Source: Peteryoungia rhizophila
Lineage (GTDB): Bacteria > Pseudomonadota > Alphaproteobacteria > Rhizobiales > Rhizobiaceae
NCBI RefSeq assembly: GCF_004912145.1
Contig: NZ_STGT01000001.1
Coordinates: 310,001 to 374,000 of the forward strand
Length of the DNA stretch: 64,000 bases
Direction of reading: 5' to 3'
Numbering within the stretch: the first letter of the stretch is position 1; each line of letters starts with the position of its first letter. Both the position numbers and the translations under genes were made by a program. Under the pieces are notes generated by a model. That model ran no database searches, was not told the origin of the DNA, and saw only the letters and a list, made by a program, of their open reading frames with translations. Below, in pieces: positions 1 through 64,000 of this stretch.

Positions 1-128
1 AGCGCACGCTGCGGACCTGCGGCAGAAACGACGCGGTCGTGAAAAATCGCGAAGAACAACTGGATGCCGATGAGTCCAAATAGGCCGATCCCGAGCAGCA
101 GGAATATAAGGGTATTCGACGTAAGCAT
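1..128 (-). CDS. Membrane protein, N-terminal part only (runs off the window)
   Basis: An ATG at 126-128 on the minus strand opens a frame that stays open to position 1. It reads a short polar start followed by a strongly hydrophobic stretch rich in Leu, Ile, Gly and Phe (about residues 7-29), then a charged HDR segment, so one N-terminal membrane segment is clear. It begins 10 bases after the stop of the coiled-coil gene, on the same strand, and is probably the third gene of the helicase operon. Only 42 codons are visible, so no family can be assigned. A MotA/TolQ-like proton-channel subunit would be interesting given the helicase and coiled-coil neighbours, but nothing here proves it. Confidence 0.55.
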   Translation of the reverse strand, partial: MLTSNTLIFLLLGIGLFGLIGIQLFFAIFHDRVVSAAGPQRA

Positions 129-137
129 TGCGGGACC

Positions 138-1658
138 TTATTGCTCCGGGGCAGTGTTGGGCTGCTGGGTTGTGTCAGAGGTTACCGGGGCATCGTCGGT
201 CGGTTCCTGCGAACCCGACGCCGGTATCCTTGCGGAATCGGAATTCAGAGCGCTGAGCATAGACCGCTTGGTTTTGATGTCCTCGGTCAGAGCCGCCTGC
301 TCTTGCCGCAGCTCCGAGACTTGTTGTGTTAAGGTTTTCAGCTGGCCCTGCAGAGCATCGATGTCTGCCGAAATGAGGCGCGTCTGCTCCGCTGTGCCTT
401 GAAGCTTGCTCAACTGGGATCGAAGAGCATCCAGGCTTGCCTGTTCGGTTTCGCGCTGGCTCTGCAACTGCAATAGCTGTCCCTCGGCGCCAGCAATCTG
501 CTGCCTTAAGCTTTGCTGAGCTGCGTCTGCCGCGCTTCTACGTCGCTCTGCCTCTGCCGCCTGAGAAACAACGACGCGGGCAGCCGCAGCGTCTCTTTCA
601 AGTGCTTCGATCGTGGCTGCAAGTTCGGCTTTTTGTTTTTGGGCCGCGTCTATTTGGGGCAGCAGGCTTGCAAGTTGGCTCTGAGCTTGTGTTCTGAGTT
701 CCTCAGCTTGTCTCTGCCGACCTTCCGCCTCAGCCGCAGCAGATCTCGCGGCGTCGGTGGCAAGAGTTGCGCTCTGTTGCTGCCCCTCGAGCCGTGCGAT
801 GTCTGTGCGAAGCTGCTGCAGCTTTTTGTCTAGGTCTTCGTTACTCGTCGCTACTGCGTCTCGGGCAATCTTGAGGTCGTCGGCGTCCTTTTCCGCCGAT
901 GCGGCTTCAGCCTTCGCGCTCTCTACTTGGCTCTTCAGTGTCGTGAGTTGATCGGCATAGTTTTCGACCTCTTGCTCCAACGAGGCCTTCGTCGATTGTA
1001 GGTTCGCCTGGTTCTTTTCTAAACCTTCCACCTCTCGTTTCAGATCGTCTAAGTCGCTACTACGAACTTGCGCATCAGCAATTTTGCGGTTGAGCTCCGA
1101 AAGCCGTGCGTCTGCATCTTCGAGATCCTGCTGCTTCAGGCTGTAGGCCTGCTCACTGTCTTTCAAACTCTGCGTCAGACGATCCAATTCCGTCCGAGAC
1201 TTCTTTTGCTCAGCCTGCAGCTTCGACCTCTCAGCCTGGAGCGACGAGACGGTTGCCTTTAGGCTCGCTGCTTCTTCAATGGCTGCTTGCGCAGCTCCTT
1301 GCCGCTTTGATAGTGCCTGCAAGGCAGTCTCGCCTTCGTTCAGCCGAGTTTGCAATTCAACCAACTGGTCCTCAGCGGCTTTCAATGAGCTAACCTTATT
1401 GGTGAACTCGCTTTGCAGCTTTTCAAATTCTCGGTTCTTCGACGCGATCTCCGAGTTGATCTCATCTCGCTGTCTGACTGCAGATATGCGCTCATTATTA
1501 AAGCGATCAATCTCTGATGCGATCACGCCATAGCGACGTTCCAGCTGATCCATTTGGAAGAAGATCGTTCCAAGCGCTGCAACTGAGACACCGGCCAGCA
1601 AGCCGGCCAAAACGGTGAAACGATGCGATTTACGAAAGTTGTTGTTTGACGCGCTCAA
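138..1658 (-). CDS. Single-TM coiled-coil protein of the helicase operon
   Basis: Reads as about 506 residues: a short basic N-terminus, one hydrophobic segment at about residues 14-34, then roughly 400 residues of Ala/Gln/Glu/Lys/Leu-rich heptad-like sequence that should form a long coiled coil, and a low-complexity acidic/Pro-Thr tail. The frame is open further upstream (to 1769). I choose the TTG at 1656-1658 because GGAGG lies a few bases before it, and the longer version would run 140 bases into the upstream helicase gene. With the TTG the overlap with the helicase is 29 bases, which suggests translational coupling. An N-terminal anchor plus a long cytoplasmic or periplasmic rod recalls ZorA tails or SMC/RmuC-like scaffolds, but no specific family is recognisable. 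Function unknown; likely acts with the helicase-nuclease. Confidence 0.75.
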   Translation of the reverse strand: MSASNNNFRKSHRFTVLAGLLAGVSVAALGTIFFQMDQLERRYGVIASEIDRFNNERISAVRQRDEINSEIASKNREFEKLQSEFTNKVSSLKAAEDQLVELQTRLNEGETALQALSKRQGAAQAAIEEAASLKATVSSLQAERSKLQAEQKKSRTELDRLTQSLKDSEQAYSLKQQDLEDADARLSELNRKIADAQVRSSDLDDLKREVEGLEKNQANLQSTKASLEQEVENYADQLTTLKSQVESAKAEAASAEKDADDLKIARDAVATSNEDLDKKLQQLRTDIARLEGQQQSATLATDAARSAAAEAEGRQRQAEELRTQAQSQLASLLPQIDAAQKQKAELAATIEALERDAAAARVVVSQAAEAERRRSAADAAQQSLRQQIAGAEGQLLQLQSQRETEQASLDALRSQLSKLQGTAEQTRLISADIDALQGQLKTLTQQVSELRQEQAALTEDIKTKRSMLSALNSDSARIPASGSQEPTDDAPVTSDTTQQPNTAPEQ

Positions 1659-4600
1659 TGCATCCCTCCAAATCCTTTTCCAGCTCGTCGACCCAGAAGC
1701 GCTGAACGCGCCATCCAAGTGATTGAAGCTGCTTGTCCCGCCAGTGATCGGCGAGTTTGCGTTTTCCATCTGTGTCCGCGTGCCAATGGCGTCCGTCGAT
1801 CTCTAGGTCGAGCTTGATCTCGCCTCGCCCGAACAGTGCAAAGTCGAGCCTGCGGCCGGCAATCTCGAATTGAGGGATTGCTTCAAGCCCCTGCGCCTTG
1901 AGTGCGTAAAACACCCGCCGCTCCCATTCGCTGTCGAACGTGGTCTCTGCAGTGCGCTTTCGCGGTTCGGTGGCCACCCTTGCGAGCCTCTGGAGGCTGC
2001 TGACTTTGCCCGAGCGTGCGTAGCTGAGATCCCCGAACACGTGAGCAACTGCACGCGCACGACTGATCGCTACGTTCAACCGACGCCAGTCTTTCTGGAC
2101 AAAGGAAACAGCAGACATGGCGCTGGATGGTCCGAGGCAGGGTGAGAACAGGATCAGGTCACGTTCCTGCCCTTGGAAGCTATCCACTGTTCCAATTCGT
2201 AGATCGGCCTTTTCAATCACTTGCTCCGGGATTGCCGCATGGATCGCGTCGCTCAGTGCCTGCACCTGAGGTCGGAAAGGCGCAATAACGCCAACGGTGC
2301 CAGAGTATGCTTCTATAAGGAGCAAGAGCTTCAGGTGATGCGTGATGGCAGAAACTTCGGCCAGATTCACATTCGTCGACATGGGCGTCGACGGAGAGGG
2401 AACGTCCTTCCAGACGATTCCAGGTTTCAATCCAAGGGGCGCGTTCAGCCTCTCCTGGTCGCCAGCGACACGCAGCTTTCCTCCGTAAAATGCTTCGTTG
2501 ATGTATTCGACGATGTCTGTTGCTGAACGGTATTGGTCCCGCAACATGACCTTTGACGCTCCCGGCGTAAGGTTAGCCAAGTCGAACAACGATTGCCGGC
2601 TTTGTGCGAAGCGGCCCATGGAGGCTATTGGCAGACCTTGCGCCTGCATGAGGTTGCGGTCATGGGCGATCCCCAGCTGACTGATGAAAGACAGCTGCTT
2701 ATTGTCACCCACAACAACAGCGCGCTTGGCACGCGCGAAAAGGGGCAGCGCTGAAGCGACATCGCACTGACTGGCTTCATCAAAGATGACCAAGTCGAAA
2801 AGCCCCGCCGCCAGCGGAATACGCTTTGGAGCACCGAGGACCGACGCGAGCCAAAGCGGGCGGCGACCAACGACCTTCGTGGCCAACTCAGGACGTAAGG
2901 GGCCGGTCGACTGAGCGAGCTCAAGATTCGCGTGCTCTTCACCCAATTGCTGTCTTTCAGCCTCGGTCAGCACCGTCCTTTGGAGAAGAGCCCGCGGCAT
3001 GATCGACTGGACAAGTTCCGCAATCTCCGCCGTCAACGAAACAGGATCCTCTGGCGCGCCAAGGCGCTCACATTCCTGCTGCAATTCGGCAAGATGCCTC
3101 TTCAGTGTCTCGTCCGAAGCGCCTTTGGCTGCCGGATCATCGTTAACGATGGCAGCACTTTTTCTCCCGATGATCCGATTGAGCACTTCGAGCAGTCGGG
3201 TAAAGATGGAAACGCGTGCGGCGGCTGATGGCGCTTCGGACGGATTAGGTTCCGCCTCGCGACGGGCTTCCAGGCGCTCGATAAGCTCTGCAATATGGCA
3301 TCGCAGGCGACCAATCTCATCAATCGTCCGCAACGCGTCTGCCCTCAACCTCGCGGTATTGGCAAGCTTCGCACGGGCAATTAGATCTGGGGCAGGACCC
3401 GGCCTACTAGGCTCTCGAATCAATTCCGTCAGGATTGCGTTGAATGACAAATCTAAGTCCCTAGCGGGATCGAGTGTCCGAACAATAAATGGCACGTCGT
3501 TGGCAATACCGCGCAGCCGCTCTTCAACCGCATCGAGGGCTTGATGGTTCTTCGATGCCACAAGGACAGATCCGTCCGCATTGAGGATAGATGCCACAAT
3601 CGAGACGATAGCTTGACTCTTGCCGGTCCCCGGAGGGCCTGTGACGACCGTGAGGCTAGAGCCCAGCGCTTTCTCAACTGCTGCAAGTTGTTCTCGGTTG
3701 AGCGGTCCTGTGTTGAGCGATGCGGCGGATGTAGGCTCAACCGAACTTTCTAGGCCAAGGATTGGCGCAAGAGCCGTTCTCGAAAGCTCGTCTTGGCTCC
3801 ATGTCGCAATACGGTCGAGATCACGAACAGCTCCGGCAGTGAATGTGCTGTCTGTTGGCAGAAAGATGCCGGCGATGTTGTAGATTCCAGGTTGAGCTGG
3901 ATCGAGTTCTGTCGAAAGGCTACGTCCGGAAAGCTTTCCCTTGATGCTGCCGCCCACTGCCTCTTTCAGTCGCACTAAAAAGTCGTCCATTGGCAGACCG
4001 GTGCCTTCCGGTTGACTGAAAACTTCGCGAAGAGCTTTTTCAGTCCATCGCTCACTACGTGCCGCCCCTTTGAGCCAGTCAGGATTCACCAGAAGATCAT
4101 CGGCGTCGATGGTAAGCTCCAGATGTGTCTCGGTGCGCACCCAGTCCGCGCTAATCAGACCGATCGGCCAGATGACCGGAGAGCCTTTGGTTTGGCTGAC
4201 GGCGATAGGCCACCCGACTGCCATTGTCTGTTCGTTGGCTTCACGTTTCAGCAACGCCTTTCTGAACTCGTCAGAAAGATCACCAAGCCCGATCTTGACT
4301 TGGATACCTTGCCCATCGTCGCCGGTAAGTGGACCTGATCCCGTTATGAGATGAAATTGGATTCCATGGCGCTCTTCAGCCTGAGAAATCGCGCCACGTG
4401 GATCGGAGCGAAGAGCTGAGCGGTAGTAACGTAGTAACGCCGCGGGCTCAGGCACATTCGGCGCATCAGTTGGCTCAGGCAAATCGCCACTTTGGGTGAG
4501 GCTGAGAAAGACTGCGGGCGCTGCCTGCAGAACTCCCGCACCTGATGAATCGGCTGGTGCGCCGACAGCGGTTGCCATGGGACGCATGGCAGAGACTGCA

Positions 4601-4773
4601 CGCCAGCGGCCGTCGCGACCTTTCGAGATCTTGCCGGCTTCGGAAAGGGCGGCAAGCTCGGCATAAATGGAAGCTCTCATCCTCGGATCGAAATCGACAT
4701 CCAGGAGAGCAAGCAGCTCACTCGTCGTTCGTCCGCCTGGCAACGCAGAGATCGTTCGGAGCAGAAGAGACAT
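1630..4773 (-). CDS. SF1 (Upf1-like) helicase with C-terminal PD-(D/E)XK/DUF559-like nuclease
   Basis: A 1047-residue protein. Residues 1-60 look like a small winged-helix domain. Walker A GPPGTGKS is at about 379-386, a long helical insertion follows, and motif II appears as DEASQ at about 665-669. Motif III is GDNKQLSF, motif V GTVDSFQGQERD, and motif VI LNVAISRAR. This is the AAA_11/AAA_12 arrangement of superfamily 1B. The last 100 residues (from FDSEWERRVFYAL) contain RRLDFAL and LDLEIDGRHWH, the D...ExD pattern of Vsr/DUF559-type nucleases. It is first in an operon with a coiled-coil membrane protein and another membrane protein. Helicase-nuclease fusions of this type are common in anti-phage islands; that role is inference. 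Mokosh-like systems use related helicases but with PLD nucleases. Confidence 0.85.
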   Translation of the reverse strand: MSLLLRTISALPGGRTTSELLALLDVDFDPRMRASIYAELAALSEAGKISKGRDGRWRAVSAMRPMATAVGAPADSSGAGVLQAAPAVFLSLTQSGDLPEPTDAPNVPEPAALLRYYRSALRSDPRGAISQAEERHGIQFHLITGSGPLTGDDGQGIQVKIGLGDLSDEFRKALLKREANEQTMAVGWPIAVSQTKGSPVIWPIGLISADWVRTETHLELTIDADDLLVNPDWLKGAARSERWTEKALREVFSQPEGTGLPMDDFLVRLKEAVGGSIKGKLSGRSLSTELDPAQPGIYNIAGIFLPTDSTFTAGAVRDLDRIATWSQDELSRTALAPILGLESSVEPTSAASLNTGPLNREQLAAVEKALGSSLTVVTGPPGTGKSQAIVSIVASILNADGSVLVASKNHQALDAVEERLRGIANDVPFIVRTLDPARDLDLSFNAILTELIREPSRPGPAPDLIARAKLANTARLRADALRTIDEIGRLRCHIAELIERLEARREAEPNPSEAPSAAARVSIFTRLLEVLNRIIGRKSAAIVNDDPAAKGASDETLKRHLAELQQECERLGAPEDPVSLTAEIAELVQSIMPRALLQRTVLTEAERQQLGEEHANLELAQSTGPLRPELATKVVGRRPLWLASVLGAPKRIPLAAGLFDLVIFDEASQCDVASALPLFARAKRAVVVGDNKQLSFISQLGIAHDRNLMQAQGLPIASMGRFAQSRQSLFDLANLTPGASKVMLRDQYRSATDIVEYINEAFYGGKLRVAGDQERLNAPLGLKPGIVWKDVPSPSTPMSTNVNLAEVSAITHHLKLLLLIEAYSGTVGVIAPFRPQVQALSDAIHAAIPEQVIEKADLRIGTVDSFQGQERDLILFSPCLGPSSAMSAVSFVQKDWRRLNVAISRARAVAHVFGDLSYARSGKVSSLQRLARVATEPRKRTAETTFDSEWERRVFYALKAQGLEAIPQFEIAGRRLDFALFGRGEIKLDLEIDGRHWHADTDGKRKLADHWRDKQLQSLGWRVQRFWVDELEKDLEGCIERVKQQLS

Positions 4774-5085
4774 AAGCTTTTCTCTATTAGGATGTTAAGC
4801 TATTAAGCTTCTGGCGAACCAAGAGAAGAGCCGAATGGTTTGAAGGTAACCCAGGAATCTGCATTACAGTCATTGAACGGTATGTCATCGCTTCGCACGG
4901 CATAGGTGCACAATCATTCAGTGAAATGTCAATGATGATTGAAGCAAATGAGACCGATTTCCCGCCACACTTTTGGGCTTGTGGAAAGCGATTTTAACGG
5001 TTCAGCCCCGCGCGGTTCAGTTGACCGAGGAAGCTAGGAGTTTTCCTTAGGTAGGCTCGTGGTCTCGTGGAAATCTGCAATGCGA
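4774..5085. other. Intergenic gap between the SprT-like gene and the helicase operon
   Basis: This 312-base stretch is more AT-rich than its flanks and contains no convincing gene. Both flanking genes are on the minus strand, so it must hold the end of the hsd transcript and the promoter of the helicase operon. A TTAAGC/TAAGCTT-rich segment lies directly before the helicase ATG. I see no clear terminator hairpin. Confidence 0.4.
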
Positions 5086-5829
5086 TTATGCCACCGGCTT
5101 CACCTTCTCCCACCCCAGCATGTGCTCGTTCTTGTCGAGCCAAGCCTTACGCTCCTGCCAGTCTGGCAAAACGCGCCCAACGAAGTCCCAGAACTCCGGT
5201 TCATGGTTGCGGTGCTTCAGATGGCACATCTCGTGGACCACCGCATATTCGAGCACCGGCTTCGGCGCGAAAATCAGGTGCCAGTTGAGGTTGATCTGCC
5301 GGTCCTGGCCGCAGCTGCCCCACATGTGTTTCTGCTCCTTGATCACCACCCCGCGTGGCTTCAATCCGTGGCGTTCGCCATGCTTGCGGACGAAATCGCG
5401 GGCGTCGTCACGCACGCGGCGTTTCAGCCAGAGACGGAGCGCGCTCTCGATGATGGTATCGGATGACTCCGGCGAGAGGTCGACGGGCTTGTGGATCTGG
5501 AAGCCGTTGCGAAAGCTGACCTCGACCAGGGAGCCATCGAAGGGCTCGATGGTGAGCCGGGCCATCCGGCCGCGATAGGGGATCTTGGCGCCAGTCACGA
5601 ACTGGTAGACGCGCGTCTGCGCTTTGGCGCGTTCCGCCATATGCTGCACGGTCTTGATGATCCAGGCGCGCCGGCGGTCCAGCACCGCGCTGATCTGTTC
5701 GTCGGTGGCGCTGTCCGGCACCAGGAGCTCGAAGGATTTTGGCGTGACGCTGAGGCTTGCCCTGCGGGCTTTGGGCGAGCGCCGCAAGGTGTATACGATC
5801 TCCTGGCTGCCTATGCGATAGACGGCCAT
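5086..5829 (-). CDS. SprT/YgjP-like zinc metallopeptidase (DUF45) of the hsd locus
   Basis: A 247-residue protein with the zinc-peptidase signature VVHEMCHLKHRNHEPEFW near residue 195: HExxH with a third His ligand, typical of the M48/YgjP-like (DUF45) family. The ATG at 5827-5829 is preferred over the upstream TTG because it sits one base after the hsdR stop codon, preceded by GGGG. It is the last gene of an hsdM-hsdS-hsdR operon. Such peptidases often accompany type I restriction genes; a role in turnover of the restriction enzyme is a reasonable guess but is not shown by the sequence. Confidence 0.85.
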   Translation of the reverse strand: MAVYRIGSQEIVYTLRRSPKARRASLSVTPKSFELLVPDSATDEQISAVLDRRRAWIIKTVQHMAERAKAQTRVYQFVTGAKIPYRGRMARLTIEPFDGSLVEVSFRNGFQIHKPVDLSPESSDTIIESALRLWLKRRVRDDARDFVRKHGERHGLKPRGVVIKEQKHMWGSCGQDRQINLNWHLIFAPKPVLEYAVVHEMCHLKHRNHEPEFWDFVGRVLPDWQERKAWLDKNEHMLGWEKVKPVA

Positions 5830-5830
5830 G

Positions 5831-8800
5831 TCACTGCCCCGCAAAATGCTTGAGCGCGTAGGCCTCGACCTCTTCCGGGATCTCCCTGAGCTGCTTCAGA
5901 CCGGCTAGATGCGCGATCGAGCGCACCTGCTGGCGCAGGCTCTTGCGAAGACCATCCTTCGCCCACCAGCCTGATGGAGCGGTCACGGGGTCGGTGTAAA
6001 GTTTCTCCAGCCGCATTGCCAGATCCTCGCCGTGCGGTCCGGAAGTGAAGCCGTTCAGGATCTGCAGGATGCCGTAGGCGCCGGGAGAGAGACCTGCCTC
6101 TAAATGCGCGGCGTCCTCAGCCGTGATGTCCTTTGCCAGTTCTTCGGCTGCCTTCAGCTTCTCGCTCCAAGATAGCTGCGCGCTTTCGAGCTTTTCCAGA
6201 AGTTGGCGCAGGCGCTCCGAGAACTTGCCGTATTGGTGCGGACTGTCGTCAATCCGCTCGGTGACGGTCTTGCGCAGCTCCGTCGTCTTGCGGATCGCCG
6301 CCGTCATCAGGTCTTCCTCGGTCTTGCCCTCGGGATCGAAATCCTCCCAGAACTCCGGATCCGTGATGTGGCGCAGCTTGACGGTGACGCTCAGACCCGT
6401 TGCCTCCAGATGCTTCTCCAGCATCTCGCGGATCTTCTCGCTGTAATTCATCTGGTCGAAGGCCTGGCGCTTTTCGAAGTGCTGGGTGCCATAGAGCAGG
6501 AAGTTCGCGACCCATTTCAGATCGGCGGTGAACTCCAGAACGCTCGGGTCAGGGCTCAGCGTTTCATAGAGCGCGATGAAGCTGCGCGCCCTAGCCTTGA
6601 AGTCGAACCACTTATCCTCGGTGCCCAGCAGCTTCACGAAGGCATCATATTCCGCCTTCAGCGCGTCCTTGTCGTTCGCCTTACGTTTCAGCGATTTCAT
6701 CAGCGCGGCGACGGCGGAGTGGGCTGCCTGTAGCTGATTGCGCAGATCGTCCAGGTCGCGCATGGCGTTCTTCACGTCATCGGCGCGGTAAGAAGAGAGC
6801 GCCTCCTCCAGATGGCCGGAGACGCCAATGTAATCGACGATCAGCCCGTTGCGCTTCCGGGCGTCGGAAACGCGGTTGGTGCGGGCGATGGCCTGCAACA
6901 ACCCGTGCTCCTTCAGCGGTTTGTCGAGATACATCACGCTTTCGATCGGGCAGTCGAAGCCAGTCAAGAGCTTGTCGCAGACGATGAGGAACTGTGGATC
7001 GTCGCCCTTGCGGCCAAAGGCCTTCTTCGCCAGCTTTTCGGCCTCGGCATCCAGATAATGCGCCTTCAGCTCAGTGCGGATGGCCTGCTTGTGCGCATCC
7101 TCGCTCGGCTTGCTGTCTTCCTGGTTGATCGAATAGACGCAGGCCGACATGGCATTGGCGCGGGCTAGCGCCTCGGCAGGCTCGATGCCCTCGGCTTTCA
7201 GATCCTCGGCAATGACCTTCGTCAGCGCCTGCTTATAGAGAATCACCGCCTCGCGATCGATGGCGACGATCTGCGCTTTGAAACCATCTGGCCGGCCATA
7301 TTGCTTAAAATGCGTCCAGATGTCGTAAGCGATCAGTTCGATGCGGCGCGGATGCTTGACCAGATCCTCGATCTGCACCCCGCGTTTCTTGATCTCGTTG
7401 AGCTTGTCATCGTCCAGCTCGGCAAACCAGGTGTCGAACAGGATATCGATCTTCGCCTCGTCGATATGCCAGTCGGTCTTGCGACCGGTATAATAGATCG
7501 GCACCGTCGCGCCATCGGCAACGGCGTCGTCGATGCCGTATTTGTCGAGATAGCCTTCTCCCGGCACACCAAAATTCTCGTAGGTGTTCTTGTCGTCCTT
7601 CTTCACCGGCGTGCCGGTAAAGCCGAAGAAGCGGGCGTTGGGCAGCGTTGCGCGCAGATAGGCGCCGAGATCCTTCTCCTGAGTGCGGTGGGCCTCATCC
7701 ACCATCACGATCCAGTTTTCGGAATTGGCAATCGCCTCCTTCGAGCCCTGGAATTTGAAGATGGTGGACAGCGCCGTATGTCCGTCCGTGCCGCTGCGGA
7801 TCAGCGCGTGCAGATCTCTGATGCTCTCGATCGGCGTCGGGTTCGGCAAGCCGCAGGCGACAAAGGTGCCGCTGATCTGGCTGTGCAGGTCCACCCGGTC
7901 GGTCAGCACCAGAATGTTCGGATTGGTGAGCCGCTCGGACTGTATCGTCCGGTGCGTCTTCAGCTTCAGCGCTGCAAACACCATGGTCAGCGATTTGCCG
8001 CTGCCCTGCGTGTGCCATATCAGCCCCTGCCGGTGCTTGCCCTCAATGACGCGTTCAACGATGCGATTGACGGCGCGGAACTGCTGATACCGGCATATCT
8101 TCTTGATCGTGCCTGTCTCGGTCTTTTCGAACACGACGTAATGCGCGATCAGATCCAGCAGCCGGCTTGGCTCCAGCAGGCACCAGAGGCCCTTGGCGAG
8201 CGTATCGGTAAAATCACTCTCCAGCTTCGGCCAGGGGTCGCGCCATTCGGCATAGTATTTGGAGCCGGAGCCGCTCGCGCCATACAGCACCAAGGCGCCG
8301 TCGGTGACGATGTTGCAGACATTGGAGAAGAACAGGCGCGGAATGTCCTGCTCATATTGCCGGATCTGCTCGAAGGCCTCGCCGGTCTTGTCTTTCACAT
8401 TCAGCGGGCTTTTCGCCTCGATCACGATCAGTGGAATGCCGTTCACATAGATAACGACATCGGGCTTGCGCGTATTCTCCGCCTTCACCCGCAGCTGATG
8501 CGTGACGGAGAACAGGTTGTTGCTGGGATTAAGAAAATCGATCACCCGCAGCGTCTGGCGCGTCTCCTGGCCGTTCACCTTGCGGGCATAATCGCCGCGC
8601 AGCACTTTTAACCAGGTCTCATTGCCGCTGATCGCCGCAAGCTCGCCATAGGCGGCCTCGGCAGACGCGCGGTCGATCCCGTTGATGCGCATCAGCGCGT
8701 CGATGAGCTGAGGGCGAAACAGAACCTGGTTCTCGCCCTGGCGCAAACTGGCATGCTCCGCCGGCGCCACGAAGCCATAGCCCATGGCCTTCAGATGCTC

Positions 8801-8845
8801 GATCGTCGGGCGCTCGGCAAAATGCCATTCGGGGCCTTGGCTCAT
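5831..8845 (-). CDS. hsdR: Type I restriction endonuclease subunit R
   Basis: A 1004-residue HsdR. The N-terminal nuclease core has PDVVIYVNGIPLIVIEAK, the D...ExK catalytic pattern. The motor domain has Walker A HTQGSGKSLTM, motif II VDEAHRTQ, motif III FGFTGTP, and motif VI ARTNRV. The C-terminal helical region (DUF3387-like) would bind the HsdM2-S core. HsdR translocates DNA with ATP and cleaves far from the unmethylated target. The ATG is 8 bases downstream of the hsdS stop. No truncation or lost key residue was seen, so the enzyme looks functional. Confidence 0.96.
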   Translation of the reverse strand: MSQGPEWHFAERPTIEHLKAMGYGFVAPAEHASLRQGENQVLFRPQLIDALMRINGIDRASAEAAYGELAAISGNETWLKVLRGDYARKVNGQETRQTLRVIDFLNPSNNLFSVTHQLRVKAENTRKPDVVIYVNGIPLIVIEAKSPLNVKDKTGEAFEQIRQYEQDIPRLFFSNVCNIVTDGALVLYGASGSGSKYYAEWRDPWPKLESDFTDTLAKGLWCLLEPSRLLDLIAHYVVFEKTETGTIKKICRYQQFRAVNRIVERVIEGKHRQGLIWHTQGSGKSLTMVFAALKLKTHRTIQSERLTNPNILVLTDRVDLHSQISGTFVACGLPNPTPIESIRDLHALIRSGTDGHTALSTIFKFQGSKEAIANSENWIVMVDEAHRTQEKDLGAYLRATLPNARFFGFTGTPVKKDDKNTYENFGVPGEGYLDKYGIDDAVADGATVPIYYTGRKTDWHIDEAKIDILFDTWFAELDDDKLNEIKKRGVQIEDLVKHPRRIELIAYDIWTHFKQYGRPDGFKAQIVAIDREAVILYKQALTKVIAEDLKAEGIEPAEALARANAMSACVYSINQEDSKPSEDAHKQAIRTELKAHYLDAEAEKLAKKAFGRKGDDPQFLIVCDKLLTGFDCPIESVMYLDKPLKEHGLLQAIARTNRVSDARKRNGLIVDYIGVSGHLEEALSSYRADDVKNAMRDLDDLRNQLQAAHSAVAALMKSLKRKANDKDALKAEYDAFVKLLGTEDKWFDFKARARSFIALYETLSPDPSVLEFTADLKWVANFLLYGTQHFEKRQAFDQMNYSEKIREMLEKHLEATGLSVTVKLRHITDPEFWEDFDPEGKTEEDLMTAAIRKTTELRKTVTERIDDSPHQYGKFSERLRQLLEKLESAQLSWSEKLKAAEELAKDITAEDAAHLEAGLSPGAYGILQILNGFTSGPHGEDLAMRLEKLYTDPVTAPSGWWAKDGLRKSLRQQVRSIAHLAGLKQLREIPEEVEAYALKHFAGQ

Positions 8846-8852
8846 TGGGCGT

Positions 8853-10052
8853 TTACTCCGCAGCCATGGGCAGAGCGTCGGTGACGCGCTTGCGACCGGT
8901 GAGGAGGTCGGACATCAGGGCGGATTTCAGGCGCTCCCCTGAAGAGAGGCTTTGCATGAGCAGGTCTGCTTGCGTATCCAACGGTTTAAGTATCGCAGCT
9001 ATGGCTCTTTGCTCTGCAAGCGGAGGAAGAGCGACCGTGCAACTCTCGATGTCGGAACGGCTTATATGTGGAAGGTCCGTGCCGACCTGCTGCTTTTCGA
9101 GGTGCCTTCGGACACTTCCGGCTGACGTGATCTGCCAAAGCCAATCCGGATCGCAATCTCCCGTCGGAGTAAGGCGTCCAACGCGTTGAAGCAGCAGGCA
9201 GGGCAAATCCGACTTCCTCAAACGGGCAACTTTGAAACCCGCCGAAATGAACGGTCGGTCCATCGCGATGATGATATCATTCTCGCCAAGCAGATACTCG
9301 GAAAATTCATCGACACGTTCTGCAGGAAAACACTTGGTCACGCCTTCCGACCAATCAAATGAACCGACGCCGACATTCGATCCACGCAAAAGCTTGATGC
9401 CGCTTTCGGTGAACTCCGCACTCTTGAACGCATAGCCAGGCTGGAGCCTCGCGAATTGCCCAACCTGTGCAACCTCCCACCCCTCCGGAATTTCCCCGAT
9501 ATCCGTCTGTTTGAAACACGTGTGGTCGATGCCTTTGGTCAGCAGGCGTTCCAGCACGCCCTGTTTCAACTTCCTGGTCTGCTCGATCACCGCGCACATT
9601 GAGGCAATGGCCTCATCGACGCTCGCCAGGATTTCGGCGATACGGCGCTGTTCCTGGAGTGGGGGTAAAGCGACCTCTACTTCGTGAACGACGTTTCGGT
9701 TCAACGTCGGCACTCCGGTTCCTGTGCCAAAACGATCAAGTTTGAAATGCTTCAAGAAGCATGCAACGAATTCCGGATCGTTGCCGTGGAAATCTTTCAC
9801 ATAGAGAGTGGTGTTCAGAGGCCAGCAGCCTTCTGAGATATGGAAGACCTTGCCGAGAGTGCCGCTTCGTCCTGTTATAACTGACGGACCGGGAATTCTC
9901 GGTTCCGAGTGACTGTCTATCTGTCCGTTTGAGGCGATTACAGCGAACGTTCCTTGCCGCCGATCCTGCACCGGAAGATCAAAGCCCCTTTGCAGCGTGA
10001 TGAATGTGTCGAACTTACCCGCTCTCCACCCCTCCGGCACCTCACGCAACAT
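8853..10052 (-). CDS. hsdS: Type I restriction-modification specificity subunit S
   Basis: About 399 residues with two target recognition domains. Each half starts with an IPEGW-like motif (VPEGWRAG at the N-terminus, IPEGWEVAQVG near residue 195). The conserved helical spacers LPPLQEQRRIAEIL and LPPLAEQRAIAAIL follow, the usual internal repeat of HsdS. Both TRDs are intact, so a bipartite recognition site is expected; its sequence cannot be read from the protein. The ATG at 10050-10052 is chosen over the TTG two codons earlier; it overlaps the hsdM stop by 11 bases, a coupling typical of hsdM-hsdS. Confidence 0.95.
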   Translation of the reverse strand: MLREVPEGWRAGKFDTFITLQRGFDLPVQDRRQGTFAVIASNGQIDSHSEPRIPGPSVITGRSGTLGKVFHISEGCWPLNTTLYVKDFHGNDPEFVACFLKHFKLDRFGTGTGVPTLNRNVVHEVEVALPPLQEQRRIAEILASVDEAIASMCAVIEQTRKLKQGVLERLLTKGIDHTCFKQTDIGEIPEGWEVAQVGQFARLQPGYAFKSAEFTESGIKLLRGSNVGVGSFDWSEGVTKCFPAERVDEFSEYLLGENDIIIAMDRPFISAGFKVARLRKSDLPCLLLQRVGRLTPTGDCDPDWLWQITSAGSVRRHLEKQQVGTDLPHISRSDIESCTVALPPLAEQRAIAAILKPLDTQADLLMQSLSSGERLKSALMSDLLTGRKRVTDALPMAAE

Positions 10053-11532
10053 AACCAAGCTCCCGCAGAAAGCCCATCATTCGGGCTTCCGCCGCATTGC
10101 GCTCGGCCTGAAGCTCGACCAGCTTTTCCACTTCAGCCGCGACATCGACCTCGTCCGCCTCTTCGCCTAGATGCATATAGCGGCTGATATTGAGGTTGAA
10201 GTCGTTCGCCTCGATCTCGCTCACCGGCACCACCCGCGCCAGCCGCTCGGCATCGTCAAAGTCGCCATAGGCCTTCGCCAGAGTGGCGACATTGGTCTGC
10301 GACAGATGATTCTGTGCCTTGCCCTCGACGAAATGCTCGGCGCCGTTGACGATCAGGATTTGGCGCTTGCGTGCCGTCCGCTTGTGCTTGCGTAAGATCA
10401 GGATGCAGGCCGGAATACTCGCGCCATAAAACAGATTGGGCGCTAGGCCGATCACGGCCTCGATCAGGTCATCCTTGATTAGCCCCTCGCGGATCTTGCC
10501 TTCCGCCCCGCCGCGAAACAGCACGCCATGCGGTAGCACCACGCCGCAAACGCCCTCTTCCTTTAGGCTCGCCACCATATGCTGCACGAAGGCGAGGTCG
10601 CCGTAGGATTTCGGCGGGCAGCCGTAACGGTCGCGGCCATAGGCATCGCCCTTCGACCAGACATCATGGCCCCAGCTTTTCAGCGAAAACGGCGGGTTAG
10701 CCAGCACCCGGTCAAATGTGCGGATGGCCTTCACGTTATCGCCGGTCAGATGTTTCGGCTCCAACAGTGTGTCGCCGCGCGCCACCTGCGCATCGTCGAT
10801 ATCATGCAGGAACAGGTTCATCTGGCAGATGGCCCAGGTGTTGAGGTTACGCTCCTGGCCGAACAGCGAAAGGCTTTTCGGGTTTTTGCCCTGCCGCTCC
10901 AGATGATGCACCGCCTCCAAGAGCATGCCGCCTGAGCCGCAAGTGGGGTCATAGATCGACATGCCTTCTTCCGGCTTCAGGCACTCGACGATCAGCCGCA
11001 CGACCATCTTCGGCGTATAGAACTCGCCACCCTTCTTGCCGGCATCATCAGCAAACTGCGCGATCAGATATTCATAGGCCTGGCCCAGCACATCCGGCTC
11101 GACATCGCTATTGCGCAGCCGATAGGTCTCGAAATGCTGCAGCAGCTTTTCCAGCATTGCATCCGGAAAGCGTTCCTTGTTGTTGAAATCGACATCCTGG
11201 AAGACGCCGCGCAGCTTCATGTTCGCGTCTTCAATGGCGCGGAATGCATCGTTCAACTTCGGACCGATATCGGTCGAGTGCTTGCGCATATCCTTCCAGA
11301 AATGGCCCTTGGGAATGTCAAAGCGGTGCTCGTCCGGATCAGCCGCCAGATCGGCATCATGATAGCGCGCCAGCCGCTCCTCATACTCTTCCTCCCAGAC
11401 ATCCGAGAGGCGCTTGAAGAACAGAAGACCGAAAATGTAGTGCTTGTAATCACCGGAATCGATCGATCCCCGCAGGATATCCGCTGCCCGCCAGAGATGA
11501 TTTTCCAGCTGTGCCAGGCTTAACGTCGTCAT
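10042..11532 (-). CDS. hsdM: Type I restriction-modification DNA methyltransferase subunit M
   Basis: A 496-residue N6-adenine methyltransferase. It has the helical HsdM N-terminal domain (LENHLWRAADILRGSIDSGD), SAM-binding motif I YDPTCGSGGML, and catalytic motif IV ANPPF. It is first gene of the hsdM-hsdS-hsdR-peptidase operon, which reads away from a 130-base divergent promoter region shared with the DUF5655-type gene. With HsdS it methylates the host target and licenses self DNA. Confidence 0.97.
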   Translation of the reverse strand: MTTLSLAQLENHLWRAADILRGSIDSGDYKHYIFGLLFFKRLSDVWEEEYEERLARYHDADLAADPDEHRFDIPKGHFWKDMRKHSTDIGPKLNDAFRAIEDANMKLRGVFQDVDFNNKERFPDAMLEKLLQHFETYRLRNSDVEPDVLGQAYEYLIAQFADDAGKKGGEFYTPKMVVRLIVECLKPEEGMSIYDPTCGSGGMLLEAVHHLERQGKNPKSLSLFGQERNLNTWAICQMNLFLHDIDDAQVARGDTLLEPKHLTGDNVKAIRTFDRVLANPPFSLKSWGHDVWSKGDAYGRDRYGCPPKSYGDLAFVQHMVASLKEEGVCGVVLPHGVLFRGGAEGKIREGLIKDDLIEAVIGLAPNLFYGASIPACILILRKHKRTARKRQILIVNGAEHFVEGKAQNHLSQTNVATLAKAYGDFDDAERLARVVPVSEIEANDFNLNISRYMHLGEEADEVDVAAEVEKLVELQAERNAAEARMMGFLRELGYVA

Positions 11533-11662
11533 CTATGCTTATCCCTCACATCAGCCGCAGGCCGATCCTACCAAATCGCTGCGCACCGGCAAATTATCTG
11601 GACAAGGGCGACAAAGCGAATAGAAATTTGAGCACAATCTGTGGTCACACCCGAGGTGAATC

Positions 11663-12622
11663 TTGAGCGATATCAAACTGTTTCACTTTGGGGGCGCTCA
11701 AGTGACCGAGCTGCCGGGCACGGCCATGCAGGTGGAGAAGTCCCTGCAGGTGCTGTTTGAGGCCAATCTTGAGGCGCTGCTTGGCATCCGCTTCCTGGCG
11801 ACGGAGCACTCGACCGGTCCCGTGCATGGCGGCCGCATCGATACGCTTGGCCTGGATGAGGACAACTCGCCCGTCATCATCGAATACAAGCGCTCGGTGA
11901 ACGAGAATGTCATCAATCAGGGCCTGTTCTATCTCGACTGGCTGCTCGACCACCGCAAGGAATTCCAGTGGATGGTGATGGAGCGGCTTGGCGCCGATGC
12001 TGCCAATGCTGTCGAGTGGACAGCGCCGCGCCTGATCTGCATTGCTGGCGACTTTACTCGCTATGACGAGCATGCGGTCAAGCAGATCGCGCGTAACATA
12101 GAACTAATCCGCTATCGCCGGTTCGGTGACGATCTGCTGATGCTGGAGCTGGTGCACGCGCCGAAGACGGCGAGTGTAAGCACGCGGCAAGCTCCGAAGA
12201 CACTACCAGTCACTCCCGGCATCACTGTTGGGGAGACACCAGGTGAAGAGCCTGATCCTTACTTCACGCAACGACAGGCCTATCGCCTAGCGCAGTCATC
12301 GAGCGAGCTCCGCGACATCTTCGACGCCGCCTACCAGTTCCTGATCGGTCTCGGGGACGATGTGCAGGTGAAGGAGCTCAAGCAATACACTGCGTTCAAG
12401 CGGATCAAGAACTTCACTTGCCTGCAGATCTATCCGCAGGCCCGCAGCATCGCGGCCTATGTCAGACTCGATCCGTCAACTGTCGAGCTGGAGGAGGACT
12501 TCTCGCGCGACGTGACGAATATCGGACATCACGGGACGGGTGATCTGGAAATCATGCTGCGATCGATGGCTGATTTCGAGAAGGCGCAACCGTTGTTGCG
12601 GCTGGCGTATGAGGGTGGGTGA
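11663..12622 (+). CDS. DUF5655-type protein with PD-(D/E)XK nuclease core
   Basis: 319 residues. The N-terminal 120 residues contain GRIDTLGLDEDNSPVIIEYKRS, the D...ExK pattern of a PD-(D/E)XK nuclease related to NucS/DUF91 proteins. The C-terminal third (from YQFLIGLGDDVQVKELK to LYVRLDP-like sequence) resembles DUF5655. Between them lies a Pro/Thr-rich linker. The start is a TTG at 11663 preceded by GAGG. It is transcribed divergently from hsdM and followed 13 bases later by a DUF429 gene. Such proteins are frequent in defence islands, but the biochemical role is not known to me. The family call is from memory of the sequence pattern. Confidence 0.75.
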   Translation: MSDIKLFHFGGAQVTELPGTAMQVEKSLQVLFEANLEALLGIRFLATEHSTGPVHGGRIDTLGLDEDNSPVIIEYKRSVNENVINQGLFYLDWLLDHRKEFQWMVMERLGADAANAVEWTAPRLICIAGDFTRYDEHAVKQIARNIELIRYRRFGDDLLMLELVHAPKTASVSTRQAPKTLPVTPGITVGETPGEEPDPYFTQRQAYRLAQSSSELRDIFDAAYQFLIGLGDDVQVKELKQYTAFKRIKNFTCLQIYPQARSIAAYVRLDPSTVELEEDFSRDVTNIGHHGTGDLEIMLRSMADFEKAQPLLRLAYEGG

Positions 12623-12635
12623 TGCTGCGTCAGCA

Positions 12636-13445
12636 ATGACCACTTCCGTTGTTGGCTTCGATTCAGCCTGGACCGACAATCCAAAAGCGCCAGGTGCAAT
12701 TTGTGTTATCCGGCTCGACGCACACGGCGCACGGTTGCATATGGAGCCGAGGTTGGCTTCATTTAGTGAAGCCGCCGCGCTTATTCATGCAGAAAGGCTT
12801 GAGGTCAACAAGTGTGTCGTCGCGCTAGATCAGCCGACCATTGTTCCAAATCTCAGTGGCTCACGTCCGGTCGATAAAGTGGCGGGAGCTCTAATATCCT
12901 GGGCTGGCGGTGGAGTGCAGCCGGCCAATCGGTCGAAGCTTGGTATGTTCGATGACGCTGCACCCATCTGGCGGTTCAAGCATGCGATTGGCGCTTTTGA
13001 GGACCCAGACGCGGCACGGACTGCATCGACAGGGCTGTTTCTGATCGAGGTATTTCCCGCGCTTGCCCTGGTTGCTATCGATAGCGCCTATTGCAGGCGC
13101 CTGGGGGCTCCAAAATATAATCCCGCCAACAGACGCATGTTTCAACTGGATCACCTGCACTCCGTAGCTGAGACAATCCGGGCATTCGGAACACGAAATG
13201 GCTTGGAGCATCTAGAACTTTGGTGTTCAACCGCGGCGGCGAACCTGACGCCGACTAAAGCTGACCAGGACAAAATCGATGCGATGATCTGTGCTCTTGT
13301 CGGTTTACACTGGCTCGTGGCACCCCGTGAGCAATCTGTCATGATTGGTGACCTGGTCAACGGATATATGATTGCTCCGGCGCTTAGCGGCGTCCACGAG
13401 CGACTGGCCATAGCTGCACGAAAGAGGAATGTGCGGATTAGGTAG
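12636..13445 (+). CDS. DUF429 family protein
   Basis: 269 residues from the ATG at 12636. The N-terminus SVVGFDSAWTDN is the DUF429 hallmark (G-D-S-A-W), and the family has a predicted RNase H-like fold. Further conserved-looking parts are VALDQPT near residue 70, EVFPALAL near 145, and KIDAMICALVGLHW near 215. The last two match the acidic/alanine pattern at the end of RNase H-like folds. The longer frame from 12540 is rejected since it overlaps the previous gene. It follows the DUF5655-type gene by 13 bases on the same strand. Molecular function is unknown. Confidence 0.75.
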   Translation: MTTSVVGFDSAWTDNPKAPGAICVIRLDAHGARLHMEPRLASFSEAAALIHAERLEVNKCVVALDQPTIVPNLSGSRPVDKVAGALISWAGGGVQPANRSKLGMFDDAAPIWRFKHAIGAFEDPDAARTASTGLFLIEVFPALALVAIDSAYCRRLGAPKYNPANRRMFQLDHLHSVAETIRAFGTRNGLEHLELWCSTAAANLTPTKADQDKIDAMICALVGLHWLVAPREQSVMIGDLVNGYMIAPALSGVHERLAIAARKRNVRIR

Positions 13446-13622
13446 TGCGCCCTTAAGTTGCCGGCACGCAGCGGTCATTGTCAGGCGGATATAATGCATG
13501 CTCTTCAATTAACATCTCGAACTTGCCGCCATGCGATAGCCCGCCCCCAACCGCCGATCAAGTGTCACCGGACGAGGCTAGCACTTGGCACACACGCGTT
13601 AGAGACGAGCCGCCCAATTCAA

Positions 13623-14429
13623 TCATGCAGCACCGATGGCTTCTGCAAATTGATCCAACGTCCATATCTCGAAATGCGCGTCCAACAGCGCTCGCACCTC
13701 TGCAGTCAAAACCGGATGGGCAATTTTTCCACGAGACCAATCAGGCTTTGCATCGTGACTTAAAAGTATGACGTTGTCGAAAGAGGCACCAGCAGCCTTG
13801 GCGTCCAGCAGACCGAACAGAAGGTCAGCCCACACAAGGAAATCGCCACTTCCTTCATCCTTGAAGCCAGGCGGGGTCTTAGCTTTTTTTCGATCCGCAG
13901 CAACTTCGACCAGCGTAGACCGCGGAGCATATGGAACTAGCGCCTTCTCTACCAATCGCTCCAGAAAAGCTGATGTCTTGCTCACAAGCTCCGGCTCGAA
14001 AATATGCTCGTTGGTCTCTTTGAAGTAATCCAAAGCACTGGCGACGGAATCTATCCCCGAGACACCGGACTGCTTATACCTGTCGATCTCCCGCGACATC
14101 TCAGTGTGCTTCTTTGATACACTCTTAAAGATTGTATCAATTGCGCTCAGCTGATTGTTCCAGAATTCCTGAATAACTTGCCCAGGCACCACCACTGGCT
14201 TCTCGTGCAGCCCCACCAAATAGTCCATGATGTCCGAGCTCTTTCTGTGAGACGGGATACGCAGAAAGACATTAGCGTCCAGCACAATGGCGGACGAGGC
14301 CAACTCAAGATTTGCTGACGCGCCTTTTATCGCAAGCGCGAGACACTGGAGTGCTGGAATTTCTCGCTGGCGATTTAGAGTTTGTAGAAGCTGAGCGATA
14401 GAACTTTGTGGCGTAGAACCGTCAGCCAT
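13623..14429 (-). CDS. PIN-domain nuclease (PIN_8/DUF4935-like) coupled to a DUF262 protein
   Basis: 268 residues. The acidic residues expected of a PIN ribonuclease are visible in order: Asp in IVLDANVFLR, Glu in QEFWNN, Asp in SGDFLVWADLL and Asp in ILLSHDAKPDW. The region between carries a helical insertion of the kind seen in PIN_8. The start is the ATG at 14427-14429, which overlaps the stop of the DUF262 gene by 8 bases (ATGGCTGA). The longer frame to 14519 would run through the DUF262 C-terminus and is rejected. The tight coupling implies the two products act together in fixed ratio. The expected role is a metal-dependent RNase effector; anti-phage function is inference. Confidence 0.8.
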   Translation of the reverse strand: MADGSTPQSSIAQLLQTLNRQREIPALQCLALAIKGASANLELASSAIVLDANVFLRIPSHRKSSDIMDYLVGLHEKPVVVPGQVIQEFWNNQLSAIDTIFKSVSKKHTEMSREIDRYKQSGVSGIDSVASALDYFKETNEHIFEPELVSKTSAFLERLVEKALVPYAPRSTLVEVAADRKKAKTPPGFKDEGSGDFLVWADLLFGLLDAKAAGASFDNVILLSHDAKPDWSRGKIAHPVLTAEVRALLDAHFEIWTLDQFAEAIGAA

Positions 14430-16038
14430 ACCATACCTCAGCCGCTCTGTGCGCCAACAGTTCTCCCATAGTTCGCAGACTTTCAGCAGTCCATTTATCG
14501 AATTCTTGCAAGTCTTCAATAAATTCGCCTGGTGCTGCTAAAGGAAGCATCTTCTCGAGAAAGCTGCTCCAATCATCACCGCCATCCGCACGCTTTTCTT
14601 CAGTGCTCAAAAATGTGTTCCCAAGCGTGCTGCCCCAATAAGAAAGCTCACCATCCTCGAAGTCAGGATGATCCTTTATCGACTTCGGCATTATAAAATG
14701 CATGAAGTAGTAAGTATCAGGAGAAATTTTTTGAGATATCGCTGTATTTCTAATGAAGCTCAAAACGTTCTTGTTCAAACTCCGCTTAATAAGCCTATCG
14801 ATGAAATAATCCTTCTCAGGACTGAGATCGTTCAGCTCATAAAGTGCGTCGATCCACTGTCCGGAATTCGAAACTTTCCTAGCAGCTTCTGAAAACCGTC
14901 GCTCAATGTTACCCGTCCCTAAGTTTCCAACAACTATGCGTCGCGTTATCAGCTTGAGTAGGTAGTGCAAGCCTTCATCGGCATCATCAACAGCAACTAT
15001 CGCCATCATAAGCGGTCGAACTGTTATTACATTTAGGCGGCCTATGGCTCGGAACACAGACAGAGCGACCTCGTTCGCTGGGCCCGGAAGGCTTGGATCC
15101 ATCATCTGGAGGTAGAGAGGAAGATTTTCCTCTAAAATATCGACCAAGTCTAGCGGTGCCGGCGCCAGTCTATTTCCAAATTCCTGCCGCGACGCGAGAA
15201 AAGCAAACAGGTCCTTTGGCGGTATATGCCCGCTCCTCACGGTTACACAGTGCCTAATATACTGCACAAAACTGTTTGCTGCATCACTGGGAAAGGAGTC
15301 CGATATTCGCTTCCACCTATCGTAAATCTGCGTGCGAGCGGCCGGCGGCGATTCGCTGATAACGAAATTCTTAAGAAGATCTGCGGTTGTAAGATCCCTC
15401 CCTCTAGTATTGATAACCTCGAAAACTTGATATGCGGATGAAGGCGTTGGATGGACAAACACCGCAAAGTAGAGCCGATTCGTAATGAAGTCGGTCCATT
15501 TTCCAAGCCTTTTGAAAGCATCCGGTCGGAGATCATCTCGCAGCTCCTTCACTAAGAAATTGAAAGATTTTACAAGCTCTCCGGATACTGTGTCCCCCTG
15601 TGCTTTCCCGCCAGGAACCTCCCCAGTCGAAACTATATGCTGAAGCGTAAAGTTATCCGCCTCGTCAGTAAGTATAACTCGAGGATCATTTTCATCCGTT
15701 TCGTAGTTTATTGATGTCAGAAAATCAGCATTTAACCGATCCGCCAAAGCAGATCTCCCACGGCGCTTAGCTTCATGGTAAAGAGCGGCAGCCAGCAATG
15801 TCAGAGTTACAACTCGTTGCTGACCATCAACAATTTTTTTTCGTCCATCTTCGTCCGTTAGTATGATAAGCCCAAGGAAATAGGAGTTGGAATCGAGGCT
15901 CCGCTGTATGTCCTCAAAAAACTCTCTTACCTCATCTTCTCGCCAAGAATATTCTCGCTGATAGGGCGGGACCTCGAATGTAGATCCAGAAATAATCCCA
16001 CCAGCTGTGCTGGCAGATGCATTTAGCGGGGTATCCAA
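14422..16038 (-). CDS. DUF262 (ParB-like NTPase) protein with degenerate DUF1524 C-terminus
   Basis: 538 residues. The N-terminal DUF262 signature is clear: PPYQREYSW near residue 23 and KIVDGQQRVVTLTLL near residue 70 (the DGQQR nucleotide-site motif also found in GmrS and BrxU). The C-terminus aligns by eye to DUF1524: an IMPKS segment, LGNTFLS, and a final W-T-x4-R-like helix ending AAEVW. In active GmrSD-type enzymes the motif is EHIxPQ. Here it reads HFIMPK, so the nuclease His is apparently replaced by Phe. The stop overlaps the start of a PIN nuclease gene by 8 bases. I infer an NTP-sensing or modified-DNA-sensing partner that has handed the nuclease role to the PIN protein. Confidence 0.85.
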   Translation of the reverse strand: MDTPLNASASTAGGIISGSTFEVPPYQREYSWREDEVREFFEDIQRSLDSNSYFLGLIILTDEDGRKKIVDGQQRVVTLTLLAAALYHEAKRRGRSALADRLNADFLTSINYETDENDPRVILTDEADNFTLQHIVSTGEVPGGKAQGDTVSGELVKSFNFLVKELRDDLRPDAFKRLGKWTDFITNRLYFAVFVHPTPSSAYQVFEVINTRGRDLTTADLLKNFVISESPPAARTQIYDRWKRISDSFPSDAANSFVQYIRHCVTVRSGHIPPKDLFAFLASRQEFGNRLAPAPLDLVDILEENLPLYLQMMDPSLPGPANEVALSVFRAIGRLNVITVRPLMMAIVAVDDADEGLHYLLKLITRRIVVGNLGTGNIERRFSEAARKVSNSGQWIDALYELNDLSPEKDYFIDRLIKRSLNKNVLSFIRNTAISQKISPDTYYFMHFIMPKSIKDHPDFEDGELSYWGSTLGNTFLSTEEKRADGGDDWSSFLEKMLPLAAPGEFIEDLQEFDKWTAESLRTMGELLAHRAAEVWYG

Positions 16039-16602
16039 ACATTCCTCCGTCGTATTTAATCACAAGCCAAGACTGACAGCACCTGGTATCAATAGAAGCG
16101 TTTTAGGCGGCAGACACTTTGTTTCACATCTAACTCGCTTGCAGATGAGCCTACTTTCCAAGCATCGGCTGACGCCGAGGACTGCAATGCGCTCATCGGA
16201 AGATGCCAAAGGCCGCAGCCAACTCAGACAGCCAATCAATGCAATCGATATTCCGTTCGCGCAAAAAGACCTGGCAGGCCCCTTGCAAGTGCGCAAATTA
16301 CAAGCTGCTTGGTATTCCCTCCAACTGCAAGGCCGAAACATTGAAAGCCACATCTGTGTGCGTCACTCAATTTCGACTACTCCGACAAGGGGCCGAAACC
16401 GCGTCATCAAACTACATTGGCTCAAAGTGAGCAATTAGTTCCAGGTAGCTCCATCCGCTTCCGTTTGGACTGTCGGAGGGGCGGTCGAAATCTCAGGCCG
16501 CCACCGCAGAATAGCGCCATGGCACCCTCTACGCTAGCACAACGCCATGAAGCGCAGTATCGTCTAGAGACCGATTTGGACACCGCTCACTCTCTAAACA
16601 GG
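16039..16602. other. Gene-poor gap between the DUF262 gene and the RecQ-UvrD gene
   Basis: 564 bases with only short overlapping frames on both strands, none with homology I recognise or a good ribosome site. Both flanking genes are on the minus strand, so the part next to 16038 must include the DUF262/PIN promoter. Base composition is mixed, with many CGA/TCA words, unlike nearby coding DNA. It may be the remains of a lost gene. Confidence 0.35.
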
Positions 16603-19600
16603 CTAGATCAGCTCTTTAACAAATACCAACTCCGGAAGAACGACATTCCAGACGTCTTGCCTCAGTGCTCCCTGAAACTCCTCACCGTTATCAACCCTGC
16701 GCCATTGAATGATGGCTCGCGCCGACCCTTGAGTGAACCGCAGCCCCTCTGGCGGTCGATAGCTTTTCGCCATCCGCCCGATTATCACACCATCCGCGTT
16801 CTGGATCAGCCACCGGCCGTCACTCTCGACCAACGTTACCGGATCATTGGTTCGTAGTTTTGCCAAGGCAGTATGGACCGCATGTGATGAGCTCTGCCGT
16901 CCTGACCAAGAGAGATCGACCATCTGCGGCTCGATCAACTGATAGCGGATCGAGTGATCTGAGGCCTCATTCGCTTTCGCTGTGATCTGTCGCTGTAGTA
17001 TGCCGTGGGTGTCGGGTCCCACCAGTGGGTGCTGACCCTTTGTTGACATGATTGCCAGACTGCGCCTGGCACGGGTCATGGCGACATAGAAAAGCCGCCT
17101 CGGCGCATCCCGATCTTCCCCTCGTGAATTCCGATCCCAGCCACCATCCAAGATCACCACATCATCGAATTCGAGCCCCTTGGCTCGATGCGCAGTCAGG
17201 AGCATCAGGCCGCGTTGTTCCTGACGAGCATCTCGTGCCCATTCGGCCAGCATTTCGATAAGGTCGGCGACCGGAACTGCCTTGCCATCCAGCTCCAAGC
17301 TGAATGCCGACAGGGCGTCAGATATCATCGTCCACCAACAGTTCGCGGTCTGTGCGGCGATGAACTCCTGCATCTGTGAGATTGTTAGCATCTTTGCAGG
17401 TTTCGCCCTCAAGAAGGTGCGGAAAGCCCTTACTTCACGAAGACGCCAGAAGGGCGGCAAGGTCTCGCTCGCAAGCTGCACCGGAATGCCCCTCGCCTCA
17501 CAATAGCTTCGCACCGGTTCCAGCAGACGCCACTCCCGTGCAATGATTGCGGTCTTTGACCAGGACCAATCCGGCACCAGCTGTGACAATCGGACCAGCT
17601 CATCCACTGCGGCTTGAGCCTGTCCGTCAGTGCTGCAGTGCAAAAGTTGAACCCGCCCCTGGGCTACAGGATCGAGATTGGCAAGCGTGCCGCCGGCGGG
17701 AGCTTTTGCTCGATCCCGATTTATGAGGATATCATGCTCTGCCTTCATTCGACCCGCAGCCGACGCAATGACCCAATTGGCGGCAGCAATAATCGCTGCG
17801 GTCGAACGATAGTTTTCGATGAGATACGTCGGCTTGGCGTTGTAATCCGTTTCGAAGCGCCTGATGAACTCGATCGAGGCGCCGGCGAACGCATAGATGT
17901 TCTGATCATCATCTCCCACGGCAAAGAGGCTGAGGCGTTGATCCTGGTCATCGAGGGAGCGGCCGGCTACCGCTGCGATCAACCCATACTCCTCGGGACC
18001 AATGTCCTGGTATTCATCTACCAGGATCCACCGATACCCCTCGATCAACGTTTGGCGAAGTGCCTCGGCTTCTTCCTTCTGGAGACCATCGCCCTTCAGC
18101 AAGGCCGTTGCTTCCACCACTACCTTGTCGAAGTCGCGCTCGCTGTCTGTGTCAATCTGCCCGGCAAAGCTCGCGCCCACCAACCGCATAGCCAATGCGT
18201 GGCAAGTCGACACTGTCACGGCGATTGCGTCGTCGCCGATGAGGTCCTTCAGTCGCCTGCGAATTTCAACGGCGGCATGGCGATTGTATGTAAGCACCAG
18301 GATACCGCGCGGATCCTCGCGCCGTATCCGAACCAGATATGCAACGCGATGCACCAAGACGCGCGTCTTGCCGGATCCAGGGCCCGCGAGCACCAGCACA
18401 TTTGTCTGCTCACGATCGTCTGCAACGATCTTTGACTGCGTTTGACTGCCTAGATCATCTACGATCCGACGCCAGCTTTCCGGTGTCGTCTGTCTACGAA
18501 GCTCTCCGGCGCGGTCTGGCATCCACCGCTTGAGGAATCTTTCCTTGTCCAACTGGAAGTAGTCCGACGCCAATCGCTCAGCCTCATTGATAGAGATGAG
18601 GCCACGAGACGCGTAGGCCGCCATGATGTGGGTCTGAATGGTTTGTTCGCTGTAATGCTCTTCGAGAGGCAGAAAGTCCTTCTGGGTGAATTGGCCTGTG
18701 CCAGGGCGTAAGTTCACGGTAATCGCAGGCCTGAAGATCGTCAGGCCTCGCCCGAGCGTGATGACCCCCTGCTCGTGAAGCCACATCAGCGCCCGGCTCA
18801 AGAGCTTTGTTTCATCACGGACAGATCCTTTCAGAAAGACGTCTTCCATGATGGCGCCTTGCAGCTTGCCGATCGTCGTCTCGACTCTGATATCCTTGCC
18901 GCGTGTTCCCTTGGGCACTAGCCCCTCTAGATGCAACAGTAGCAGCTCCGATCCACGTCGCCGGAGCTCTGCTGTTTTGCTAAGCGCCTCCCAGGATCGT
19001 TGTAGCCGCACCAGGCATGTGCTCCTGTTGAGCTTCTGGAAATGCACATTGCCACGCCCACCGTCCTCATCACGCCCATCCTGCGCAAAACTACGAAGGT
19101 GAGCTTCGACCAAATCAGGACGAACGCTTGCATGACCCTGGTCACGTAGCATCTGACAGGTCGTCGCAAGGTGCAGGGGGTAGGCCTCCCCATCTTCGGC
19201 ATCTGGCGCATTTTCGCGCAAAGCCCCAATCAGCGCAGTCTCTAGAGAAGCTGCAATCTGAAACCTGTGTCGCGAAGCCCCTTCAATACCAACATGCACG
19301 AACATGGTGATCGCGGTGTCGTCGGTTGCAATGCCGAGGGTTTCGAGATCGGATAATGCCTTGCGGAGGGCACCTCCTGTAAGGCCGCTCGCACCCGAAA
19401 GTTCATCAGTGGATACTCCGGCGTCCGAAGAGGCCGTCATCAAGTGCTGAACCAGGGCTATGAGCTGCTTGCGCCGCGACCCCGTGATCTCCGCCTTTGT
19501 CAGGATGGTATCGACCTCCTGCATGGTGCGAATTCGCAAAGATGAGGGGAATACCTGCACGCGGTTTTCGTCGCGTGTCAGCAAGGTGGATTCTTCAAGC

Positions 19601-21660
19601 CAAGCAATCGCGGTCTTGACCCTCGTGTCGTCGGTCGCACTGTCACGCTCAAAATCCTGCGATGTGTCCTCACGAACGATCTCGCCAGGCGTCGCAACGA
19701 CTCCACCTTGGTGCTTGCCCTTTGCATCCAGGCGACGCAGTGCCTTCAGGATCCCACTGATCTCGTGACGCGCCAGGCGTGAGCGTGCGCTGAGCGAAAA
19801 CTGTCGCTCGACATCATCCGTGTTGAACAACAACACGCACACGGCAGGACTGCGATCTCGTCCGGCGCGTCCCGCTTCTTGCAGATAGTTTTCCAGCGAG
19901 CCCGGTATATCGCCATGGACCACAAGCCGGATGTCGGGCTTGTCGATCCCCATGCCGAAAGCATTGGTCGCGGCAATGATCCTGAGGTCACCGACCCGGA
20001 AGCGTTCTTGCGTATCCTGCTTGCGTTCGGGTGTTAGGCCGGCATGAAAGTAGTCAGCGGCCAATCCCTGCTGCTGCAAGAAGCCAGCAACTTTCTCGGT
20101 TGCAGCACGCGTGGCGCAGTAAACGACCGCTCCCGACACTCCCTCTTGCGGGAGTGCGCGCTCGATGGTGTCCAGGATGTCCGCCAGTTTACGACTGCGG
20201 TGGGTTTCTTGGACTTCGAAGGTGAGGTTGTCTCGCGTTGCTCCTCCGTCGAGCAGCAGGAGCTCCACCCCAAGCCGAGAATGAAAGTGGTCCCTAATGT
20301 CGCGCACTACTTCGGGCTTGGCCGTCGCAGTCAGACAGATGACTGGTGCCGGCTCTCGGTCCCCGGTGTATTCGCGGATGAACCGCGATACGTAGCGATA
20401 GTCCGGTCTGAAGTCGTGTCCCCACTTTGACACGCAATGGGCCTCATCGAGGATCCAGTAGCCGATCTCACGCTGCGACAGGATCAAGCGCACGGAAGCA
20501 TTTCGCAGCTGCTCAGGCGAAATCAGCAAGATGGCCGCCTCACCCATCCGGATCTGATCTAGTGCTGCATGCCGCTCTGGCAGTGACAGGAGGCCGTTGA
20601 TCGTCACGCAGCTGGAGATGCCATGTCGTGCGAGACCTTGGACCTGATCGGCCATAAGGGCCACCAATGGGGAGATCACGACAGACAGAGCGCCGGTCTT
20701 GTCGAACCGTGAAAGCGCTGGGATTTGATAGCAGACAGATTTGCCAGTGCCAGTCGGCAGGATGCCGAGCACCGATCGGCCAGCCATTGCCTCTGCGACA
20801 ATGCGCTCCTGCAAAGGGCGACCGGCATCATCCTTCGGTTCGGCCCGAAACCCGTCAAACCCGAACCAGCGCGACAACGCTTTCTTTGGATCGCTTCTTT
20901 CCGGGCACCACTGACAACGGGCGTCGTCGCACGCCTTGTCGCGGAGGTGCCTGACGATCTGCGCTGCCTCACGGAACTGCGCCCGCACCCAGGGTGGCAT
21001 GACAGAATCTCCGCCAGCGACGGAGATCCAGGAGAGCGCATAGGCCATTGGCCACCCAAGGTGGGGCGAGGACAGGCGTTGCAATACATCTTGCACTCGG
21101 GCTGCGCACGCCTGGCCTTCCAGGAGCTGTAAAATCGACCGCTCGGCGGCCGAAGGTGTAGGGCGGGCCGCTCGGCGCAAGTCGGCGAAAAACTCGTCGA
21201 ACCCAGCACTGCCTGGTGCGCAGGTCGAGAGATAGTGGTAGGCTTCGAGGATCGCCGGCACGCGATCAGCAAGGCTCTTGAATGCCTCTATCTGATTAGC
21301 CAGGACTTGTAGAACAAGACGGGCGTCCAATTCTGGATCGTTGATATGCCCAGCTTGAAGCCTTCCATCATGATGGTGCTTGACTAGGTGGTGATAAGGA
21401 TTACGCGGAAAAGCCAGCGGATTCAGCCAGAGCGTATCGACAGGCTTCGATGAGAGCCGGCCAAAGCTAGGCCTCGCTGCAGCAAGATGAGGAAGATCAT
21501 GACGCAGAATGTTGTGCCCGAGCATAAACTCGGCCTCTGACGCCAACTTCTCCAGTTGATCAAAAGCGGCCTGGCGATCTCCATTCTTGAAAACAACCGT
21601 TTCCTGGTCGCGGCCTCGGACGGCCGCGAAGGCAAATATCTCGGCCTTTTCGGGATTCAC
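16603..21660 (-). CDS. DEDD exonuclease-RecQ helicase-UvrD helicase fusion
   Basis: A giant protein of 1685 residues from the first canonical start (GTG 21658-21660). An N-terminal DnaQ-like exonuclease has motif II GHNILRHDLPHL at about 48-59 and a candidate motif III Asp near 112. RecQ has Walker A LPTGTGKSVCYQ at about 301-312, motif II LDEAHCVSKWGHDFRPDY at about 404, and motif VI QEAGRAGRD near 594. A UvrD/PcrA-like helicase has Walker A LAGPGSGKTRVL near 1091, motif II VDEYQDIGPEEY near 1200 and motif V AHRAKGLEFDDVV near 1510. The exonuclease motif I (CLSIDLEVNPE) is in the same frame but upstream of the GTG. The true start may therefore be the ATA at 21712-21714, preceded by AAGGGG. 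Probably a DNA repair/defence motor-nuclease; no named system is known to me. Confidence 0.9.
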   Translation of the reverse strand: MNPEKAEIFAFAAVRGRDQETVVFKNGDRQAAFDQLEKLASEAEFMLGHNILRHDLPHLAAARPSFGRLSSKPVDTLWLNPLAFPRNPYHHLVKHHHDGRLQAGHINDPELDARLVLQVLANQIEAFKSLADRVPAILEAYHYLSTCAPGSAGFDEFFADLRRAARPTPSAAERSILQLLEGQACAARVQDVLQRLSSPHLGWPMAYALSWISVAGGDSVMPPWVRAQFREAAQIVRHLRDKACDDARCQWCPERSDPKKALSRWFGFDGFRAEPKDDAGRPLQERIVAEAMAGRSVLGILPTGTGKSVCYQIPALSRFDKTGALSVVISPLVALMADQVQGLARHGISSCVTINGLLSLPERHAALDQIRMGEAAILLISPEQLRNASVRLILSQREIGYWILDEAHCVSKWGHDFRPDYRYVSRFIREYTGDREPAPVICLTATAKPEVVRDIRDHFHSRLGVELLLLDGGATRDNLTFEVQETHRSRKLADILDTIERALPQEGVSGAVVYCATRAATEKVAGFLQQQGLAADYFHAGLTPERKQDTQERFRVGDLRIIAATNAFGMGIDKPDIRLVVHGDIPGSLENYLQEAGRAGRDRSPAVCVLLFNTDDVERQFSLSARSRLARHEISGILKALRRLDAKGKHQGGVVATPGEIVREDTSQDFERDSATDDTRVKTAIAWLEESTLLTRDENRVQVFPSSLRIRTMQEVDTILTKAEITGSRRKQLIALVQHLMTASSDAGVSTDELSGASGLTGGALRKALSDLETLGIATDDTAITMFVHVGIEGASRHRFQIAASLETALIGALRENAPDAEDGEAYPLHLATTCQMLRDQGHASVRPDLVEAHLRSFAQDGRDEDGGRGNVHFQKLNRSTCLVRLQRSWEALSKTAELRRRGSELLLLHLEGLVPKGTRGKDIRVETTIGKLQGAIMEDVFLKGSVRDETKLLSRALMWLHEQGVITLGRGLTIFRPAITVNLRPGTGQFTQKDFLPLEEHYSEQTIQTHIMAAYASRGLISINEAERLASDYFQLDKERFLKRWMPDRAGELRRQTTPESWRRIVDDLGSQTQSKIVADDREQTNVLVLAGPGSGKTRVLVHRVAYLVRIRREDPRGILVLTYNRHAAVEIRRRLKDLIGDDAIAVTVSTCHALAMRLVGASFAGQIDTDSERDFDKVVVEATALLKGDGLQKEEAEALRQTLIEGYRWILVDEYQDIGPEEYGLIAAVAGRSLDDQDQRLSLFAVGDDDQNIYAFAGASIEFIRRFETDYNAKPTYLIENYRSTAAIIAAANWVIASAAGRMKAEHDILINRDRAKAPAGGTLANLDPVAQGRVQLLHCSTDGQAQAAVDELVRLSQLVPDWSWSKTAIIAREWRLLEPVRSYCEARGIPVQLASETLPPFWRLREVRAFRTFLRAKPAKMLTISQMQEFIAAQTANCWWTMISDALSAFSLELDGKAVPVADLIEMLAEWARDARQEQRGLMLLTAHRAKGLEFDDVVILDGGWDRNSRGEDRDAPRRLFYVAMTRARRSLAIMSTKGQHPLVGPDTHGILQRQITAKANEASDHSIRYQLIEPQMVDLSWSGRQSSSHAVHTALAKLRTNDPVTLVESDGRWLIQNADGVIIGRMAKSYRPPEGLRFTQGSARAIIQWRRVDNGEEFQGALRQDVWNVVLPELVFVKELI

Positions 21661-21966
21661 CTCAAGATCAATCGAAAGGCATCGGTCAATGAAGAGAGAA
21701 GCTGTATCGCCTATTTTATGTGCCCCTTAGCGCTCCCAATCCGCCCACTCCTCCCTGATTCCTTCTGGAGCCAAGGCGGCGCCATGGATCAGTTGACGGT
21801 ATTCTCATGAAACAACAATGGCGTGCATGCCGCAAGCGCATTCACTCGCGCCTCTGATCTATCCCTCCATCGGCAGGACAGATCGACAGACTCCATACAC
21901 TTGGCGTAAGCCTAGTGTTTGCAAACGGTCGGGGACAATGCTCCGACGAGTGGTTACCGGGGACTA

Positions 21967-22794
21967 ATGGCAAAGGGCGACTGGACAGACATTGAGAATG
22001 ATCTGATCGTCTCAGACTACTTCGCGATGCTCGCGAAGGATTTCGCAGGAGATCGCTACAATAAGGCTGAGCATAATCGACGACTCCAGACCTTGATACA
22101 TCGTGGACGTGGCGCCATCGAATTCAAGCACCAGAACATTAGTGCGGTTCTGATGTCTCTCGGCGAAGCCTGGCTCCCAGGCTACAAGCCAGCGTTCAAT
22201 TTCCAAATGTCACTTGTCGACGTGGTGGTGCGGTGGTTAGCTCGAAACCGAGAATGGTTGATCCGCGATACCACCGCCCCTTGGGCGTTCCAGGACGCAC
22301 TGCAGCTCTGGGTGGGGCCTCCACCGACGATGTCCAACGAGCCGCCGCCCGAGGAGCTTGAAAAGACCCTGCACATCGCGCGTAAGTTTGACGTAGCGGG
22401 AAGAGACGAACGAAACCGAGCATTGGGACGCGCCGGCGAGGAGATGGTCGTTCGCCACGAGCGCTCTGTTCTCCGGTCGGCCGGACGCGAAGACCTTTCT
22501 CGAGCTGTCAGGTGGATATCCCAAGAAGACGGCGATGGTGCGGGCTTCGACATCTTGAGCTTCTCACCCGATGGGCGGTCGAGGTTGATCGAAGTAAAGA
22601 CGACGAACGGATGGGATCGAACCCCATTTCATATCTCCAGGAATGAGCTCGCGGTCGCCGAAGAGAGGCCGAACGAATGGCGGCTGCTGCGGCTATGGAA
22701 TTTCTCGCGCGAACCGAGAGCCTTCGAGCTTGCGCCTCCGCTGGCTGCGCATGTGTCTTTGACTGCGACAGCCTTCCAGGCAACCTTTAACTAG
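21967..22794 (+). CDS. DUF3883 restriction-endonuclease-like protein
   Basis: 275 residues from the ATG at 21967, which is preceded by GGGGA; the TTG at 21919 is less likely. The C-terminal 120 residues contain GFDILSFSPDGRSRLIEVK, the D...ExK motif of DUF3883, a PD-(D/E)XK-fold domain found at the end of many defence proteins. It is followed by NEW-x-LLRLWNF. The N-terminal half (helical, with IENDLIVSDYFAMLAKD and RRLQTLIHRGRGAIEFKHQNISAVL) resembles the N-domain of HNH- or ScoMcrA-like restriction proteins. It is divergent from the exonuclease-RecQ-UvrD gene, with a 252-base gap. Probably a DNA-cutting or DNA-binding accessory. Confidence 0.75.
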   Translation: MAKGDWTDIENDLIVSDYFAMLAKDFAGDRYNKAEHNRRLQTLIHRGRGAIEFKHQNISAVLMSLGEAWLPGYKPAFNFQMSLVDVVVRWLARNREWLIRDTTAPWAFQDALQLWVGPPPTMSNEPPPEELEKTLHIARKFDVAGRDERNRALGRAGEEMVVRHERSVLRSAGREDLSRAVRWISQEDGDGAGFDILSFSPDGRSRLIEVKTTNGWDRTPFHISRNELAVAEERPNEWRLLRLWNFSREPRAFELAPPLAAHVSLTATAFQATFN

Positions 22795-23028
22795 CACCAA
22801 TTGGCCGATCATCAGATCGTCACAGCCGCCCGTGGACGAGCGCCATTCTCACGTAGCGTGCGGCTGCACCTGGCTGCGCAATGCGCCTCCCTGAGCATCC
22901 TTGAGTCAAAGAGAGACGATCAGATAGTTGTGGGCGCCGGAGAGGCACCCTGTGACCGATCGGACCTAGGCATTATGGCTTGAAGGTCCCTAGGGATAGA
23001 GCATGTGATCGGATGCGAGTAATCAGTG

Positions 23029-24219
23029 ATGAGTATTAGAACGCCGGTGCTGTCGATCCCATTGCGAAGCATCAAGACGCCGGCAGTCGTTGGCTTGCTA
23101 CACTACTACCGGGTAGACCTGGGAATGGGCCAGAAGCGATTGCGCAATCGCTACGCCTTGGTCCCTGAAGTGGACTTGCGTGCATTCGAGACCCGGGCAG
23201 TCATCGACTGGTTGACGGTGGAGGTCAAACTCAACAGGTCAAGTCAGTTTCAATGGCTTCAAAACGAGATCGAGGACTTCTTCGATCGGCCGCTGTATGT
23301 TCGAAACGACCGTCCGCTGCCGAATGACGCCGCCACGACGTTCACGATAAGGGTTCAGGAGCCGGCGGTGCTTCAGGTAAGGAAGGCCCTAGCTCGCCTC
23401 GAGGCCAAGTTCGGATTCACAGAGCCTCCGAAGCTTTTCGGAATCGAGATCAGCGTCGACTTCACCCCCAGCAAGCCGGATGATCTAGCAAGGGCGACGA
23501 TGATGCGCGTTCTCTCTAACCACCTGGTCGTGGAGCGGGACTATCTGCAAGCTGGGCTCAGTCGACCCAGAACCGTTTGGGGCGGCCGCGGTAAGGTCCT
23601 ACAGCTTGTCGATGGGAGCGGCGTCGCCCGGCAAGATCCATTCACTGACGGAACGGTTGAGATAGGTGGTGAAACGGCTGACGTTCGTTGGCGGATCATG
23701 GACAAGATCGTTGACCGGCAGAACCGGGCCGCCGGGACCCACGTGGACTTGCCTCAGGACTTGAGGCGCGCTCGCATTGAGGTGACGCTGAATTCCTGGG
23801 AGATCCAGCAAATCGGGGTGTCAGCTTTCGACAAGCTGGCAGGCGTGAGCTTCACAACCTTCCAGGGCCGATACTTCCGCTTCATGCTTCCTACGTTCCC
23901 TAAGCAATCGACCTCCAAAGGACGAGCTTCAGAGGCTATCCACGCGTGGACAGCACAGCAGCGTATGACGAATTTCCGCCAGGCCGGAAACCTCAGCATT
24001 TCAGCTCTGGACAAGCAGTCCGTGGCTCACCGCCTGAACCTTCGGAAATCCGAACGAGGGACAATGAAGAGGTTGGGACTGCGCATCCCAAAAGACCTCC
24101 AGGAGGCAAAAGGACGTGACGGCACTTTCATCGCTTACGAAGACCTGAATGAGCGCGTCCGCGAGGCACTGCGGCGTCTCGGCAACCGCGTCGCCGCCGA
24201 CTTCGCCTCTGGGCTTTGA
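23029..24219 (+). CDS. Unrecognised 396-residue protein, possibly replication-initiator-like
   Basis: Start is the ATG at 23029 (a GTG lies directly before it). The visible features are VIDWLTVEVKL near residue 65, which is like the first strand of Rep_trans/RepA-like initiators. Next are KLFGIEISVDFTP near 138, a central RARIEVTLNSWE segment near 247, and a basic C-terminal region with repeated Arg/Lys and Leu. The alternation of acidic beta strands (DWLTVEV, GIEISVDF, ARIEVTL) would suit a nuclease or initiator beta-sheet. I cannot assign it to a family with confidence. It lies just inside the integrase end of the island, a place where element-specific replication or transfer genes are often found. 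Confidence 0.65.
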   Translation: MSIRTPVLSIPLRSIKTPAVVGLLHYYRVDLGMGQKRLRNRYALVPEVDLRAFETRAVIDWLTVEVKLNRSSQFQWLQNEIEDFFDRPLYVRNDRPLPNDAATTFTIRVQEPAVLQVRKALARLEAKFGFTEPPKLFGIEISVDFTPSKPDDLARATMMRVLSNHLVVERDYLQAGLSRPRTVWGGRGKVLQLVDGSGVARQDPFTDGTVEIGGETADVRWRIMDKIVDRQNRAAGTHVDLPQDLRRARIEVTLNSWEIQQIGVSAFDKLAGVSFTTFQGRYFRFMLPTFPKQSTSKGRASEAIHAWTAQQRMTNFRQAGNLSISALDKQSVAHRLNLRKSERGTMKRLGLRIPKDLQEAKGRDGTFIAYEDLNERVREALRRLGNRVAADFASGL

Positions 24220-24441
24220 CTCCCACGTCTGGCGGGGCGTTGGCTTCCCTCTCTCCATGCAAGTGTAAGGATGAGTGGTATAGGGAGTGTAAGGCAGTTA
24301 CTAGGTTTGCCGTCACCCAGCCAGGTCAATAGCCTTGTGTTTCAAGGGACGGCGCCCGGGCTGGCCACCCTCAAGCTCCTCGGCAGAGACAGAAATAGTT
24401 CTAAATTAGATCCTCTTCAACGCGCCTTGCCGTGCCAGCCG

Positions 24442-26256
24442 TCACCTGACAATCAGGTGGGCTAAGTCCAGCCCCGGATAGGCGATCGCGTTGACCAGCT
24501 CGGCGCGCTGCTCAAGGACGCCCTGCGTCAAGACCCCGTAACCTTGGGTCACACGATTACCGGTGCTGACATGTCCGAAGATGAAATTGAACTGCTCATC
24601 AAGATAGCCTGCTCTTCTCATTGCATCAAAGGCACCGTGGCGGAAGGAATAGAGCGACAACCCGCGACCATTCTTGAGACCAATTTTCTCAAGGTATCGC
24701 CCGAAGTCCCGGCTGAAATCAGATAACATCTGCCCGCGCTCGTTACGGACTGCGAGTGGGAAAACGCGCGTATGTCCGCCGTCTCGAATTGCCGCCAAGT
24801 AGTCGAGGAAACCTAGCTCAATTAGCTCCTGGTGGACCGGCACAACACGGCGAGAACTTTCAGTCTTCAACCTTTTCACTTCATCGCCGCCATCATCTGC
24901 GGTTTCGGTGATATCAAAGATCCAGGTCTGCCGCTCCTCCCGGACATCTGATAGGCCGAGCTGCGCAATCTCGCCAGGCCGGGCGCCTGAGTAGAGCATG
25001 ATCAATGGTATCCAGTATCGATGGTCACGGATTCTGACATCACCCGGCTTGTTCCAGAACCGAGGCGCATCGTCACTTACACACCCTGTGAACAACGGCG
25101 ACCGGAAAAGAGCGTTCATTTGGTCGACCGTAAATGGGTAGACCTTCTTCCGCTTGTCCTTGGCCAGGAACATCCCTTCGGTTGGATTGTAATCGATGTA
25201 TCCATGTCCGACGAGCCAGCTGCAAAAAGCGGCAAGGTTGGATAGATAGCGGTTCACGGTGTTCACACTCAGGACCGACTTACGGACCGTCTCGTTGTGC
25301 GCGACGATCTGGGCGATCTTCATGCCCTTGAACTCTTTTGTCTCAGTCGCCTTGACAGGATAAAGCATCAGAAGTGCCTTCCATTCGCGGACAGCTTTCT
25401 TGTCGATCTTCGACACGGGAAAGGTCGTGCCGACATGGTCCACGAATAGACCGATATCGCGGCGAGCCTGGGCCAACGTGTCGGGAGTGACGCTGCGAGG
25501 ATTTTCGCGGGCGTAAACTTCGAACAGCTCCATAACTGATTGACCGGGCGCCGCAGTCTCGCGGGGCTTGGCGAAGGCCGGTTTGACGATGGGATCCTTG
25601 GGTTTCCCGGAGTAGTCGCCGACATCTCGCTCTACTGTCCGCTCAAGGGCCTCGATATCGGCGCGCATCATGAGTGCACTGAGTTCGCGAAACTGCTCGG
25701 ATCCGTCGTCAACCAACAGCTGATTGCTCTCTTTGAAATGACGCACGTCCTCCTCGACCAAGGCATACCTGCCGGCCGCCAGGTCTCGTTTAAGGGCAAT
25801 CAACCGACGAGAACGAAGGTTAGCGTCATCCTGCCGAGCGCGCTTGAGGAGCTCAAGGTCTGCATAGCCGTTGATCATGCTTACCATGTCATCAGACCGG
25901 ATCTCGCCGCGATCGATACGCAGCCAGACCAGGGCAGCTTCCCTTTCAAGGTCCGCATCCGTCGGCATCGCGCGCCGCCTCTCTGCGTCCTCGTTCAGCC
26001 TCGCCTCGTAGTGCTCCCAGACGGCGACCGCTTTGTCCTGGGCACTCAGATGCCGGCGGGCGCGCATATCATCGAACTTGGCGTCCCACTTGTCGACTTC
26101 AGCATTGAGACGACGCTTAGCGGTCGCCTCGTCCTTAGTTCGAAGTGAGATCTTCTTGTCCTCACTCGGGAAGTGATCTCGCAATTCCGCAGGGATGTAG
26201 ATCCGGGCATAGTAGGTGCCGCCTTCGCGGCGAATGAGGTTTGAGCGTCGTGTCAT
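24442..26256 (-). CDS. Tyrosine site-specific integrase with DUF6538-type N-terminus
   Basis: 604 residues from the ATG at 26254-26256. The N-terminus (NLIRREGGTYYARIYIPAEL) is the DUF6538/arm-binding domain common in alphaproteobacterial island integrases. A SAM-like core-binding domain lies around residues 250-360. Catalytic residues can be placed: Arg in MLYSGARPGEIAQL, His-Arg region SFRHGAFDAMRRAG, second His in FGHVSTGNRV and the Tyr in VTQGYG. A longer frame to 26301 only translates the upstream repeats. The gene reads toward the island interior and probably catalyses its integration and excision. It is convergent with the unknown gene ending at 24219. Confidence 0.93.
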   Translation of the reverse strand: MTRRSNLIRREGGTYYARIYIPAELRDHFPSEDKKISLRTKDEATAKRRLNAEVDKWDAKFDDMRARRHLSAQDKAVAVWEHYEARLNEDAERRRAMPTDADLEREAALVWLRIDRGEIRSDDMVSMINGYADLELLKRARQDDANLRSRRLIALKRDLAAGRYALVEEDVRHFKESNQLLVDDGSEQFRELSALMMRADIEALERTVERDVGDYSGKPKDPIVKPAFAKPRETAAPGQSVMELFEVYARENPRSVTPDTLAQARRDIGLFVDHVGTTFPVSKIDKKAVREWKALLMLYPVKATETKEFKGMKIAQIVAHNETVRKSVLSVNTVNRYLSNLAAFCSWLVGHGYIDYNPTEGMFLAKDKRKKVYPFTVDQMNALFRSPLFTGCVSDDAPRFWNKPGDVRIRDHRYWIPLIMLYSGARPGEIAQLGLSDVREERQTWIFDITETADDGGDEVKRLKTESSRRVVPVHQELIELGFLDYLAAIRDGGHTRVFPLAVRNERGQMLSDFSRDFGRYLEKIGLKNGRGLSLYSFRHGAFDAMRRAGYLDEQFNFIFGHVSTGNRVTQGYGVLTQGVLEQRAELVNAIAYPGLDLAHLIVR

Positions 26257-26266
26257 CAGGGGGCTC

Positions 26267-26301
26267 CCGGAACAGCTTACCGGAACAGTAAACCGGAACA
26301 C
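26267..26301 (-). repeat. Three 13-bp-spaced direct repeats upstream of the intact integrase
   Basis: On the + strand the 9-mer CCGGAACAG occurs at 26267 and 26280, and CCGGAACAC at 26293, exactly 13 bases apart. Read in the direction of the integrase gene they are TGTTCCGG-type units directly before its start. Such iteron-like spacing suits arm-type integrase sites or an excisionase/repressor operator. It is seen directly; the role is inference. Confidence 0.8.
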
Positions 26302-26462
26302 CTCTAGACGAGAAAGCTGTTTCCTGGCAATATGTTGAAGTGAATCAAAGCCGTGAGGAAAGTTGGATTATCGTCCAGGTTCCCCAGCCAATTCTCCCTA
26401 AAAGCCCTTAATTCCTTGATTTTCCAGTCGTGCCGGATATCGTTTTGGCATCATTGGCGACC

Positions 26463-26497
26463 TGATGCCCAGAACTGATGCCCAAAGGTGATGCCCA
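26463..26497 (+). repeat. Second set of three 13-bp-spaced direct repeats, upstream of the decayed integrase
   Basis: TGATGCCCA is present at 26463, 26476 and 26489, again with 13-base spacing. It lies 52 bases before the ATG of the integrase remnant at 26549, in the same orientation relative to that gene as the other set has to the intact integrase. The word differs, which suggests a separate protein specificity. Confidence 0.8.
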
Positions 26498-26548
26498 GCC
26501 GAATTCGGCGCCGTCAAACCTTCAGGCTTGATACAGGGTCTGTTCGTC

Positions 26549-26785
26549 ATGGCTGTGCGCCACGAGGTCGAGAATCTCATCCGCCGCGGAAACATCTTCT
26601 ACTGGCGCCCCCGGGTACCGGCCGCTTTCACTCAATGCCAGCCCGGCAGCCGGCTTTCACTCAGCCTTCATTGTTCCGACCATAAAAAGGCGCAAGTCAT
26701 CGGCCGGAAGCTCAACACCAGGTTGGCCGAATTGAAACTGCATTCGAAGGAAGCGATGTCCAAGCAGCAGCTCCAGAAACTTTGA
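26549..26785 (+). pseudogene. Remnant of a second tyrosine integrase (N-terminal domain only)
   Basis: 79 codons from the ATG. The product has the arm-binding pattern of rhizobial integrases: LIRRGNIFYWRPRVPAAF, then RLSLSLHCSDHKKAQVIGRKLN and a short basic/leucine helix. It stops at 26783-26785, before any core-binding or catalytic domain, and no catalytic remnant is seen downstream before the histidine kinase gene. It is head-to-head with the intact integrase. I read it as the stub of an older integrated element, with insertion or deletion having removed the rest. Confidence 0.65.
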
Positions 26786-26817
26786 CTGACCGCGCCTGTT
26801 GAACGCGCGAGCAATGA

Positions 26818-28191
26818 CTAATGCTGATCTAAAGGCAAACGGATCTCGAAACGTGCGCCCTTTTGGGAAGAGACGCATAGGGAATTCCCTCCATGCGCTT
26901 CGGCGATATCGGCAACGATGGCAAGCCCCAGGCCACAGCCATCGCCAAAGTCGAGATCGGCTCGAAAGAAGCGGTCAAAGACCCTGTCCCGAAGTTCTTC
27001 ATTGATCCCGGGACCGTCATCCTCCACGACGATGGCAACCTCTTCCTTTGAGAACGACAGCATGACATCCAGCTCGCCGCCTTCGCGCAAACCGTAGCGC
27101 AACGCGTTGTCCAAAAGATTGGCCATCATCTCTTCAATCATGACAGGATCGCAAACAACTGACCTTGATATTCCATCGACTTCAAAGCCGACTGAGATGT
27201 CGTTGAGGAGCTGGACCTCTGCAAAGGCGCGAACTTTGGCCGAAACGAGAGCAACGAGATCAGTCTCTTCGAATAGTGCCCGCAGACTTCGCCCGCGCAC
27301 GCGTTCGAGGGAAAGCAACTGATTGGTGAGCCGGCCGGTCGCGCGGGCGGATTGCGCTATGGATGCGACACGCTGCCGAAGGGTGTTCTCGTCAGGGGAG
27401 GACACGGCCGCCTCCGCCTGCGTAACGATCGAGGCGATCGGGTTGCGGAGCTGATGCGCGGCATCGGAGATGAATGCCGAACGGATCTCGAACGCCTTCG
27501 ACAGACGTTCGAACAAGGAATTGGTCGTCTGGACGAGCGGACGCAGCTCCACCGGGATCCATCGGCGGATTGGCCTGAGATCATCGGGGGTTCTGAGGCT
27601 GATCGCATTTTGGAGGTCGAGCAGAGGCTTCAGCCCGAGCTTGATCCCGAACCAGAGGATCACGGCGGCCGACAAGATGATGGTCGCCAACAGCGCTATG
27701 CTCTGAAACAGAAGATCACGGCTCAAGGCGGCGCGTTGAGATACAGTCTGCCAGACCTCGACGGTCATCCACCCCTGTAATCTCGGCTGGTTGAGGAATT
27801 CCCGCAAAACGACGGATCGAACCTCTTGCCCGAGATATGTGCTGTCAAAGAAAAACGGCTTGCCGCTCTGTATGTCAGAAGCATCCGGCACGTCCGGCGG
27901 ATCGGAATAGCCAGTCACGAGGCCACCACCCGGCCCCGTGATCCGATAGTAAACCGGATCGCCCAAAGCGGTGGTCAATTCTTCCAGAAGCTGTTCGGTG
28001 AGAATGTCACCCTCGGAGATCGCGACATCGCGCGAGATCGTCAAGGCGACGGCCAGAAGCGTGTTGTCGTAAAGCGTTTGGGAGAGCCGTTCGGCCTCTT
28101 CGAAGCGCGCATAGGAAGCGATGCCCGCGATGACGATCAGAGGCAGAATGAGAAGCAGGAACAGTCTGGAGCGAAGCGAAAGGCGCCTCAT
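26818..28191 (-). CDS. tctE: Sensor histidine kinase, TctE-like
   Basis: 457 residues with two membrane segments (about 10-30 and 165-187) flanking a periplasmic sensor region of about 130 residues. Next come a HAMP-like linker, dimerisation His in DAAHQLRNPIAS near residue 244, N box NLLDNALRYG near 353, and G boxes VEDDGPGI and GLGLAIVADIAEAHGG. The architecture matches TctE, the tricarboxylate sensor. The ATG overlaps the response regulator stop by 4 bases (ATGA). The nearby tctC and tctA genes support a role in controlling tricarboxylate uptake; the exact ligand is not readable from sequence. Confidence 0.9.
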   Translation of the reverse strand: MRRLSLRSRLFLLLILPLIVIAGIASYARFEEAERLSQTLYDNTLLAVALTISRDVAISEGDILTEQLLEELTTALGDPVYYRITGPGGGLVTGYSDPPDVPDASDIQSGKPFFFDSTYLGQEVRSVVLREFLNQPRLQGWMTVEVWQTVSQRAALSRDLLFQSIALLATIILSAAVILWFGIKLGLKPLLDLQNAISLRTPDDLRPIRRWIPVELRPLVQTTNSLFERLSKAFEIRSAFISDAAHQLRNPIASIVTQAEAAVSSPDENTLRQRVASIAQSARATGRLTNQLLSLERVRGRSLRALFEETDLVALVSAKVRAFAEVQLLNDISVGFEVDGISRSVVCDPVMIEEMMANLLDNALRYGLREGGELDVMLSFSKEEVAIVVEDDGPGINEELRDRVFDRFFRADLDFGDGCGLGLAIVADIAEAHGGNSLCVSSQKGARFEIRLPLDQH

Positions 28192-28859
28192 GCCGGCCCT
28201 GCATTCAGCATGTAACCGAGGCCGCGCGCCGTCTTGATTTCCACTTGCGTCCCATCGAGTTTCCGTCGAAGCCTCGAGACCAGGAGCTCGATCGCGTTGG
28301 CTTCCACTTCAGCTCCCGCGCCATAGAGCGACGAGAAAATCCTCTCTCGATCCATAAGCTTGCCCTTGTGGTCAAGCAGCAGTTCGAAAAGTGCGAGTTC
28401 GCGCCGGGGCAGATCGATCCTTTTGTCCTTGTGCATGATGACGCGCTGTTGACGATCGTAGACGAGGTCGCCGATCAGTTCCTGTTCCGGCATAAGCTGC
28501 GGCCTTCGACGCGTGAGTGCCCTCAGGCGCGCCATCAATTCGGCCATCTCGAACGGCTTCACAAGATAATCATCCGCACCGGCATCGAGGCCAACGACGC
28601 GATCGGACGTCTTGCCCATGGCGGTGAGCATCAGAACCGGCGTGGTGTCACCACGGCTGCGCATCCGTTTGGTGACTTCGATCCCCGTCATACCAGGAAG
28701 ATTGATGTCGATGATAGCGACATCGGCAGTCTCAGTTCGCAGGAAATTGTCTGCGGCCAGCCCATCATCAAGGTGATCCACCCCATGACCTTGATCCCGC
28801 AAGGCGTCCTCGATGCCTTTTGCCAGGCTCCTGTTGTCCTCGACCAGAATGATCCGCAC
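28188..28859 (-). CDS. tctD: Response regulator of OmpR family, TctD-like
   Basis: 223 residues. Receiver domain with acidic pocket (VEDN near the start), phospho-acceptor Asp in VAIIDINLPGM near residue 51, and Lys in YLVKPFEM near 101. The C-terminal winged-helix domain has LPRRELALFELLLDHKGKL and VSRLRRKLDGTQVEIKTARGLGYML. It is divergent from tctC across a 143-base gap and translated ahead of tctE. It should activate or repress the tct uptake genes in response to TctE. Confidence 0.92.
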   Translation of the reverse strand: MRIILVEDNRSLAKGIEDALRDQGHGVDHLDDGLAADNFLRTETADVAIIDINLPGMTGIEVTKRMRSRGDTTPVLMLTAMGKTSDRVVGLDAGADDYLVKPFEMAELMARLRALTRRRPQLMPEQELIGDLVYDRQQRVIMHKDKRIDLPRRELALFELLLDHKGKLMDRERIFSSLYGAGAEVEANAIELLVSRLRRKLDGTQVEIKTARGLGYMLNAGPA

Positions 28860-28879
28860 CGCAGTAGAATTCCTTTACG

Positions 28880-28896
28880 GACAGCTTATCGACAGC
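28880..28896. promoter_or_regulatory. Candidate TctD binding site: GACAGC direct repeat, 11-bp spacing
   Basis: GACAGC occurs at 28880-28885 and 28891-28896 in the divergent tctD/tctC gap. Direct repeats one helical turn apart are typical of OmpR-family regulator sites. A further inverted repeat CCGGCA...TGCCGG (28966-28985) lies in the tctC leader. Role is inference. Confidence 0.45.
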
Positions 28897-29002
28897 AAAA
28901 CTCACTATGAGAGCTAGAAGCAGATTTGGCGAGGAGAAATCAAGTCTGTGCAAGCTTTGAGGAAACCGGCAGATCGGATTGCCGGATTGGGAGGATAACA
29001 CC

Positions 29003-30106
29003 ATGCTAAACAACACTTTGCGCCGCCGAACGACGTTTGGTCTGATGGCAGGACTTCTGGCCGCCTGTCTCACGGGACCTGCTGCTGCGGAGGTCAATTT
29101 CGCAGGCAAGACGATCGAGTTCATCATTCCATTCTCGGCAGGCGGCGGATCCGACACCTGGGGCCGCTTCAATGCGCAACTGCTCGGCAAATACCTGCCT
29201 GGCAACCCAGTTGTGGTGGTCGTCAATGAGCCGGGTGGCGGTTCGACCAAGGGAAGCAACCTTTTTGCCGCTCGCGCAAAGCCCGATGGCGAAATGATCC
29301 TGGGAACATCGGCCTCGACCCAGTTTCCCTATCTGCTCGGGGATCCGCGCGTCCGATACGATTACAAGGACTGGAAGATCGCGATGGCAGGCCCGACAGG
29401 CGGGGTGGTCTACACCACGCCGACACTCGGCCCGAAAAGCGTCGACGACATTGCCATGCTCAAGGGCAAGGATCTCGTCTATGCAAGCCAAGGCGCAACC
29501 TCGCTCGATCTGGTTCCGCTTTTGGGCTTCAAGGCGATGGATCTGAACGTGCAACACGTCTTCGGGTTCAAGGGTCGCGGCGATGGCCGCCTCTCTTTCG
29601 AGCGTGGAGAAGTCAACATCGATTTCCAGACATCTTCTGCCTACATCAAGAATGTTCAGCCTTTGGTTGAGGCCGGGCAGGCAGTTCCTCTCTTCAGCCT
29701 CGGCGTTCTCGATGAAGCCGGCAATGTCGTGCGGGATCCGACGTTCCCCGACCTGCCGACCTATCCGGAAGCCTATGAAAAGCTGACCGGCCAGAAGCCC
29801 AGCGGCCCGGCTTACGATGCCTACATGGCCTTCTATGTCGCCGGTTTCCCGGCGCAGAAGATGGTGTTCCTGCCAAAGGACACGCCCGATGACATCATTG
29901 CCGCCTACCAGAAGGCCTTCGAAGACATGAAGGCGGACCCTGCCTACAAGGAAAGTGCCGACGCCGTTCTCGGCACTTATGAACAGGTCACAGGTAACCT
30001 TGCTCAGGCCCTCTTCGAGAAGGCGACCGCTCTGTCGCCGGAGCTGCGCAAGCAGGTCGCGACCATGCTTGCCGATGACTACGGCGTAAAGCTCGGTCAG
30101 GAATGA
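29003..30106 (+). CDS. tctC: Tripartite tricarboxylate transporter binding protein (Bug family)
   Basis: 367 residues from the ATG at 29003, which has GAGGA eight bases upstream. The N-terminus is a signal peptide (RRRTTFGLMAGLLAACLTG...AAA). The mature part shows the Bug-family pattern: IEFIIPFSAGGGSDTWGR and NEPGGGSTKGSNLFAARAKPDG. The 120-220 region (YASQGATSLDLV) lines the carboxylate pocket of the family. It is periplasmic and hands a tricarboxylate-like substrate to TctA/TctB. It is the first gene of tctC-tctAB-isomerase, divergent from tctDE. Confidence 0.92.
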   Translation: MLNNTLRRRTTFGLMAGLLAACLTGPAAAEVNFAGKTIEFIIPFSAGGGSDTWGRFNAQLLGKYLPGNPVVVVVNEPGGGSTKGSNLFAARAKPDGEMILGTSASTQFPYLLGDPRVRYDYKDWKIAMAGPTGGVVYTTPTLGPKSVDDIAMLKGKDLVYASQGATSLDLVPLLGFKAMDLNVQHVFGFKGRGDGRLSFERGEVNIDFQTSSAYIKNVQPLVEAGQAVPLFSLGVLDEAGNVVRDPTFPDLPTYPEAYEKLTGQKPSGPAYDAYMAFYVAGFPAQKMVFLPKDTPDDIIAAYQKAFEDMKADPAYKESADAVLGTYEQVTGNLAQALFEKATALSPELRKQVATMLADDYGVKLGQE

Positions 30107-30115
30107 CCACGACCC

Positions 30116-30140
30116 GGCGGGTTTTCTAGCAAAACCCGCC
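30116..30140 (+). terminator. GC-rich hairpin between the binding-protein and membrane-protein genes
   Basis: GGCGGGTTTT at 30116-30125 pairs perfectly with AAAACCCGCC at 30131-30140 across a 5-base loop. It lies 10 bases after the tctC stop. No T run follows, so it more likely stabilises the tctC message or partly terminates it, giving excess binding protein. Confidence 0.7.
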
Positions 30141-30205
30141 ACCCCCTTCCCCATCACAAGTCTTTTTAATGCCGCCTTTCAGGTGGCAAACGCGGAGCCA
30201 CGGCC

Positions 30206-32200
30206 GTGATCGATACCCTATTCACTGCGCTCGTCGAATTGCTGAGTTTTCAGCACCTTGCTTACATGTTCCTGGGCATATTCGTCGGCCTCATCATTGG
30301 CGTGCTTCCGGCACTGGGTGGCATCGCGGGCCTGTCACTTCTGATCCCTTTCATCTACGGCATGGATCAGGTTTCAGCACTCGCAATGCTTATCGGCCTC
30401 GTCGCGATCATGCCGACTGGAGACACGTTTTCGTCCATCCTGTTGGGCATCCCCGGCGGCTCATCCAGCCAGGCGACGGTGCTTGACGGCTTTCCGCTCG
30501 CGAAGAAGGGAGAGGCTGCCAGAGCCCTCTCGGCAGCCTTCTTCTCATCAATGTTCGGCGGCGTGTTCGGCGCGGTCATCTTGACAGGTTTTGTCTTTGT
30601 TGCCCGCCCGGTCATTCTTGCGTTCGGCTCGGCCGAACTCTTCATGCTGGCGGTTCTCGGACTGTCGATGGTCGCAGTGCTCTCCGGCCGCAGTCTCGTC
30701 AAGGGCTTAGCATCCTGCACGCTCGGACTGGTCATCGGCACCATAGGTGCTGCTCCGGCAACCGGCGAATTCCGTCTCGTCTTCGACGTAACCTATCTTT
30801 ACGACGGGCTCCCCCTGGTCGTGGTCGGGATGGGCATTTTTGCCATTCCTGAGATCATCGACTTGATGCGCGCCAATTCGGCCATTGCCGGCAATATGCC
30901 GCTCGGCAAGGGATGGACGCAAGGCATCCGCGACTGGGCGGCAAACTGGTTTCTGTCGCTGCGTTGTGCTGCGGTCGGCTGCATCGTCGGCGTCATTCCC
31001 GGCCTTGGCGGCTCCGTCGTCGATTGGATCGCATACGGCCACGCCGTGCAGACGACGAAAGACACTTCCAACTTCGGCAAGGGCGACATCCGCGGCGTGA
31101 TTGCACCCGAAAGCGCAAACAACGCAATGACCGGCGGAGCCATGCTGCCGACCGTCCTGTTCGGCATTCCCGGGTCCGGGGCAATGGCCGTTTTCCTCGG
31201 CTGCATGGTGCTGATCGGCATCGAGCCCGGGCCATCCATGGTCACCACCGATCTCCATCTGACCTATACGATGATCTGGTCGCTAGCGCTCGCCAACATC
31301 ATCGGTGCCGGAGCCTGCGTTATGCTGGCTAAACCGATCGCCGGCCTCACCAAGGTGCCCTTCCAGTACATGGCCCCGTTCATGATGGTCATGATCAGCT
31401 TTGCGGCGTTCCAGTCCACCCGGTCGGTACAGGATCTCGTGGCCCTGCTCGCATTGGGCGTCGCCGGCGTCCTGATGAAGCGCTTCGGCTGGTCGCGTCC
31501 CGCACTCCTGATCGGCTTCGTTCTCGCACCGCAGGCCGAAACCTTCTTCTACCAGACCCTGCAGTTCAACGGCTGGTCGTTCCTGGCGCGGCCGGGTGTG
31601 ATCATCATCGGTATTCTCACGCTTGCATCCATCTACTTCGGGCTTCGCAATCGCGTGGACGAGCATGGTGAGATCATCGACCCGTCAGAGACTGTTGCGG
31701 ACGTACCGCAGTTTCGCGCCCATCTTCCGCAGATTGCCTTTGCCGTGTTGATCCTCGGCGTCATGGGCATGGCGATGACGGACTCCCTGCAACGAGACTT
31801 CCTCGGCCAGGTGTTCCCGCTTTCCGTCTCCATCATCGGCCTGCTGATGCTTGGAATACTGATCTGGCAGCTCGCGTTTGGCGAGACCGGGCACCACTCG
31901 CATTTCGACGCCGAACTCACAGGCGACCATGGCAGCAGGATTGCTGTGCATGGGGTGTGGGCCGGCTTGGCCTGGATCGCGACACTCGTCGGCCTGGTGG
32001 CGCTGGTGGGCTTCGTTCTCGGCGTCGTGATCTTCTTCCTTGCCTTCATGCGGATGCGGGTCGGCGCGACATGCGTCAGGAGCCTGCACCTGACGGCCTG
32101 GGCCGTGGGTGGCTGCATTCTCGCTGCCTGGGCGCTTTCTCTCAACTTCCCCAGCGGTGTGCTCCAGGGCTTCGCAGACCTCCCCTGGCCGCTCCGGTGA
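30206..32200 (+). CDS. tctA: Fused TctA-TctB membrane subunits of a tripartite tricarboxylate transporter
   Basis: 664 residues, longer than the usual 500 of TctA. Residues 1-500 are TctA: FVGLIIGVLPALGGIAGLSLL near 27, then MPTGDTFSSILLGIPGGSSSQATVLDGFP near 70 and GAMLPTVLFGIPGSGAMAVFLG near 310, the two conserved glycine-rich loops. After a hydrophilic linker near 500, four more hydrophobic segments (FAVLILGVMGMAM, FPLSVSIIGLLMLGILIW and two near the end) match the small subunit TctB. So both membrane subunits are on one chain. Start GTG at 30206, preceded by GGAG. Sodium-driven uptake of a carboxylate delivered by TctC. Confidence 0.9.
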   Translation: MIDTLFTALVELLSFQHLAYMFLGIFVGLIIGVLPALGGIAGLSLLIPFIYGMDQVSALAMLIGLVAIMPTGDTFSSILLGIPGGSSSQATVLDGFPLAKKGEAARALSAAFFSSMFGGVFGAVILTGFVFVARPVILAFGSAELFMLAVLGLSMVAVLSGRSLVKGLASCTLGLVIGTIGAAPATGEFRLVFDVTYLYDGLPLVVVGMGIFAIPEIIDLMRANSAIAGNMPLGKGWTQGIRDWAANWFLSLRCAAVGCIVGVIPGLGGSVVDWIAYGHAVQTTKDTSNFGKGDIRGVIAPESANNAMTGGAMLPTVLFGIPGSGAMAVFLGCMVLIGIEPGPSMVTTDLHLTYTMIWSLALANIIGAGACVMLAKPIAGLTKVPFQYMAPFMMVMISFAAFQSTRSVQDLVALLALGVAGVLMKRFGWSRPALLIGFVLAPQAETFFYQTLQFNGWSFLARPGVIIIGILTLASIYFGLRNRVDEHGEIIDPSETVADVPQFRAHLPQIAFAVLILGVMGMAMTDSLQRDFLGQVFPLSVSIIGLLMLGILIWQLAFGETGHHSHFDAELTGDHGSRIAVHGVWAGLAWIATLVGLVALVGFVLGVVIFFLAFMRMRVGATCVRSLHLTAWAVGGCILAAWALSLNFPSGVLQGFADLPWPLR

Positions 32201-32276
32201 CGCCACCGCCAGCCGGCTCGGGCACGCCCGAGCCGGCCTGTCTTTCCAGATTTTCATTCTATCGTTGGAGACCAGC

Positions 32277-33350
32277 ATGGCGCAGACGGCCATTCCCTTC
32301 CTCTTCATGCGTGGCGGCACGTCGCGCGGTCCCTATTTTCGCCGTGAAGATTTGCCGAGCAACCTCAAGGACCTTGAGCAGGTCCTTGTGGCGGCGCTGG
32401 GCTCAGGCCACCCGCTCAACATCGACGGCATCGGAGGCGGCACGGCCGTAACGACCAAGGTGGCCATGCTTTCACGCTCGGAAGAACCGGGTTGTGATGT
32501 GGACTATTTCTTCGCTCAGGTTAGCGTCGCCGACAGGAAGGTCGACTTCAAGCCGACTTGTGGGAACATCCTTTCTGGCGTCGGGCCGGCGGCCGTAGAG
32601 CTCGGCATCGTCACGGCAGCGGCCGATGTGACGCGCGTGCGTATCCATTCGGTCAATACCGGCGCAAAGGTGGAAGCTGTCGTGCAGACCCCGGGCGGCA
32701 CCGTGTCTTACGAGGGGGATGCCGCCATTGATGGTGTGCCCGGAACAGCCGCTCCGATCTATCTCAACTTCATGGACGTGGTCGGGTCATCGACAGGCGC
32801 CTTGCTGCCGACAGGCAATCTGGTCGACGAGATCGACGGAATAACCGTGACCTGCATGGACGTCGCCATGCCCATTGTCATCGCGCGCGCTGATGCCTTC
32901 GGACTTTCAGGCTACGAGACGGTGGAAGAGTTGGATGCAAATCGCGCATTCTATGAGCGGATGCAGCCGATCCGCCGCGAGGCGGGGCTGCGGATGGGCA
33001 TGGGTGACGTCTCAGGCTCCGTCGTTCCGAAGTTCGCGTTGCTATCGCCCCCGCGAGACGGCGGAACGATTACCGCGCGTTACTTCATGCCCCTCAACTG
33101 CCATCCAACCATGGCGGTCACGGGCGCGCAGTGCCTCGCGTCCTGCGTTCTCACACCCGGCACAGTGGCCAAAGGACTTGCCACACTTCCTGACGGCATT
33201 CCTGCTCTGGTAAAAATTGAACATCCGAGCGGCGCCATCGACGTGACGGTCGACTACGAGGACAGTTCAGAAGGCTTCGTTCTGAAGTCCGCAGGCCTAC
33301 TGAGAACGGCAAGATTGCTGGCAAGGGGAGAGGTGCTCGTCCCCATATGA
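32277..33350 (+). CDS. PrpF/GalD family isomerase (4-oxalomesaconate tautomerase-like)
   Basis: 357 residues from the ATG at 32277 (TTGGAG upstream). The N-terminus IPFLFMRGGTSRGPYFRREDLP and the later GIGGGTAVTTKVA and VDFKPTCGNILSGVGPAAVE segments are hallmarks of the PrpF/DUF453 family. The two Cys-centred motifs build a diaminopimelate-epimerase-like active site. GalD, a close relative, interconverts keto/enol 4-oxalomesaconate; PrpF isomerises aconitate. Its place directly after a tricarboxylate transporter suggests it moves the imported acid into central metabolism. Which acid is not decidable here. The frame upstream of 32277 overlaps tctA and is not used. Confidence 0.88.
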   Translation: MAQTAIPFLFMRGGTSRGPYFRREDLPSNLKDLEQVLVAALGSGHPLNIDGIGGGTAVTTKVAMLSRSEEPGCDVDYFFAQVSVADRKVDFKPTCGNILSGVGPAAVELGIVTAAADVTRVRIHSVNTGAKVEAVVQTPGGTVSYEGDAAIDGVPGTAAPIYLNFMDVVGSSTGALLPTGNLVDEIDGITVTCMDVAMPIVIARADAFGLSGYETVEELDANRAFYERMQPIRREAGLRMGMGDVSGSVVPKFALLSPPRDGGTITARYFMPLNCHPTMAVTGAQCLASCVLTPGTVAKGLATLPDGIPALVKIEHPSGAIDVTVDYEDSSEGFVLKSAGLLRTARLLARGEVLVPI

Positions 33351-33513
33351 GTTTTTCTGCAAAACGAGCTCTCGTGCCTGAGTACTGGCATCGTCGTAAC
33401 GGGCTGTCGTTGGTACAGGTCCTGGCTCCCTATAAGTGCTGCGGATATTAGAGGAACCAAATCTGCAAAAGCAAAATCAAGGCACACTGCATTCTTGCGA
33501 GCCCTACTCGGTA

Positions 33514-33656
33514 AGCGGAAACTATTGCCGCTCTCCCGCCATGTTGACGTCAGCCCAAAGCCAGGGCACAAAGATGGCATCCACGGTCGCTCGCGGCAGA
33601 AAAGCATAGGGAATCAAGGGCTTTTTTTGCTAAGCCTTTGAAATCATGTGAGCATC
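33514..33656. repeat. Dispersed intergenic repeat, copy A
   Basis: About 143 bases that match a second copy at 53762-53909 closely. A 26-base block beginning AAAGATGGCATCCACGG is identical, as are CCCGCCAT and TTGAAATCATGTGAG at the end, with small insertions between. It lies 160 bases after the isomerase gene. I recognise no ORF or IS end in it. Confidence 0.8.
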
Positions 33657-34014
33657 CATGTTCTCCAGGCAGGCCATTTATGTCGGTCTTCCGCTGAAAA
33701 TCAGCGACTATTTCTCACAGAAAAAAGTGACGCCTTCTCAACAACTTGAGCAATCGTGGCTGCTGTTGTTGAGGCCATCCGTCGTGCTTAGACAGGTTTC
33801 CTAAATTTAGCTGGGGACCGCCTAACTCGGCTGCGCCCGTGAGAAATGAAGGCCTTTTTCGACCTTCGACTCAACGGGAGACAGCAGACGTAGTTGTCTG
33901 ACCAACCCCAGCTATTTGCAGCCATAACGAAAGCAGATGACTGGATCAGCTTTTTTCATATGCCCCTGACGCCTTGAAACATTGACAGTTTCGTTTTCAT
34001 GGCCTCAACTCACA
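33657..34014. other. Gene-free stretch upstream of the binding-protein gene
   Basis: No credible gene is present. The stretch is relatively AT-rich and ends in a TTGACA (33982-33987) that could be a -35 element, although no good -10 follows at the right distance. It probably is the leader and promoter region for the ABC transporter operon that starts at 34072. Confidence 0.4.
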
Positions 34015-34025
34015 TTGTCAGACAT
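34015..34025. promoter_or_regulatory. Candidate operator TTGTCAGACAT for the GntR regulator
   Basis: It matches the two TTGTCTNACAA palindromes near the regulator gene at 9 of 11 positions and lies 46 bases before the binding-protein ATG. If real it puts the transporter operon under the same HutC-type regulator. Confidence 0.45.
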
Positions 34026-34071
34026 CTTACATATATGGGAACAGCGTCTGTCCGTTTACAGGAGGAATGTC

Positions 34072-34899
34072 ATGAAGAAGTTCATCACGGGCTTGGCCCT
34101 CGGGGCCGCCGCTCTCGCGATGGCGACCGCAGCACATGCGGGCGCAACGCTTGACCGCGTCATGGAAAAGAAGGCGATGGTCGTCGCGACCAACAGTGGC
34201 TGGCCACCGCAGAGCTATCTCGACGACAGCAACGAGATGGTGGGATTCGATATCGACGTGTCGAAGGAGATTGCCAAGCGCCTCGGTGTCGAGGTCAGCT
34301 TCGAAACGCCGGACTGGGCGACTTTGACCGGCGGCCGCTGGCAGGGGCGCTATGATCTCGGCGTGGGCTCCGTGACCCCAACGAAAGCGCGCGCGCAGGT
34401 CATCGACTTTGTCGGCATCTACTATTTCAGCCCTTACGTCTACGTCCTGCACAAAGACAGCACCGCCCAGTCGGTCGAGGATCTAAAGGGCAAGATCATT
34501 GGCGTCGAGACCGCCACGACGTCCGAAGACTTCATCAATCGCAGGCTCGAAATCGACGCCCCAGGCCTGCCCCCGGTCGAATACAAGCTCGAGCCCGGCG
34601 AGGTGCGCACGTTTGCCGATTCCATGCTGCCGTTTGACGATTTGCGCCTCGGTCCCGGCGTTCGGCTCGACGCCGTGATCGCTCCCGAGCAGACCGCGCT
34701 CAATGCCATCAAAAACGGTTATCCGCTGCGCATCCTGGAGGGTGACTACGCCTTCCGCGAGCCTCTCGTCGTCATCGCCGAGAAGGTCGATCCGGAATGG
34801 ACCGCAAAGGTTGGCGGCATCATCGAGGAGATGAAGAAAGACGGCACTTTGTCCTCGCTCACCACCAAGTGGTACGGCAAGGATTATAGCGCCAACTGA
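34072..34899 (+). CDS. Amino-acid-type ABC transporter substrate-binding protein
   Basis: 275 residues from the ATG at 34072 (GGAGGA ahead). Signal peptide KKFITGLALGAAALAMATAAHA. The mature protein is a PBP type 2 fold of the family-3 amino acid/opine binders: NSGWPPQSYLDDSNEMVGFDIDVSKEIAKRLGV near residue 50, then DLGVGSVTPTKARAQVIDF and GKIIGVETATTSEDF. The catabolic genes further down suggest the ligand is a sugar-amino acid conjugate rather than a free amino acid. First gene of the transporter operon; a strong hairpin follows it. Confidence 0.9.
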   Translation: MKKFITGLALGAAALAMATAAHAGATLDRVMEKKAMVVATNSGWPPQSYLDDSNEMVGFDIDVSKEIAKRLGVEVSFETPDWATLTGGRWQGRYDLGVGSVTPTKARAQVIDFVGIYYFSPYVYVLHKDSTAQSVEDLKGKIIGVETATTSEDFINRRLEIDAPGLPPVEYKLEPGEVRTFADSMLPFDDLRLGPGVRLDAVIAPEQTALNAIKNGYPLRILEGDYAFREPLVVIAEKVDPEWTAKVGGIIEEMKKDGTLSSLTTKWYGKDYSAN

Positions 34900-34906
34900 C
34901 CCGACG

Positions 34907-34932
34907 GGCATGGAGAGGCAACTCTCCATGCC
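34907..34932 (+). terminator. Perfect 11-bp hairpin with GNRA loop after the binding-protein gene
   Basis: GGCATGGAGAG (34907-34917), loop GCAA, then CTCTCCATGCC (34922-34932) form an uninterrupted stem. The GCAA tetraloop is of the very stable GNRA type. No T run follows, so message stabilisation or partial termination is more likely than full stop. Confidence 0.8.
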
Positions 34933-34951
34933 CCAACCCTCCCGGTGCCCC

Positions 34952-36232
34952 ATGAACTATCCCGACACCTATTATTCCCGCACGCTCACCGAGCGAAAGG
35001 AGCGTCCAGCGCTCTCAGGCAGCGTCGATTGCGATACGGTCGTGATTGGCGGCGGTCTTGCCGGTCTCACCACTGCCCTTCAACTGGCACGCGCTGGACA
35101 GAAGGTCGTCGTGCTGGAGGCGAAGTCCGTCGGCTTCGGCGCATCCGGTCGCAATGGCGGCTTCGTCAGTGCTGGTTACGCGACAGGTGTCGAGCAGATT
35201 GCACGGATGAGCAGCGCCGAGACCGCACGCCAGCTCTATCTGATGTCGATCGAAGGCGTCGACTTTGTCCGAGACACCATTGCGCGGCTTGGCATCTCAG
35301 GCGCAGATCCAGTGGACGGCGTGACCAGCGTCATGCGCTACGACGATGGAGCCGGCATGCGAAGCCATGCCAGCGAGGTCCGCCGGATGTACGGCCAACA
35401 GCTTGAATATCTCGATATGGTGAGGGTTCGTCAGAACCTCAAGTCGGCTCGCTACTTCCATGGCCTGCGCGACCGCAAGGCGTTTCACATCCATCCGCTG
35501 AACTACCTGCGTGGCATTACAGACGAAATCGAACGCCTCGGTGGCGTGATTTGTGAGAATTCACCCGCAGTCTCCACCGATCTTGCCCCTTACCGAAAAC
35601 AGGTGCGGACCAGCAACGGGGCCGTTATTGCGCGAACCGTGGTTTTTGCCACCGGTGGATATACCGGTCGCCTGAACCCGCGCCTCAAGCGCGCCATGCT
35701 GCCGATCGCCACTTACGTCATGGTCAGCGAGGAGGCACCGCAACTCATTGCCTCAGCGATCACGACACGTGACGGCATTGGCGACAACCGCCGGGCCGGT
35801 GACTATTACCGCCTGGTCGACGGCGGCAGACGCCTTCTCTGGGGCGGTCGCATCACGACGCGCTCGGCCTCCACCGCCGGCCTCGTCCAGGAGCTCCGCC
35901 GGGAGATGACCAATACCTATCCGCAATTACGTGACCTGAAGACGGAACTCGCCTGGTCCGGTCTGATGGCCTATGCGCGCCACCTGATGCCACAGATCGG
36001 CGAGATGCAGCCAGGCGTATGGCATTGCACGGCCTTTGGCGGTCACGGTCTCAACACAACGGCAATCGGCGGCAAGGTGGTGGCAGAAGCAATCCTCGGC
36101 CAAAGCAATCGGCACCATCTGTTCACGCCTTTCGGACTGGACTGGGCTGGCGGCGTGGCTGGGCTCGCCGTCGCACAACTCACCTACTGGAAGCTCCAGG
36201 CGCAGGATTGGTGGCGCGAACGAGCGGCCTGA
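34952..36232 (+). CDS. FAD-dependent D-amino-acid-oxidase-family oxidoreductase (PuuB/amadoriase-like)
   Basis: 426 residues. Dinucleotide-binding motif VVIGGGLAGLTTALQLARAG near residue 31, followed by a typical FAD contact VGFGASGRNGGFVSAGYATG near 66. The C-terminal GGHGLNTTAIGGKVVAEAI near 365 is the second FAD motif of the DAO family. PuuB-like proteins oxidise an amine attached to an amino acid; some Amadoriases (such as SocD) are also of this family. In this locus oxidation of a fructosyl-amino acid is an attractive guess. The ATG at 34952 is preferred; the ATG at 34928 lies inside the hairpin stem. Confidence 0.85.
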   Translation: MNYPDTYYSRTLTERKERPALSGSVDCDTVVIGGGLAGLTTALQLARAGQKVVVLEAKSVGFGASGRNGGFVSAGYATGVEQIARMSSAETARQLYLMSIEGVDFVRDTIARLGISGADPVDGVTSVMRYDDGAGMRSHASEVRRMYGQQLEYLDMVRVRQNLKSARYFHGLRDRKAFHIHPLNYLRGITDEIERLGGVICENSPAVSTDLAPYRKQVRTSNGAVIARTVVFATGGYTGRLNPRLKRAMLPIATYVMVSEEAPQLIASAITTRDGIGDNRRAGDYYRLVDGGRRLLWGGRITTRSASTAGLVQELRREMTNTYPQLRDLKTELAWSGLMAYARHLMPQIGEMQPGVWHCTAFGGHGLNTTAIGGKVVAEAILGQSNRHHLFTPFGLDWAGGVAGLAVAQLTYWKLQAQDWWRERAA

Positions 36233-36246
36233 AAGGACTTAGTGTA

Positions 36247-37218
36247 ATGATCGGTCGTCTCATCCTCGCGCATCCCGAAGCATCACGACGGATCGGTGGC
36301 GCGCTGCTCCTGACACTGGTGGCAGTAGCGCTCTACAGCCTGGGCATCAGTTCCGCCTGGATCGGCAAGCTTGTTCCTGCTTCAGAGGGCTTTCTTGCCG
36401 ACAACCCGTCTACCGGAAGAGTGCTCTCTGCGGCGGTGGTCGCCATTGTCATCGCCATCAACTGGAAGCTTCTTCACCTTTTGAAGAGGAATTACCAGAT
36501 CATTGCGGTCTGGCTGGAGCTGTTTGCCCTATTGATGGTCTTCTTCCATTCCTTCGACCTGTCGTTTGCCTTCATCGCCAAGAAGATCGGCTTCCTGATT
36601 ACGCAGGGCGTGACCACGACGCTCTTTATATCGGCGATCTCGATTGTCATCGCGACTGCAATCGCACTTGCCGGCGCCATCGCAAAGCTTTCGCGCAACG
36701 GCGTGATCTATGGCCTGGCGACCTTCTACACATCGCTCTTCCGCGGCCTGCCCCTGCTCATGCAGATCTACATTATCTACCTGGGCCTGCCTCAGGTGGG
36801 TTACGTCATCGGCGCCATCCCCGCCGGGATCCTTGCGCTGTCTCTCTGCTATGGCGCCTATATGACGGAGATCTTCCGAGCCGGCATCGAGAGCATCTCC
36901 CGGGGTCAGTCGGAGGGCGCCACCGCACTGGGTCTATCGCCGAGCCAGACCATGGGTCTCGTCATCCTGCCCCAGGCCATGCGCGTCATCATTCCACCGA
37001 CCGGTAACCAGTTCATTGCCATGCTGAAGGACTCATCCCTCGTGTCGGTCGTTGGCGTCTGGGAAATCATGTATCTCGCACGGACCCAGGGTCAGACGGA
37101 GTTCCGTCACATCGAGATGCTCATCACCGCCTCGATGATCTATTGGATCCTGTCTATTGGCCTTGAATTCCTGCAATCGCGGATCGAGGAACGCTTCGGG
37201 CGGTTCAATGTCCGTTGA
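36247..37218 (+). CDS. Amino-acid-type ABC transporter permease
   Basis: 323 residues. N-terminal 100 residues include two membrane segments not present in the shortest family members. The core (from about 115) is the HisM/GlnP type: GVTTTLFISAISIVIATAIALAGAI, then SLFRGLPLLMQIYIIYLGLPQVG, and the EAA-type loop AGIESISRGQSEGATALGLSPSQTMGLVILPQA. The EAA loop docks on the ATPase. It is the only permease gene in the operon and presumably works as a homodimer. AAGGA precedes the ATG at 36247. The stop overlaps the next gene by 11 bases. Confidence 0.9.
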   Translation: MIGRLILAHPEASRRIGGALLLTLVAVALYSLGISSAWIGKLVPASEGFLADNPSTGRVLSAAVVAIVIAINWKLLHLLKRNYQIIAVWLELFALLMVFFHSFDLSFAFIAKKIGFLITQGVTTTLFISAISIVIATAIALAGAIAKLSRNGVIYGLATFYTSLFRGLPLLMQIYIIYLGLPQVGYVIGAIPAGILALSLCYGAYMTEIFRAGIESISRGQSEGATALGLSPSQTMGLVILPQAMRVIIPPTGNQFIAMLKDSSLVSVVGVWEIMYLARTQGQTEFRHIEMLITASMIYWILSIGLEFLQSRIEERFGRFNVR

Positions 37219-38088
37219 CGACAGAGTGAGCTGCGCCGCTACCTCGGATACGAACAGGAGGCGGGGCGTTCTTCTGACCCTGGCGGCGTTCGCCGTCTTC
37301 TCCGGTACGGATGCGCTCGTGAAGTTGAGCGCCCAGAGCCTGCCCGCCCCGCAGGTTACGCTCCTGGTCACTGTTGCCGCATTCGTCTCGCTCGGTGGCC
37401 ATGCCGTCGTCACCGGCCGCGTCCGCAGGCTCCTCCCGCGGCAACCGGGCGTGGCTTTCCTGCGCGCAAGTCTGCTCGCCGGTGACACGCTGCTGATACA
37501 CTATGCCTTCGCCCTCCTGCCCTTGTCGGAAGCCTATCTCATCGCCTTCCTGACGCCGATCCTGGTTGCGGTGATGTCCTGGTTCCTCCTGAGGGAGCGT
37601 GTATCCCTCAGCGGATGGGCCAGCGTTGTTCTTGGCTTTGCAGGGGTGGCAACCGCCCTCCAACCCGGCGCGTCTTCCCTCAACTTTGGCCATCTGGCCG
37701 CCCTCGCCTCGGCAGTCCTGTTTGCGCTTTCGCTCATCCTTCTACGAAAGACGAAGGTCGAGGAGAATGACGAGGCACTACTCTCGTCGCTGTTCATCGC
37801 TTTGATGCCACTCGCGCTGGGCGCCTTATTGCTGCATGGCGGCCTATCCCCGTAAAACCGTTGACGGGCGCGTTCATGGCAGCCAGCGGCATATTGCTGC
37901 TCGCTGGCCACGGCCTGCTGATCCGCGCCTTCCGGATTGCGGAGGCCTCGGTCGTCGCCCCGTTCCAGTACAGCCAGATCATCTGGGGCTGCCTCTACGG
38001 CGCCCTTCTGTTTTCTGCCCCTATCGAAATTCACACCCTGGCCGGAGCCGTCCTCATCATCGTCTCCGGCTGGCTTGTTCTCAAATGA
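37208..38088 (+). pseudogene. DMT/EamA exporter, interrupted by a one-base frameshift
   Basis: An ATG at 37208 (11-base overlap with the permease stop) gives 215 residues of an EamA-type transporter that end abnormally at LLLHGGLSP and TAA (37853-37855). The next frame continues seamlessly with [23 protein letters not shown] and ends at 38086-38088 after [14 protein letters not shown]. Adding one C to the CCCC run at 37848-37851 would restore one chain of about 293 residues with the normal ten membrane helices. It sits inside the transport operon between permease and ATPase. Either it is a real recent mutation or a sequencing error in a short homopolymer. A cargo such as an amino acid released from the imported compound would make sense. 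Confidence 0.8.
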
Positions 38089-38105
38089 AGCCGAGGGAGA
38101 CATCC

Positions 38106-38858
38106 ATGAAACAACAGGCAGAGCCGTCCACCGAAATTAGTCTTAAGGGCGTGCACAAATGGTACGGCAGCTTTCACGCACTCGACGACATCAACCTCGA
38201 CTTCACCAGCGGGGAGCGCGTCGTCATCTGCGGCCCCTCGGGCTCGGGGAAGTCGACCCTGATCCGCTGCGTCAACCGGCTGGAAGCGCATCAGGAAGGC
38301 CGTATTCTGGTCGGCGGAATCGAGCTCGACGGGGATGAGAAAAAGGCCGATCTCGTGCGCCGCGACGTCGGGATGGTGTTCCAGCAATTCAACCTCTTTC
38401 CCCATCTGACCATTCTTGAGAACTGCATTCTCGCACCGGTTTGGGTGAAGAAGATGCCGAAGAGCGAGGCCCGCCAGATCGCGATGCATTACCTTGAGCG
38501 TGTGCGGATCCCCGAGCAGGCCGACAAATATCCCGGCCAGTTGTCGGGCGGCCAGCAGCAGCGTGTCGCAATCGCTCGTGCGCTCTGCATGAACCCGCGC
38601 GTCATGCTGTTCGACGAGCCGACTTCCGCTCTCGATCCCGAAATGGTGAAGGAAGTTCTCGACACGATGGTGGCGCTTGCGAGCGAAGGCATGACCATGG
38701 TCTGCGTGACCCATGAAATGGGTTTTGCCCGCGAGGTCGCGGATCGGGTGATCTTCATGGACAAAGGGTTGATTGTCGAAGAGGCACCGCCGGCTGATTT
38801 CTTTGAGAGGCCGCAGACGGAGCGCGCCGGCCTGTTTCTCAGCCAGTTGCTGCACTGA
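38106..38858 (+). CDS. Amino-acid-type ABC transporter ATP-binding protein
   Basis: 250 residues. Walker [11 protein letters not shown] near residue 43, Q loop [10 protein letters not shown] near 92, signature [15 protein letters not shown] near 147, Walker [13 protein letters not shown] near 170 and H loop VCVTHEMGF near 205. This is the GlnQ/HisP group. The ATG at 38106 has GAGGGAG upstream. Last gene of the plus-strand transport operon, convergent with the GntR gene 15 bases away. Confidence 0.94.
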
Positions 38859-38873
38859 GCAGCAAGCGGTCTT

Positions 38874-39605
38874 TCACTTCCTCACGAGGCTGAAGGTGAA
38901 ATGGCTGCCTCTATGGTAGTCCAATGCATAATTCACCGGCTTGCCCGCGGCATCGAAGCAGGTTTCCGCGATCAGCAGAGCCGGGCCGAAATCGCGCAGA
39001 TCGTGGCGCTCGATAACGTCGTCGGGCAGCATGATGGACGAGACCGTAGCGGCAGACATGCGCGGCCGATGACGGTACTGCTCGAGGAGGTTCAGCAATG
39101 AACCGCTCCAGTCTATGTCGTAGAGCTTGGTCGGTATGATGGCGCGCGGCACGTAATCGATACAGTAGAGGATCGGCTGCTCGTCATGCAGTCGCAGTCG
39201 CTCGATGCGAATCACCCGAGCCTTGGCCTGAAGGCAAAGCTTCTCCGATACGGTCGGCGGCGGGTCCTCCTCGCTGATCGACAGCACCTTGTTGACAGGT
39301 TTGTACCCGTAGTGCCGCGTCATGTCGGTGACGCTTTCGAAGACGGTAATCGGTCTGTCCACCTGCACGGCTGACATTGCCGAGATGAACCGCCCCCGGC
39401 CATGCTCTACATAGATGATATCATCCTGCTCCAGCAGCTTGAGCGCTTCACGCAAAGCTGGACGAGAAATGTGGAAGCGCTTGGTCAACTGTGCTTCTGT
39501 CGGAAGCTTGTCGCCGGGCTTCAGCCCTTCGGCGCGAATGAGTTCCGCAACCCGGTCCCGGAGCTGGATCGCCAGGGTTCTGGAATCACGGATCGGTTCG
39601 TCCAC
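38874..39605 (-). CDS. HutC-type GntR regulator (FrlR-like)
   Basis: 243 residues from a GTG at 39603-39605, with GAGG five bases upstream. The frame is open for another 45 codons, but these have no good start. The wHTH has the GntR signature GLKPGDKLPTEAQLTKRFHISRPALREALKLLEQDDIIYVEHGRGRFI. The C-terminal UTRA domain (from about 85) has RIERLRLHDEQPILYCIDYVP and ends with ALDYHRGSHFTF, typical of HutC/FrlR-class effector domains. It is divergent from the SIS gene. Inverted repeats TTGTCTGACAA and TTGTCTTACAA lie in the divergent region, so autoregulation and control of both arms is likely; the inducer is probably a sugar-phosphate-amino-acid derivative. Confidence 0.88.
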   Translation of the reverse strand: MDEPIRDSRTLAIQLRDRVAELIRAEGLKPGDKLPTEAQLTKRFHISRPALREALKLLEQDDIIYVEHGRGRFISAMSAVQVDRPITVFESVTDMTRHYGYKPVNKVLSISEEDPPPTVSEKLCLQAKARVIRIERLRLHDEQPILYCIDYVPRAIIPTKLYDIDWSGSLLNLLEQYRHRPRMSAATVSSIMLPDDVIERHDLRDFGPALLIAETCFDAAGKPVNYALDYHRGSHFTFSLVRK

Positions 39606-39635
39606 GGTAACCTCGCTCTTTGCCTTCCATCGTTC

Positions 39636-39646
39636 TTGTCTGACAA
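39636..39646. promoter_or_regulatory. Operator palindrome TTGTCTGACAA
   Basis: A perfect 4+3+4 inverted repeat (TTGT-CTG-ACAA) 31 bases before the regulator GTG. It is nearly identical to the palindrome at 39757, and both contain the GT-N-T-N-AC core of HutC-type operators. It probably gives autoregulation. Confidence 0.65.
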
Positions 39647-39756
39647 AGATTGGAAGGTCAAGCGGCTGCCGATACCGTGACAAAGGCCACCACAGAGGAA
39701 AAATGTGCCAGATCCGCTCCGCTGCCCGTCTTGACGACAAATGGCAAAGATGTCAG

Positions 39757-39767
39757 TTGTCTTACAA
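39757..39767. promoter_or_regulatory. Operator palindrome TTGTCTTACAA
   Basis: Part of the slightly longer GTTGTCTTACAAC (39756-39768), 51 bases before the SIS gene ATG. A further short inverted repeat GTCTG-C-CAGAC follows at 39775-39785. Probably the operator of the SIS-kinase operon. Confidence 0.65.
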
Positions 39768-39817
39768 CATTTCAGTCTGCCAGACATTAAGGCCGTCCAT
39801 CTACTGGAGAACGAACT

Positions 39818-40831
39818 ATGCTCAATTTCGACGAACAACGTTTCCTCAAGATCCAAGGAGGCGCCTTGGCGCTGCGCGATGCTCTCGACCGCGCGATCGC
39901 GGACTGCCTCAGCGCCGGCGCTGAAAACATTCATTTCCTTGGCACGGGTGGTGCGGCCATTCTGATGCAGCCGGCAGCTCAGCTCCTGCAGCGCCGCTCG
40001 CGCTTCCCCGCCTTCATCGACATGCCGGCCGAACTGATCCTCACCGGATCTGCCAACCTGACGGCCAAGTCGATCGTGGTCATGCCGTCTCTTTCGGGGA
40101 CCACAAAGGAAAGCGTCGCACTGCTTACCCGGATGAAGGAGATCGGCGCCACAGTGATTACGCTGGTCGGCCATGCCGACACGCCGCTCGGAAAAGGCGG
40201 CGATCATGTCTTCGTGAACTTTGCCGAAGACGACACGTCCTGCGAATCCTTCTACCTGCAATCCTTGTTTATCGCTCTTTCAATCATGCGTCACCGCAAG
40301 GAGATCTCCAACTATGCCGAGATCGCAGCCGAGCTCGAGCGGCTCCCAGCCCTGCTCCTCGACGTGAAGCGCGCCTATGAGCCGAAAGCGGAGGAATTTG
40401 CGAGCAAGCTGGCCGCAGCGGATTATCATATCATCACCGGCGCCGGGAACGTCTGGCCGCAAGCCTTCTATTATGGGATGTGCATTCTGGAGGAGATGCA
40501 GTGGATCCGCACCCGCCCGGTTCATGCCTCCGATTTCTTCCACGGCACCCTGGAACTGATTGACAAGGATGTCAGTCTCATCCTGTTTAAGGGCGAAGAC
40601 GCGTTGCGCCCGCTTGCAGAACGCGTGGAGAATTTCGCTCCTGCCTATACCGACAAAATGACGGTTCTGGACACGGCGGAATTCGATCTTCCAGGGATGT
40701 CACCGGAAGTTCGTGCGCTGATCTCGCCGATCCTGCTCGCCACAGTCCTTGAACGGATCAGTGCGCACCTTGAGGTGATGCGAAATCATCCGCTGACAAC
40801 GCGCCGCTACTACAAACGCGTCGCCTACTGA
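39818..40831 (+). CDS. SIS-domain deglycase, FrlB-like
   Basis: 337 residues with two SIS halves. The first has NIHFLGTGGAAILMQPAAQLL near residue 32 and SLSGTTKESVALLTRMKEIGATVITLVG near 90. The second has ITGAGNVWPQAFYYGMCILEEMQW near 207, then HASDFFHGTLELI near 233, the Glu/His segment equivalent to FrlB's active-site ESGEFRHGPLEI. The C-terminus HPLTTRRYYKRVAY matches the end of FrlB. FrlB-type enzymes split fructosyl-amino acid 6-phosphates into glucose 6-phosphate and the amino acid. The next gene encodes the matching kinase. Which amino acid is attached cannot be read. Confidence 0.85.
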   Translation: MLNFDEQRFLKIQGGALALRDALDRAIADCLSAGAENIHFLGTGGAAILMQPAAQLLQRRSRFPAFIDMPAELILTGSANLTAKSIVVMPSLSGTTKESVALLTRMKEIGATVITLVGHADTPLGKGGDHVFVNFAEDDTSCESFYLQSLFIALSIMRHRKEISNYAEIAAELERLPALLLDVKRAYEPKAEEFASKLAAADYHIITGAGNVWPQAFYYGMCILEEMQWIRTRPVHASDFFHGTLELIDKDVSLILFKGEDALRPLAERVENFAPAYTDKMTVLDTAEFDLPGMSPEVRALISPILLATVLERISAHLEVMRNHPLTTRRYYKRVAY

Positions 40832-40906
40832 TACGGTTGTTGACGATTCTGAGGTCGCGCGCTTGAGCTGCACGGCCCCGACAGAAGGTTGCGAGGGGGG
40901 ATGACC

Positions 40907-41698
40907 ATGCTCAGGTTTGCCACAGTCGGCGATAATTGCATTGATCAGTTCCGCCCTTCCGGCATGTCGCTGATCGGCGGCAATGCCGTGAATGTCGCCG
41001 TTCAGCTTGCGCTTCTCGGTCACGAATCCCATTATTTTGGCGCAGTCGGGGACGACGCCGATGGTCATCGAACGATCGGGGAGTTGGCCGCCCATGGCGT
41101 GAAGGTGGAACACATACAGCTCAAGTCCGGCCACACGGCCTTCACCTTGATTGACATCCTCCCCTCAGGCGAGCGGGTTTTTGCCCACGAGGACTTCGGC
41201 GTCTGCGCCGGATACAGGCCGACGCCGGTGGACGTGGAGACGCTCAAGCAAATGAACCACGTCCATATCGGCTGGATGGATGACGGGGGAGCCTTGCGCG
41301 ATGAACTATGCAGCGCAGGCGTGAGTGTATCACAGGACATTTCAGTCAATAGCGACGTTCAGAACCTCGGCGTTTACGGACTGGCGATCGCATTTGGCTC
41401 GGTGGGGGAGGACGATTGGGCGGCCGACGCGATGATGCACCGGCTGATCTTCGAGGGCGCCCGACTGGCCGTTGTTACGCGCGGTGCAAAAGGAGCGTCC
41501 GTGAGCGATGGCAAGCGATCGGTCACGCAAGGCATCGAGCCGATCGAGGTGATCGATACGACAGGTGCCGGCGACAGCTTCATTGCAGGTTTCCTTTCGG
41601 CCAACCTCTCGGGTCGTGACTGGGAGACCTGCCTGGAGAGTGGTCGGAGGTTGGCCGGAAGGACCTGTGGGCATGTCGGCGGCTTTCCTCAGGCTTAG
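40907..41698 (+). CDS. PfkB-family kinase, FrlD-like
   Basis: 263 residues from the ATG at 40907, six bases after a GAGGGGGG ribosome site; earlier ATG/TTG codons are too close to that site. The N-terminus RFATVGDNCIDQF followed by GGNAVNVAVQLALLGH is strikingly like FrlD (TIGDNCVD...GGNAVNVAVY). The carboxy-terminal PfkB signature is VIDTTGAGDSFIAGFLSANLSG near 225, with the catalytic Asp in GAGDS. It would phosphorylate the sugar part of an Amadori compound on C6 for the SIS deglycase just upstream. The gap of 75 bases suggests one transcript. Confidence 0.87.
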   Translation: MLRFATVGDNCIDQFRPSGMSLIGGNAVNVAVQLALLGHESHYFGAVGDDADGHRTIGELAAHGVKVEHIQLKSGHTAFTLIDILPSGERVFAHEDFGVCAGYRPTPVDVETLKQMNHVHIGWMDDGGALRDELCSAGVSVSQDISVNSDVQNLGVYGLAIAFGSVGEDDWAADAMMHRLIFEGARLAVVTRGAKGASVSDGKRSVTQGIEPIEVIDTTGAGDSFIAGFLSANLSGRDWETCLESGRRLAGRTCGHVGGFPQA

Positions 41699-42088
41699 TA
41701 GGGGATCGCAATCATGACCGGCACCCAGCGCGGCGCGTACCCGGAAATGATTTCCGGGGTAGCCAGAAAGGGTCGACCAGCCTCCATCGGCAAAATCAAT
41801 GGTGTTTTAAAGCGTAGCCGGACCCGCGCATAGTAGGCGATGGCCAGCCATCAAGCGGCGAACCTTCACATAACTCAGAGATTGCTCATGTGAAGATGCA
41901 ATGGGCCATCGTAGCACGACGGGTTCGCGGCAGGCACCGGACGGCCGTCCAGACACTGGGCACCACTTCCCGGGAAATGAAGGTTCTGCCGCCAGCTTCA
42001 CGAACCAAGCAACATCAGGCTACGGACCGCTCCGTAAACCCCCTATTCCTCGACAAACATGTTCACAGGGGTTTCGCGTCGACGCTGC
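41699..42088. other. Convergent gap with a hairpin, otherwise no recognisable gene
   Basis: 390 bases between the kinase and the SDR gene, which converge on it. CCCGGAAA-TGA-TTTCCGGG at 41740-41758 is a perfect 8-bp stem 42 bases after the kinase stop and may end transcription, although no T run follows. The rest has only short frames; it may hold remnants of an older gene. Confidence 0.45.
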
Positions 42089-42847
42089 CTAACGTGCCAT
42101 CCAGCCTCCATCCACCGTTAGAACGGTACCGTGCACGTAATCCGATGAACTCGATGCAAGAAAAACGGCTGGACCAGCCATATCTCTGGCCTCTCCCCAT
42201 CTGCCGGCGGGGACGCGCGCAAGAATTGAAGCTGCGCGTTCGGGATCGTTGCGAAGGGCCTCGGTATTGTCGGTGGCTATGTAACCCGGAGCGATCGCGT
42301 TGACGTTGATGCCCTTTGCTGCCCACTCATTGGCAAGGGCTTTCGCGAGCTGGCCGACACCGCCCTTGCTGGCCGCATAGCCGGGAACGTTGATACCTCC
42401 CTGGAACGTCAGGAGAGACGCCGTGAAGATGATCTTGCCCTTGCGTCCCGTCGCGATCATCTGCTTGCCAATGGCTTGTGTCAGAAAGAATTGAGCCGAG
42501 AGGTTGGTTTCCAGAACCTCATCCCAGTACTCCGCTGGATGTTCAGCAGCCGGCGCTCTTTTGATGGTGCCGGCATTGTTGACCAGAATGTCGACGGGAA
42601 CATCGGACAGTCGCTTTCCCAGGTCCAAGACACTACCACGATCCGAGAAATCGCAAGCAATCCCGGTAAACCGGCGGCCGCAGGCTCGTATGGCGTCCCC
42701 GGTTTCCGCACCATCCTCGGGCATGCTCAGGGAGACGCCGATGATGTCGGCGCCAGCTTCTGCAAAGGCCATGGCGATCGCCGCGCCGATACCGCGTCGA
42801 GCGCCTGTGACGACGGCGATTTTACCTGTAAGATCGAAGAGACCCAT
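42089..42847 (-). CDS. KduD-like short-chain dehydrogenase
   Basis: 252 residues. Cofactor motif VVTGARRGIGAAIAMAFAEAG near residue 14, NNAG near 90, active-site Ser in IIFTASLLTFQGG and YAASKGG (Y-x3-K) near 157. The tail NVNAIAPGYIATDNTEALRNDPERAASILARVPAGRWG and the end VDGGWMAR closely follow KduD (2-dehydro-3-deoxy-D-gluconate 5-dehydrogenase). The ATG shares one base with the stop of the preceding dehydrogenase gene (TGATG). It probably oxidises a keto-deoxy sugar acid made by the dehydratase of the same operon. Last gene of the operon. Confidence 0.88.
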   Translation of the reverse strand: MGLFDLTGKIAVVTGARRGIGAAIAMAFAEAGADIIGVSLSMPEDGAETGDAIRACGRRFTGIACDFSDRGSVLDLGKRLSDVPVDILVNNAGTIKRAPAAEHPAEYWDEVLETNLSAQFFLTQAIGKQMIATGRKGKIIFTASLLTFQGGINVPGYAASKGGVGQLAKALANEWAAKGINVNAIAPGYIATDNTEALRNDPERAASILARVPAGRWGEARDMAGPAVFLASSSSDYVHGTVLTVDGGWMAR

Positions 42848-43881
42848 CACACCGTGCCCTCCTGGCAGTTCAGCAGCGTCTTCATCGACGTGCCATTCGC
42901 CTCGAACGATTCGAATGCTGTCTGAATTTCGCTTAAGGGCCGGCGCTCGGTGATAACGCGACCGATCTCCGAACCATACCGGACAAGCAGATCGATGGCA
43001 GCCTCGTAGTCCTGCGGCTCATAAACCCGCGCGCCGAGCATCTCGATCTCGCGCCAGAAGAAGCGGAAGAGATCGATGACCGGTTTCTTGGCGTGGATGG
43101 CGACCATGACCACCCGCCCGCGTGTCGACACAGCCTCTGTCATCAGATCCACTCCCGCCTGGACACCTGAGACTTCGAAGACGACGTCAGCACCCTTCCC
43201 GCTTGTGGCCACCATGACCTCGCGCGCCACGTCGGTTCTGGACGCATCGAACGCGCCGATGCCGAAAGAGGCGGCAAGCGTCAGGCGAGAGAGGTTGATC
43301 TCCGACAGCAGCACCCGCGCGCCGCGTTTGGCTGCCGCAATAGCAATCAGCATGCCGATTGGGCCACCACCTATGACCAGAACCGTTTCGCCTGGAGCAA
43401 GCCGCGCCCGTTCGATGTCATGACATGCCACCGCCAGCGGCTCCACAAGGGCTGCCAGATCAAGCGGCATCTCGTCCGGAAGCCTGTGAACGGCATAAGC
43501 CGGCACGCTCCAGTATCGCTGCATGGCGCCGTCGGTATCGAGCCCGAGGAATTTCAGGTTGTGGCAGATATGGCTATGACCGGCATCGCAGGCAGGGCAG
43601 TGACCGCAGGGTTTCAATGGGCGGACGACCACCTTGTCGCCGATGGCAAGACCCGAGACACCTGCCCCAAGGGCCGCAACGGTGCCAGACATTTCGTGGC
43701 CTATGATACGGTTTGAACCGACGCGCTGATCCATGGCGCCGTGAAAGACATGCAGATCGGTTCCGCAGATGCCGCACCAGGCAACTTCGATCTGCACCTC
43801 ATCGGCGGCAGGCGGCAGAACAGGTGCATCCCGCAGTTCGAAGCGGTGGTCGCCTTTGTAATAGGCGGCGATATTCGGCAT
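42847..43881 (-). CDS. Zinc-dependent alcohol/polyol dehydrogenase
   Basis: 344 residues from the ATG at 43879-43881 (GAGGAG eight bases upstream); the longer frame has no support. Catalytic zinc ligands: Cys in CGICGTDLHVFHG near residue 36 and GHEMSGTV near 63. Structural zinc: the four Cys of CGHCPACDAGHSHIC near 92. Rossmann motif VIGGGPIGMLIAIAA near 168. This is the sorbitol/L-threonine/galactitol dehydrogenase branch of the MDR family. In the operon it may oxidise the sugar or sugar acid entering the pathway. Confidence 0.9.
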   Translation of the reverse strand: MPNIAAYYKGDHRFELRDAPVLPPAADEVQIEVAWCGICGTDLHVFHGAMDQRVGSNRIIGHEMSGTVAALGAGVSGLAIGDKVVVRPLKPCGHCPACDAGHSHICHNLKFLGLDTDGAMQRYWSVPAYAVHRLPDEMPLDLAALVEPLAVACHDIERARLAPGETVLVIGGGPIGMLIAIAAAKRGARVLLSEINLSRLTLAASFGIGAFDASRTDVAREVMVATSGKGADVVFEVSGVQAGVDLMTEAVSTRGRVVMVAIHAKKPVIDLFRFFWREIEMLGARVYEPQDYEAAIDLLVRYGSEIGRVITERRPLSEIQTAFESFEANGTSMKTLLNCQEGTV

Positions 43882-43891
43882 GATGAACTCC

Positions 43892-44989
43892 TCAGAAGAT
43901 TGCATGGGGGGCCAATCGGGCCCAGTCGAATTCCACCCCGGTGCCGGGTACATCCGGCGCCACGGCCCTAGAATGTTCGAGATCGAGCGGTCTCAGGGTG
44001 TAGCGGTCGATGGGGAAGCTGTGCACTTCGATCCAGCCGGCATTTGTCTGGCCTGCAACGAGGCTGACATGCAGCTCCTGCATGCCATGACTGCAGACGG
44101 GAATGTCATGCGCTGCGCAGCGCCCAGCCACCGCAAGCCAACCGGTAATCCCGCCGCAGTTGGAGGCATCGGGCTGCAGATAGGACAGCCTGGATTGCGC
44201 CAGTGCGAACTCGAATTCATAGATGGTATGGAGATTTTCTCCCATCGCGAGCGCCATCCCGGTCTCATCTACGATGCGGGCATAGCCTGCATAGTCGTCG
44301 GGGATGATCGGCTCCTCGAACCAGAGAAGGTCCAGCGGCTGGAAAGCGCGTGCGGCCTCGATCGCCTGGGGAACATCGAGCGCATAGTTTGCGTCGACCA
44401 TAAATTTGCGGTTCGGCCCCAGCAGGTCACGCACGGCCTCCGCACGGGTCACATCCTCGCGAAGGCTCGGCCGCCCGACCTTGATCTTGACCGCTTCGTA
44501 GCCTTCGGCGAGGTAGCCGCTGACATCCTCCAGCAGTCTTTCCAGCGAAAAGTTCAGGTCGATCCCACCCCTATAGGCACTGGCCGTTCTGCCGGCTCCG
44601 CCCGCCATCCGCCAGAGCGGCAGGTCTTGCATCCGACCTCTCAGGTCCCAGAGCGCGATATCGACCGCCGAGATCGCGAATGAGGCGATCCCGCCACGGG
44701 CGACGTAATGCACGGCCCACTGCATGGCCTCATAGATGTCTTCAACCGGGGTCGCATCGCGGCCAAGGAGCAATGGACGCAGATCATGGTTGATCATCGC
44801 GGCAATCGCCCTGCCGCCGAAGCCGCCCGTATACGTATAGCCGGTACCGACCATGCCGTCGGCCTGGACGATTGTTACAGTGACCAGTTCAAAATGGGTG
44901 TGGTCGCCATGTTTGGCATCGGAAAGGACTTCATCCAAGGGCACACGGAAGAGCCGTGCCTGCAGGTCAACGATACAGGAGCCGATCAT
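43892..44989 (-). CDS. Enolase-superfamily (mandelate racemase group) sugar-acid dehydratase
   Basis: 365 residues from the ATG at 44987-44989 (AAGGA upstream). The active-site signatures of the mandelate racemase subgroup are all visible: KxK in VKIKVGRP near residue 163, metal ligands Asp in [10 protein letters not shown] near 193, Glu in LWFEEPI near 219 and Glu in GENLHTIYE near 247, and the His of [10 protein letters not shown] near 298. Members dehydrate sugar acids such as galactarate, fuconate, arabinonate or rhamnonate. The neighbouring transporter, KduD-like SDR and aldehyde dehydrogenase fit a non-phosphorylated sugar pathway. The exact substrate is not decidable by eye. Confidence 0.9.
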
Positions 44990-45002
44990 CACGATATTCC
45001 TT

Positions 45003-45986
45003 TCAGGACAGCTTCACGCGTTGCTGGAGGCGCGCCTGGAGAATGACGACGCCGAGAAGGAAGGCGCCGCGGATGATCGATTGCCAGTAGGCGGAGAGCG
45101 ATATCCAGCCGAGGCCGTTTTCGAAGTTCAGGATGTTGAAGACCATGCCAAGCAGCAGAGCGCCTGCGAGCGTTGCTCCGACAGAGCCGGAGCCGCCGGT
45201 GAGCAGTGTGCCACCCACAACGACGGCTGCAATGGCAAACAGCTCCCAGCCCACGCCCTCGGTCGGCTGCCCAGCACCGAACTGGGACGCGAGAACGACA
45301 CCTGCGAGACCGGCAAGCGCACCCGAGGCTGCATAGACGAGCGCCAGGTTACGCTCCACCTTCAGGCCCATCATGCGTGCGGTCTGCTCACCGTCACCCA
45401 GCGCGAGGATATGCCTGCCGACCGGACGCTTTTCGAGGACCAGCCAGCCAACCAGGTAGGCCAAGCCCGCAATCCATGCGGCGATCGGGAAGCCTAGAAA
45501 GTCGTCCTGACCGATGGCTGTAAAGCCTGTTTCATAAGAGACGGAGACGGACTGGTTGCCTGCCAGCAGAAGGCCGGTTCCCGAGGCGGCCAGCATTGTC
45601 GCCAGCGTGGCAATGAAAGGCTGTATCCGCATCCTGCTTACCAGGAAGCCGTTCAGCAGCCCGACAGCAAGACCGGCAAGCACGCCGCCGCCGAGACCGG
45701 CAGCCCAGTGGTGCCCGGAGAGCAACGCTGCAACAACACTTGCCATGGCGGCCGTTGCGCCGACCGACAGATCAATGCCGCCCGTGATGATCACGAATGT
45801 CATCCCGAGCGCAATCAAGGCGAACATGGAATTGTATCTGAGGAAGCTGAGTATGTTGAACGAGGACAAAAAATTGTCATAGCGCAGGCCGCCGAATATG
45901 ATCAGGGCGACGAGAGCGAGGATCACACCGATGCGGGCAAGTTCAGCGGGAGATCCAAAGGTGAAGGCATGCATGAGCCTATTCAT
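45003..45986 (-). CDS. Sugar ABC transporter permease (RbsC-like), second copy
   Basis: 327 residues, about nine to ten hydrophobic segments. The BPD_transp_2 signatures are present: [25 protein letters not shown] near residue 62, [20 protein letters not shown] near 115, and [23 protein letters not shown] near 215. It is the downstream one of two permease genes, with 9 bases between them; the pair probably forms a heterodimer with the RbsA-like ATPase. Confidence 0.93.
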
Positions 45987-45995
45987 TTCCGATCC

Positions 45996-47003
45996 TCAAC
46001 TCTTGTCTGCACGTTGCTGAATGTAGACGGCGAACACGATGAGACCCGCCTTGACGATCAGGGCGGCTGCGTCCGGAACGCCATTGGCGAGAAGCGTGTA
46101 GCGGACAAGCTGGATGACGAAGGCGCCAAGCAATGTGCCAATGACATTGGCGCGCCCACCGGCCAGCAGCGTCCCGCCCACCGCGACCGCCGCAATGGCG
46201 TCCAGCTCCATGCCGAGACCAACGAGATTTGCATCACTTGCCGAGTTGCGGGCGATCACCACCAGCCCGGCAAGGCCGGCCAGCGCTCCGCTGATCATGT
46301 AGACACACAACTTGACCCGTCGCACCGGCAGCCCGGCGAGACGTGCTGCCCGCTCGTTGCCGCCGACTGCAATGATCTGCCGTCCGATCACCGTGTAGCG
46401 GGTTACCACCCAGGCGATCACGACGATGACCATCATCAAGATCACCTGTGTAGGTATGCCTGCGACCCTGCCCATGGCGATGAACTGGAAGCTTTCATTC
46501 CGGAACACCTGGAGGTTGCCGTTTGTCATCACCTGCGCAATGCCGCGCCCGGCGATAAAGAGCACGAGCGTGGCGATGATGGGCTGAATGCCGTATCGGA
46601 TGATCAGCATGCCATTGAAGAGCCCCAGCGCCGCCGCAACAGCAACAGGCAGCAGGATCGCGAGCGCGACTGCGATTGGCATCGTCGCTTCTGACCACGC
46701 GGGATGCATGAAGATCATCGGCGCAATGGCGCCGGAGATCGCCATCAATGACCCGACCGAGAGGTCGATCCCGCCGGTCGCGATGACAAGCGTCATTCCG
46801 ATGGCCACGATGACGATCGTCGCGACCTGGGTCAGGTTGACGGTCAGCGTCTGCAACGAGAGGAAGTTGGGTGTGATGGCGATGTTGAGTGCGACAAGTG
46901 CCAGGAACGCGACCAGTGTTCCATAACGGCTCGCGTAGAGAAGGAAGTCTCTACGGACCCGAGGGACCTCTGCCGTCGATGAGGAAATTTGCGGATTGGT
47001 CAT
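45996..47003 (-). CDS. Sugar ABC transporter permease (RbsC-like), first copy
   Basis: 335 residues. Signatures [26 protein letters not shown] near residue 80, NGMLIIRYGIQPIIATLVLFIAGRG near 125, and [26 protein letters not shown] near 235. It starts one base after the ATPase stop. Residue identity to the second permease is moderate only, so this is an old duplication rather than a recent one. Confidence 0.93.
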   Translation of the reverse strand: MTNPQISSSTAEVPRVRRDFLLYASRYGTLVAFLALVALNIAITPNFLSLQTLTVNLTQVATIVIVAIGMTLVIATGGIDLSVGSLMAISGAIAPMIFMHPAWSEATMPIAVALAILLPVAVAAALGLFNGMLIIRYGIQPIIATLVLFIAGRGIAQVMTNGNLQVFRNESFQFIAMGRVAGIPTQVILMMVIVVIAWVVTRYTVIGRQIIAVGGNERAARLAGLPVRRVKLCVYMISGALAGLAGLVVIARNSASDANLVGLGMELDAIAAVAVGGTLLAGGRANVIGTLLGAFVIQLVRYTLLANGVPDAAALIVKAGLIVFAVYIQQRADKS

Positions 47004-47004
47004 A

Positions 47005-48498
47005 TCAGTTCCCCTGATGGGCCATGGCAGAGATCAGGGCCGGTTCACTCAGCTCGCCGCGAGGAAGAACCGCGACGGAACGGCCATCACTGAGGACGCT
47101 GACACTGTCAGAACAGGCCAGGAGTTCTTCCAGTTCGGAGGAAATCATCAGCACGCTGAGACCCTCATCAGCGAGGTTGCGCAAAAGCTTCAGGATTTCC
47201 GACTTGGCGCCGATATCGATCCCGCGTGTCGGCTCATCGATGACCAAAACGCGTGGATCGGTAGCGAGCCAACGGGCCAGAAGCACCTTCTGCTGGTTAC
47301 CGCCAGACAGTTCCTTGATCGGTTGGTCCGCAGAGGAGCACTTGATCGACAGTGCTTTGATGAAGCGGAGCGCAATCTCGTCCTGCCTGCGTCGGTCAAC
47401 GATCCCCGCACGCTTCAGTTTCGGAAGCAGAGCAAGCGTCATGTTTTCCCGCACGGACATATCGGGAATGATCCCGTCAATCTTTCGGTCCTCGGATACA
47501 AAACCGATCCCATCCGCGATCGCATCCGATGGCTCCCGGTAGTGCCTGTCGCGCCCATCGAGTGTAAGCGCGCCTTTCTGAAGTTTGTCCGCCCCAAAAA
47601 TCAGTCGCGCCGTTTCGCTGCGCCCTGAACCGAGAAGTCCTGCAAGGCCGGTGATCTCGCCTTCACGCAATTTGAGGTCGACGTTGACGACGCGCGTGCC
47701 GGCGGAAGCACCTTGGAGCTCCAGCCGCACCGGCCTCGAGACCTTGTCCTTTTCCGGCGCCACGAGCGCTAGCGCATCCAGCTCCTTGCCAAGCATGTGC
47801 CGGACAAGTTCGATTTTTGGGAAGTCGGCCATTGCACCGCGGGCCACCAGTCGGCCATCCCGCATGATCGCGACGCTGTCGCAGACAGCGTAGAGTTCAT
47901 CCAGCCTGTGTCCAACGAAGATGATAGATACACCACGCTGCTTAAGGGTGCGGATCGTCCTGAACAGGATATCAACCTCGCGCTCGTCTAGGGAGGAGGT
48001 GGGCTCATCCATGATGACGAGCCGGGCGTCCTGAAGAACCGCACGCGCAATCGCCACCATCTGGCGGGTCGCGGCGTCGAACTGTCCGACCGGGCGGTCG
48101 ACATCGATCGATAGCTCGAAACTCTCAAGGATCTTCTCCGCCCCCCGGCGCATCGCGCGGCTGTCGAGCAGGCCGAAGCGCCGGAGCTCGCGGGACAGAT
48201 AGATGTTTTCCGCGACAGAGCGCTGTGGCGCCAGATTGATCTCCTGATAGATGGTCGCGATGCCCGCAGCTTCGGCATCGGCCGGCATCGGGAAGTCAGC
48301 TTCCTCGCCGGAAAACTGGATGGATCCGGTATCTCTGCGATAGACACCGGTCAGGATTTTGATCAGCGTCGATTTCCCAGCGCCGTTCTGACCGACAAGC
48401 GCCATGACTTCACCTGGATCGATGGCGAGGGAGACTGCGTCCAGAGCCTTCAGCCCGGCAAAGCTCTTTGTTATGGAGTCCATGACAAGCAGGGGCAC
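47005..48498 (-). CDS. Sugar ABC transporter ATP-binding protein (RbsA-like, two NBDs)
   Basis: 497 residues with two nucleotide-binding domains. N-half: Walker A GQNGAGKSTLIKIL near 36, signature-like FDAATRQMVAIARAV near 135, Walker B LVIMDEPTSSLDE near 156. C-half: GLLGSGRSETARLIFG near 287 (Walker A relaxed as in the family), LSGGNQQKVLLARWL near 392 and VLVIDEPTRGIDIGAK near 415. I take the GTG at 48496-48498, behind GGAAGGA; the upstream TTG at 48516 would add six residues. Powers the two RbsC-like permeases for monosaccharide import. Confidence 0.93.
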   Translation of the reverse strand: MPLLVMDSITKSFAGLKALDAVSLAIDPGEVMALVGQNGAGKSTLIKILTGVYRRDTGSIQFSGEEADFPMPADAEAAGIATIYQEINLAPQRSVAENIYLSRELRRFGLLDSRAMRRGAEKILESFELSIDVDRPVGQFDAATRQMVAIARAVLQDARLVIMDEPTSSLDEREVDILFRTIRTLKQRGVSIIFVGHRLDELYAVCDSVAIMRDGRLVARGAMADFPKIELVRHMLGKELDALALVAPEKDKVSRPVRLELQGASAGTRVVNVDLKLREGEITGLAGLLGSGRSETARLIFGADKLQKGALTLDGRDRHYREPSDAIADGIGFVSEDRKIDGIIPDMSVRENMTLALLPKLKRAGIVDRRRQDEIALRFIKALSIKCSSADQPIKELSGGNQQKVLLARWLATDPRVLVIDEPTRGIDIGAKSEILKLLRNLADEGLSVLMISSELEELLACSDSVSVLSDGRSVAVLPRGELSEPALISAMAHQGN

Positions 48499-48531
48499 GG
48501 GATCACGTCCTTCCAATGAGATCTCGGACGA

Positions 48532-48554
48532 CGGCGGGGCAGAAGCGCCCGCCG
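48532..48554 (-). terminator. GC-rich hairpin between the binding-protein and ATPase genes
   Basis: CGGCGGG (48532-48538) and CCCGCCG (48548-48554) form a 7-bp stem with a 9-base loop that can close further by two G-C pairs. It lies 16 bases after the stop of the sugar-binding gene. It has no T run; stabilisation or partial termination is likely, as for the hairpins at 30116 and 34907. Confidence 0.55.
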
Positions 48555-48569
48555 CCGCGCCTAATCAGA

Positions 48570-49547
48570 TCAGTATGCGTTCGCCAATTCGGCGGCAGCG
48601 TTGCTGGCATCGTAGAACTTGTCTTCGTTGACCAGGATCGGGGCGATCGTCTCGCCATTCGCATAGCGCATCATGGTCTCGAAGGCCTTGGGTCCGAAGC
48701 GCGGATTGCATTCGACCACGGCCGCGATCTTTCCATCAACCACCGCCTGAACGGCTTCCTTGCCACCATCGATCGAGAGGATGAGAATATCCTTGCCGGG
48801 CACCTTGCCAGCCGCTTCCACCGCCGAGATAGCACCAATCGCCATTTCGTCGTTATGGGCATAGATAACGTTTGCGTCGGGATGCGCCTGCAGCAGTGCT
48901 TCAGCCACCTGGCGGCCCTTGTCGCGCGCGAAGTCACCGGACTGGGATGCCACGATCTCGAAACCACCCGCAGCCTGGATCGCCTCATCAAAACCCTTTT
49001 TGCGATCGTTTGCGGGGGACGAGCCGGTTGTTCCCTCGAGCTGGATGATCTTGGTCTTGCCATCCGCGTTCTTGATCAACCACTCGGCCATCCGCCGTCC
49101 CTCCTCGACGAAGTCGGAGCCGATGAAGGTCAGATAGTCTTCGCCGGCCTTGGCGAGCGACGGATCCACGCTTCGGTCAAGCAGGATGACCGGAATGCCT
49201 GCCTTCTTGGCGGCCATGACTGCGGGGATGAGCGGCTTTTCCTCACGTGGAGCGAGGAAAATCAGGTCGACGCCTTGGGCGATCATCGAGTTGACGTCGG
49301 AAACCTGTTTGGCAGCAGAGCCTGCTGCATCCGTGTAGACAAGCTGATGCCCAAGCTTTTCCGCTTCGGCCTTCATGCTGTTGGTCTGAGCAATGCGCCA
49401 AGGATTATTGCTTTCGGTCTGGGCGAAACCAACCTTGTAGGTTTCCTTCTTCTCCAGCTTCGGCAGTTCCTGAGCGTTCAGCCCGAAACCCGTCATCGCG
49501 GTAACGGCAGCCAGCACCGTTGTCGTCAGAAATACCCGTCTATACAT
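48570..49547 (-). CDS. Sugar ABC transporter substrate-binding protein (RbsB-like)
   Basis: 325 residues. Signal peptide YRRVFLTTTVLAAVTAMTGFGLNA. The mature part is a type I periplasmic binding protein: KVGFAQTESNNPWRIAQTNSMKAEAEKLG near residue 40, DLIFLAPREEKPLIPAVMAAKKAGIPVILLDR near 95, and DANVIYAHNDEMAIGAISAVEAAGK near 225. The sequence resembles the YtfQ/galactofuranose-type subgroup in the N-terminal PWR segment, but this is only suggestive. Second gene of the operon, 53 bases after the aldehyde dehydrogenase. Confidence 0.92.
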   Translation of the reverse strand: MYRRVFLTTTVLAAVTAMTGFGLNAQELPKLEKKETYKVGFAQTESNNPWRIAQTNSMKAEAEKLGHQLVYTDAAGSAAKQVSDVNSMIAQGVDLIFLAPREEKPLIPAVMAAKKAGIPVILLDRSVDPSLAKAGEDYLTFIGSDFVEEGRRMAEWLIKNADGKTKIIQLEGTTGSSPANDRKKGFDEAIQAAGGFEIVASQSGDFARDKGRQVAEALLQAHPDANVIYAHNDEMAIGAISAVEAAGKVPGKDILILSIDGGKEAVQAVVDGKIAAVVECNPRFGPKAFETMMRYANGETIAPILVNEDKFYDASNAAAELANAY

Positions 49548-49600
49548 GTCATCCTCCTCTTATAGCGCTCGCACCATGCAAGCGCCTTTCCTCCGAAACT

Positions 49601-51073
49601 TCAGGACCAATTCACATACATGGTCTTCTTGCGCAGATAGCCGTCGAAGCCGTGCTTGCCGTCTTCGCCGCCGATCCCTGAAAGCCCCCAGCCGCTGTGG
49701 AAGCCCTGGACGAGCTCTCCGTTCGTCCGATTGAAGTAGATCTCACCGAATTTGAGCTCATTGGTCAGCCGCATCAGACGACGCAGATCCTTGGTGTAGA
49801 CAAAGGCGGAGAGACCGAAGTCGGTGTCATTGGCGTTTGCCAGTGCCTGCTCAAAGTCGTCAACGACCATGGCAACCGCCACGGGGCCGAAGATTTCCTC
49901 CCGCATCGCTGGGTTGCCATTGGACGCGGTCAGAAGAACCGTCGGCGCCATGAAATGACCCGACTTTAGCGGCCCGTCGGTGATCGCTCCTCCACGCAGA
50001 AGGACTTCGGCCCCTTCCCCGACACTGCGAGTGATGATTTCCTCGACCTTGGACACTTCGCCGGCGCTGATCTTCGGGCCCAGATCCGGATCCTCGAGCG
50101 GCGGCGCGATCGTCAACGCCTTCACTCGGGCCACGAACTTCTCAAGGAACTCCTCGGAGATGGATCTGTGCAGATACATGCGTTCGTTGCAGGTGCAGAT
50201 CTGCCCGCAATTCGTGAATCGCGCCGTGACCGCACTCTCGACAGCCGCGTCAATGTCAGCGTCTTCCATGACAATGAACGGCGCCTTGCCACCCAGTTCA
50301 AGGCGCACGACCTTGATATCATCGGCACCGGCCCGATAGATCTCCCGCCCTGCCCGGGTCGATCCGGTCATCGTCACCATGTCCGAAAGCTCGACAAGCC
50401 GGCTGCCGGCGACGCGCCCGTCGCCGGTCACGACATTGATCACGCCAGCGGGAAAGCCGACCTTTTCGGCAAGCGCGGCAATAAAGAGCCCCGATAGCGG
50501 CGTGAACTCGTGAGATTTGAGGATGAAGGTGTTCCCCGCCACGAGCGCCGGGCCCAGCTTGCGGGCAGCAAGCGCCGCCGGATAGTTCCAGGCGGTAATC
50601 CCTGTCACGACCCCATGCGGGACGCGGCGAACCCAGACTTCCTCGTTGCGCGCATCGGAAGGCACGATCTCTCCTTCGATGCGGCGCGCCTGTTCGGAGG
50701 CATAGCGGAGAAATGTGGCCGTCGCACCGACTTCTCCGCGTGCCTGCCCGATCGGTTTGCCCTGCTCCATCGTGATCAGTTGGGCGAGCAACTCCGCATG
50801 GTCGATCACCTGGTCCGCAAGCAGCGCCACCAGCCGTCCGCGCTCTATGGGAGCGAGAGCTGCCCAACGAGGCTGGGCCAGACGCGCAACGGCAACAGCC
50901 TCCTCGGCCTCCGCCGCCGATGCCATGGGCGTAAAGGCGATCTCGGATCCGTCCGCCGGATTCTCGACCGTCTGCTGGCTACCTGCCGATCCTGACACCC
51001 ACCGCCCACCGACAAACATCTTTGTTTGGACCGCCGAACCGCCGTGGGCCAGCTCGGCCAATTCAATCAACAT
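49601..51073 (-). CDS. Aldehyde dehydrogenase (AldA-like)
   Basis: 490 residues. NAD-binding and catalytic motifs: GITAWNYPAALAARKLGPAL near 157, MTGSTRAGREI near 233, catalytic Glu in VRLELGGKAPF near 257 and Cys in FTNCGQICTC near 292. C-terminal EEIFGPV near 387. This most resembles lactaldehyde/glycolaldehyde dehydrogenase AldA. An ATG at 51017-51019 is a possible alternative start. First gene of the eight-gene operon; a candidate GntR operator ends 13 bases before its ATG. It may oxidise the aldehyde released by cleavage of the sugar. Confidence 0.92.
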   Translation of the reverse strand: MLIELAELAHGGSAVQTKMFVGGRWVSGSAGSQQTVENPADGSEIAFTPMASAAEAEEAVAVARLAQPRWAALAPIERGRLVALLADQVIDHAELLAQLITMEQGKPIGQARGEVGATATFLRYASEQARRIEGEIVPSDARNEEVWVRRVPHGVVTGITAWNYPAALAARKLGPALVAGNTFILKSHEFTPLSGLFIAALAEKVGFPAGVINVVTGDGRVAGSRLVELSDMVTMTGSTRAGREIYRAGADDIKVVRLELGGKAPFIVMEDADIDAAVESAVTARFTNCGQICTCNERMYLHRSISEEFLEKFVARVKALTIAPPLEDPDLGPKISAGEVSKVEEIITRSVGEGAEVLLRGGAITDGPLKSGHFMAPTVLLTASNGNPAMREEIFGPVAVAMVVDDFEQALANANDTDFGLSAFVYTKDLRRLMRLTNELKFGEIYFNRTNGELVQGFHSGWGLSGIGGEDGKHGFDGYLRKKTMYVNWS

Positions 51074-51085
51074 ATCGCATCTCTT

Positions 51086-51096
51086 TGGTACGACGA
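51086..51096. promoter_or_regulatory. FadR-type operator TGGTACGACGA
   Basis: Fits the TNGTNNNACNA consensus of FadR/VanR-class GntR regulators and lies 13 bases before the aldehyde dehydrogenase ATG, where bound regulator would block transcription or translation. Reverse complement of the site at 51160 differs at two positions only. Confidence 0.6.
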
Positions 51097-51159
51097 AAAC
51101 TAGGGTGATTAAGGCTTAATGCGCCACTTTCGTCAAGTCAGCCGTCGTAGAAATATTTT

Positions 51160-51170
51160 TAGTCATACCA
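51160..51170. promoter_or_regulatory. FadR-type operator TAGTCATACCA
   Basis: Also fits TNGTNNNACNA, in the opposite orientation to the site at 51086, 64 bases away. It lies 47 bases before the regulator ATG. The pair could hold a looped repressor complex over both divergent promoters. Confidence 0.6.
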
Positions 51171-51216
51171 AACTTGGGGATCTTGCGCCGTAGATCGCTC
51201 CAAACTACAAAAGGCT

Positions 51217-51936
51217 ATGACCATAATTGAAGATGACTTGAGCCCACACAGCGACAAGCGAGCCGCATCGAACGTCATCCGTTCCCTGGAGCGCCAGATC
51301 GTTTCCGGCGAGCTTGCTGACGGCGCCCACCTGCCGTCGGAGCGCGAGTTGATGGAGATCTACGGCGTGAGCCGCACCGTCGTTCGGGAGGCTGTGACGA
51401 CACTGGCAAGCCGCGGCCTGCTGGAGGCGAGGCCGCGCTATCGCCCGATTGCGAGGCGTCCGGGCTACGACACCGCGCTCAAGGCCGTCGAAGGTGCGAT
51501 CGGTCATCTGCTGACGGAACCGGACGGGATCAAGAACCTCTTCAACTCCCGCATCTTCCTGGAGATGTCGCTGGTGCGGCATGCGGCTCTGCACGCAAAG
51601 CGCGCTGACATCGAGTCGCTGAAGCAAGCGCTGGATGCCAATGAGGCGGCGATCGGCCAGTCAGAACGCTTCTACGCAACAGATGTCGCGTTTCATGGGG
51701 CTCTGTTTCAGATCCCGAGAAACCCGGTGTTTCCGGTGATGCATATGGCCTATGTCGCCTGGCTTTCGCCCCACTGGCGCAAGATGCCAAGCATGCCGGA
51801 ACGCAACGAAACGAATTTCCTGCGGCATCTCGAGATTTTCACGGCGATCCAGAACCGCGATCCGGAGGCGGCCGAAGAGGCCATGCAGGCGCATCTCGTC
51901 TCAGCCTGGGAATTTGTCCGCGGGACGTTTCGCTGA
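51217..51936 (+). CDS. FadR-type GntR regulator (FCD domain)
   Basis: 239 residues. The wHTH has LEGQ-like spacing with SGELADGAHLPSERELMEIYGVSRTVVREAVTTLASRGLLEARPR. The FCD domain follows: metal-binding Asp/His/His positions can be placed at LFNSRIFLEMSLVRHAA, DVAFHGALFQIPRN and MQAHLVSAWEF. Sugar-acid-responsive regulators such as UxuR, DgoR and LldR are of this class. It is divergent from the sugar operon and 27 bases before the GMC oxidoreductase gene. It probably represses both until a sugar-acid intermediate binds. Confidence 0.92.
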   Translation: MTIIEDDLSPHSDKRAASNVIRSLERQIVSGELADGAHLPSERELMEIYGVSRTVVREAVTTLASRGLLEARPRYRPIARRPGYDTALKAVEGAIGHLLTEPDGIKNLFNSRIFLEMSLVRHAALHAKRADIESLKQALDANEAAIGQSERFYATDVAFHGALFQIPRNPVFPVMHMAYVAWLSPHWRKMPSMPERNETNFLRHLEIFTAIQNRDPEAAEEAMQAHLVSAWEFVRGTFR

Positions 51937-51963
51937 ACACTCATCCAACTGGAGCATGATCTG

Positions 51964-53583
51964 GTGACCAAAACCTATGACAACATCGTCGTTGGAGGCG
52001 GAGCTGCAGGCTGTGTCGCCGCGGCTCGTCTCGTTGCAGCCGGTCGCCGCGTGCTGCTCCTCGAAGGTGGCTATTCTAACAGACATCCCCTCCTCGACAT
52101 GCCGCCCGGCATATTCAAGATGATCAATGGCAGTCGCTACATGCACTACCACACGACCGATCCCCAACCGCATCTCGATGGCCGTGCGCATGACATCCCC
52201 CAAGGCAACGTCTTAGGGGGCGGCAGTTCCGTCAATGCTCAGGTCTATATTCGCGGCAGACCCTCGGACTACGAGGCGTGGAACGATGTCTTGCGCGGCA
52301 ACAATGACGGTGCCGACTGGAGCTGGAACGCGGTACTCCCTCATTTCAGGGGCATGGAAGACAACAACCGCCTGCTAAACGAACGTCACGGCACCGGTGG
52401 TGCACTCAAGGTTTCGGATCCTGGTCATATCGACCAAATGTCGAGATGGTTCGTCCAGGCGGTGCAGAGTCTCGGGGAGCCATTCAACCCCGACTTCAAT
52501 GGCACCTCCCAGCGGGGTGTCGGCTTCTACCAGTTCATGAACCGCGCCGGGAAGAGATCGAGTTCGGCCTATGCCTTCATCGAGCCCTTGCTCAATGATC
52601 CGAAGCTGGACCTGAAACTGCAGGCACGGGTCGACAAAATCATCATCGAAAACGGCCGTGCGAAGGGTGTCCAATACCAAGACAAGACTGGAACCATATC
52701 CGTGGCGCTGGCGGACGATGCTGTCGTTATGAGTGCAGGCGCCCTGATCACGCCGAAGCTCCTGATGCTGTCAGGAATTGGCCCGGCGGACGAACTGAAA
52801 GCACATTCGATCGGCGTGGCGCTAGACCTGCCGGGAGTTGGCGAAAACCTCGTTGACCACCCCGAAGTACCCATGATCTCGACCGCTAACGGCAAGTATG
52901 GCTATCATCGCCAGGGCGATGGATGGCGCATGATCCGCAACGGTTTGCAGTTCAAGCTCTTTGGCTCAGGCCCAATCACTTCGGCCGGGGTCGAGGCGGG
53001 CGCTTTCGTCAACCCGGGCAACCCGGATGGCGACCCCACGATCCAGGCCTTCTGCGTTCCCATTGTCTACCTGGACCGCGATACGCGAAGCCTCGTCGAC
53101 GACACCTATGGACTGACGATTACGACGGTGGTGGTCAAACCGAAGTCCAGGGGACACGTCCGCCTGCGGTCGGCGTCACCGTCTGACAAGCCGCGCGTTT
53201 CACCCAACCTGCTGAAGGATCCGGCGGACATGCGCGAAATGATTGCAGGACAGCGGTTCTTCCTTCGGGCCTTAGAGGCCACGCCGCTTAAAGAGCGGAT
53301 CAGCAAAGTAGCCGTCCCCTCGCCGACCGATCTATCGGACGCTGCGCTAGAATTGCACTGCAAGCGCTTCGTCAAGACCAACTATCATCCCGCGGGAACC
53401 TGCAAGATGGGTGCCGATGGCGACCCTATGGCAGTGCTGGATTCGCGAATGCGCGTCAGGGGGATCGACGGCTTGCGGGTGTGCGACATGTCCGCCGTGC
53501 CAGACATCAACGCTGGGAACACGGCAGCTCCGGCAATGATGCTGGGCGACCGATGCGCGTCATTCATACTCGGTGGCAATTGA
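51964..53583 (+). CDS. GMC-family FAD oxidoreductase (choline dehydrogenase-like)
   Basis: 539 residues from a GTG at 51964. FAD-binding YDNIVVGGGAAGCVAAARLVAAG near residue 4, GMC motif GGGSSVNAQVYIRGRPSDYEAW near 85, second GMC motif GALITPKLLMLSGIGPADEL near 259. The catalytic pair is His in TNYHPAGTCKMG near 475 and Asn in NAGNTAAPAMM near 519. The family oxidises primary alcohols, sugars and choline. Co-directional with the GntR gene and close behind it, it is probably part of the same sugar regulon. Confidence 0.92.
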   Translation: MTKTYDNIVVGGGAAGCVAAARLVAAGRRVLLLEGGYSNRHPLLDMPPGIFKMINGSRYMHYHTTDPQPHLDGRAHDIPQGNVLGGGSSVNAQVYIRGRPSDYEAWNDVLRGNNDGADWSWNAVLPHFRGMEDNNRLLNERHGTGGALKVSDPGHIDQMSRWFVQAVQSLGEPFNPDFNGTSQRGVGFYQFMNRAGKRSSSAYAFIEPLLNDPKLDLKLQARVDKIIIENGRAKGVQYQDKTGTISVALADDAVVMSAGALITPKLLMLSGIGPADELKAHSIGVALDLPGVGENLVDHPEVPMISTANGKYGYHRQGDGWRMIRNGLQFKLFGSGPITSAGVEAGAFVNPGNPDGDPTIQAFCVPIVYLDRDTRSLVDDTYGLTITTVVVKPKSRGHVRLRSASPSDKPRVSPNLLKDPADMREMIAGQRFFLRALEATPLKERISKVAVPSPTDLSDAALELHCKRFVKTNYHPAGTCKMGADGDPMAVLDSRMRVRGIDGLRVCDMSAVPDINAGNTAAPAMMLGDRCASFILGGN

Positions 53584-53761
53584 CCTGGCTTTTATGAGCG
53601 GCATCTTTTTCATTGTTTTGGGATGAGGCCTCAAGGGGCAGGTGAAGCGCGAAGCCACAATAGCTGCTTTAAGCGCGATCGAGCACCGCGTTTATTGCCG
53701 ATATGAAGGCGCAAAGGTGCCATGGGTAAAAGCTCGCGTTACCTCCGGCTTGATGTTTCCG

Positions 53762-53909
53762 AGCGGAAATAATTGCGCTTTCCCGCCATATTGACGTGGG
53801 CCAAAGCCAGGGCGCACAAAGATGGCATCCACGGTCGCTCGCGACGGAAAAAAACATATGGAAATCAAAGGCATTATTTCTACGCCATTGAAATCATGTG
53901 AGAATCCAG
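53762..53909. repeat. Dispersed intergenic repeat, copy B
   Basis: Partner of copy A at 33514-33656, in the same orientation. Shared blocks include GAGCGGAAA-like starts, CCCGCCAT, a 26-base identical core and TTGAAATCATGTGAG. Again it sits in a gene-poor stretch, about 180 bases after the end of a metabolic operon (the GMC oxidoreductase). Confidence 0.8.
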
Positions 53910-53950
53910 CCCCTCCGATCAACCTGCCTGTCTTCATATTTTTCAAGGGC

Positions 53951-54121
53951 TTAGCCGACCGGTCCCGGAACAGTTCTCCGTATCACTTTTCCGGAGCATG
54001 CCGACCCCTTGTCGGCGGACAGTGAGCGCCCGACATCGACAGATTGTTTGAACTTGCCGTTCTCGTCGCGGCCAATGTAGCGTTTGTCGGTTCGGGTATC
54101 GATAAGCTCACGTTTCGACAT
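53951..54121 (-). CDS. Small basic stress-associated protein, C-terminus altered
   Basis: 56 residues from the ATG at 54119-54121. The first 40 residues (SKRELIDTRTDKRYIGRDENGKF, then DVGRSLSADK) recall a short conserved protein found widely in rhizobia and other alphaproteobacteria, where the sequence normally ends in a Lys-rich tail. Here the tail is replaced by an unrelated sequence (KVIRRTVPGPVG), which suggests a frameshift near codon 42. No strong ribosome site precedes it. It may be a decaying gene. The family call is from memory; its function is unknown. Confidence 0.5.
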   Translation of the reverse strand: MSKRELIDTRTDKRYIGRDENGKFKQSVDVGRSLSADKGSACSGKVIRRTVPGPVG

Positions 54122-54257
54122 CAGCGAGATCGCGGCGGACCGGTGGGGCGCTCGCCTGGCGTTTCGTTGCCCGCAACGAGAAAACGGAAAAATCGCTGCG
54201 TTCGCCATCTCGGTCATGTCCGTTTGACACGCCGCGACCTCGACACTGAAACCATAG

Positions 54258-54600
54258 GACCGTAGGAATGTTCCTGGATTCGGAAGGATACCGACCAGCG
54301 TTCACCCTGACAGCCCTGGCGGCAAATATTTCGTGGCCAAAGGTCGGCTCTGGCGAAATAGCAACCCGCAGCTTCCCGATGATGACCGGGAGCCTCTGGT
54401 CGGTGAACTGATGACCGCACGGTGAGCGGTGCGAGATGCAAAAGAGATGCTCGACGAGATGGCACGACCGCCACAGCGTGTTCACAAGCCGAAGGTCGAG
54501 CTTGGAGGACGTGGACCGGCCTGTTGTACCGGCGGCGAACCAGATCAGACCCAAAAGCTTGTCAAGAAATCGACCTACGCCAATTGTACTTGGAGGCGAT
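54258..54600 (+). pseudogene. Decayed small conserved protein (KYFVAKGRLWR family)
   Basis: The plus frame reads DSPGGKYFVAKGRLWRNSNPQLP, then REPLVGELMTAR, a TGA at 54423-54425, and continues in frame with AVRDAKEM, KVELGGRGPACCTGGEPD and KKSTYANC. Intact relatives have the pattern SPDGRYxVxRGRLWR...LxxELMxARRAV...KVxLGERGPVWWxDGxPD...NTPYADWY. The stop replaces an Arg codon and two conserved Trp are Cys. No start codon is left in frame. So this is a dead copy of a small alphaproteobacterial protein often seen with stress genes. Confidence 0.65.
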
Positions 54601-54661
54601 GTAAGTGGACCAAGAAGCACCTTGATGTTGGCTCTGACAGCAGGGTCGGCCCATGCGTCTC

Positions 54662-54865
54662 TTATGTGTCGTCTCGAGCTTTCAGGGCGTCGGAAAGCTT
54701 GGTCTTCCGGGGATCCTGGAGATTTTCGCCCACCGCGTCGCGATCGATGTCCGGGTTATCCTTCGCCGGCAGGTATCCTGACGGCCGGTTTTCCTGGGAG
54801 CCTTCCCAGCGAGGGGACTGATCCGTTGTACCAGGCTTACCGTCTTCTGGCGCATTCTTGCCCAT
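54662..54865 (-). CDS. Small hydrophilic protein behind an EcfG-like promoter
   Basis: 67 residues from the ATG at 54863-54865, with AAGGAG seven bases upstream. It is rich in Asp, Lys, Gly, Pro and Glu, with no hydrophobic core (MGKNAPEDGKPGTTDQ start; YLPAKDNPDIDRDAVGEN middle), so it is probably intrinsically disordered. A GGAAC-N16-AGTT element lies upstream at 54926-54902, close to the EcfG (sigma of the alphaproteobacterial general stress response) consensus. I recognise no named family. It appears to be the only intact gene of this degraded stretch. Confidence 0.65.
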   Translation of the reverse strand: MGKNAPEDGKPGTTDQSPRWEGSQENRPSGYLPAKDNPDIDRDAVGENLQDPRKTKLSDALKARDDT

Positions 54866-54901
54866 TTTACTGCTCCTTAAGATTAAGTGATGTCCCCCAT
54901 T

Positions 54902-54926
54902 AACTTTGCTCGCCCAGAACCGTTCC
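54902..54926 (-). promoter_or_regulatory. EcfG-like promoter for the 67-residue gene
   Basis: On the minus strand GGAAC (54926-54922) is separated by 16 bases from AGTT (54905-54902). The EcfG consensus is GGAAC-N16/17-CGTT, so eight of nine bases agree. The distance to the ATG at 54865 is right for a leader of about 30 bases. Confidence 0.5.
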
Positions 54927-55080
54927 CACGGTGGGCTGCCTCGCACATTCGCTCGCGTTTCACGAGTTCCATTCGCTTCAGGCGTGCTTTGCGGCGAGCT
55001 CGCCATGCGCGAATTGCCGTCCATTCATGGGACAGTCGATCAAGGGGGCCGATCCCTCGTTCTCACCCAAGGAAGCACAC

Positions 55081-55227
55081 ATGAGCCAGTCTAAAACAGT
55101 GACAGGTCCAGAGCTGCGGAACACCGACACCAGCGGGCGGCTGTGTCGTATGTCCACCTTCGGAGCACGAACTATTGGAAAGAAACAATTTCAGATCAAC
55201 ACTATCCGTGCCGCCCTACCCCAGTGA
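55081..55227 (+). CDS. Possible small protein (48 residues)
   Basis: ATG at 55081 with AAGGA seven bases upstream gives a 48-residue basic, Thr/Arg-rich product beginning SQSKTVTGPELRNTDTSG. No family is recognised and it runs up to a pseudogene, so it could be a chance frame. The good ribosome site is the main support. Confidence 0.35.
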   Translation: MSQSKTVTGPELRNTDTSGRLCRMSTFGARTIGKKQFQINTIRAALPQ

Positions 55228-55231
55228 TCGC

Positions 55232-55395
55232 CAGCGTCCACCCAGGAAAACCACGTTGATGGATCCGCTTCCGGACCATGGCGATTGAACCTATCAAGGG
55301 GGCGCTCGCCTGCAGAATAAGGTGGCACTGATTATCGGTGCGGATTCTGGCATCGGAAAAGCGATCACCACTGCCGTGCCGCGTCGGCGAATAAT
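55232..55395 (+). pseudogene. N-terminal fragment of a YghA-like short-chain dehydrogenase
   Basis: The plus frame reads MDPLPDHGD, a TGA at 55286-55288, then TYQGGARLQNKVALIIGADSG and IGKAIT before similarity stops. Intact relatives of the YghA type have MxPxPDHGExSYxGSGRLxGKVALITGADSGIGRAVAIAFAREGA. So the cofactor loop is still readable, but the gene has an in-frame stop and lacks everything past residue 50. The 380 bases from here to the CheB gene contain no other recognisable gene. Confidence 0.65.
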
Positions 55396-55776
55396 GCCCA
55401 ACTCTCAATTCGTACACTGGGCCTGAGCCGAAGCTGCCCTTCGCAGCAGGCATAGAAACCACTGCGGATCGGCGTCTGTTTTTGGAGTTCCGGGAATAGG
55501 CCTTCTATGGCGACAATGAAGGTCCATAACGGAAATCATTTCCGCAAGGGGTCCAGAGACCGTTCGCTTCTGTTGTGAGAACCACTGAAGGGGACCATGA
55601 AGACGCAATCCCCCCTTTCGTCGGGAACATTGCTCTGATCTTCCAGTTTGGTGATGATAGGCCTCGAGGCTAGGTCTCCCCATCTTCCAAGTCCAGCCAG
55701 GCGATTGGCAGCTCTTTGTCAGATTGAGAAGGGGTCAGGCAAATTCGTAGCCGTCCCTGAATCAAACGAGGCTCTT

Positions 55777-56790
55777 ATGGCTTCTTCGTCAATCGTTGCG
55801 ATCGGCGCATCTGCGGGTGGCGTGGTAGCCTTGCGTTCACTCGTTGCCGGGCTTCCAGCCACATTTCCCGCGCCTATTCTGATTGTATTGCACATTGGTG
55901 CACATCGGAGCGAGCTCCCTTCCATCTTGTCGGGTGCGGGTCCCATACCCGCCAAACATGCACGAGACGGTGACGCGATACAGGCAGGACAGATTTACGT
56001 AGCCCCACCTGATCGGCACATGATCGTCGTCGACAAGGTTATCCGCCTGTCCCGAGGGCCAAAAGAAAACTGCGCACGGCCGGCCGTGGATCCGCTGTTT
56101 CGGAGCGTCTCTGAGAACTATGGTAAAGACGCGATCGGGGTCGTGCTTTCAGGGAACCTGAACGATGGGACGGTTGGCCTGCTTGATATTAAACGAGCGG
56201 GAGGCATCGCAATTGCTCAAGCCGCTTATGACGCGGCGTACCCAGACATGCCAACGAGCGCGGCCTCATATGTGAAACTGGACTATTGCCTTCCGCTAGC
56301 AGATTTGCCGAATTTACTCACATCGCTAGTTCAGGAGAACCACAAAAAGGAGGCTGCGTTGACCAAACGTCTTCCCCCATCGCCCCCGGATACCGTCGAT
56401 AGCGGTGTATTCGAGCGTCCCGTAACTGTGACATGTCCCGATTGCGGCGGCGCACTACAAAGATATGAGCACGGATCGATCGTCAAGTTCGGCTGCCATA
56501 CAGGCCATACCTACACCGCTGAAGTGATGGCATCAGCCCAGTTTGACGAAATGGAGAAAGTCATGCGCGCCGCGATCAGATTCTTGAACGAGCGCGCTGA
56601 ATTTTGCCTGCAAATGGCAGAGTGTTCTCTTCCAGCGAAGAGCGACCTTGCGGCCGAATGGCACCAGGCGAGCAAACAGGCGCTGGATCGCGCGTATAAG
56701 CTGCGTGATCTTGTGGAACAGGACTGGCTCACCCCTGAAACGGCAGCTATCGCCATAGGCGTCCAGACAAGCAAAACATTGGCTAATTGA
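55777..56790 (+). CDS. Stand-alone CheB-type methylesterase with C-terminal Cys-rich segment
   Basis: 337 residues from the ATG at 55777 (GAGG upstream). It lacks a receiver domain. CheB catalytic Ser in IVAIGASAGGVVALR near residue 11, His in VLHIGAHRSELP near 40, and the Asp loop VVLSGNLNDGTVGLLDIKRAGG near 128. After residue 210 it has TCPDCGGAL...FGCHTGHTYT, a CxxC...CxxxH set that could bind zinc, followed by a helical tail. This composite form is known in bacteria with CheB/CheR-type kinases. Target may be a sensory protein rather than a classical chemoreceptor. It is convergent with the receiver gene, with 14 bases between. Confidence 0.88.
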   Translation: MASSSIVAIGASAGGVVALRSLVAGLPATFPAPILIVLHIGAHRSELPSILSGAGPIPAKHARDGDAIQAGQIYVAPPDRHMIVVDKVIRLSRGPKENCARPAVDPLFRSVSENYGKDAIGVVLSGNLNDGTVGLLDIKRAGGIAIAQAAYDAAYPDMPTSAASYVKLDYCLPLADLPNLLTSLVQENHKKEAALTKRLPPSPPDTVDSGVFERPVTVTCPDCGGALQRYEHGSIVKFGCHTGHTYTAEVMASAQFDEMEKVMRAAIRFLNERAEFCLQMAECSLPAKSDLAAEWHQASKQALDRAYKLRDLVEQDWLTPETAAIAIGVQTSKTLAN

Positions 56791-56804
56791 GCTTTATTTG
56801 AATC

Positions 56805-57194
56805 TTATAATATTTGTTCGACTGCAAGGCGCAGATCGGAAGCCTGATAAGGCTTGCTAAGCACTGGATGGCGGCAATACTCCTCGAGGATGCCTTCTTT
56901 TCCGTAGCCAGTCGCAAATGTAAACGGTATCTCCCGGGCGATGAGAATGTCGGCGACAGGAAAAGACTGACTGCCGGCAATGTTCACGTCCAGTATAGCA
57001 AAGTCCAAGGCTGCGTGTCGCGCGAAGTCCAGCGCCTCCAAGATTCGCGCTGTGGGTCCAACCACCTCGTGCCCCATTTCGAGAATAACGTCTTCTATTT
57101 GCATCGCGAGCAGAACCTCATCCTCGACAACGAGAATTCGCAATACTCTCGTATCGACTTTCGGCGGTTGCTCAACGGTCATTACTGTTCTCAT
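56805..57194 (-). CDS. Single-domain response regulator (receiver only)
   Basis: 129 residues from the ATG at 57192-57194, which overlaps the kinase stop by four bases (ATGA). RILVVEDEVLLAMQIEDVI near 22 gives the acidic pocket, phospho-acceptor Asp is in LDFAILDVNIAGS near 68, Thr in FTFATGYGKEGI and Lys in PVLSKPYQ. No output domain. Such stand-alone receivers pair with HWE/HisKA_2 kinases in alphaproteobacteria, acting as phosphate sinks or relays. Coupled translation with the kinase supports a dedicated pair. Confidence 0.92.
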   Translation of the reverse strand: MRTVMTVEQPPKVDTRVLRILVVEDEVLLAMQIEDVILEMGHEVVGPTARILEALDFARHAALDFAILDVNIAGSQSFPVADILIAREIPFTFATGYGKEGILEEYCRHPVLSKPYQASDLRLAVEQIL

Positions 57195-60100
57195 CGCATG
57201 GGAGCATCGATGGTGCACACGACACCGGAGTGCTCGTACTCAACGACCACTGTGCCGCCAAGTTCCATAGCCAATGCGCGTTCAATCAATCTCGAGCCAA
57301 ATCCTTTGCGCGTGGGCGCATTGACCGGCGCCCCCCCCGTTTCAGACCAGCGCAGGATGAAACGACGATCGTTGCCCTCCCCTTTCAACTCCCACACAAT
57401 GTCCACGTGACCTGCGTCGGTGGACAACGCCCCGTATTTGGCTGCGTTCGTGCACAGCTCATGAATTGCCATGGATACCGCCAGAGAAGCACTGGGCTCC
57501 AACCTGACGTGTTCGCCTTCGATCCGAAAGCGATCTCCTCCTGCATGCGGCTGAACCGTGTCGGTGATGATGTTTACGAGGTCCGCTCCATCCCAGTTTT
57601 CCCGGGTCAGGAAATCATGAGCCTGTGCAAGGTTTAGGAGGCGCGCGCCAAACGCGCCGCGTGCTTCTGCAACAGTGGAAGCGTGGCTGAGGGTTTGGGT
57701 TGCGATCGATTGGACAACCGCCAGTGTGTTCTTAACCCGGTGATTGAGCTCCCCGACCAGGACCTCCCGGTGTTGCTCAGCGCGTCGGCGATCTGTGATG
57801 TCCTCAATTGCAACGAGGATCAGTTCCTCTCGACCCCCTTCTTGTGGTAATCGCGATGCAGTCAGCAACATGGTTCGCAGGCCGGTCAGTCGAAACTCTT
57901 GCTGGACCTCGAAGTTGTGTATTTCATCTCCCTGAGTAAGGACTTTTTCCAGAAGCTCTCGGAGAGGGGGGTTATTCCATTCACCTGTTCCCAGCGCAAA
58001 GATCAGGCGTCCCTTGGGCTCTTCGTCAAAGACAGCAAACAGCTCGCGAAATGCGGTGTTGGCGGTCTGGACCTGCAGATCTCGGTTCAGAACAAGCAGG
58101 GGATGTTGGACAGTTCGTACGATGGTTTCCGCATACACACGCGCGTCGTTGACCGCGTCCGCGTCACGCTTTCGTTCAGTGATGTTGTGGAAGGTTATAA
58201 CCACCCCTGCGATCCGATCATCCTGCGTTCGGTAGGGGAGCATCCGGCGCGAATACCACCGCCCCGAATGGCTTCGGATTTCAGCCTCGATTGTTGATAG
58301 TTTTTTCAGAACCGCTTCAGCATCTCGCAGTAAATGTTCGTCGGAGAATTTCTGCGCGAACGTTGCGATGGGGCGACCGATGTCTGAAGGGCTCAGATCG
58401 AACAGGTCCTTGCTGGCAGGCGCAAACCATCTGACGCAAAAATTCTCGTCGAGAAAGACGGTTGCGGTCTCGGAACCCGCCAAGAGATTGTTGAGATCGT
58501 TCGTGGTGTTTTGAAGTTCGCTGATTTTGTAGTGCAACTGGCTGTTGACGGTGTTCAACTCTTCATTGAAGGACTGCAGCTCCTCTTTTGACGTCTCAAG
58601 CTCCTCGTTGTTCGACTGCAGTTCCTCATTCATCGAGATGGCTTCTTCGCTGGAAGCCTTCAGTTCTTCATTTGTGGCTTCCTGATGTTCAATCGTCGCT
58701 TGCAGCTCGGCCCGGACTGCCCGCAGCTCTTCCAACAGGACCTGTTCGCGATCAGAAGCAACCTCACCGCTTGGATTGTTCGGCGGCGGCGGCAGATTCG
58801 GGCGTGGTACAGCGCGTGTGAAGCTGATCAATATGAAATTGGCGCCTTGTGGCGGCCCTGGCACGGCTACCGCTGTAATGGTGATTGGCATACCGGGACT
58901 GCCGTCTCGAAGGACCGCGTCGACCGAAGCGGACGTCGTCGCTTTGTTAGCCTCTCTGATGGCCGCGCGGAGGGCTGGGGCCAGCCCGTCGCGGGCCATC
59001 ATGAACAGATCCCGTGTCGGTTCGCCGGCCGGCTGTTCGAGATAATCCCTTGTCGTTCCGTGAAAATATAGGACACGCGCTTTTTCATCGATCAGAACCG
59101 AGGCGGGAGCATACCTGTCGAGAAGCGCACGGCGAGCGAGCTCTCCTGCCGGAAGCTGCGTCTCGTGCGGTGAGATGAGCTGCTTGTCGATCATCTGCGT
59201 CCCTCTTGCCTTTTGCGGCGCCGGATACCCGACAGACGTGGGCCGTGCCGCACCCCGCTTGCGATAGATTCGCCACTTCTTCGAGCTGGTATCGAATAAC
59301 TCTTCCTGCCGACCGATCGTTTCCGCATTGCCGAGAAAAAGATGTCCCCCCGGCCGTAAGCCGAAATGACACAGAGAGATGATCCGCTGCTGGGCATCTG
59401 GATTTAGATAGATGAGGACATTCCTGCAGGTGATGAGGTCAAGCCGAGAGAAAGGGGGGTCGCGAAGCAGATTATGTGACGCGAACACGACCATATCGCG
59501 CAGTTCTTTGGTGACTTGGAATGTGCTGTCCTGTTTCTCGAAGAACCGATTTATCCGCTTTGCTGGAAAAGCAGCCAGTGCAGCCGATGGATAAACGCCC
59601 TCGCGCGCTATTCGCAGATTTTCGTCCTGCGCGTCTGTCGCGAATACTTTCAGCTCAAAGTGCTTCCCGCACGCTTCAGCCAGCTCCGTCACAAGCATGG
59701 CGACCGAATACGCTTCCTCGCCAGTGGCGCATGCAGCCGTCCATATCCGTATGGAGCTACCCACTTCCCGTTCGGCAATGATTGGTCCGATGACAGATTC
59801 GCCCAGAACCCTCCATGCATCCGGATCACGAAAAAACCCTGTAACGCTAATCATCAAGTCTCCAGCGAGCGTAGAGACCTCTTTTGGGTTCGCTTTCAGT
59901 TCCTCCAGATATTGATCCAGCGTATCGATATTTCGCAGGCCGAGACGCCGATGAATGCGTCGGCCGAGCGTCGAGTGCTTATAGCCGCGGAAGTCGTAGC
60001 CGCCTCGGGCGCGCAAGACATCCAGGATCGTGGTCACCGTCGCCTGGCTTGCCGCTGAGACAGTGTCAATTTTTCCTGCATGTGAGGTGTATCCGTGGCG

Positions 60101-60760
60101 CAAATAGGCAATTATCGCATCCGGCATGGCCTCAGGGGCGAGAATGTGATCTGCCATTCCGGCTAAAATCGCGCTTGTCGGCATACCGTCAAATTGCGCC
60201 GACTCCGGCATCTGTACCAGGCTCATGCCACCTTCGGCCCGGACCGCACGCAGTCCCTCCGTTCCATTGCTACCGGTTCCAGACAAGACGACTGCAATCG
60301 CCTTCTCACCTTGGTCGCGCGCCAGAGATGTGAAGAGCACATCGATCGGATGACCATGTTTTGCCGAGGGTTCCGTGATGTGCAGCATGCCATTGCACAC
60401 AATTAAATCGGTAGCTGGAGCGATGACGTAGATGTGGTCCGGAGCGAGAACCGTACCGTTTGTCACCTGCGTCACAGGCATAGCCGTATGGGCGCTCAAA
60501 ACCTGCGCAAGCTGACTTTCCAGCTCTGGATCGAGATGTAACACGACGACGAAAGAGCATCCGTTGTCGACAGGCATCGCATCAAAAAACCGACCCAGCG
60601 CCTCGATGCCACCCGCAGATGCACCGATCCCTACCACAGGCAGATTCAGTTCTTGTGAAAGTGAACGGTCTTCAACAACGCCAATTGCGCCAGGTCTGGC
60701 ACCGCCGGACCTGTGGACGTGGCCAGGCACTTGGCTGCCACTCGGATCCATTTTAGTCAT
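57191..60760 (-). CDS. CheB-CheR-PAS-HWE histidine kinase fusion
   Basis: About 1189 residues from the ATG at 60758-60760. Domains in order: CheB methylesterase (VVGIGASAGGIEALGRFFDAMP near 42, VVLSGTGSNGTEGLRAVRAEGG near 160); CheR methyltransferase (RIWTAACATGEEAYSVAMLV near 350, LITCRNVLIYL near 440); a long coiled-coil region (EELRAVRAELQATIEHQEATNEEL); two PAS-like domains; and an HWE-type kinase (phospho-His in LVGELNHRVKNTLAVVQSIATQTL near 1000, N box HELCTNAAKYGALS, G-box FGSRLIERALAMELGG). It combines reversible methylation with His-phosphotransfer in one cytoplasmic protein. The 4-base overlap with a receiver gene defines its partner. Confidence 0.93.
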   Translation of the reverse strand: MTKMDPSGSQVPGHVHRSGGARPGAIGVVEDRSLSQELNLPVVGIGASAGGIEALGRFFDAMPVDNGCSFVVVLHLDPELESQLAQVLSAHTAMPVTQVTNGTVLAPDHIYVIAPATDLIVCNGMLHITEPSAKHGHPIDVLFTSLARDQGEKAIAVVLSGTGSNGTEGLRAVRAEGGMSLVQMPESAQFDGMPTSAILAGMADHILAPEAMPDAIIAYLRHGYTSHAGKIDTVSAASQATVTTILDVLRARGGYDFRGYKHSTLGRRIHRRLGLRNIDTLDQYLEELKANPKEVSTLAGDLMISVTGFFRDPDAWRVLGESVIGPIIAEREVGSSIRIWTAACATGEEAYSVAMLVTELAEACGKHFELKVFATDAQDENLRIAREGVYPSAALAAFPAKRINRFFEKQDSTFQVTKELRDMVVFASHNLLRDPPFSRLDLITCRNVLIYLNPDAQQRIISLCHFGLRPGGHLFLGNAETIGRQEELFDTSSKKWRIYRKRGAARPTSVGYPAPQKARGTQMIDKQLISPHETQLPAGELARRALLDRYAPASVLIDEKARVLYFHGTTRDYLEQPAGEPTRDLFMMARDGLAPALRAAIREANKATTSASVDAVLRDGSPGMPITITAVAVPGPPQGANFILISFTRAVPRPNLPPPPNNPSGEVASDREQVLLEELRAVRAELQATIEHQEATNEELKASSEEAISMNEELQSNNEELETSKEELQSFNEELNTVNSQLHYKISELQNTTNDLNNLLAGSETATVFLDENFCVRWFAPASKDLFDLSPSDIGRPIATFAQKFSDEHLLRDAEAVLKKLSTIEAEIRSHSGRWYSRRMLPYRTQDDRIAGVVITFHNITERKRDADAVNDARVYAETIVRTVQHPLLVLNRDLQVQTANTAFRELFAVFDEEPKGRLIFALGTGEWNNPPLRELLEKVLTQGDEIHNFEVQQEFRLTGLRTMLLTASRLPQEGGREELILVAIEDITDRRRAEQHREVLVGELNHRVKNTLAVVQSIATQTLSHASTVAEARGAFGARLLNLAQAHDFLTRENWDGADLVNIITDTVQPHAGGDRFRIEGEHVRLEPSASLAVSMAIHELCTNAAKYGALSTDAGHVDIVWELKGEGNDRRFILRWSETGGAPVNAPTRKGFGSRLIERALAMELGGTVVVEYEHSGVVCTIDAPMR

Positions 60761-61100
60761 AATTGCCAATCCGCCGGTCAAACCGGGCGGGCCACTGTCC
60801 GCATGTCACAGGATAAGACTGGACTAAGGCCTAAATTACACTCGCACACCAGACCCAACGCCGCAAATCATTCCTGTAATCCAATACAGCCGGCAAATGC
60901 GTCAGATGCCCCCGGATAAGCATCGCCTTGAAATATCTTCTGCTCGTCAAAACCGACTCCCCAGCTCCCAACCGATCAGCCAGCAGCGCCGTCTGAGAAT
61001 GTTCAAAGGAGTGGGTGCTGAGTTTTACCGTTTTTAACTATTGAGAAGTCGCTGGTTAAGCGGCGCCAGTCATTGCTCTTGCACGGTCTGCAATTAGGCG
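60761..61100. promoter_or_regulatory. Divergent gap between the kinase and the GGDEF-EAL gene
   Basis: 340 bases, no gene. It must carry promoters for both neighbours. The right half is AT-richer, with TTTTACCGTTTTTAACTATTG near 61025. I see no clear EcfG-type or sigma-54-type element and no hairpin worth naming. Confidence 0.4.
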
Positions 61101-63341
61101 ATGATCATGCTTCATCCAATCCCCCGTCCTTTGACATATCCGATCGGCCCGGATGAGGCGGAACGGTGTGCTGCCCTACATGAACTGGGCATCCTCGACA
61201 CTACGCCAGACAAGAATTTCGACGCCGCCGTCCGCCTCGCCTGTTCTTCGTTCGACGTTCCGGTTGCTCTCGTTGCGATGCTCGACGAACAGCGTGAATG
61301 GTTCAAGGCCGCGACGGGGTGGGATGCAAAAGAAGCGCCGCGCGAATTGGCGTTCTGCAACTACACGATCCTTCAGGATGACGTTTTCGTTGTCGAGGAC
61401 GCCGAACTCGACGCACGATTTTCGGGGAATCCCCTGGTGAAGGGGGAGCCTGGCGTCAGGTTCTATGCCGGCGTGCCGGTCGGATTGAGCGACGAGCATC
61501 ACCTCGGCACGCTCTGTATCGTCGACACCAAGCCGCGAACGTTGAGTCTTGAAGACGCTGAACTCCTGCGGACGCTCGGGCAGATCGTCTCCAATCTCCT
61601 GCGCCAATTTCATCAATCCCAGATCGAGAGCAAGCTCCGCGATCAACTCGATGCCGAGCGTGCAGCAAACACGCAGAGAGAGCTTCAGCTTCGCGACAAG
61701 CAACATCTTCTCGAATACGCATCCGAACTCGCCGCGCTGGGTTCATGGGAATACAATCACAACACGGGAAAGATTGTCTGGGGGGCCGAAACGCGCCACA
61801 TCCTGGGGCTGAAACCTATGGAAAATGTCACTCTCGAAGCTGTGCGAGGCCTCTTCACAGGCGAAGACGAACTGAGATGGCAGCGCGAGTTCGCCAGGTT
61901 TGCAGCGTCCGCCACCTCCCTGCTTTTCGAAGGTCAGATCCACACTCCGGATGGCATGGAAAAGTGGATCCGGGTGCTCGGCAAAACCGAAAGCACTGGA
62001 GGAAGGATCGCGAAGTTCGGTTTGTTGCAAGACATCACCAAGGAACGGGAAACCCGCAAGCGACTCAACGATATGGCGGCGCGTGACAGCCTGACAGGGC
62101 TTTCCAATCGCTTCAGCCTCCTCCAACAACTGCGCAAGCTGCAGGGCGATGAAACGCCATTTTCATTCGTCATGCTCGATCTCGATGGCTTCAAGTCAAT
62201 CAACGATACCTTCGGGCATGCGGCGGGCGACAAGTGCCTCAAACGCATCGCGCGCAAACTACGGATCCTGGAGGCGCATGGTGCCTTTGTCGCACGTATC
62301 GCCGGCGACGAATTTGCAATTATTCTCCAGATCCCCGGTGACCGCCGCGGGCTCGAGAGACGCATCGGCAAAATTGTTACGGCACTTGCATTTCCCATGC
62401 GCTTTCAGGAACAGACAGCCAATCTGACCGTCTCTATGGGCGTGGCGATACGAAGCCACGGCGCGCACTTCGATCCAGAAGCGTTGATCGCAGAAGCCGA
62501 CATGGCGCTGTATGAGGCCAAGATCCAAGGTCGTAATCGATATTCATTCTTTCGTTCAGAAATGAGATACCTGGCGGAGAAGAAGGCAAAGACGATCGTT
62601 GGCATTCGCAAGGCTCTAAGGAACGGCGAGCTAGAACTGTTCTATCAGGCGAAACTGCTGCTCCGCGACAATAGCCCTGCTGGACACGAAGCTCTGCTCC
62701 GCTGGCGACGCAAAGACGGCGGCGTGGAAACCCCCGAAGCGTTTCGAGGGGCGTTGGATGATCCGCTACTCTCTGGAGAGATCACGACGTTTGTCGTGAG
62801 ATCGGCCCTCGATCAGGCGCGCGAATGGATCGACAGGGGTGACGCAAATGTGTCGATCTCAATCAACATCGGCCCCCACCAATTTCGCGACAGCAACTTT
62901 CCGACCTTCTTGCTTGCAGAGATCAGGCGGCGGCACCTTCCTGCGTCCGCCATCGAGATAGAAGTAACGGAAGATGTTTTCCTGGGGCGCGATACCGGCG
63001 AGGTTCTCCAGACCTGTCGAACCTTCACAGAATCCGGGCTGAGGATTTCTTTCGACGACTTCGGGACAGGTTTTGCGTCCCTGACGCACTTGTTGGATTT
63101 CCCGGTCAGCGCCATCAAGATCGATCGGTCGTTCGTCAGTCGGCTGGAAACTGAGGAGCGTGCCGCAGGCTTTCTGAAAGCAGTGTGCGACCTGGCGCAT
63201 TCGCTGGCTATCGAAGTCGTCGCAGAGGGAATCGAAACCATCGAACAATGCGAGCTACTTAAGTCAATCGGCTGCGATTACGGACAAGGCTACCTGTTTC
63301 ATCGCCCCAGCCCGGCGAGAGAAATCTTCCCAAAATCGTAA
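61101..63341 (+). CDS. GAF-PAS-GGDEF-EAL cyclic-di-GMP protein
   Basis: 746 residues. GAF domain at about 15-170; PAS at about 200-320 (LAALGSWEYNHNTGKIVWG). GGDEF domain: DSLTGLSNRF near 330, then the signature AGDEF (first Gly replaced by Ala) near 400. EAL domain: HEALLRW near 530, SININIGPHQF near 590, EVTEDVF near 615, FDDFGTGFASL near 650 and AEGIET near 710. All metal-binding and catalytic EAL residues seem to be present, so phosphodiesterase activity is likely. AGDEF domains can be active cyclases or GTP sensors. Start ATG at 61101; a second ATG six bases later is equally possible. Confidence 0.93.
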   Translation: MIMLHPIPRPLTYPIGPDEAERCAALHELGILDTTPDKNFDAAVRLACSSFDVPVALVAMLDEQREWFKAATGWDAKEAPRELAFCNYTILQDDVFVVEDAELDARFSGNPLVKGEPGVRFYAGVPVGLSDEHHLGTLCIVDTKPRTLSLEDAELLRTLGQIVSNLLRQFHQSQIESKLRDQLDAERAANTQRELQLRDKQHLLEYASELAALGSWEYNHNTGKIVWGAETRHILGLKPMENVTLEAVRGLFTGEDELRWQREFARFAASATSLLFEGQIHTPDGMEKWIRVLGKTESTGGRIAKFGLLQDITKERETRKRLNDMAARDSLTGLSNRFSLLQQLRKLQGDETPFSFVMLDLDGFKSINDTFGHAAGDKCLKRIARKLRILEAHGAFVARIAGDEFAIILQIPGDRRGLERRIGKIVTALAFPMRFQEQTANLTVSMGVAIRSHGAHFDPEALIAEADMALYEAKIQGRNRYSFFRSEMRYLAEKKAKTIVGIRKALRNGELELFYQAKLLLRDNSPAGHEALLRWRRKDGGVETPEAFRGALDDPLLSGEITTFVVRSALDQAREWIDRGDANVSISINIGPHQFRDSNFPTFLLAEIRRRHLPASAIEIEVTEDVFLGRDTGEVLQTCRTFTESGLRISFDDFGTGFASLTHLLDFPVSAIKIDRSFVSRLETEERAAGFLKAVCDLAHSLAIEVVAEGIETIEQCELLKSIGCDYGQGYLFHRPSPAREIFPKS

Positions 63342-63356
63342 TCAGGAAACCGCAGT

Positions 63357-63527
63357 ATGCAGTATATATACGACCCCATCAGTAAATCTGTCACTATTAC
63401 GTCAGATGATGATGCCGTTATTCTAACAGGTCCTTTCAAAAATAAACGAGCAGCACTCCACGCTGCGAAAAAATACAACAACAAAACCACCGATAAATCT
63501 ACTGATATCGATGGAAATTCAAAGTAA
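63357..63527 (+). CDS. Small unrecognised protein (56 residues), AT-rich
   Basis: ATG at 63357 with AGGA nine bases upstream. The product starts QYIYDPISKSVTITSDDDAV, continues with a basic Lys/Asn-rich region (FKNKRAALHAAKKYNNK) and stops at 63525-63527. Third codon positions are rich in A and T, quite unlike the GC-rich genes around it. It lies 15 bases after the GGDEF-EAL gene on the same strand. No family is recognised. The codon use suggests recent transfer or a rapidly evolving small gene. Confidence 0.5.
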   Translation: MQYIYDPISKSVTITSDDDAVILTGPFKNKRAALHAAKKYNNKTTDKSTDIDGNSK

Positions 63528-63663
63528 TTTACTCGCAGTGAGAGATACATGCTATTGCTGTGCAAGTGCCCCTGGTACCAAGAGGTGGCAGCGCCGACCA
63601 GTTCACTCAGTCAGTTGCAATTTGGCTTCCAGCGATGAAGGGAGAAAATCGTGGGAGCGTGAA

Positions 63664-64000
63664 ATGTTGAAGATACTTCTGGTCGAGGATGACCTTCTGG
63701 TGGCAAAGGCGATCAAACGTGACTGGCCCATCCCCTCAGACCGGATCGACGTGATACAGACATATGCAAAATGCGCCCGCCTCGTCGCAAGTGAGCAGGT
63801 CGATGAATACGACGTTCTGATCCTGGATATGAATCTTCCAGACGGGAACGCGCTGCAGATCCTGCGCGAGTTGCGTTTTCGATCCCAGTTACCGGCCATC
63901 GTCATTTCAGGCGGCGGAAGTCCGGAAGTGCGGGCCAACACCCTGGACCTCGGCGCAGATGACTACGTGATGAAACCTTTCTCGATTCGCGAGCTACAGG
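63664..64000 (+). CDS. Response regulator, N-terminal receiver (cut by window end)
   Basis: 112 codons from the ATG at 63664 (GGGAG upstream), open to the end of the window. Acidic pocket KILLVEDDLLVAKAI near residue 3, phospho-acceptor Asp in DVLILDMNLPDGN near 53, and Lys in LGADDYVMKPFSIREL near 105. The pattern GADDYVMKPF is typical of OmpR-family receivers, so a winged-helix output domain is expected beyond the window. A DNA-binding role is inference until the rest is seen. Confidence 0.85.
   Translation, partial: MLKILLVEDDLLVAKAIKRDWPIPSDRIDVIQTYAKCARLVASEQVDEYDVLILDMNLPDGNALQILRELRFRSQLPAIVISGGGSPEVRANTLDLGADDYVMKPFSIRELQ

Follow-up and report, generated by a model that had tools for sequence, protein, structure and literature searches.

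Introduction

Lambda Int, as set out in the available part of PMC4880445, is heterobivalent: its N-domain sits on arm sites and the rest of the protein on core sites, with IHF sites between them. In the mycobacteriophages CrimD, Pixie, L5 and Giles, according to the accessible portion of PMC3203893, pairs of arm repeats flank the core and the words vary by phage; substitutions at N-terminal positions 17 and 19 were put forward there as an explanation of the differences. The integrases IntS of KplE1 and IntS of ICEMlSym R7A are described, in the excerpts at hand, as having arm-type sites at the integrase promoter in attL and as exerting negative autoregulation; the same excerpts give five arm motifs for the ICEMlSym attP. 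Direct repeats one helical turn apart are, in the available text of PMC7498355, the sites of the phage 186 protein Apl. Arm-binding domains are described as three strands plus a helix in the accessible part of PMC8138268, in which DUF6538 has 0 occurrences; the literature that we searched yielded no paper naming this domain and, on arm sites, their spacing and their specificity, nothing closer than the mycobacteriophage study.

Here we follow up two arrays of short direct repeats that face two integrase genes carrying DUF6538. We put a probability of about 0.88 on the reading that the arrays are putative arm-type sites of the tyrosine integrases of tRNA-inserted islands and that DUF6538 is the predicted arm-binding domain. 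We favor an attachment-site function because the word of the integrase-side array turns up again at the opposite end of the element.

Two arrays at the junction of two islands

The window, by which we mean the whole stretch of 64,000 nucleotides of Peteryoungia rhizophila DNA that was analysed, contains the following features.

24442..26256, minus strand: intact tyrosine integrase 1, 604 aa, with DUF6538 N-domain, core-binding and catalytic domains; right end of island 1
26017..26256, minus strand: DUF6538, the predicted arm-binding N-domain, first 80 aa of integrase 1 (from AlphaFold2 and covariation)
26267..26301, minus strand: array 1, three putative arm-type sites, period 13, between integrase 1 and the core
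26343..26355, plus strand: IHF-like site in the spacer between array 1 and the core, 1 mismatch to WATCARNNNNTTR
26374..26391, plus strand: attachment core, an exact 18-bp copy of the 3' end of tRNA-Gln(CTG), between both integrases
26409..26421, minus strand: IHF-like site in the spacer between the core and array 2, exact consensus
26463..26497, plus strand: array 2, three putative arm-type sites with the word TGATGCCCA, period 13, upstream of the integrase 2 remnant
26549..26785, plus strand: integrase 2 remnant, DUF6538 domain alone, 78 aa; left end of the neighbouring island
53965..53998, plus strand: decayed distal-type array of the array 1 word, CCGGAACA / CCGTATCA / CCGGAGCA, period 13

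Array 1 is made of the 9-mers CCGGAACAG at 26267, CCGGAACAG at 26280 and CCGGAACAC at 26293; read on the gene strand its word is TGTTCCGG(T/G), which is also present in the relatives L251-L255 and at the distal end of island 1. Array 2 repeats TGATGCCCA at 26463, 26476 and 26489. Not one of 100 dinucleotide shuffles of the window matched either triplet pattern at up to 3 mismatches; array 2 is the sole exact 9-mer triple window-wide at any period from 9 to 30, and array 1 is exact over 8 bases. These shuffles, the window-wide triple scan and the 118-locus survey described below rule out chance repeats. The two period-13 triplets reported in a preliminary description of this DNA are thus real, at the coordinates given there and far from chance. 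That description also held copy number, period and placement relative to the gene to be the same in both arrays; three copies and a period of 13 are indeed common to them, whereas placement is similar only, with array 1 lying 10 bp from the likely start codon of integrase 1 and array 2 lying 51 bp from the ATG (26549) of the 78-aa remnant.

Integrase 1 matches PF20172/DUF6538 with an E of 2.8e-18 in a Pfam scan, and its match to Phage_integrase is weak (E 5.1e-5, score 23.6 against a cut-off of 27.1). Six relatives scanned fall on both sides of that cut-off, L127, L262, L263 and L267 above it and L265 and L268 below; L268 is also without a DUF6538 match at E 0.01. Residues R426, K464, R539, H540 and Y573 are invariant across 17 aligned sequences, and we take these R, K, R-H and Y columns to be the catalytic residues of tyrosine integrases. 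The likely start of integrase 1 is the ATG on the minus strand with its first base at 26256; a longer protein beginning at GTG 26301 is unlikely because its frame would run through array 1, which would then be translated. The remnant matches PF20172 at E 4.1e-08 (Pfam, frame 26528-26785). A Pfam scan at E up to 0.1 found PF13356 in neither protein, and that family has 0 matches in the genome itself. The window contains no tRNA, and positions 26200-26600 contain no Rfam RNA.

An intact tRNA-Gln(CTG) lies 13.2 kb left of the window, at L133:6783-6856 in the 100 kb examined leftwards, giving island 1 a core-to-core length of 39.5 kb. Just inside this tRNA-Gln copy, at L133:6909-6942, is CCGGAACA GTTTG CCGCATCA CTTTT CCGGAGCA, a triplet of the array 1 word with the same period of 13 and the same orientation, which marks the integrase-distal end of island 1 and is accompanied by an IHF-like site with one mismatch at L133:6875-6887. 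The window contains the junction of two back-to-back islands that have one tRNA-Gln core copy in common and use different words. The array at 53965, which has 3 mismatches to the array 1 triplet and aligns with the distal end of island 1, probably marks a tandem island junction (window 53700-54020), and a partial third copy of the tRNA-Gln end is found at about +85,957; the stretches immediately left of the 53965 and +85957 junctions are homologous to each other. Because of this third core copy and the decayed third array, we think that the tRNA-Gln locus has probably accumulated several elements. The partial third copy lies within L135:1600-2060 (window about +85,600 to +86,060), a further probable tandem junction that involves this tRNA-Gln. 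For the integrase 2 word TGATGCCCA, no distal array emerged at the thresholds applied to the 204 kb examined, where a stretch at 86 kb was also searched by eye.

The cargo of island 1 (window 5086-22794) appears defence-like, and an uncharacterised gene adjoins the integrase.

5831-8845: HsdR, type I restriction
8853-10058: HsdS, type I restriction
10042-11532: HsdM, type I restriction
14422-16038: GmrSD_N protein
16603-21660: DEAD plus UvrD double helicase
21919-22794: NOV_C protein, matching PADLOC PDC-S36
23026-24219, plus strand: 397-aa protein, convergent with integrase 1, no Pfam or PADLOC match

Upstream repeats across the DUF6538 family

PF20172 is present in 182 of 297 genomes of the host's family, in 54 of 289 genomes of the class draw and in 96 of 349 of the phylum draw, these three draws overlapping. 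From the family and class draws came 121 matches for which upstream DNA was available, including three in the genome that contains the window; L049, L064 and L065, which are mis-framed or truncated, were excluded from all upstream counts, leaving 118. The trait scored was a direct repeat of 10 bases, identical at 8 or more of them, within the 120 bp that precede the domain. A period of 13 occurred at 83 of 118 loci, against a mean of 3.4 and a maximum of 8 in dinucleotide shuffles and 10 of 117 in a control region still farther upstream; of the remaining periods tested between 6 and 40, 12 reached 28 of 118 and all others at most 12. Either 12 or 13 was found at 99 loci, and at 71 of the 80 whose frames span at least 450 aa; nine of the 19 loci lacking both have frames of that length.

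The first-copy 9-mers of 101 confident arrays comprise 56 distinct words. They cluster near the consensus TGnTACACA, in an alignment that was seeded with that same word, and both TGTTCCGGT and TGATGCCCA are similar to it. Most arrays consist of two copies; a third is present in 22 of 101, compared with 2 of 404 off-register controls, and a fixed three-copy rule is therefore rejected. The triplets are accordingly a feature of the two integrases in the window and of near relatives of integrase 1, not of the family, because so few arrays have a third copy. The preliminary description had suggested a conserved three-site architecture with family-specific words, perhaps bound by the DUF6538-type N-domain, with an alignment of regions upstream of many such integrases as the check for 13-bp periodicity. 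The periodicity is there, as is the diversity of words, whose letters, as shown below, covary with DUF6538 residues more than with the remainder of the protein; repeats before 99 of 118 loci bear out a conserved array. What does not survive is its fixed copy number, and the description took in one end of the element alone. An in-frame ATG was found for 84 of 101 arrays, the first one at a median distance of 12 bp; in 12 of these cases it fell within the array or ahead of it.

As a control, 30 loci of PF13356 integrases (L221-L250; raw counts without shuffles) have upstream repeats with period 12 in 18, period 10 in 9 and period 13 in 1. Repeat spacing therefore seems to go with the family of the arm domain, since PF13356 loci peak at 12 and DUF6538 loci at 13. 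Turning to viruses and plasmids, none of the 8 records in a phage collection reached the N-domain, viral-collection scans using two integrases gave nothing usable, and 42 plasmid records were left out of the analysis.

The same word at the far end of the element

To find the distal ends of 26 further DUF6538 elements, we searched 60 kb of each from a point 600 bp before the domain. In 24 of them a core repeat 16 to 35 bp long turned up at a distance of 5 to 28 kb; L025 and L099 had no distal core within 60 kb. In all but one of the 24, the core overlaps the 3' end of a tRNA for Gln, Ala, Thr, Met or Ser. We then scored each proximal word against the 130 bp inside the distal core, the cores being hand-picked from candidate repeat lists. 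An element's own word outscored the words of other elements at its distal end (mean 14.3 vs 11.2 of 18), and 0 of 20,000 permutations did as well, in a test where related elements are not independent. When 300 random stretches of an element's DNA were scored in the same way, no more than 3 did as well as the distal end in 19 of 24 elements. The recurring word keeps its orientation and lies just inside the duplicated tRNA 3' end.

Five elements fell below this threshold: L022, L044, L016, L072 and L089, with 7, 21, 64, 102 and 300 of the 300 random stretches reaching the score, respectively. For L072 the word register was, as judged by eye, chosen wrongly in this test, and at the distal end of L016 no word was seen. 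The L089 element (in L188-L190) has TGTTCCGG-type words on the integrase side and a TGTAACAC-type word of another family at the distal end; it is possibly a hybrid or an eroded tandem. A second integrase inside this element that might explain the foreign word was sought 2-29 kb downstream, by tblastn with one relative, and none was found. L047 and L111 have period 12 at both ends, and in L046 and L041 the best spacing differs between ends (13 and 12), the distal array of L041 being weak by eye. On the IMG/VR contig L267, a single DUF6538 integrase is preceded by two pairs of related words, each pair with period 13 and the pairs ~160 bp from each other, a layout that would suit an unsplit attachment site.

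The word does not track the target tRNA: elements that share a tRNA-Gln core have TGTAACAC, TGCTAATAG or TGTTCCGG words, and the TGGTACACA word occurs with both Ala and Thr tRNAs. The consensus of IHF is WATCARNNNNTTR; at no more than 1 mismatch it is present in 18 of the 24 spacers on the proximal side and in 16 of the 24 on the distal side, as against 12% and 15% in composition shuffles.

Word letters follow residues of the N-domain

Among 26 stretches along the integrase, residues 2-41 of the domain frame predicted the word best, as judged by the agreement of pairwise protein distances with word distances (rho 0.33; 0.02 to 0.30 for the other 25). Across 77 proteins the N-domain given the rest of the protein had a partial rho of 0.24 (p 0.001), and the rest given the N-domain 0.06 (p 0.10); this analysis and the first column scan relied on a PWM that had been seeded with TGnTACACA and is thereby biased towards C6 and C8. 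For that scan 113 loci were selected by the seeded PWM score, and the 100 of a register-blind set were drawn from these, so words far from the consensus are under-represented. In the register-blind analysis (100 loci, 68 clusters) the register was assigned blind to positions 3 and 6-9; residue and letter counts give one vote to each 70% cluster, and L031, with a stop in the domain, is excluded from the residue tables.

The strongest pairs, given as residue/word position, are 20/8 (Z 10.6) and 18/6 (Z 9.6), followed by 20/7 (Z 7.6), 61/8 (Z 7.2), 35/3 (Z 7.1) and 33/6 (Z 7.0). The null maximum over all pairs, from 300 shuffles, has a 95th percentile of 4.7 and a largest value of 7.7; residues 33 and 35, at Z ~7, stand above the former and below the latter. 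Arg18 goes with C6 in 45 of 50 clusters, compared with 3 of 18 for other residues, and Arg or Lys20 with C8 in 38 of 44, compared with 0 of 24. Gln33 accompanies A6 in 5 of 7 clusters (other residues, 2/61), Lys35 accompanies G3 in 11 of 16 (13/52) and Trp35 accompanies C3 in 8 of 9 (9/59). Arg to the G of a C:G pair and Gln to A are familiar contacts.

New loci from the phylum draw (n=25), with the register again assigned blind to positions 3 and 6-9, had a confident pair in 14 cases and none in 11. In these, Arg18 occurred with C6 in 13 of 14, every residue 18 being Arg; Arg20 occurred with C8 in 3 of 4 (others, 0/10), and Lys35 with G3 in 9 of 9 (others, 1/5). The covarying positions in integrase 1 are R18 and Y20 on strand 2 and D33 and K35 on strand 3. 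Its Arg18/Tyr20 with C6 and G8 fits the rules for residues 18 and 20, as do the Arg/Arg at the aligned positions of the integrase 2 remnant with C6 and C8; Lys35 of integrase 1 is paired with T3, against the G3 usual for lysine. A full-protein scan placed some columns outside the N-domain at Z 6 to 9.7 (null maximum 6.1, 60 shuffles). Shared ancestry is probably behind these high values and so contributes. Two viral-collection integrases, L262 and L263, have by eye Gln at residue 18 and T at position 6 (TCCCCTAGA, TGACCTAGA), and look as if they had been re-specified.

Predicted fold of DUF6538

AlphaFold2 modelled the first 80 residues of integrase 1, with 20 aligned sequences, at pLDDT 81.4 and pTM 0.64. 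The predicted elements are E5-9, E15-20, H23-28, E33-37 and H43-77, that is, three beta strands and a long helix. The model places residues 18 and 20 on strand 2 and residues 33 and 35 on strand 3, with a single residue between the two members of each pair. Foldseek with this domain model gave no significant match (best E 0.22). When 601 chains were re-aligned with VIA, an AP2 DNA-binding domain came first (Z 4.2) and integrase arm domains took ranks 2, 3 and 5, the four spanning Z 3.8 to 4.2; unrelated folds score nearly as well, and such a Z can reflect no more than a common arrangement. The fold comparison is coherent in direction, but weak. The N-domain profile found no integrase among its 8 matches, up to E 10, to the sequences of solved structures.

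A model for DUF6538 attachment sites

We posit that the attachment site of these elements would run from an arm array through an IHF-like site, the core (the tRNA 3' end) and a further IHF-like site to a second arm array, and that both arrays of an element would share one element-specific 9-bp word in the same orientation. The DUF6538 beta-sheet residues 18, 20, 33 and 35 (integrase 1 numbering) would read this word. By analogy with lambda, bending of the DNA by IHF would let one integrase span both an arm word and a core half-site, and which arms are used would decide between integration and excision. Integrase on the proximal array would probably limit its own expression, a step suggested by the position of the array and by the KplE1 and ICEMlSym IntS proteins; autoregulation is probable because the integrase-side array sits on the gene's leader. 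Taken as an analogy, the lambda scheme accounts for the parts seen.

The location of the arrays also invites a rival reading, in which the arrays are nothing but an operator or promoter element of the integrase gene, serving a repressor or autoregulation and having no role in recombination. The arrays do lie just upstream of the start codon, at a median of 12 bp, and KplE1 IntS and ICEMlSym IntS, in the excerpts available, repress their own promoters from attL. An exclusive operator would not call for the same word beside the distal core copy, 5 to 28 kb from the gene, nor for word letters that track the integrase's own N-domain, and we consider this reading improbable. The tracking bears equally on whether the arrays could be sites for a recombination directionality factor, an excisionase coating direct repeats. 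Excisionases of this kind do bind such repeats, phage 186 Apl being an example in the accessible part of PMC7498355. Nevertheless, 13 bp is not one helical turn, the arrays are on both arms, and covariation of letters with integrase residues on one beta sheet is not predicted for an unlinked excisionase, all of which leaves this role very improbable. Short tandem direct repeats next to an uncharacterised gene, here the 397-aa gene (23026-24219) that adjoins integrase 1, could also bring to mind the iterons of an element's replication origin; yet the arrays precede most DUF6538 integrases examined, stand at both element ends and have letters that follow the integrase, and we attach almost no weight to this idea.

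If the arrays are arm-type sites, a function can be proposed for a domain that is named as unknown and is present in 182 of 297 genomes of the host's family. Arm-site specificity would become testable on natural variation, with 56 distinct words in 101 arrays, and 13-bp words beside a tRNA end would provide a sequence signature that delimits islands of the DUF6538 family. What the diversity of words is for invites a more tentative suggestion, toward which we are inclined to be skeptical: it may be insulation, four DUF6538 beta-sheet residues that can quickly be re-specified keeping words private among islands that compete for one tRNA core. Were this so, islands would not excise or trap one another, which would permit tandem islands as in the window, and specificity would be readable from sequence.

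Comparison with known systems

Lambda Int and attP, with P and P' arms and the IHF sites H1, H2 and H', resemble the DUF6538 elements in their arm sites, IHF-like sites and core layout. DUF6538 elements differ from lambda in having two or three tandem 13-bp-spaced words per arm, in one orientation, and in combining tRNA cores with a DUF6538 N-domain. The P4-like integrases with PF13356/Arm-DNA-bind_3, such as those of HPI and HAI7, have a beta-sheet arm domain, as predicted here for DUF6538, a home in mobile elements and upstream direct repeats, and the solved arm domains of the HPI/HAI7 type (3rmp, 3jtz, 3ju0) are ranks 2, 3 and 5 of the VIA alignment, at Z 3.8 to 3.9. They differ in their period, 12 in 18 of 30 loci and 13 in 1 of 30, and there is no PF13356 in the proteins of the window; their repeats (period 12, sometimes 10) could nonetheless be taken through the same residue-to-base analysis. 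The ICEMlSym word, TGKTGGTATC in the available excerpt, differs from those of the window. Within the literature searched, and as far as the accessible part of the study goes, the mycobacteriophage integrases are the closest precedent for covariation between words and N-terminal residues; relative to DUF6538, their repeats are 11-bp, some are inverted, and they come from a handful of phages of mycobacterial hosts, with no mention of DUF6538 in the accessible part of that study. The proposed mechanism is of a known kind; the family assignment, the spacing and the residue-to-base pattern appear to be new.
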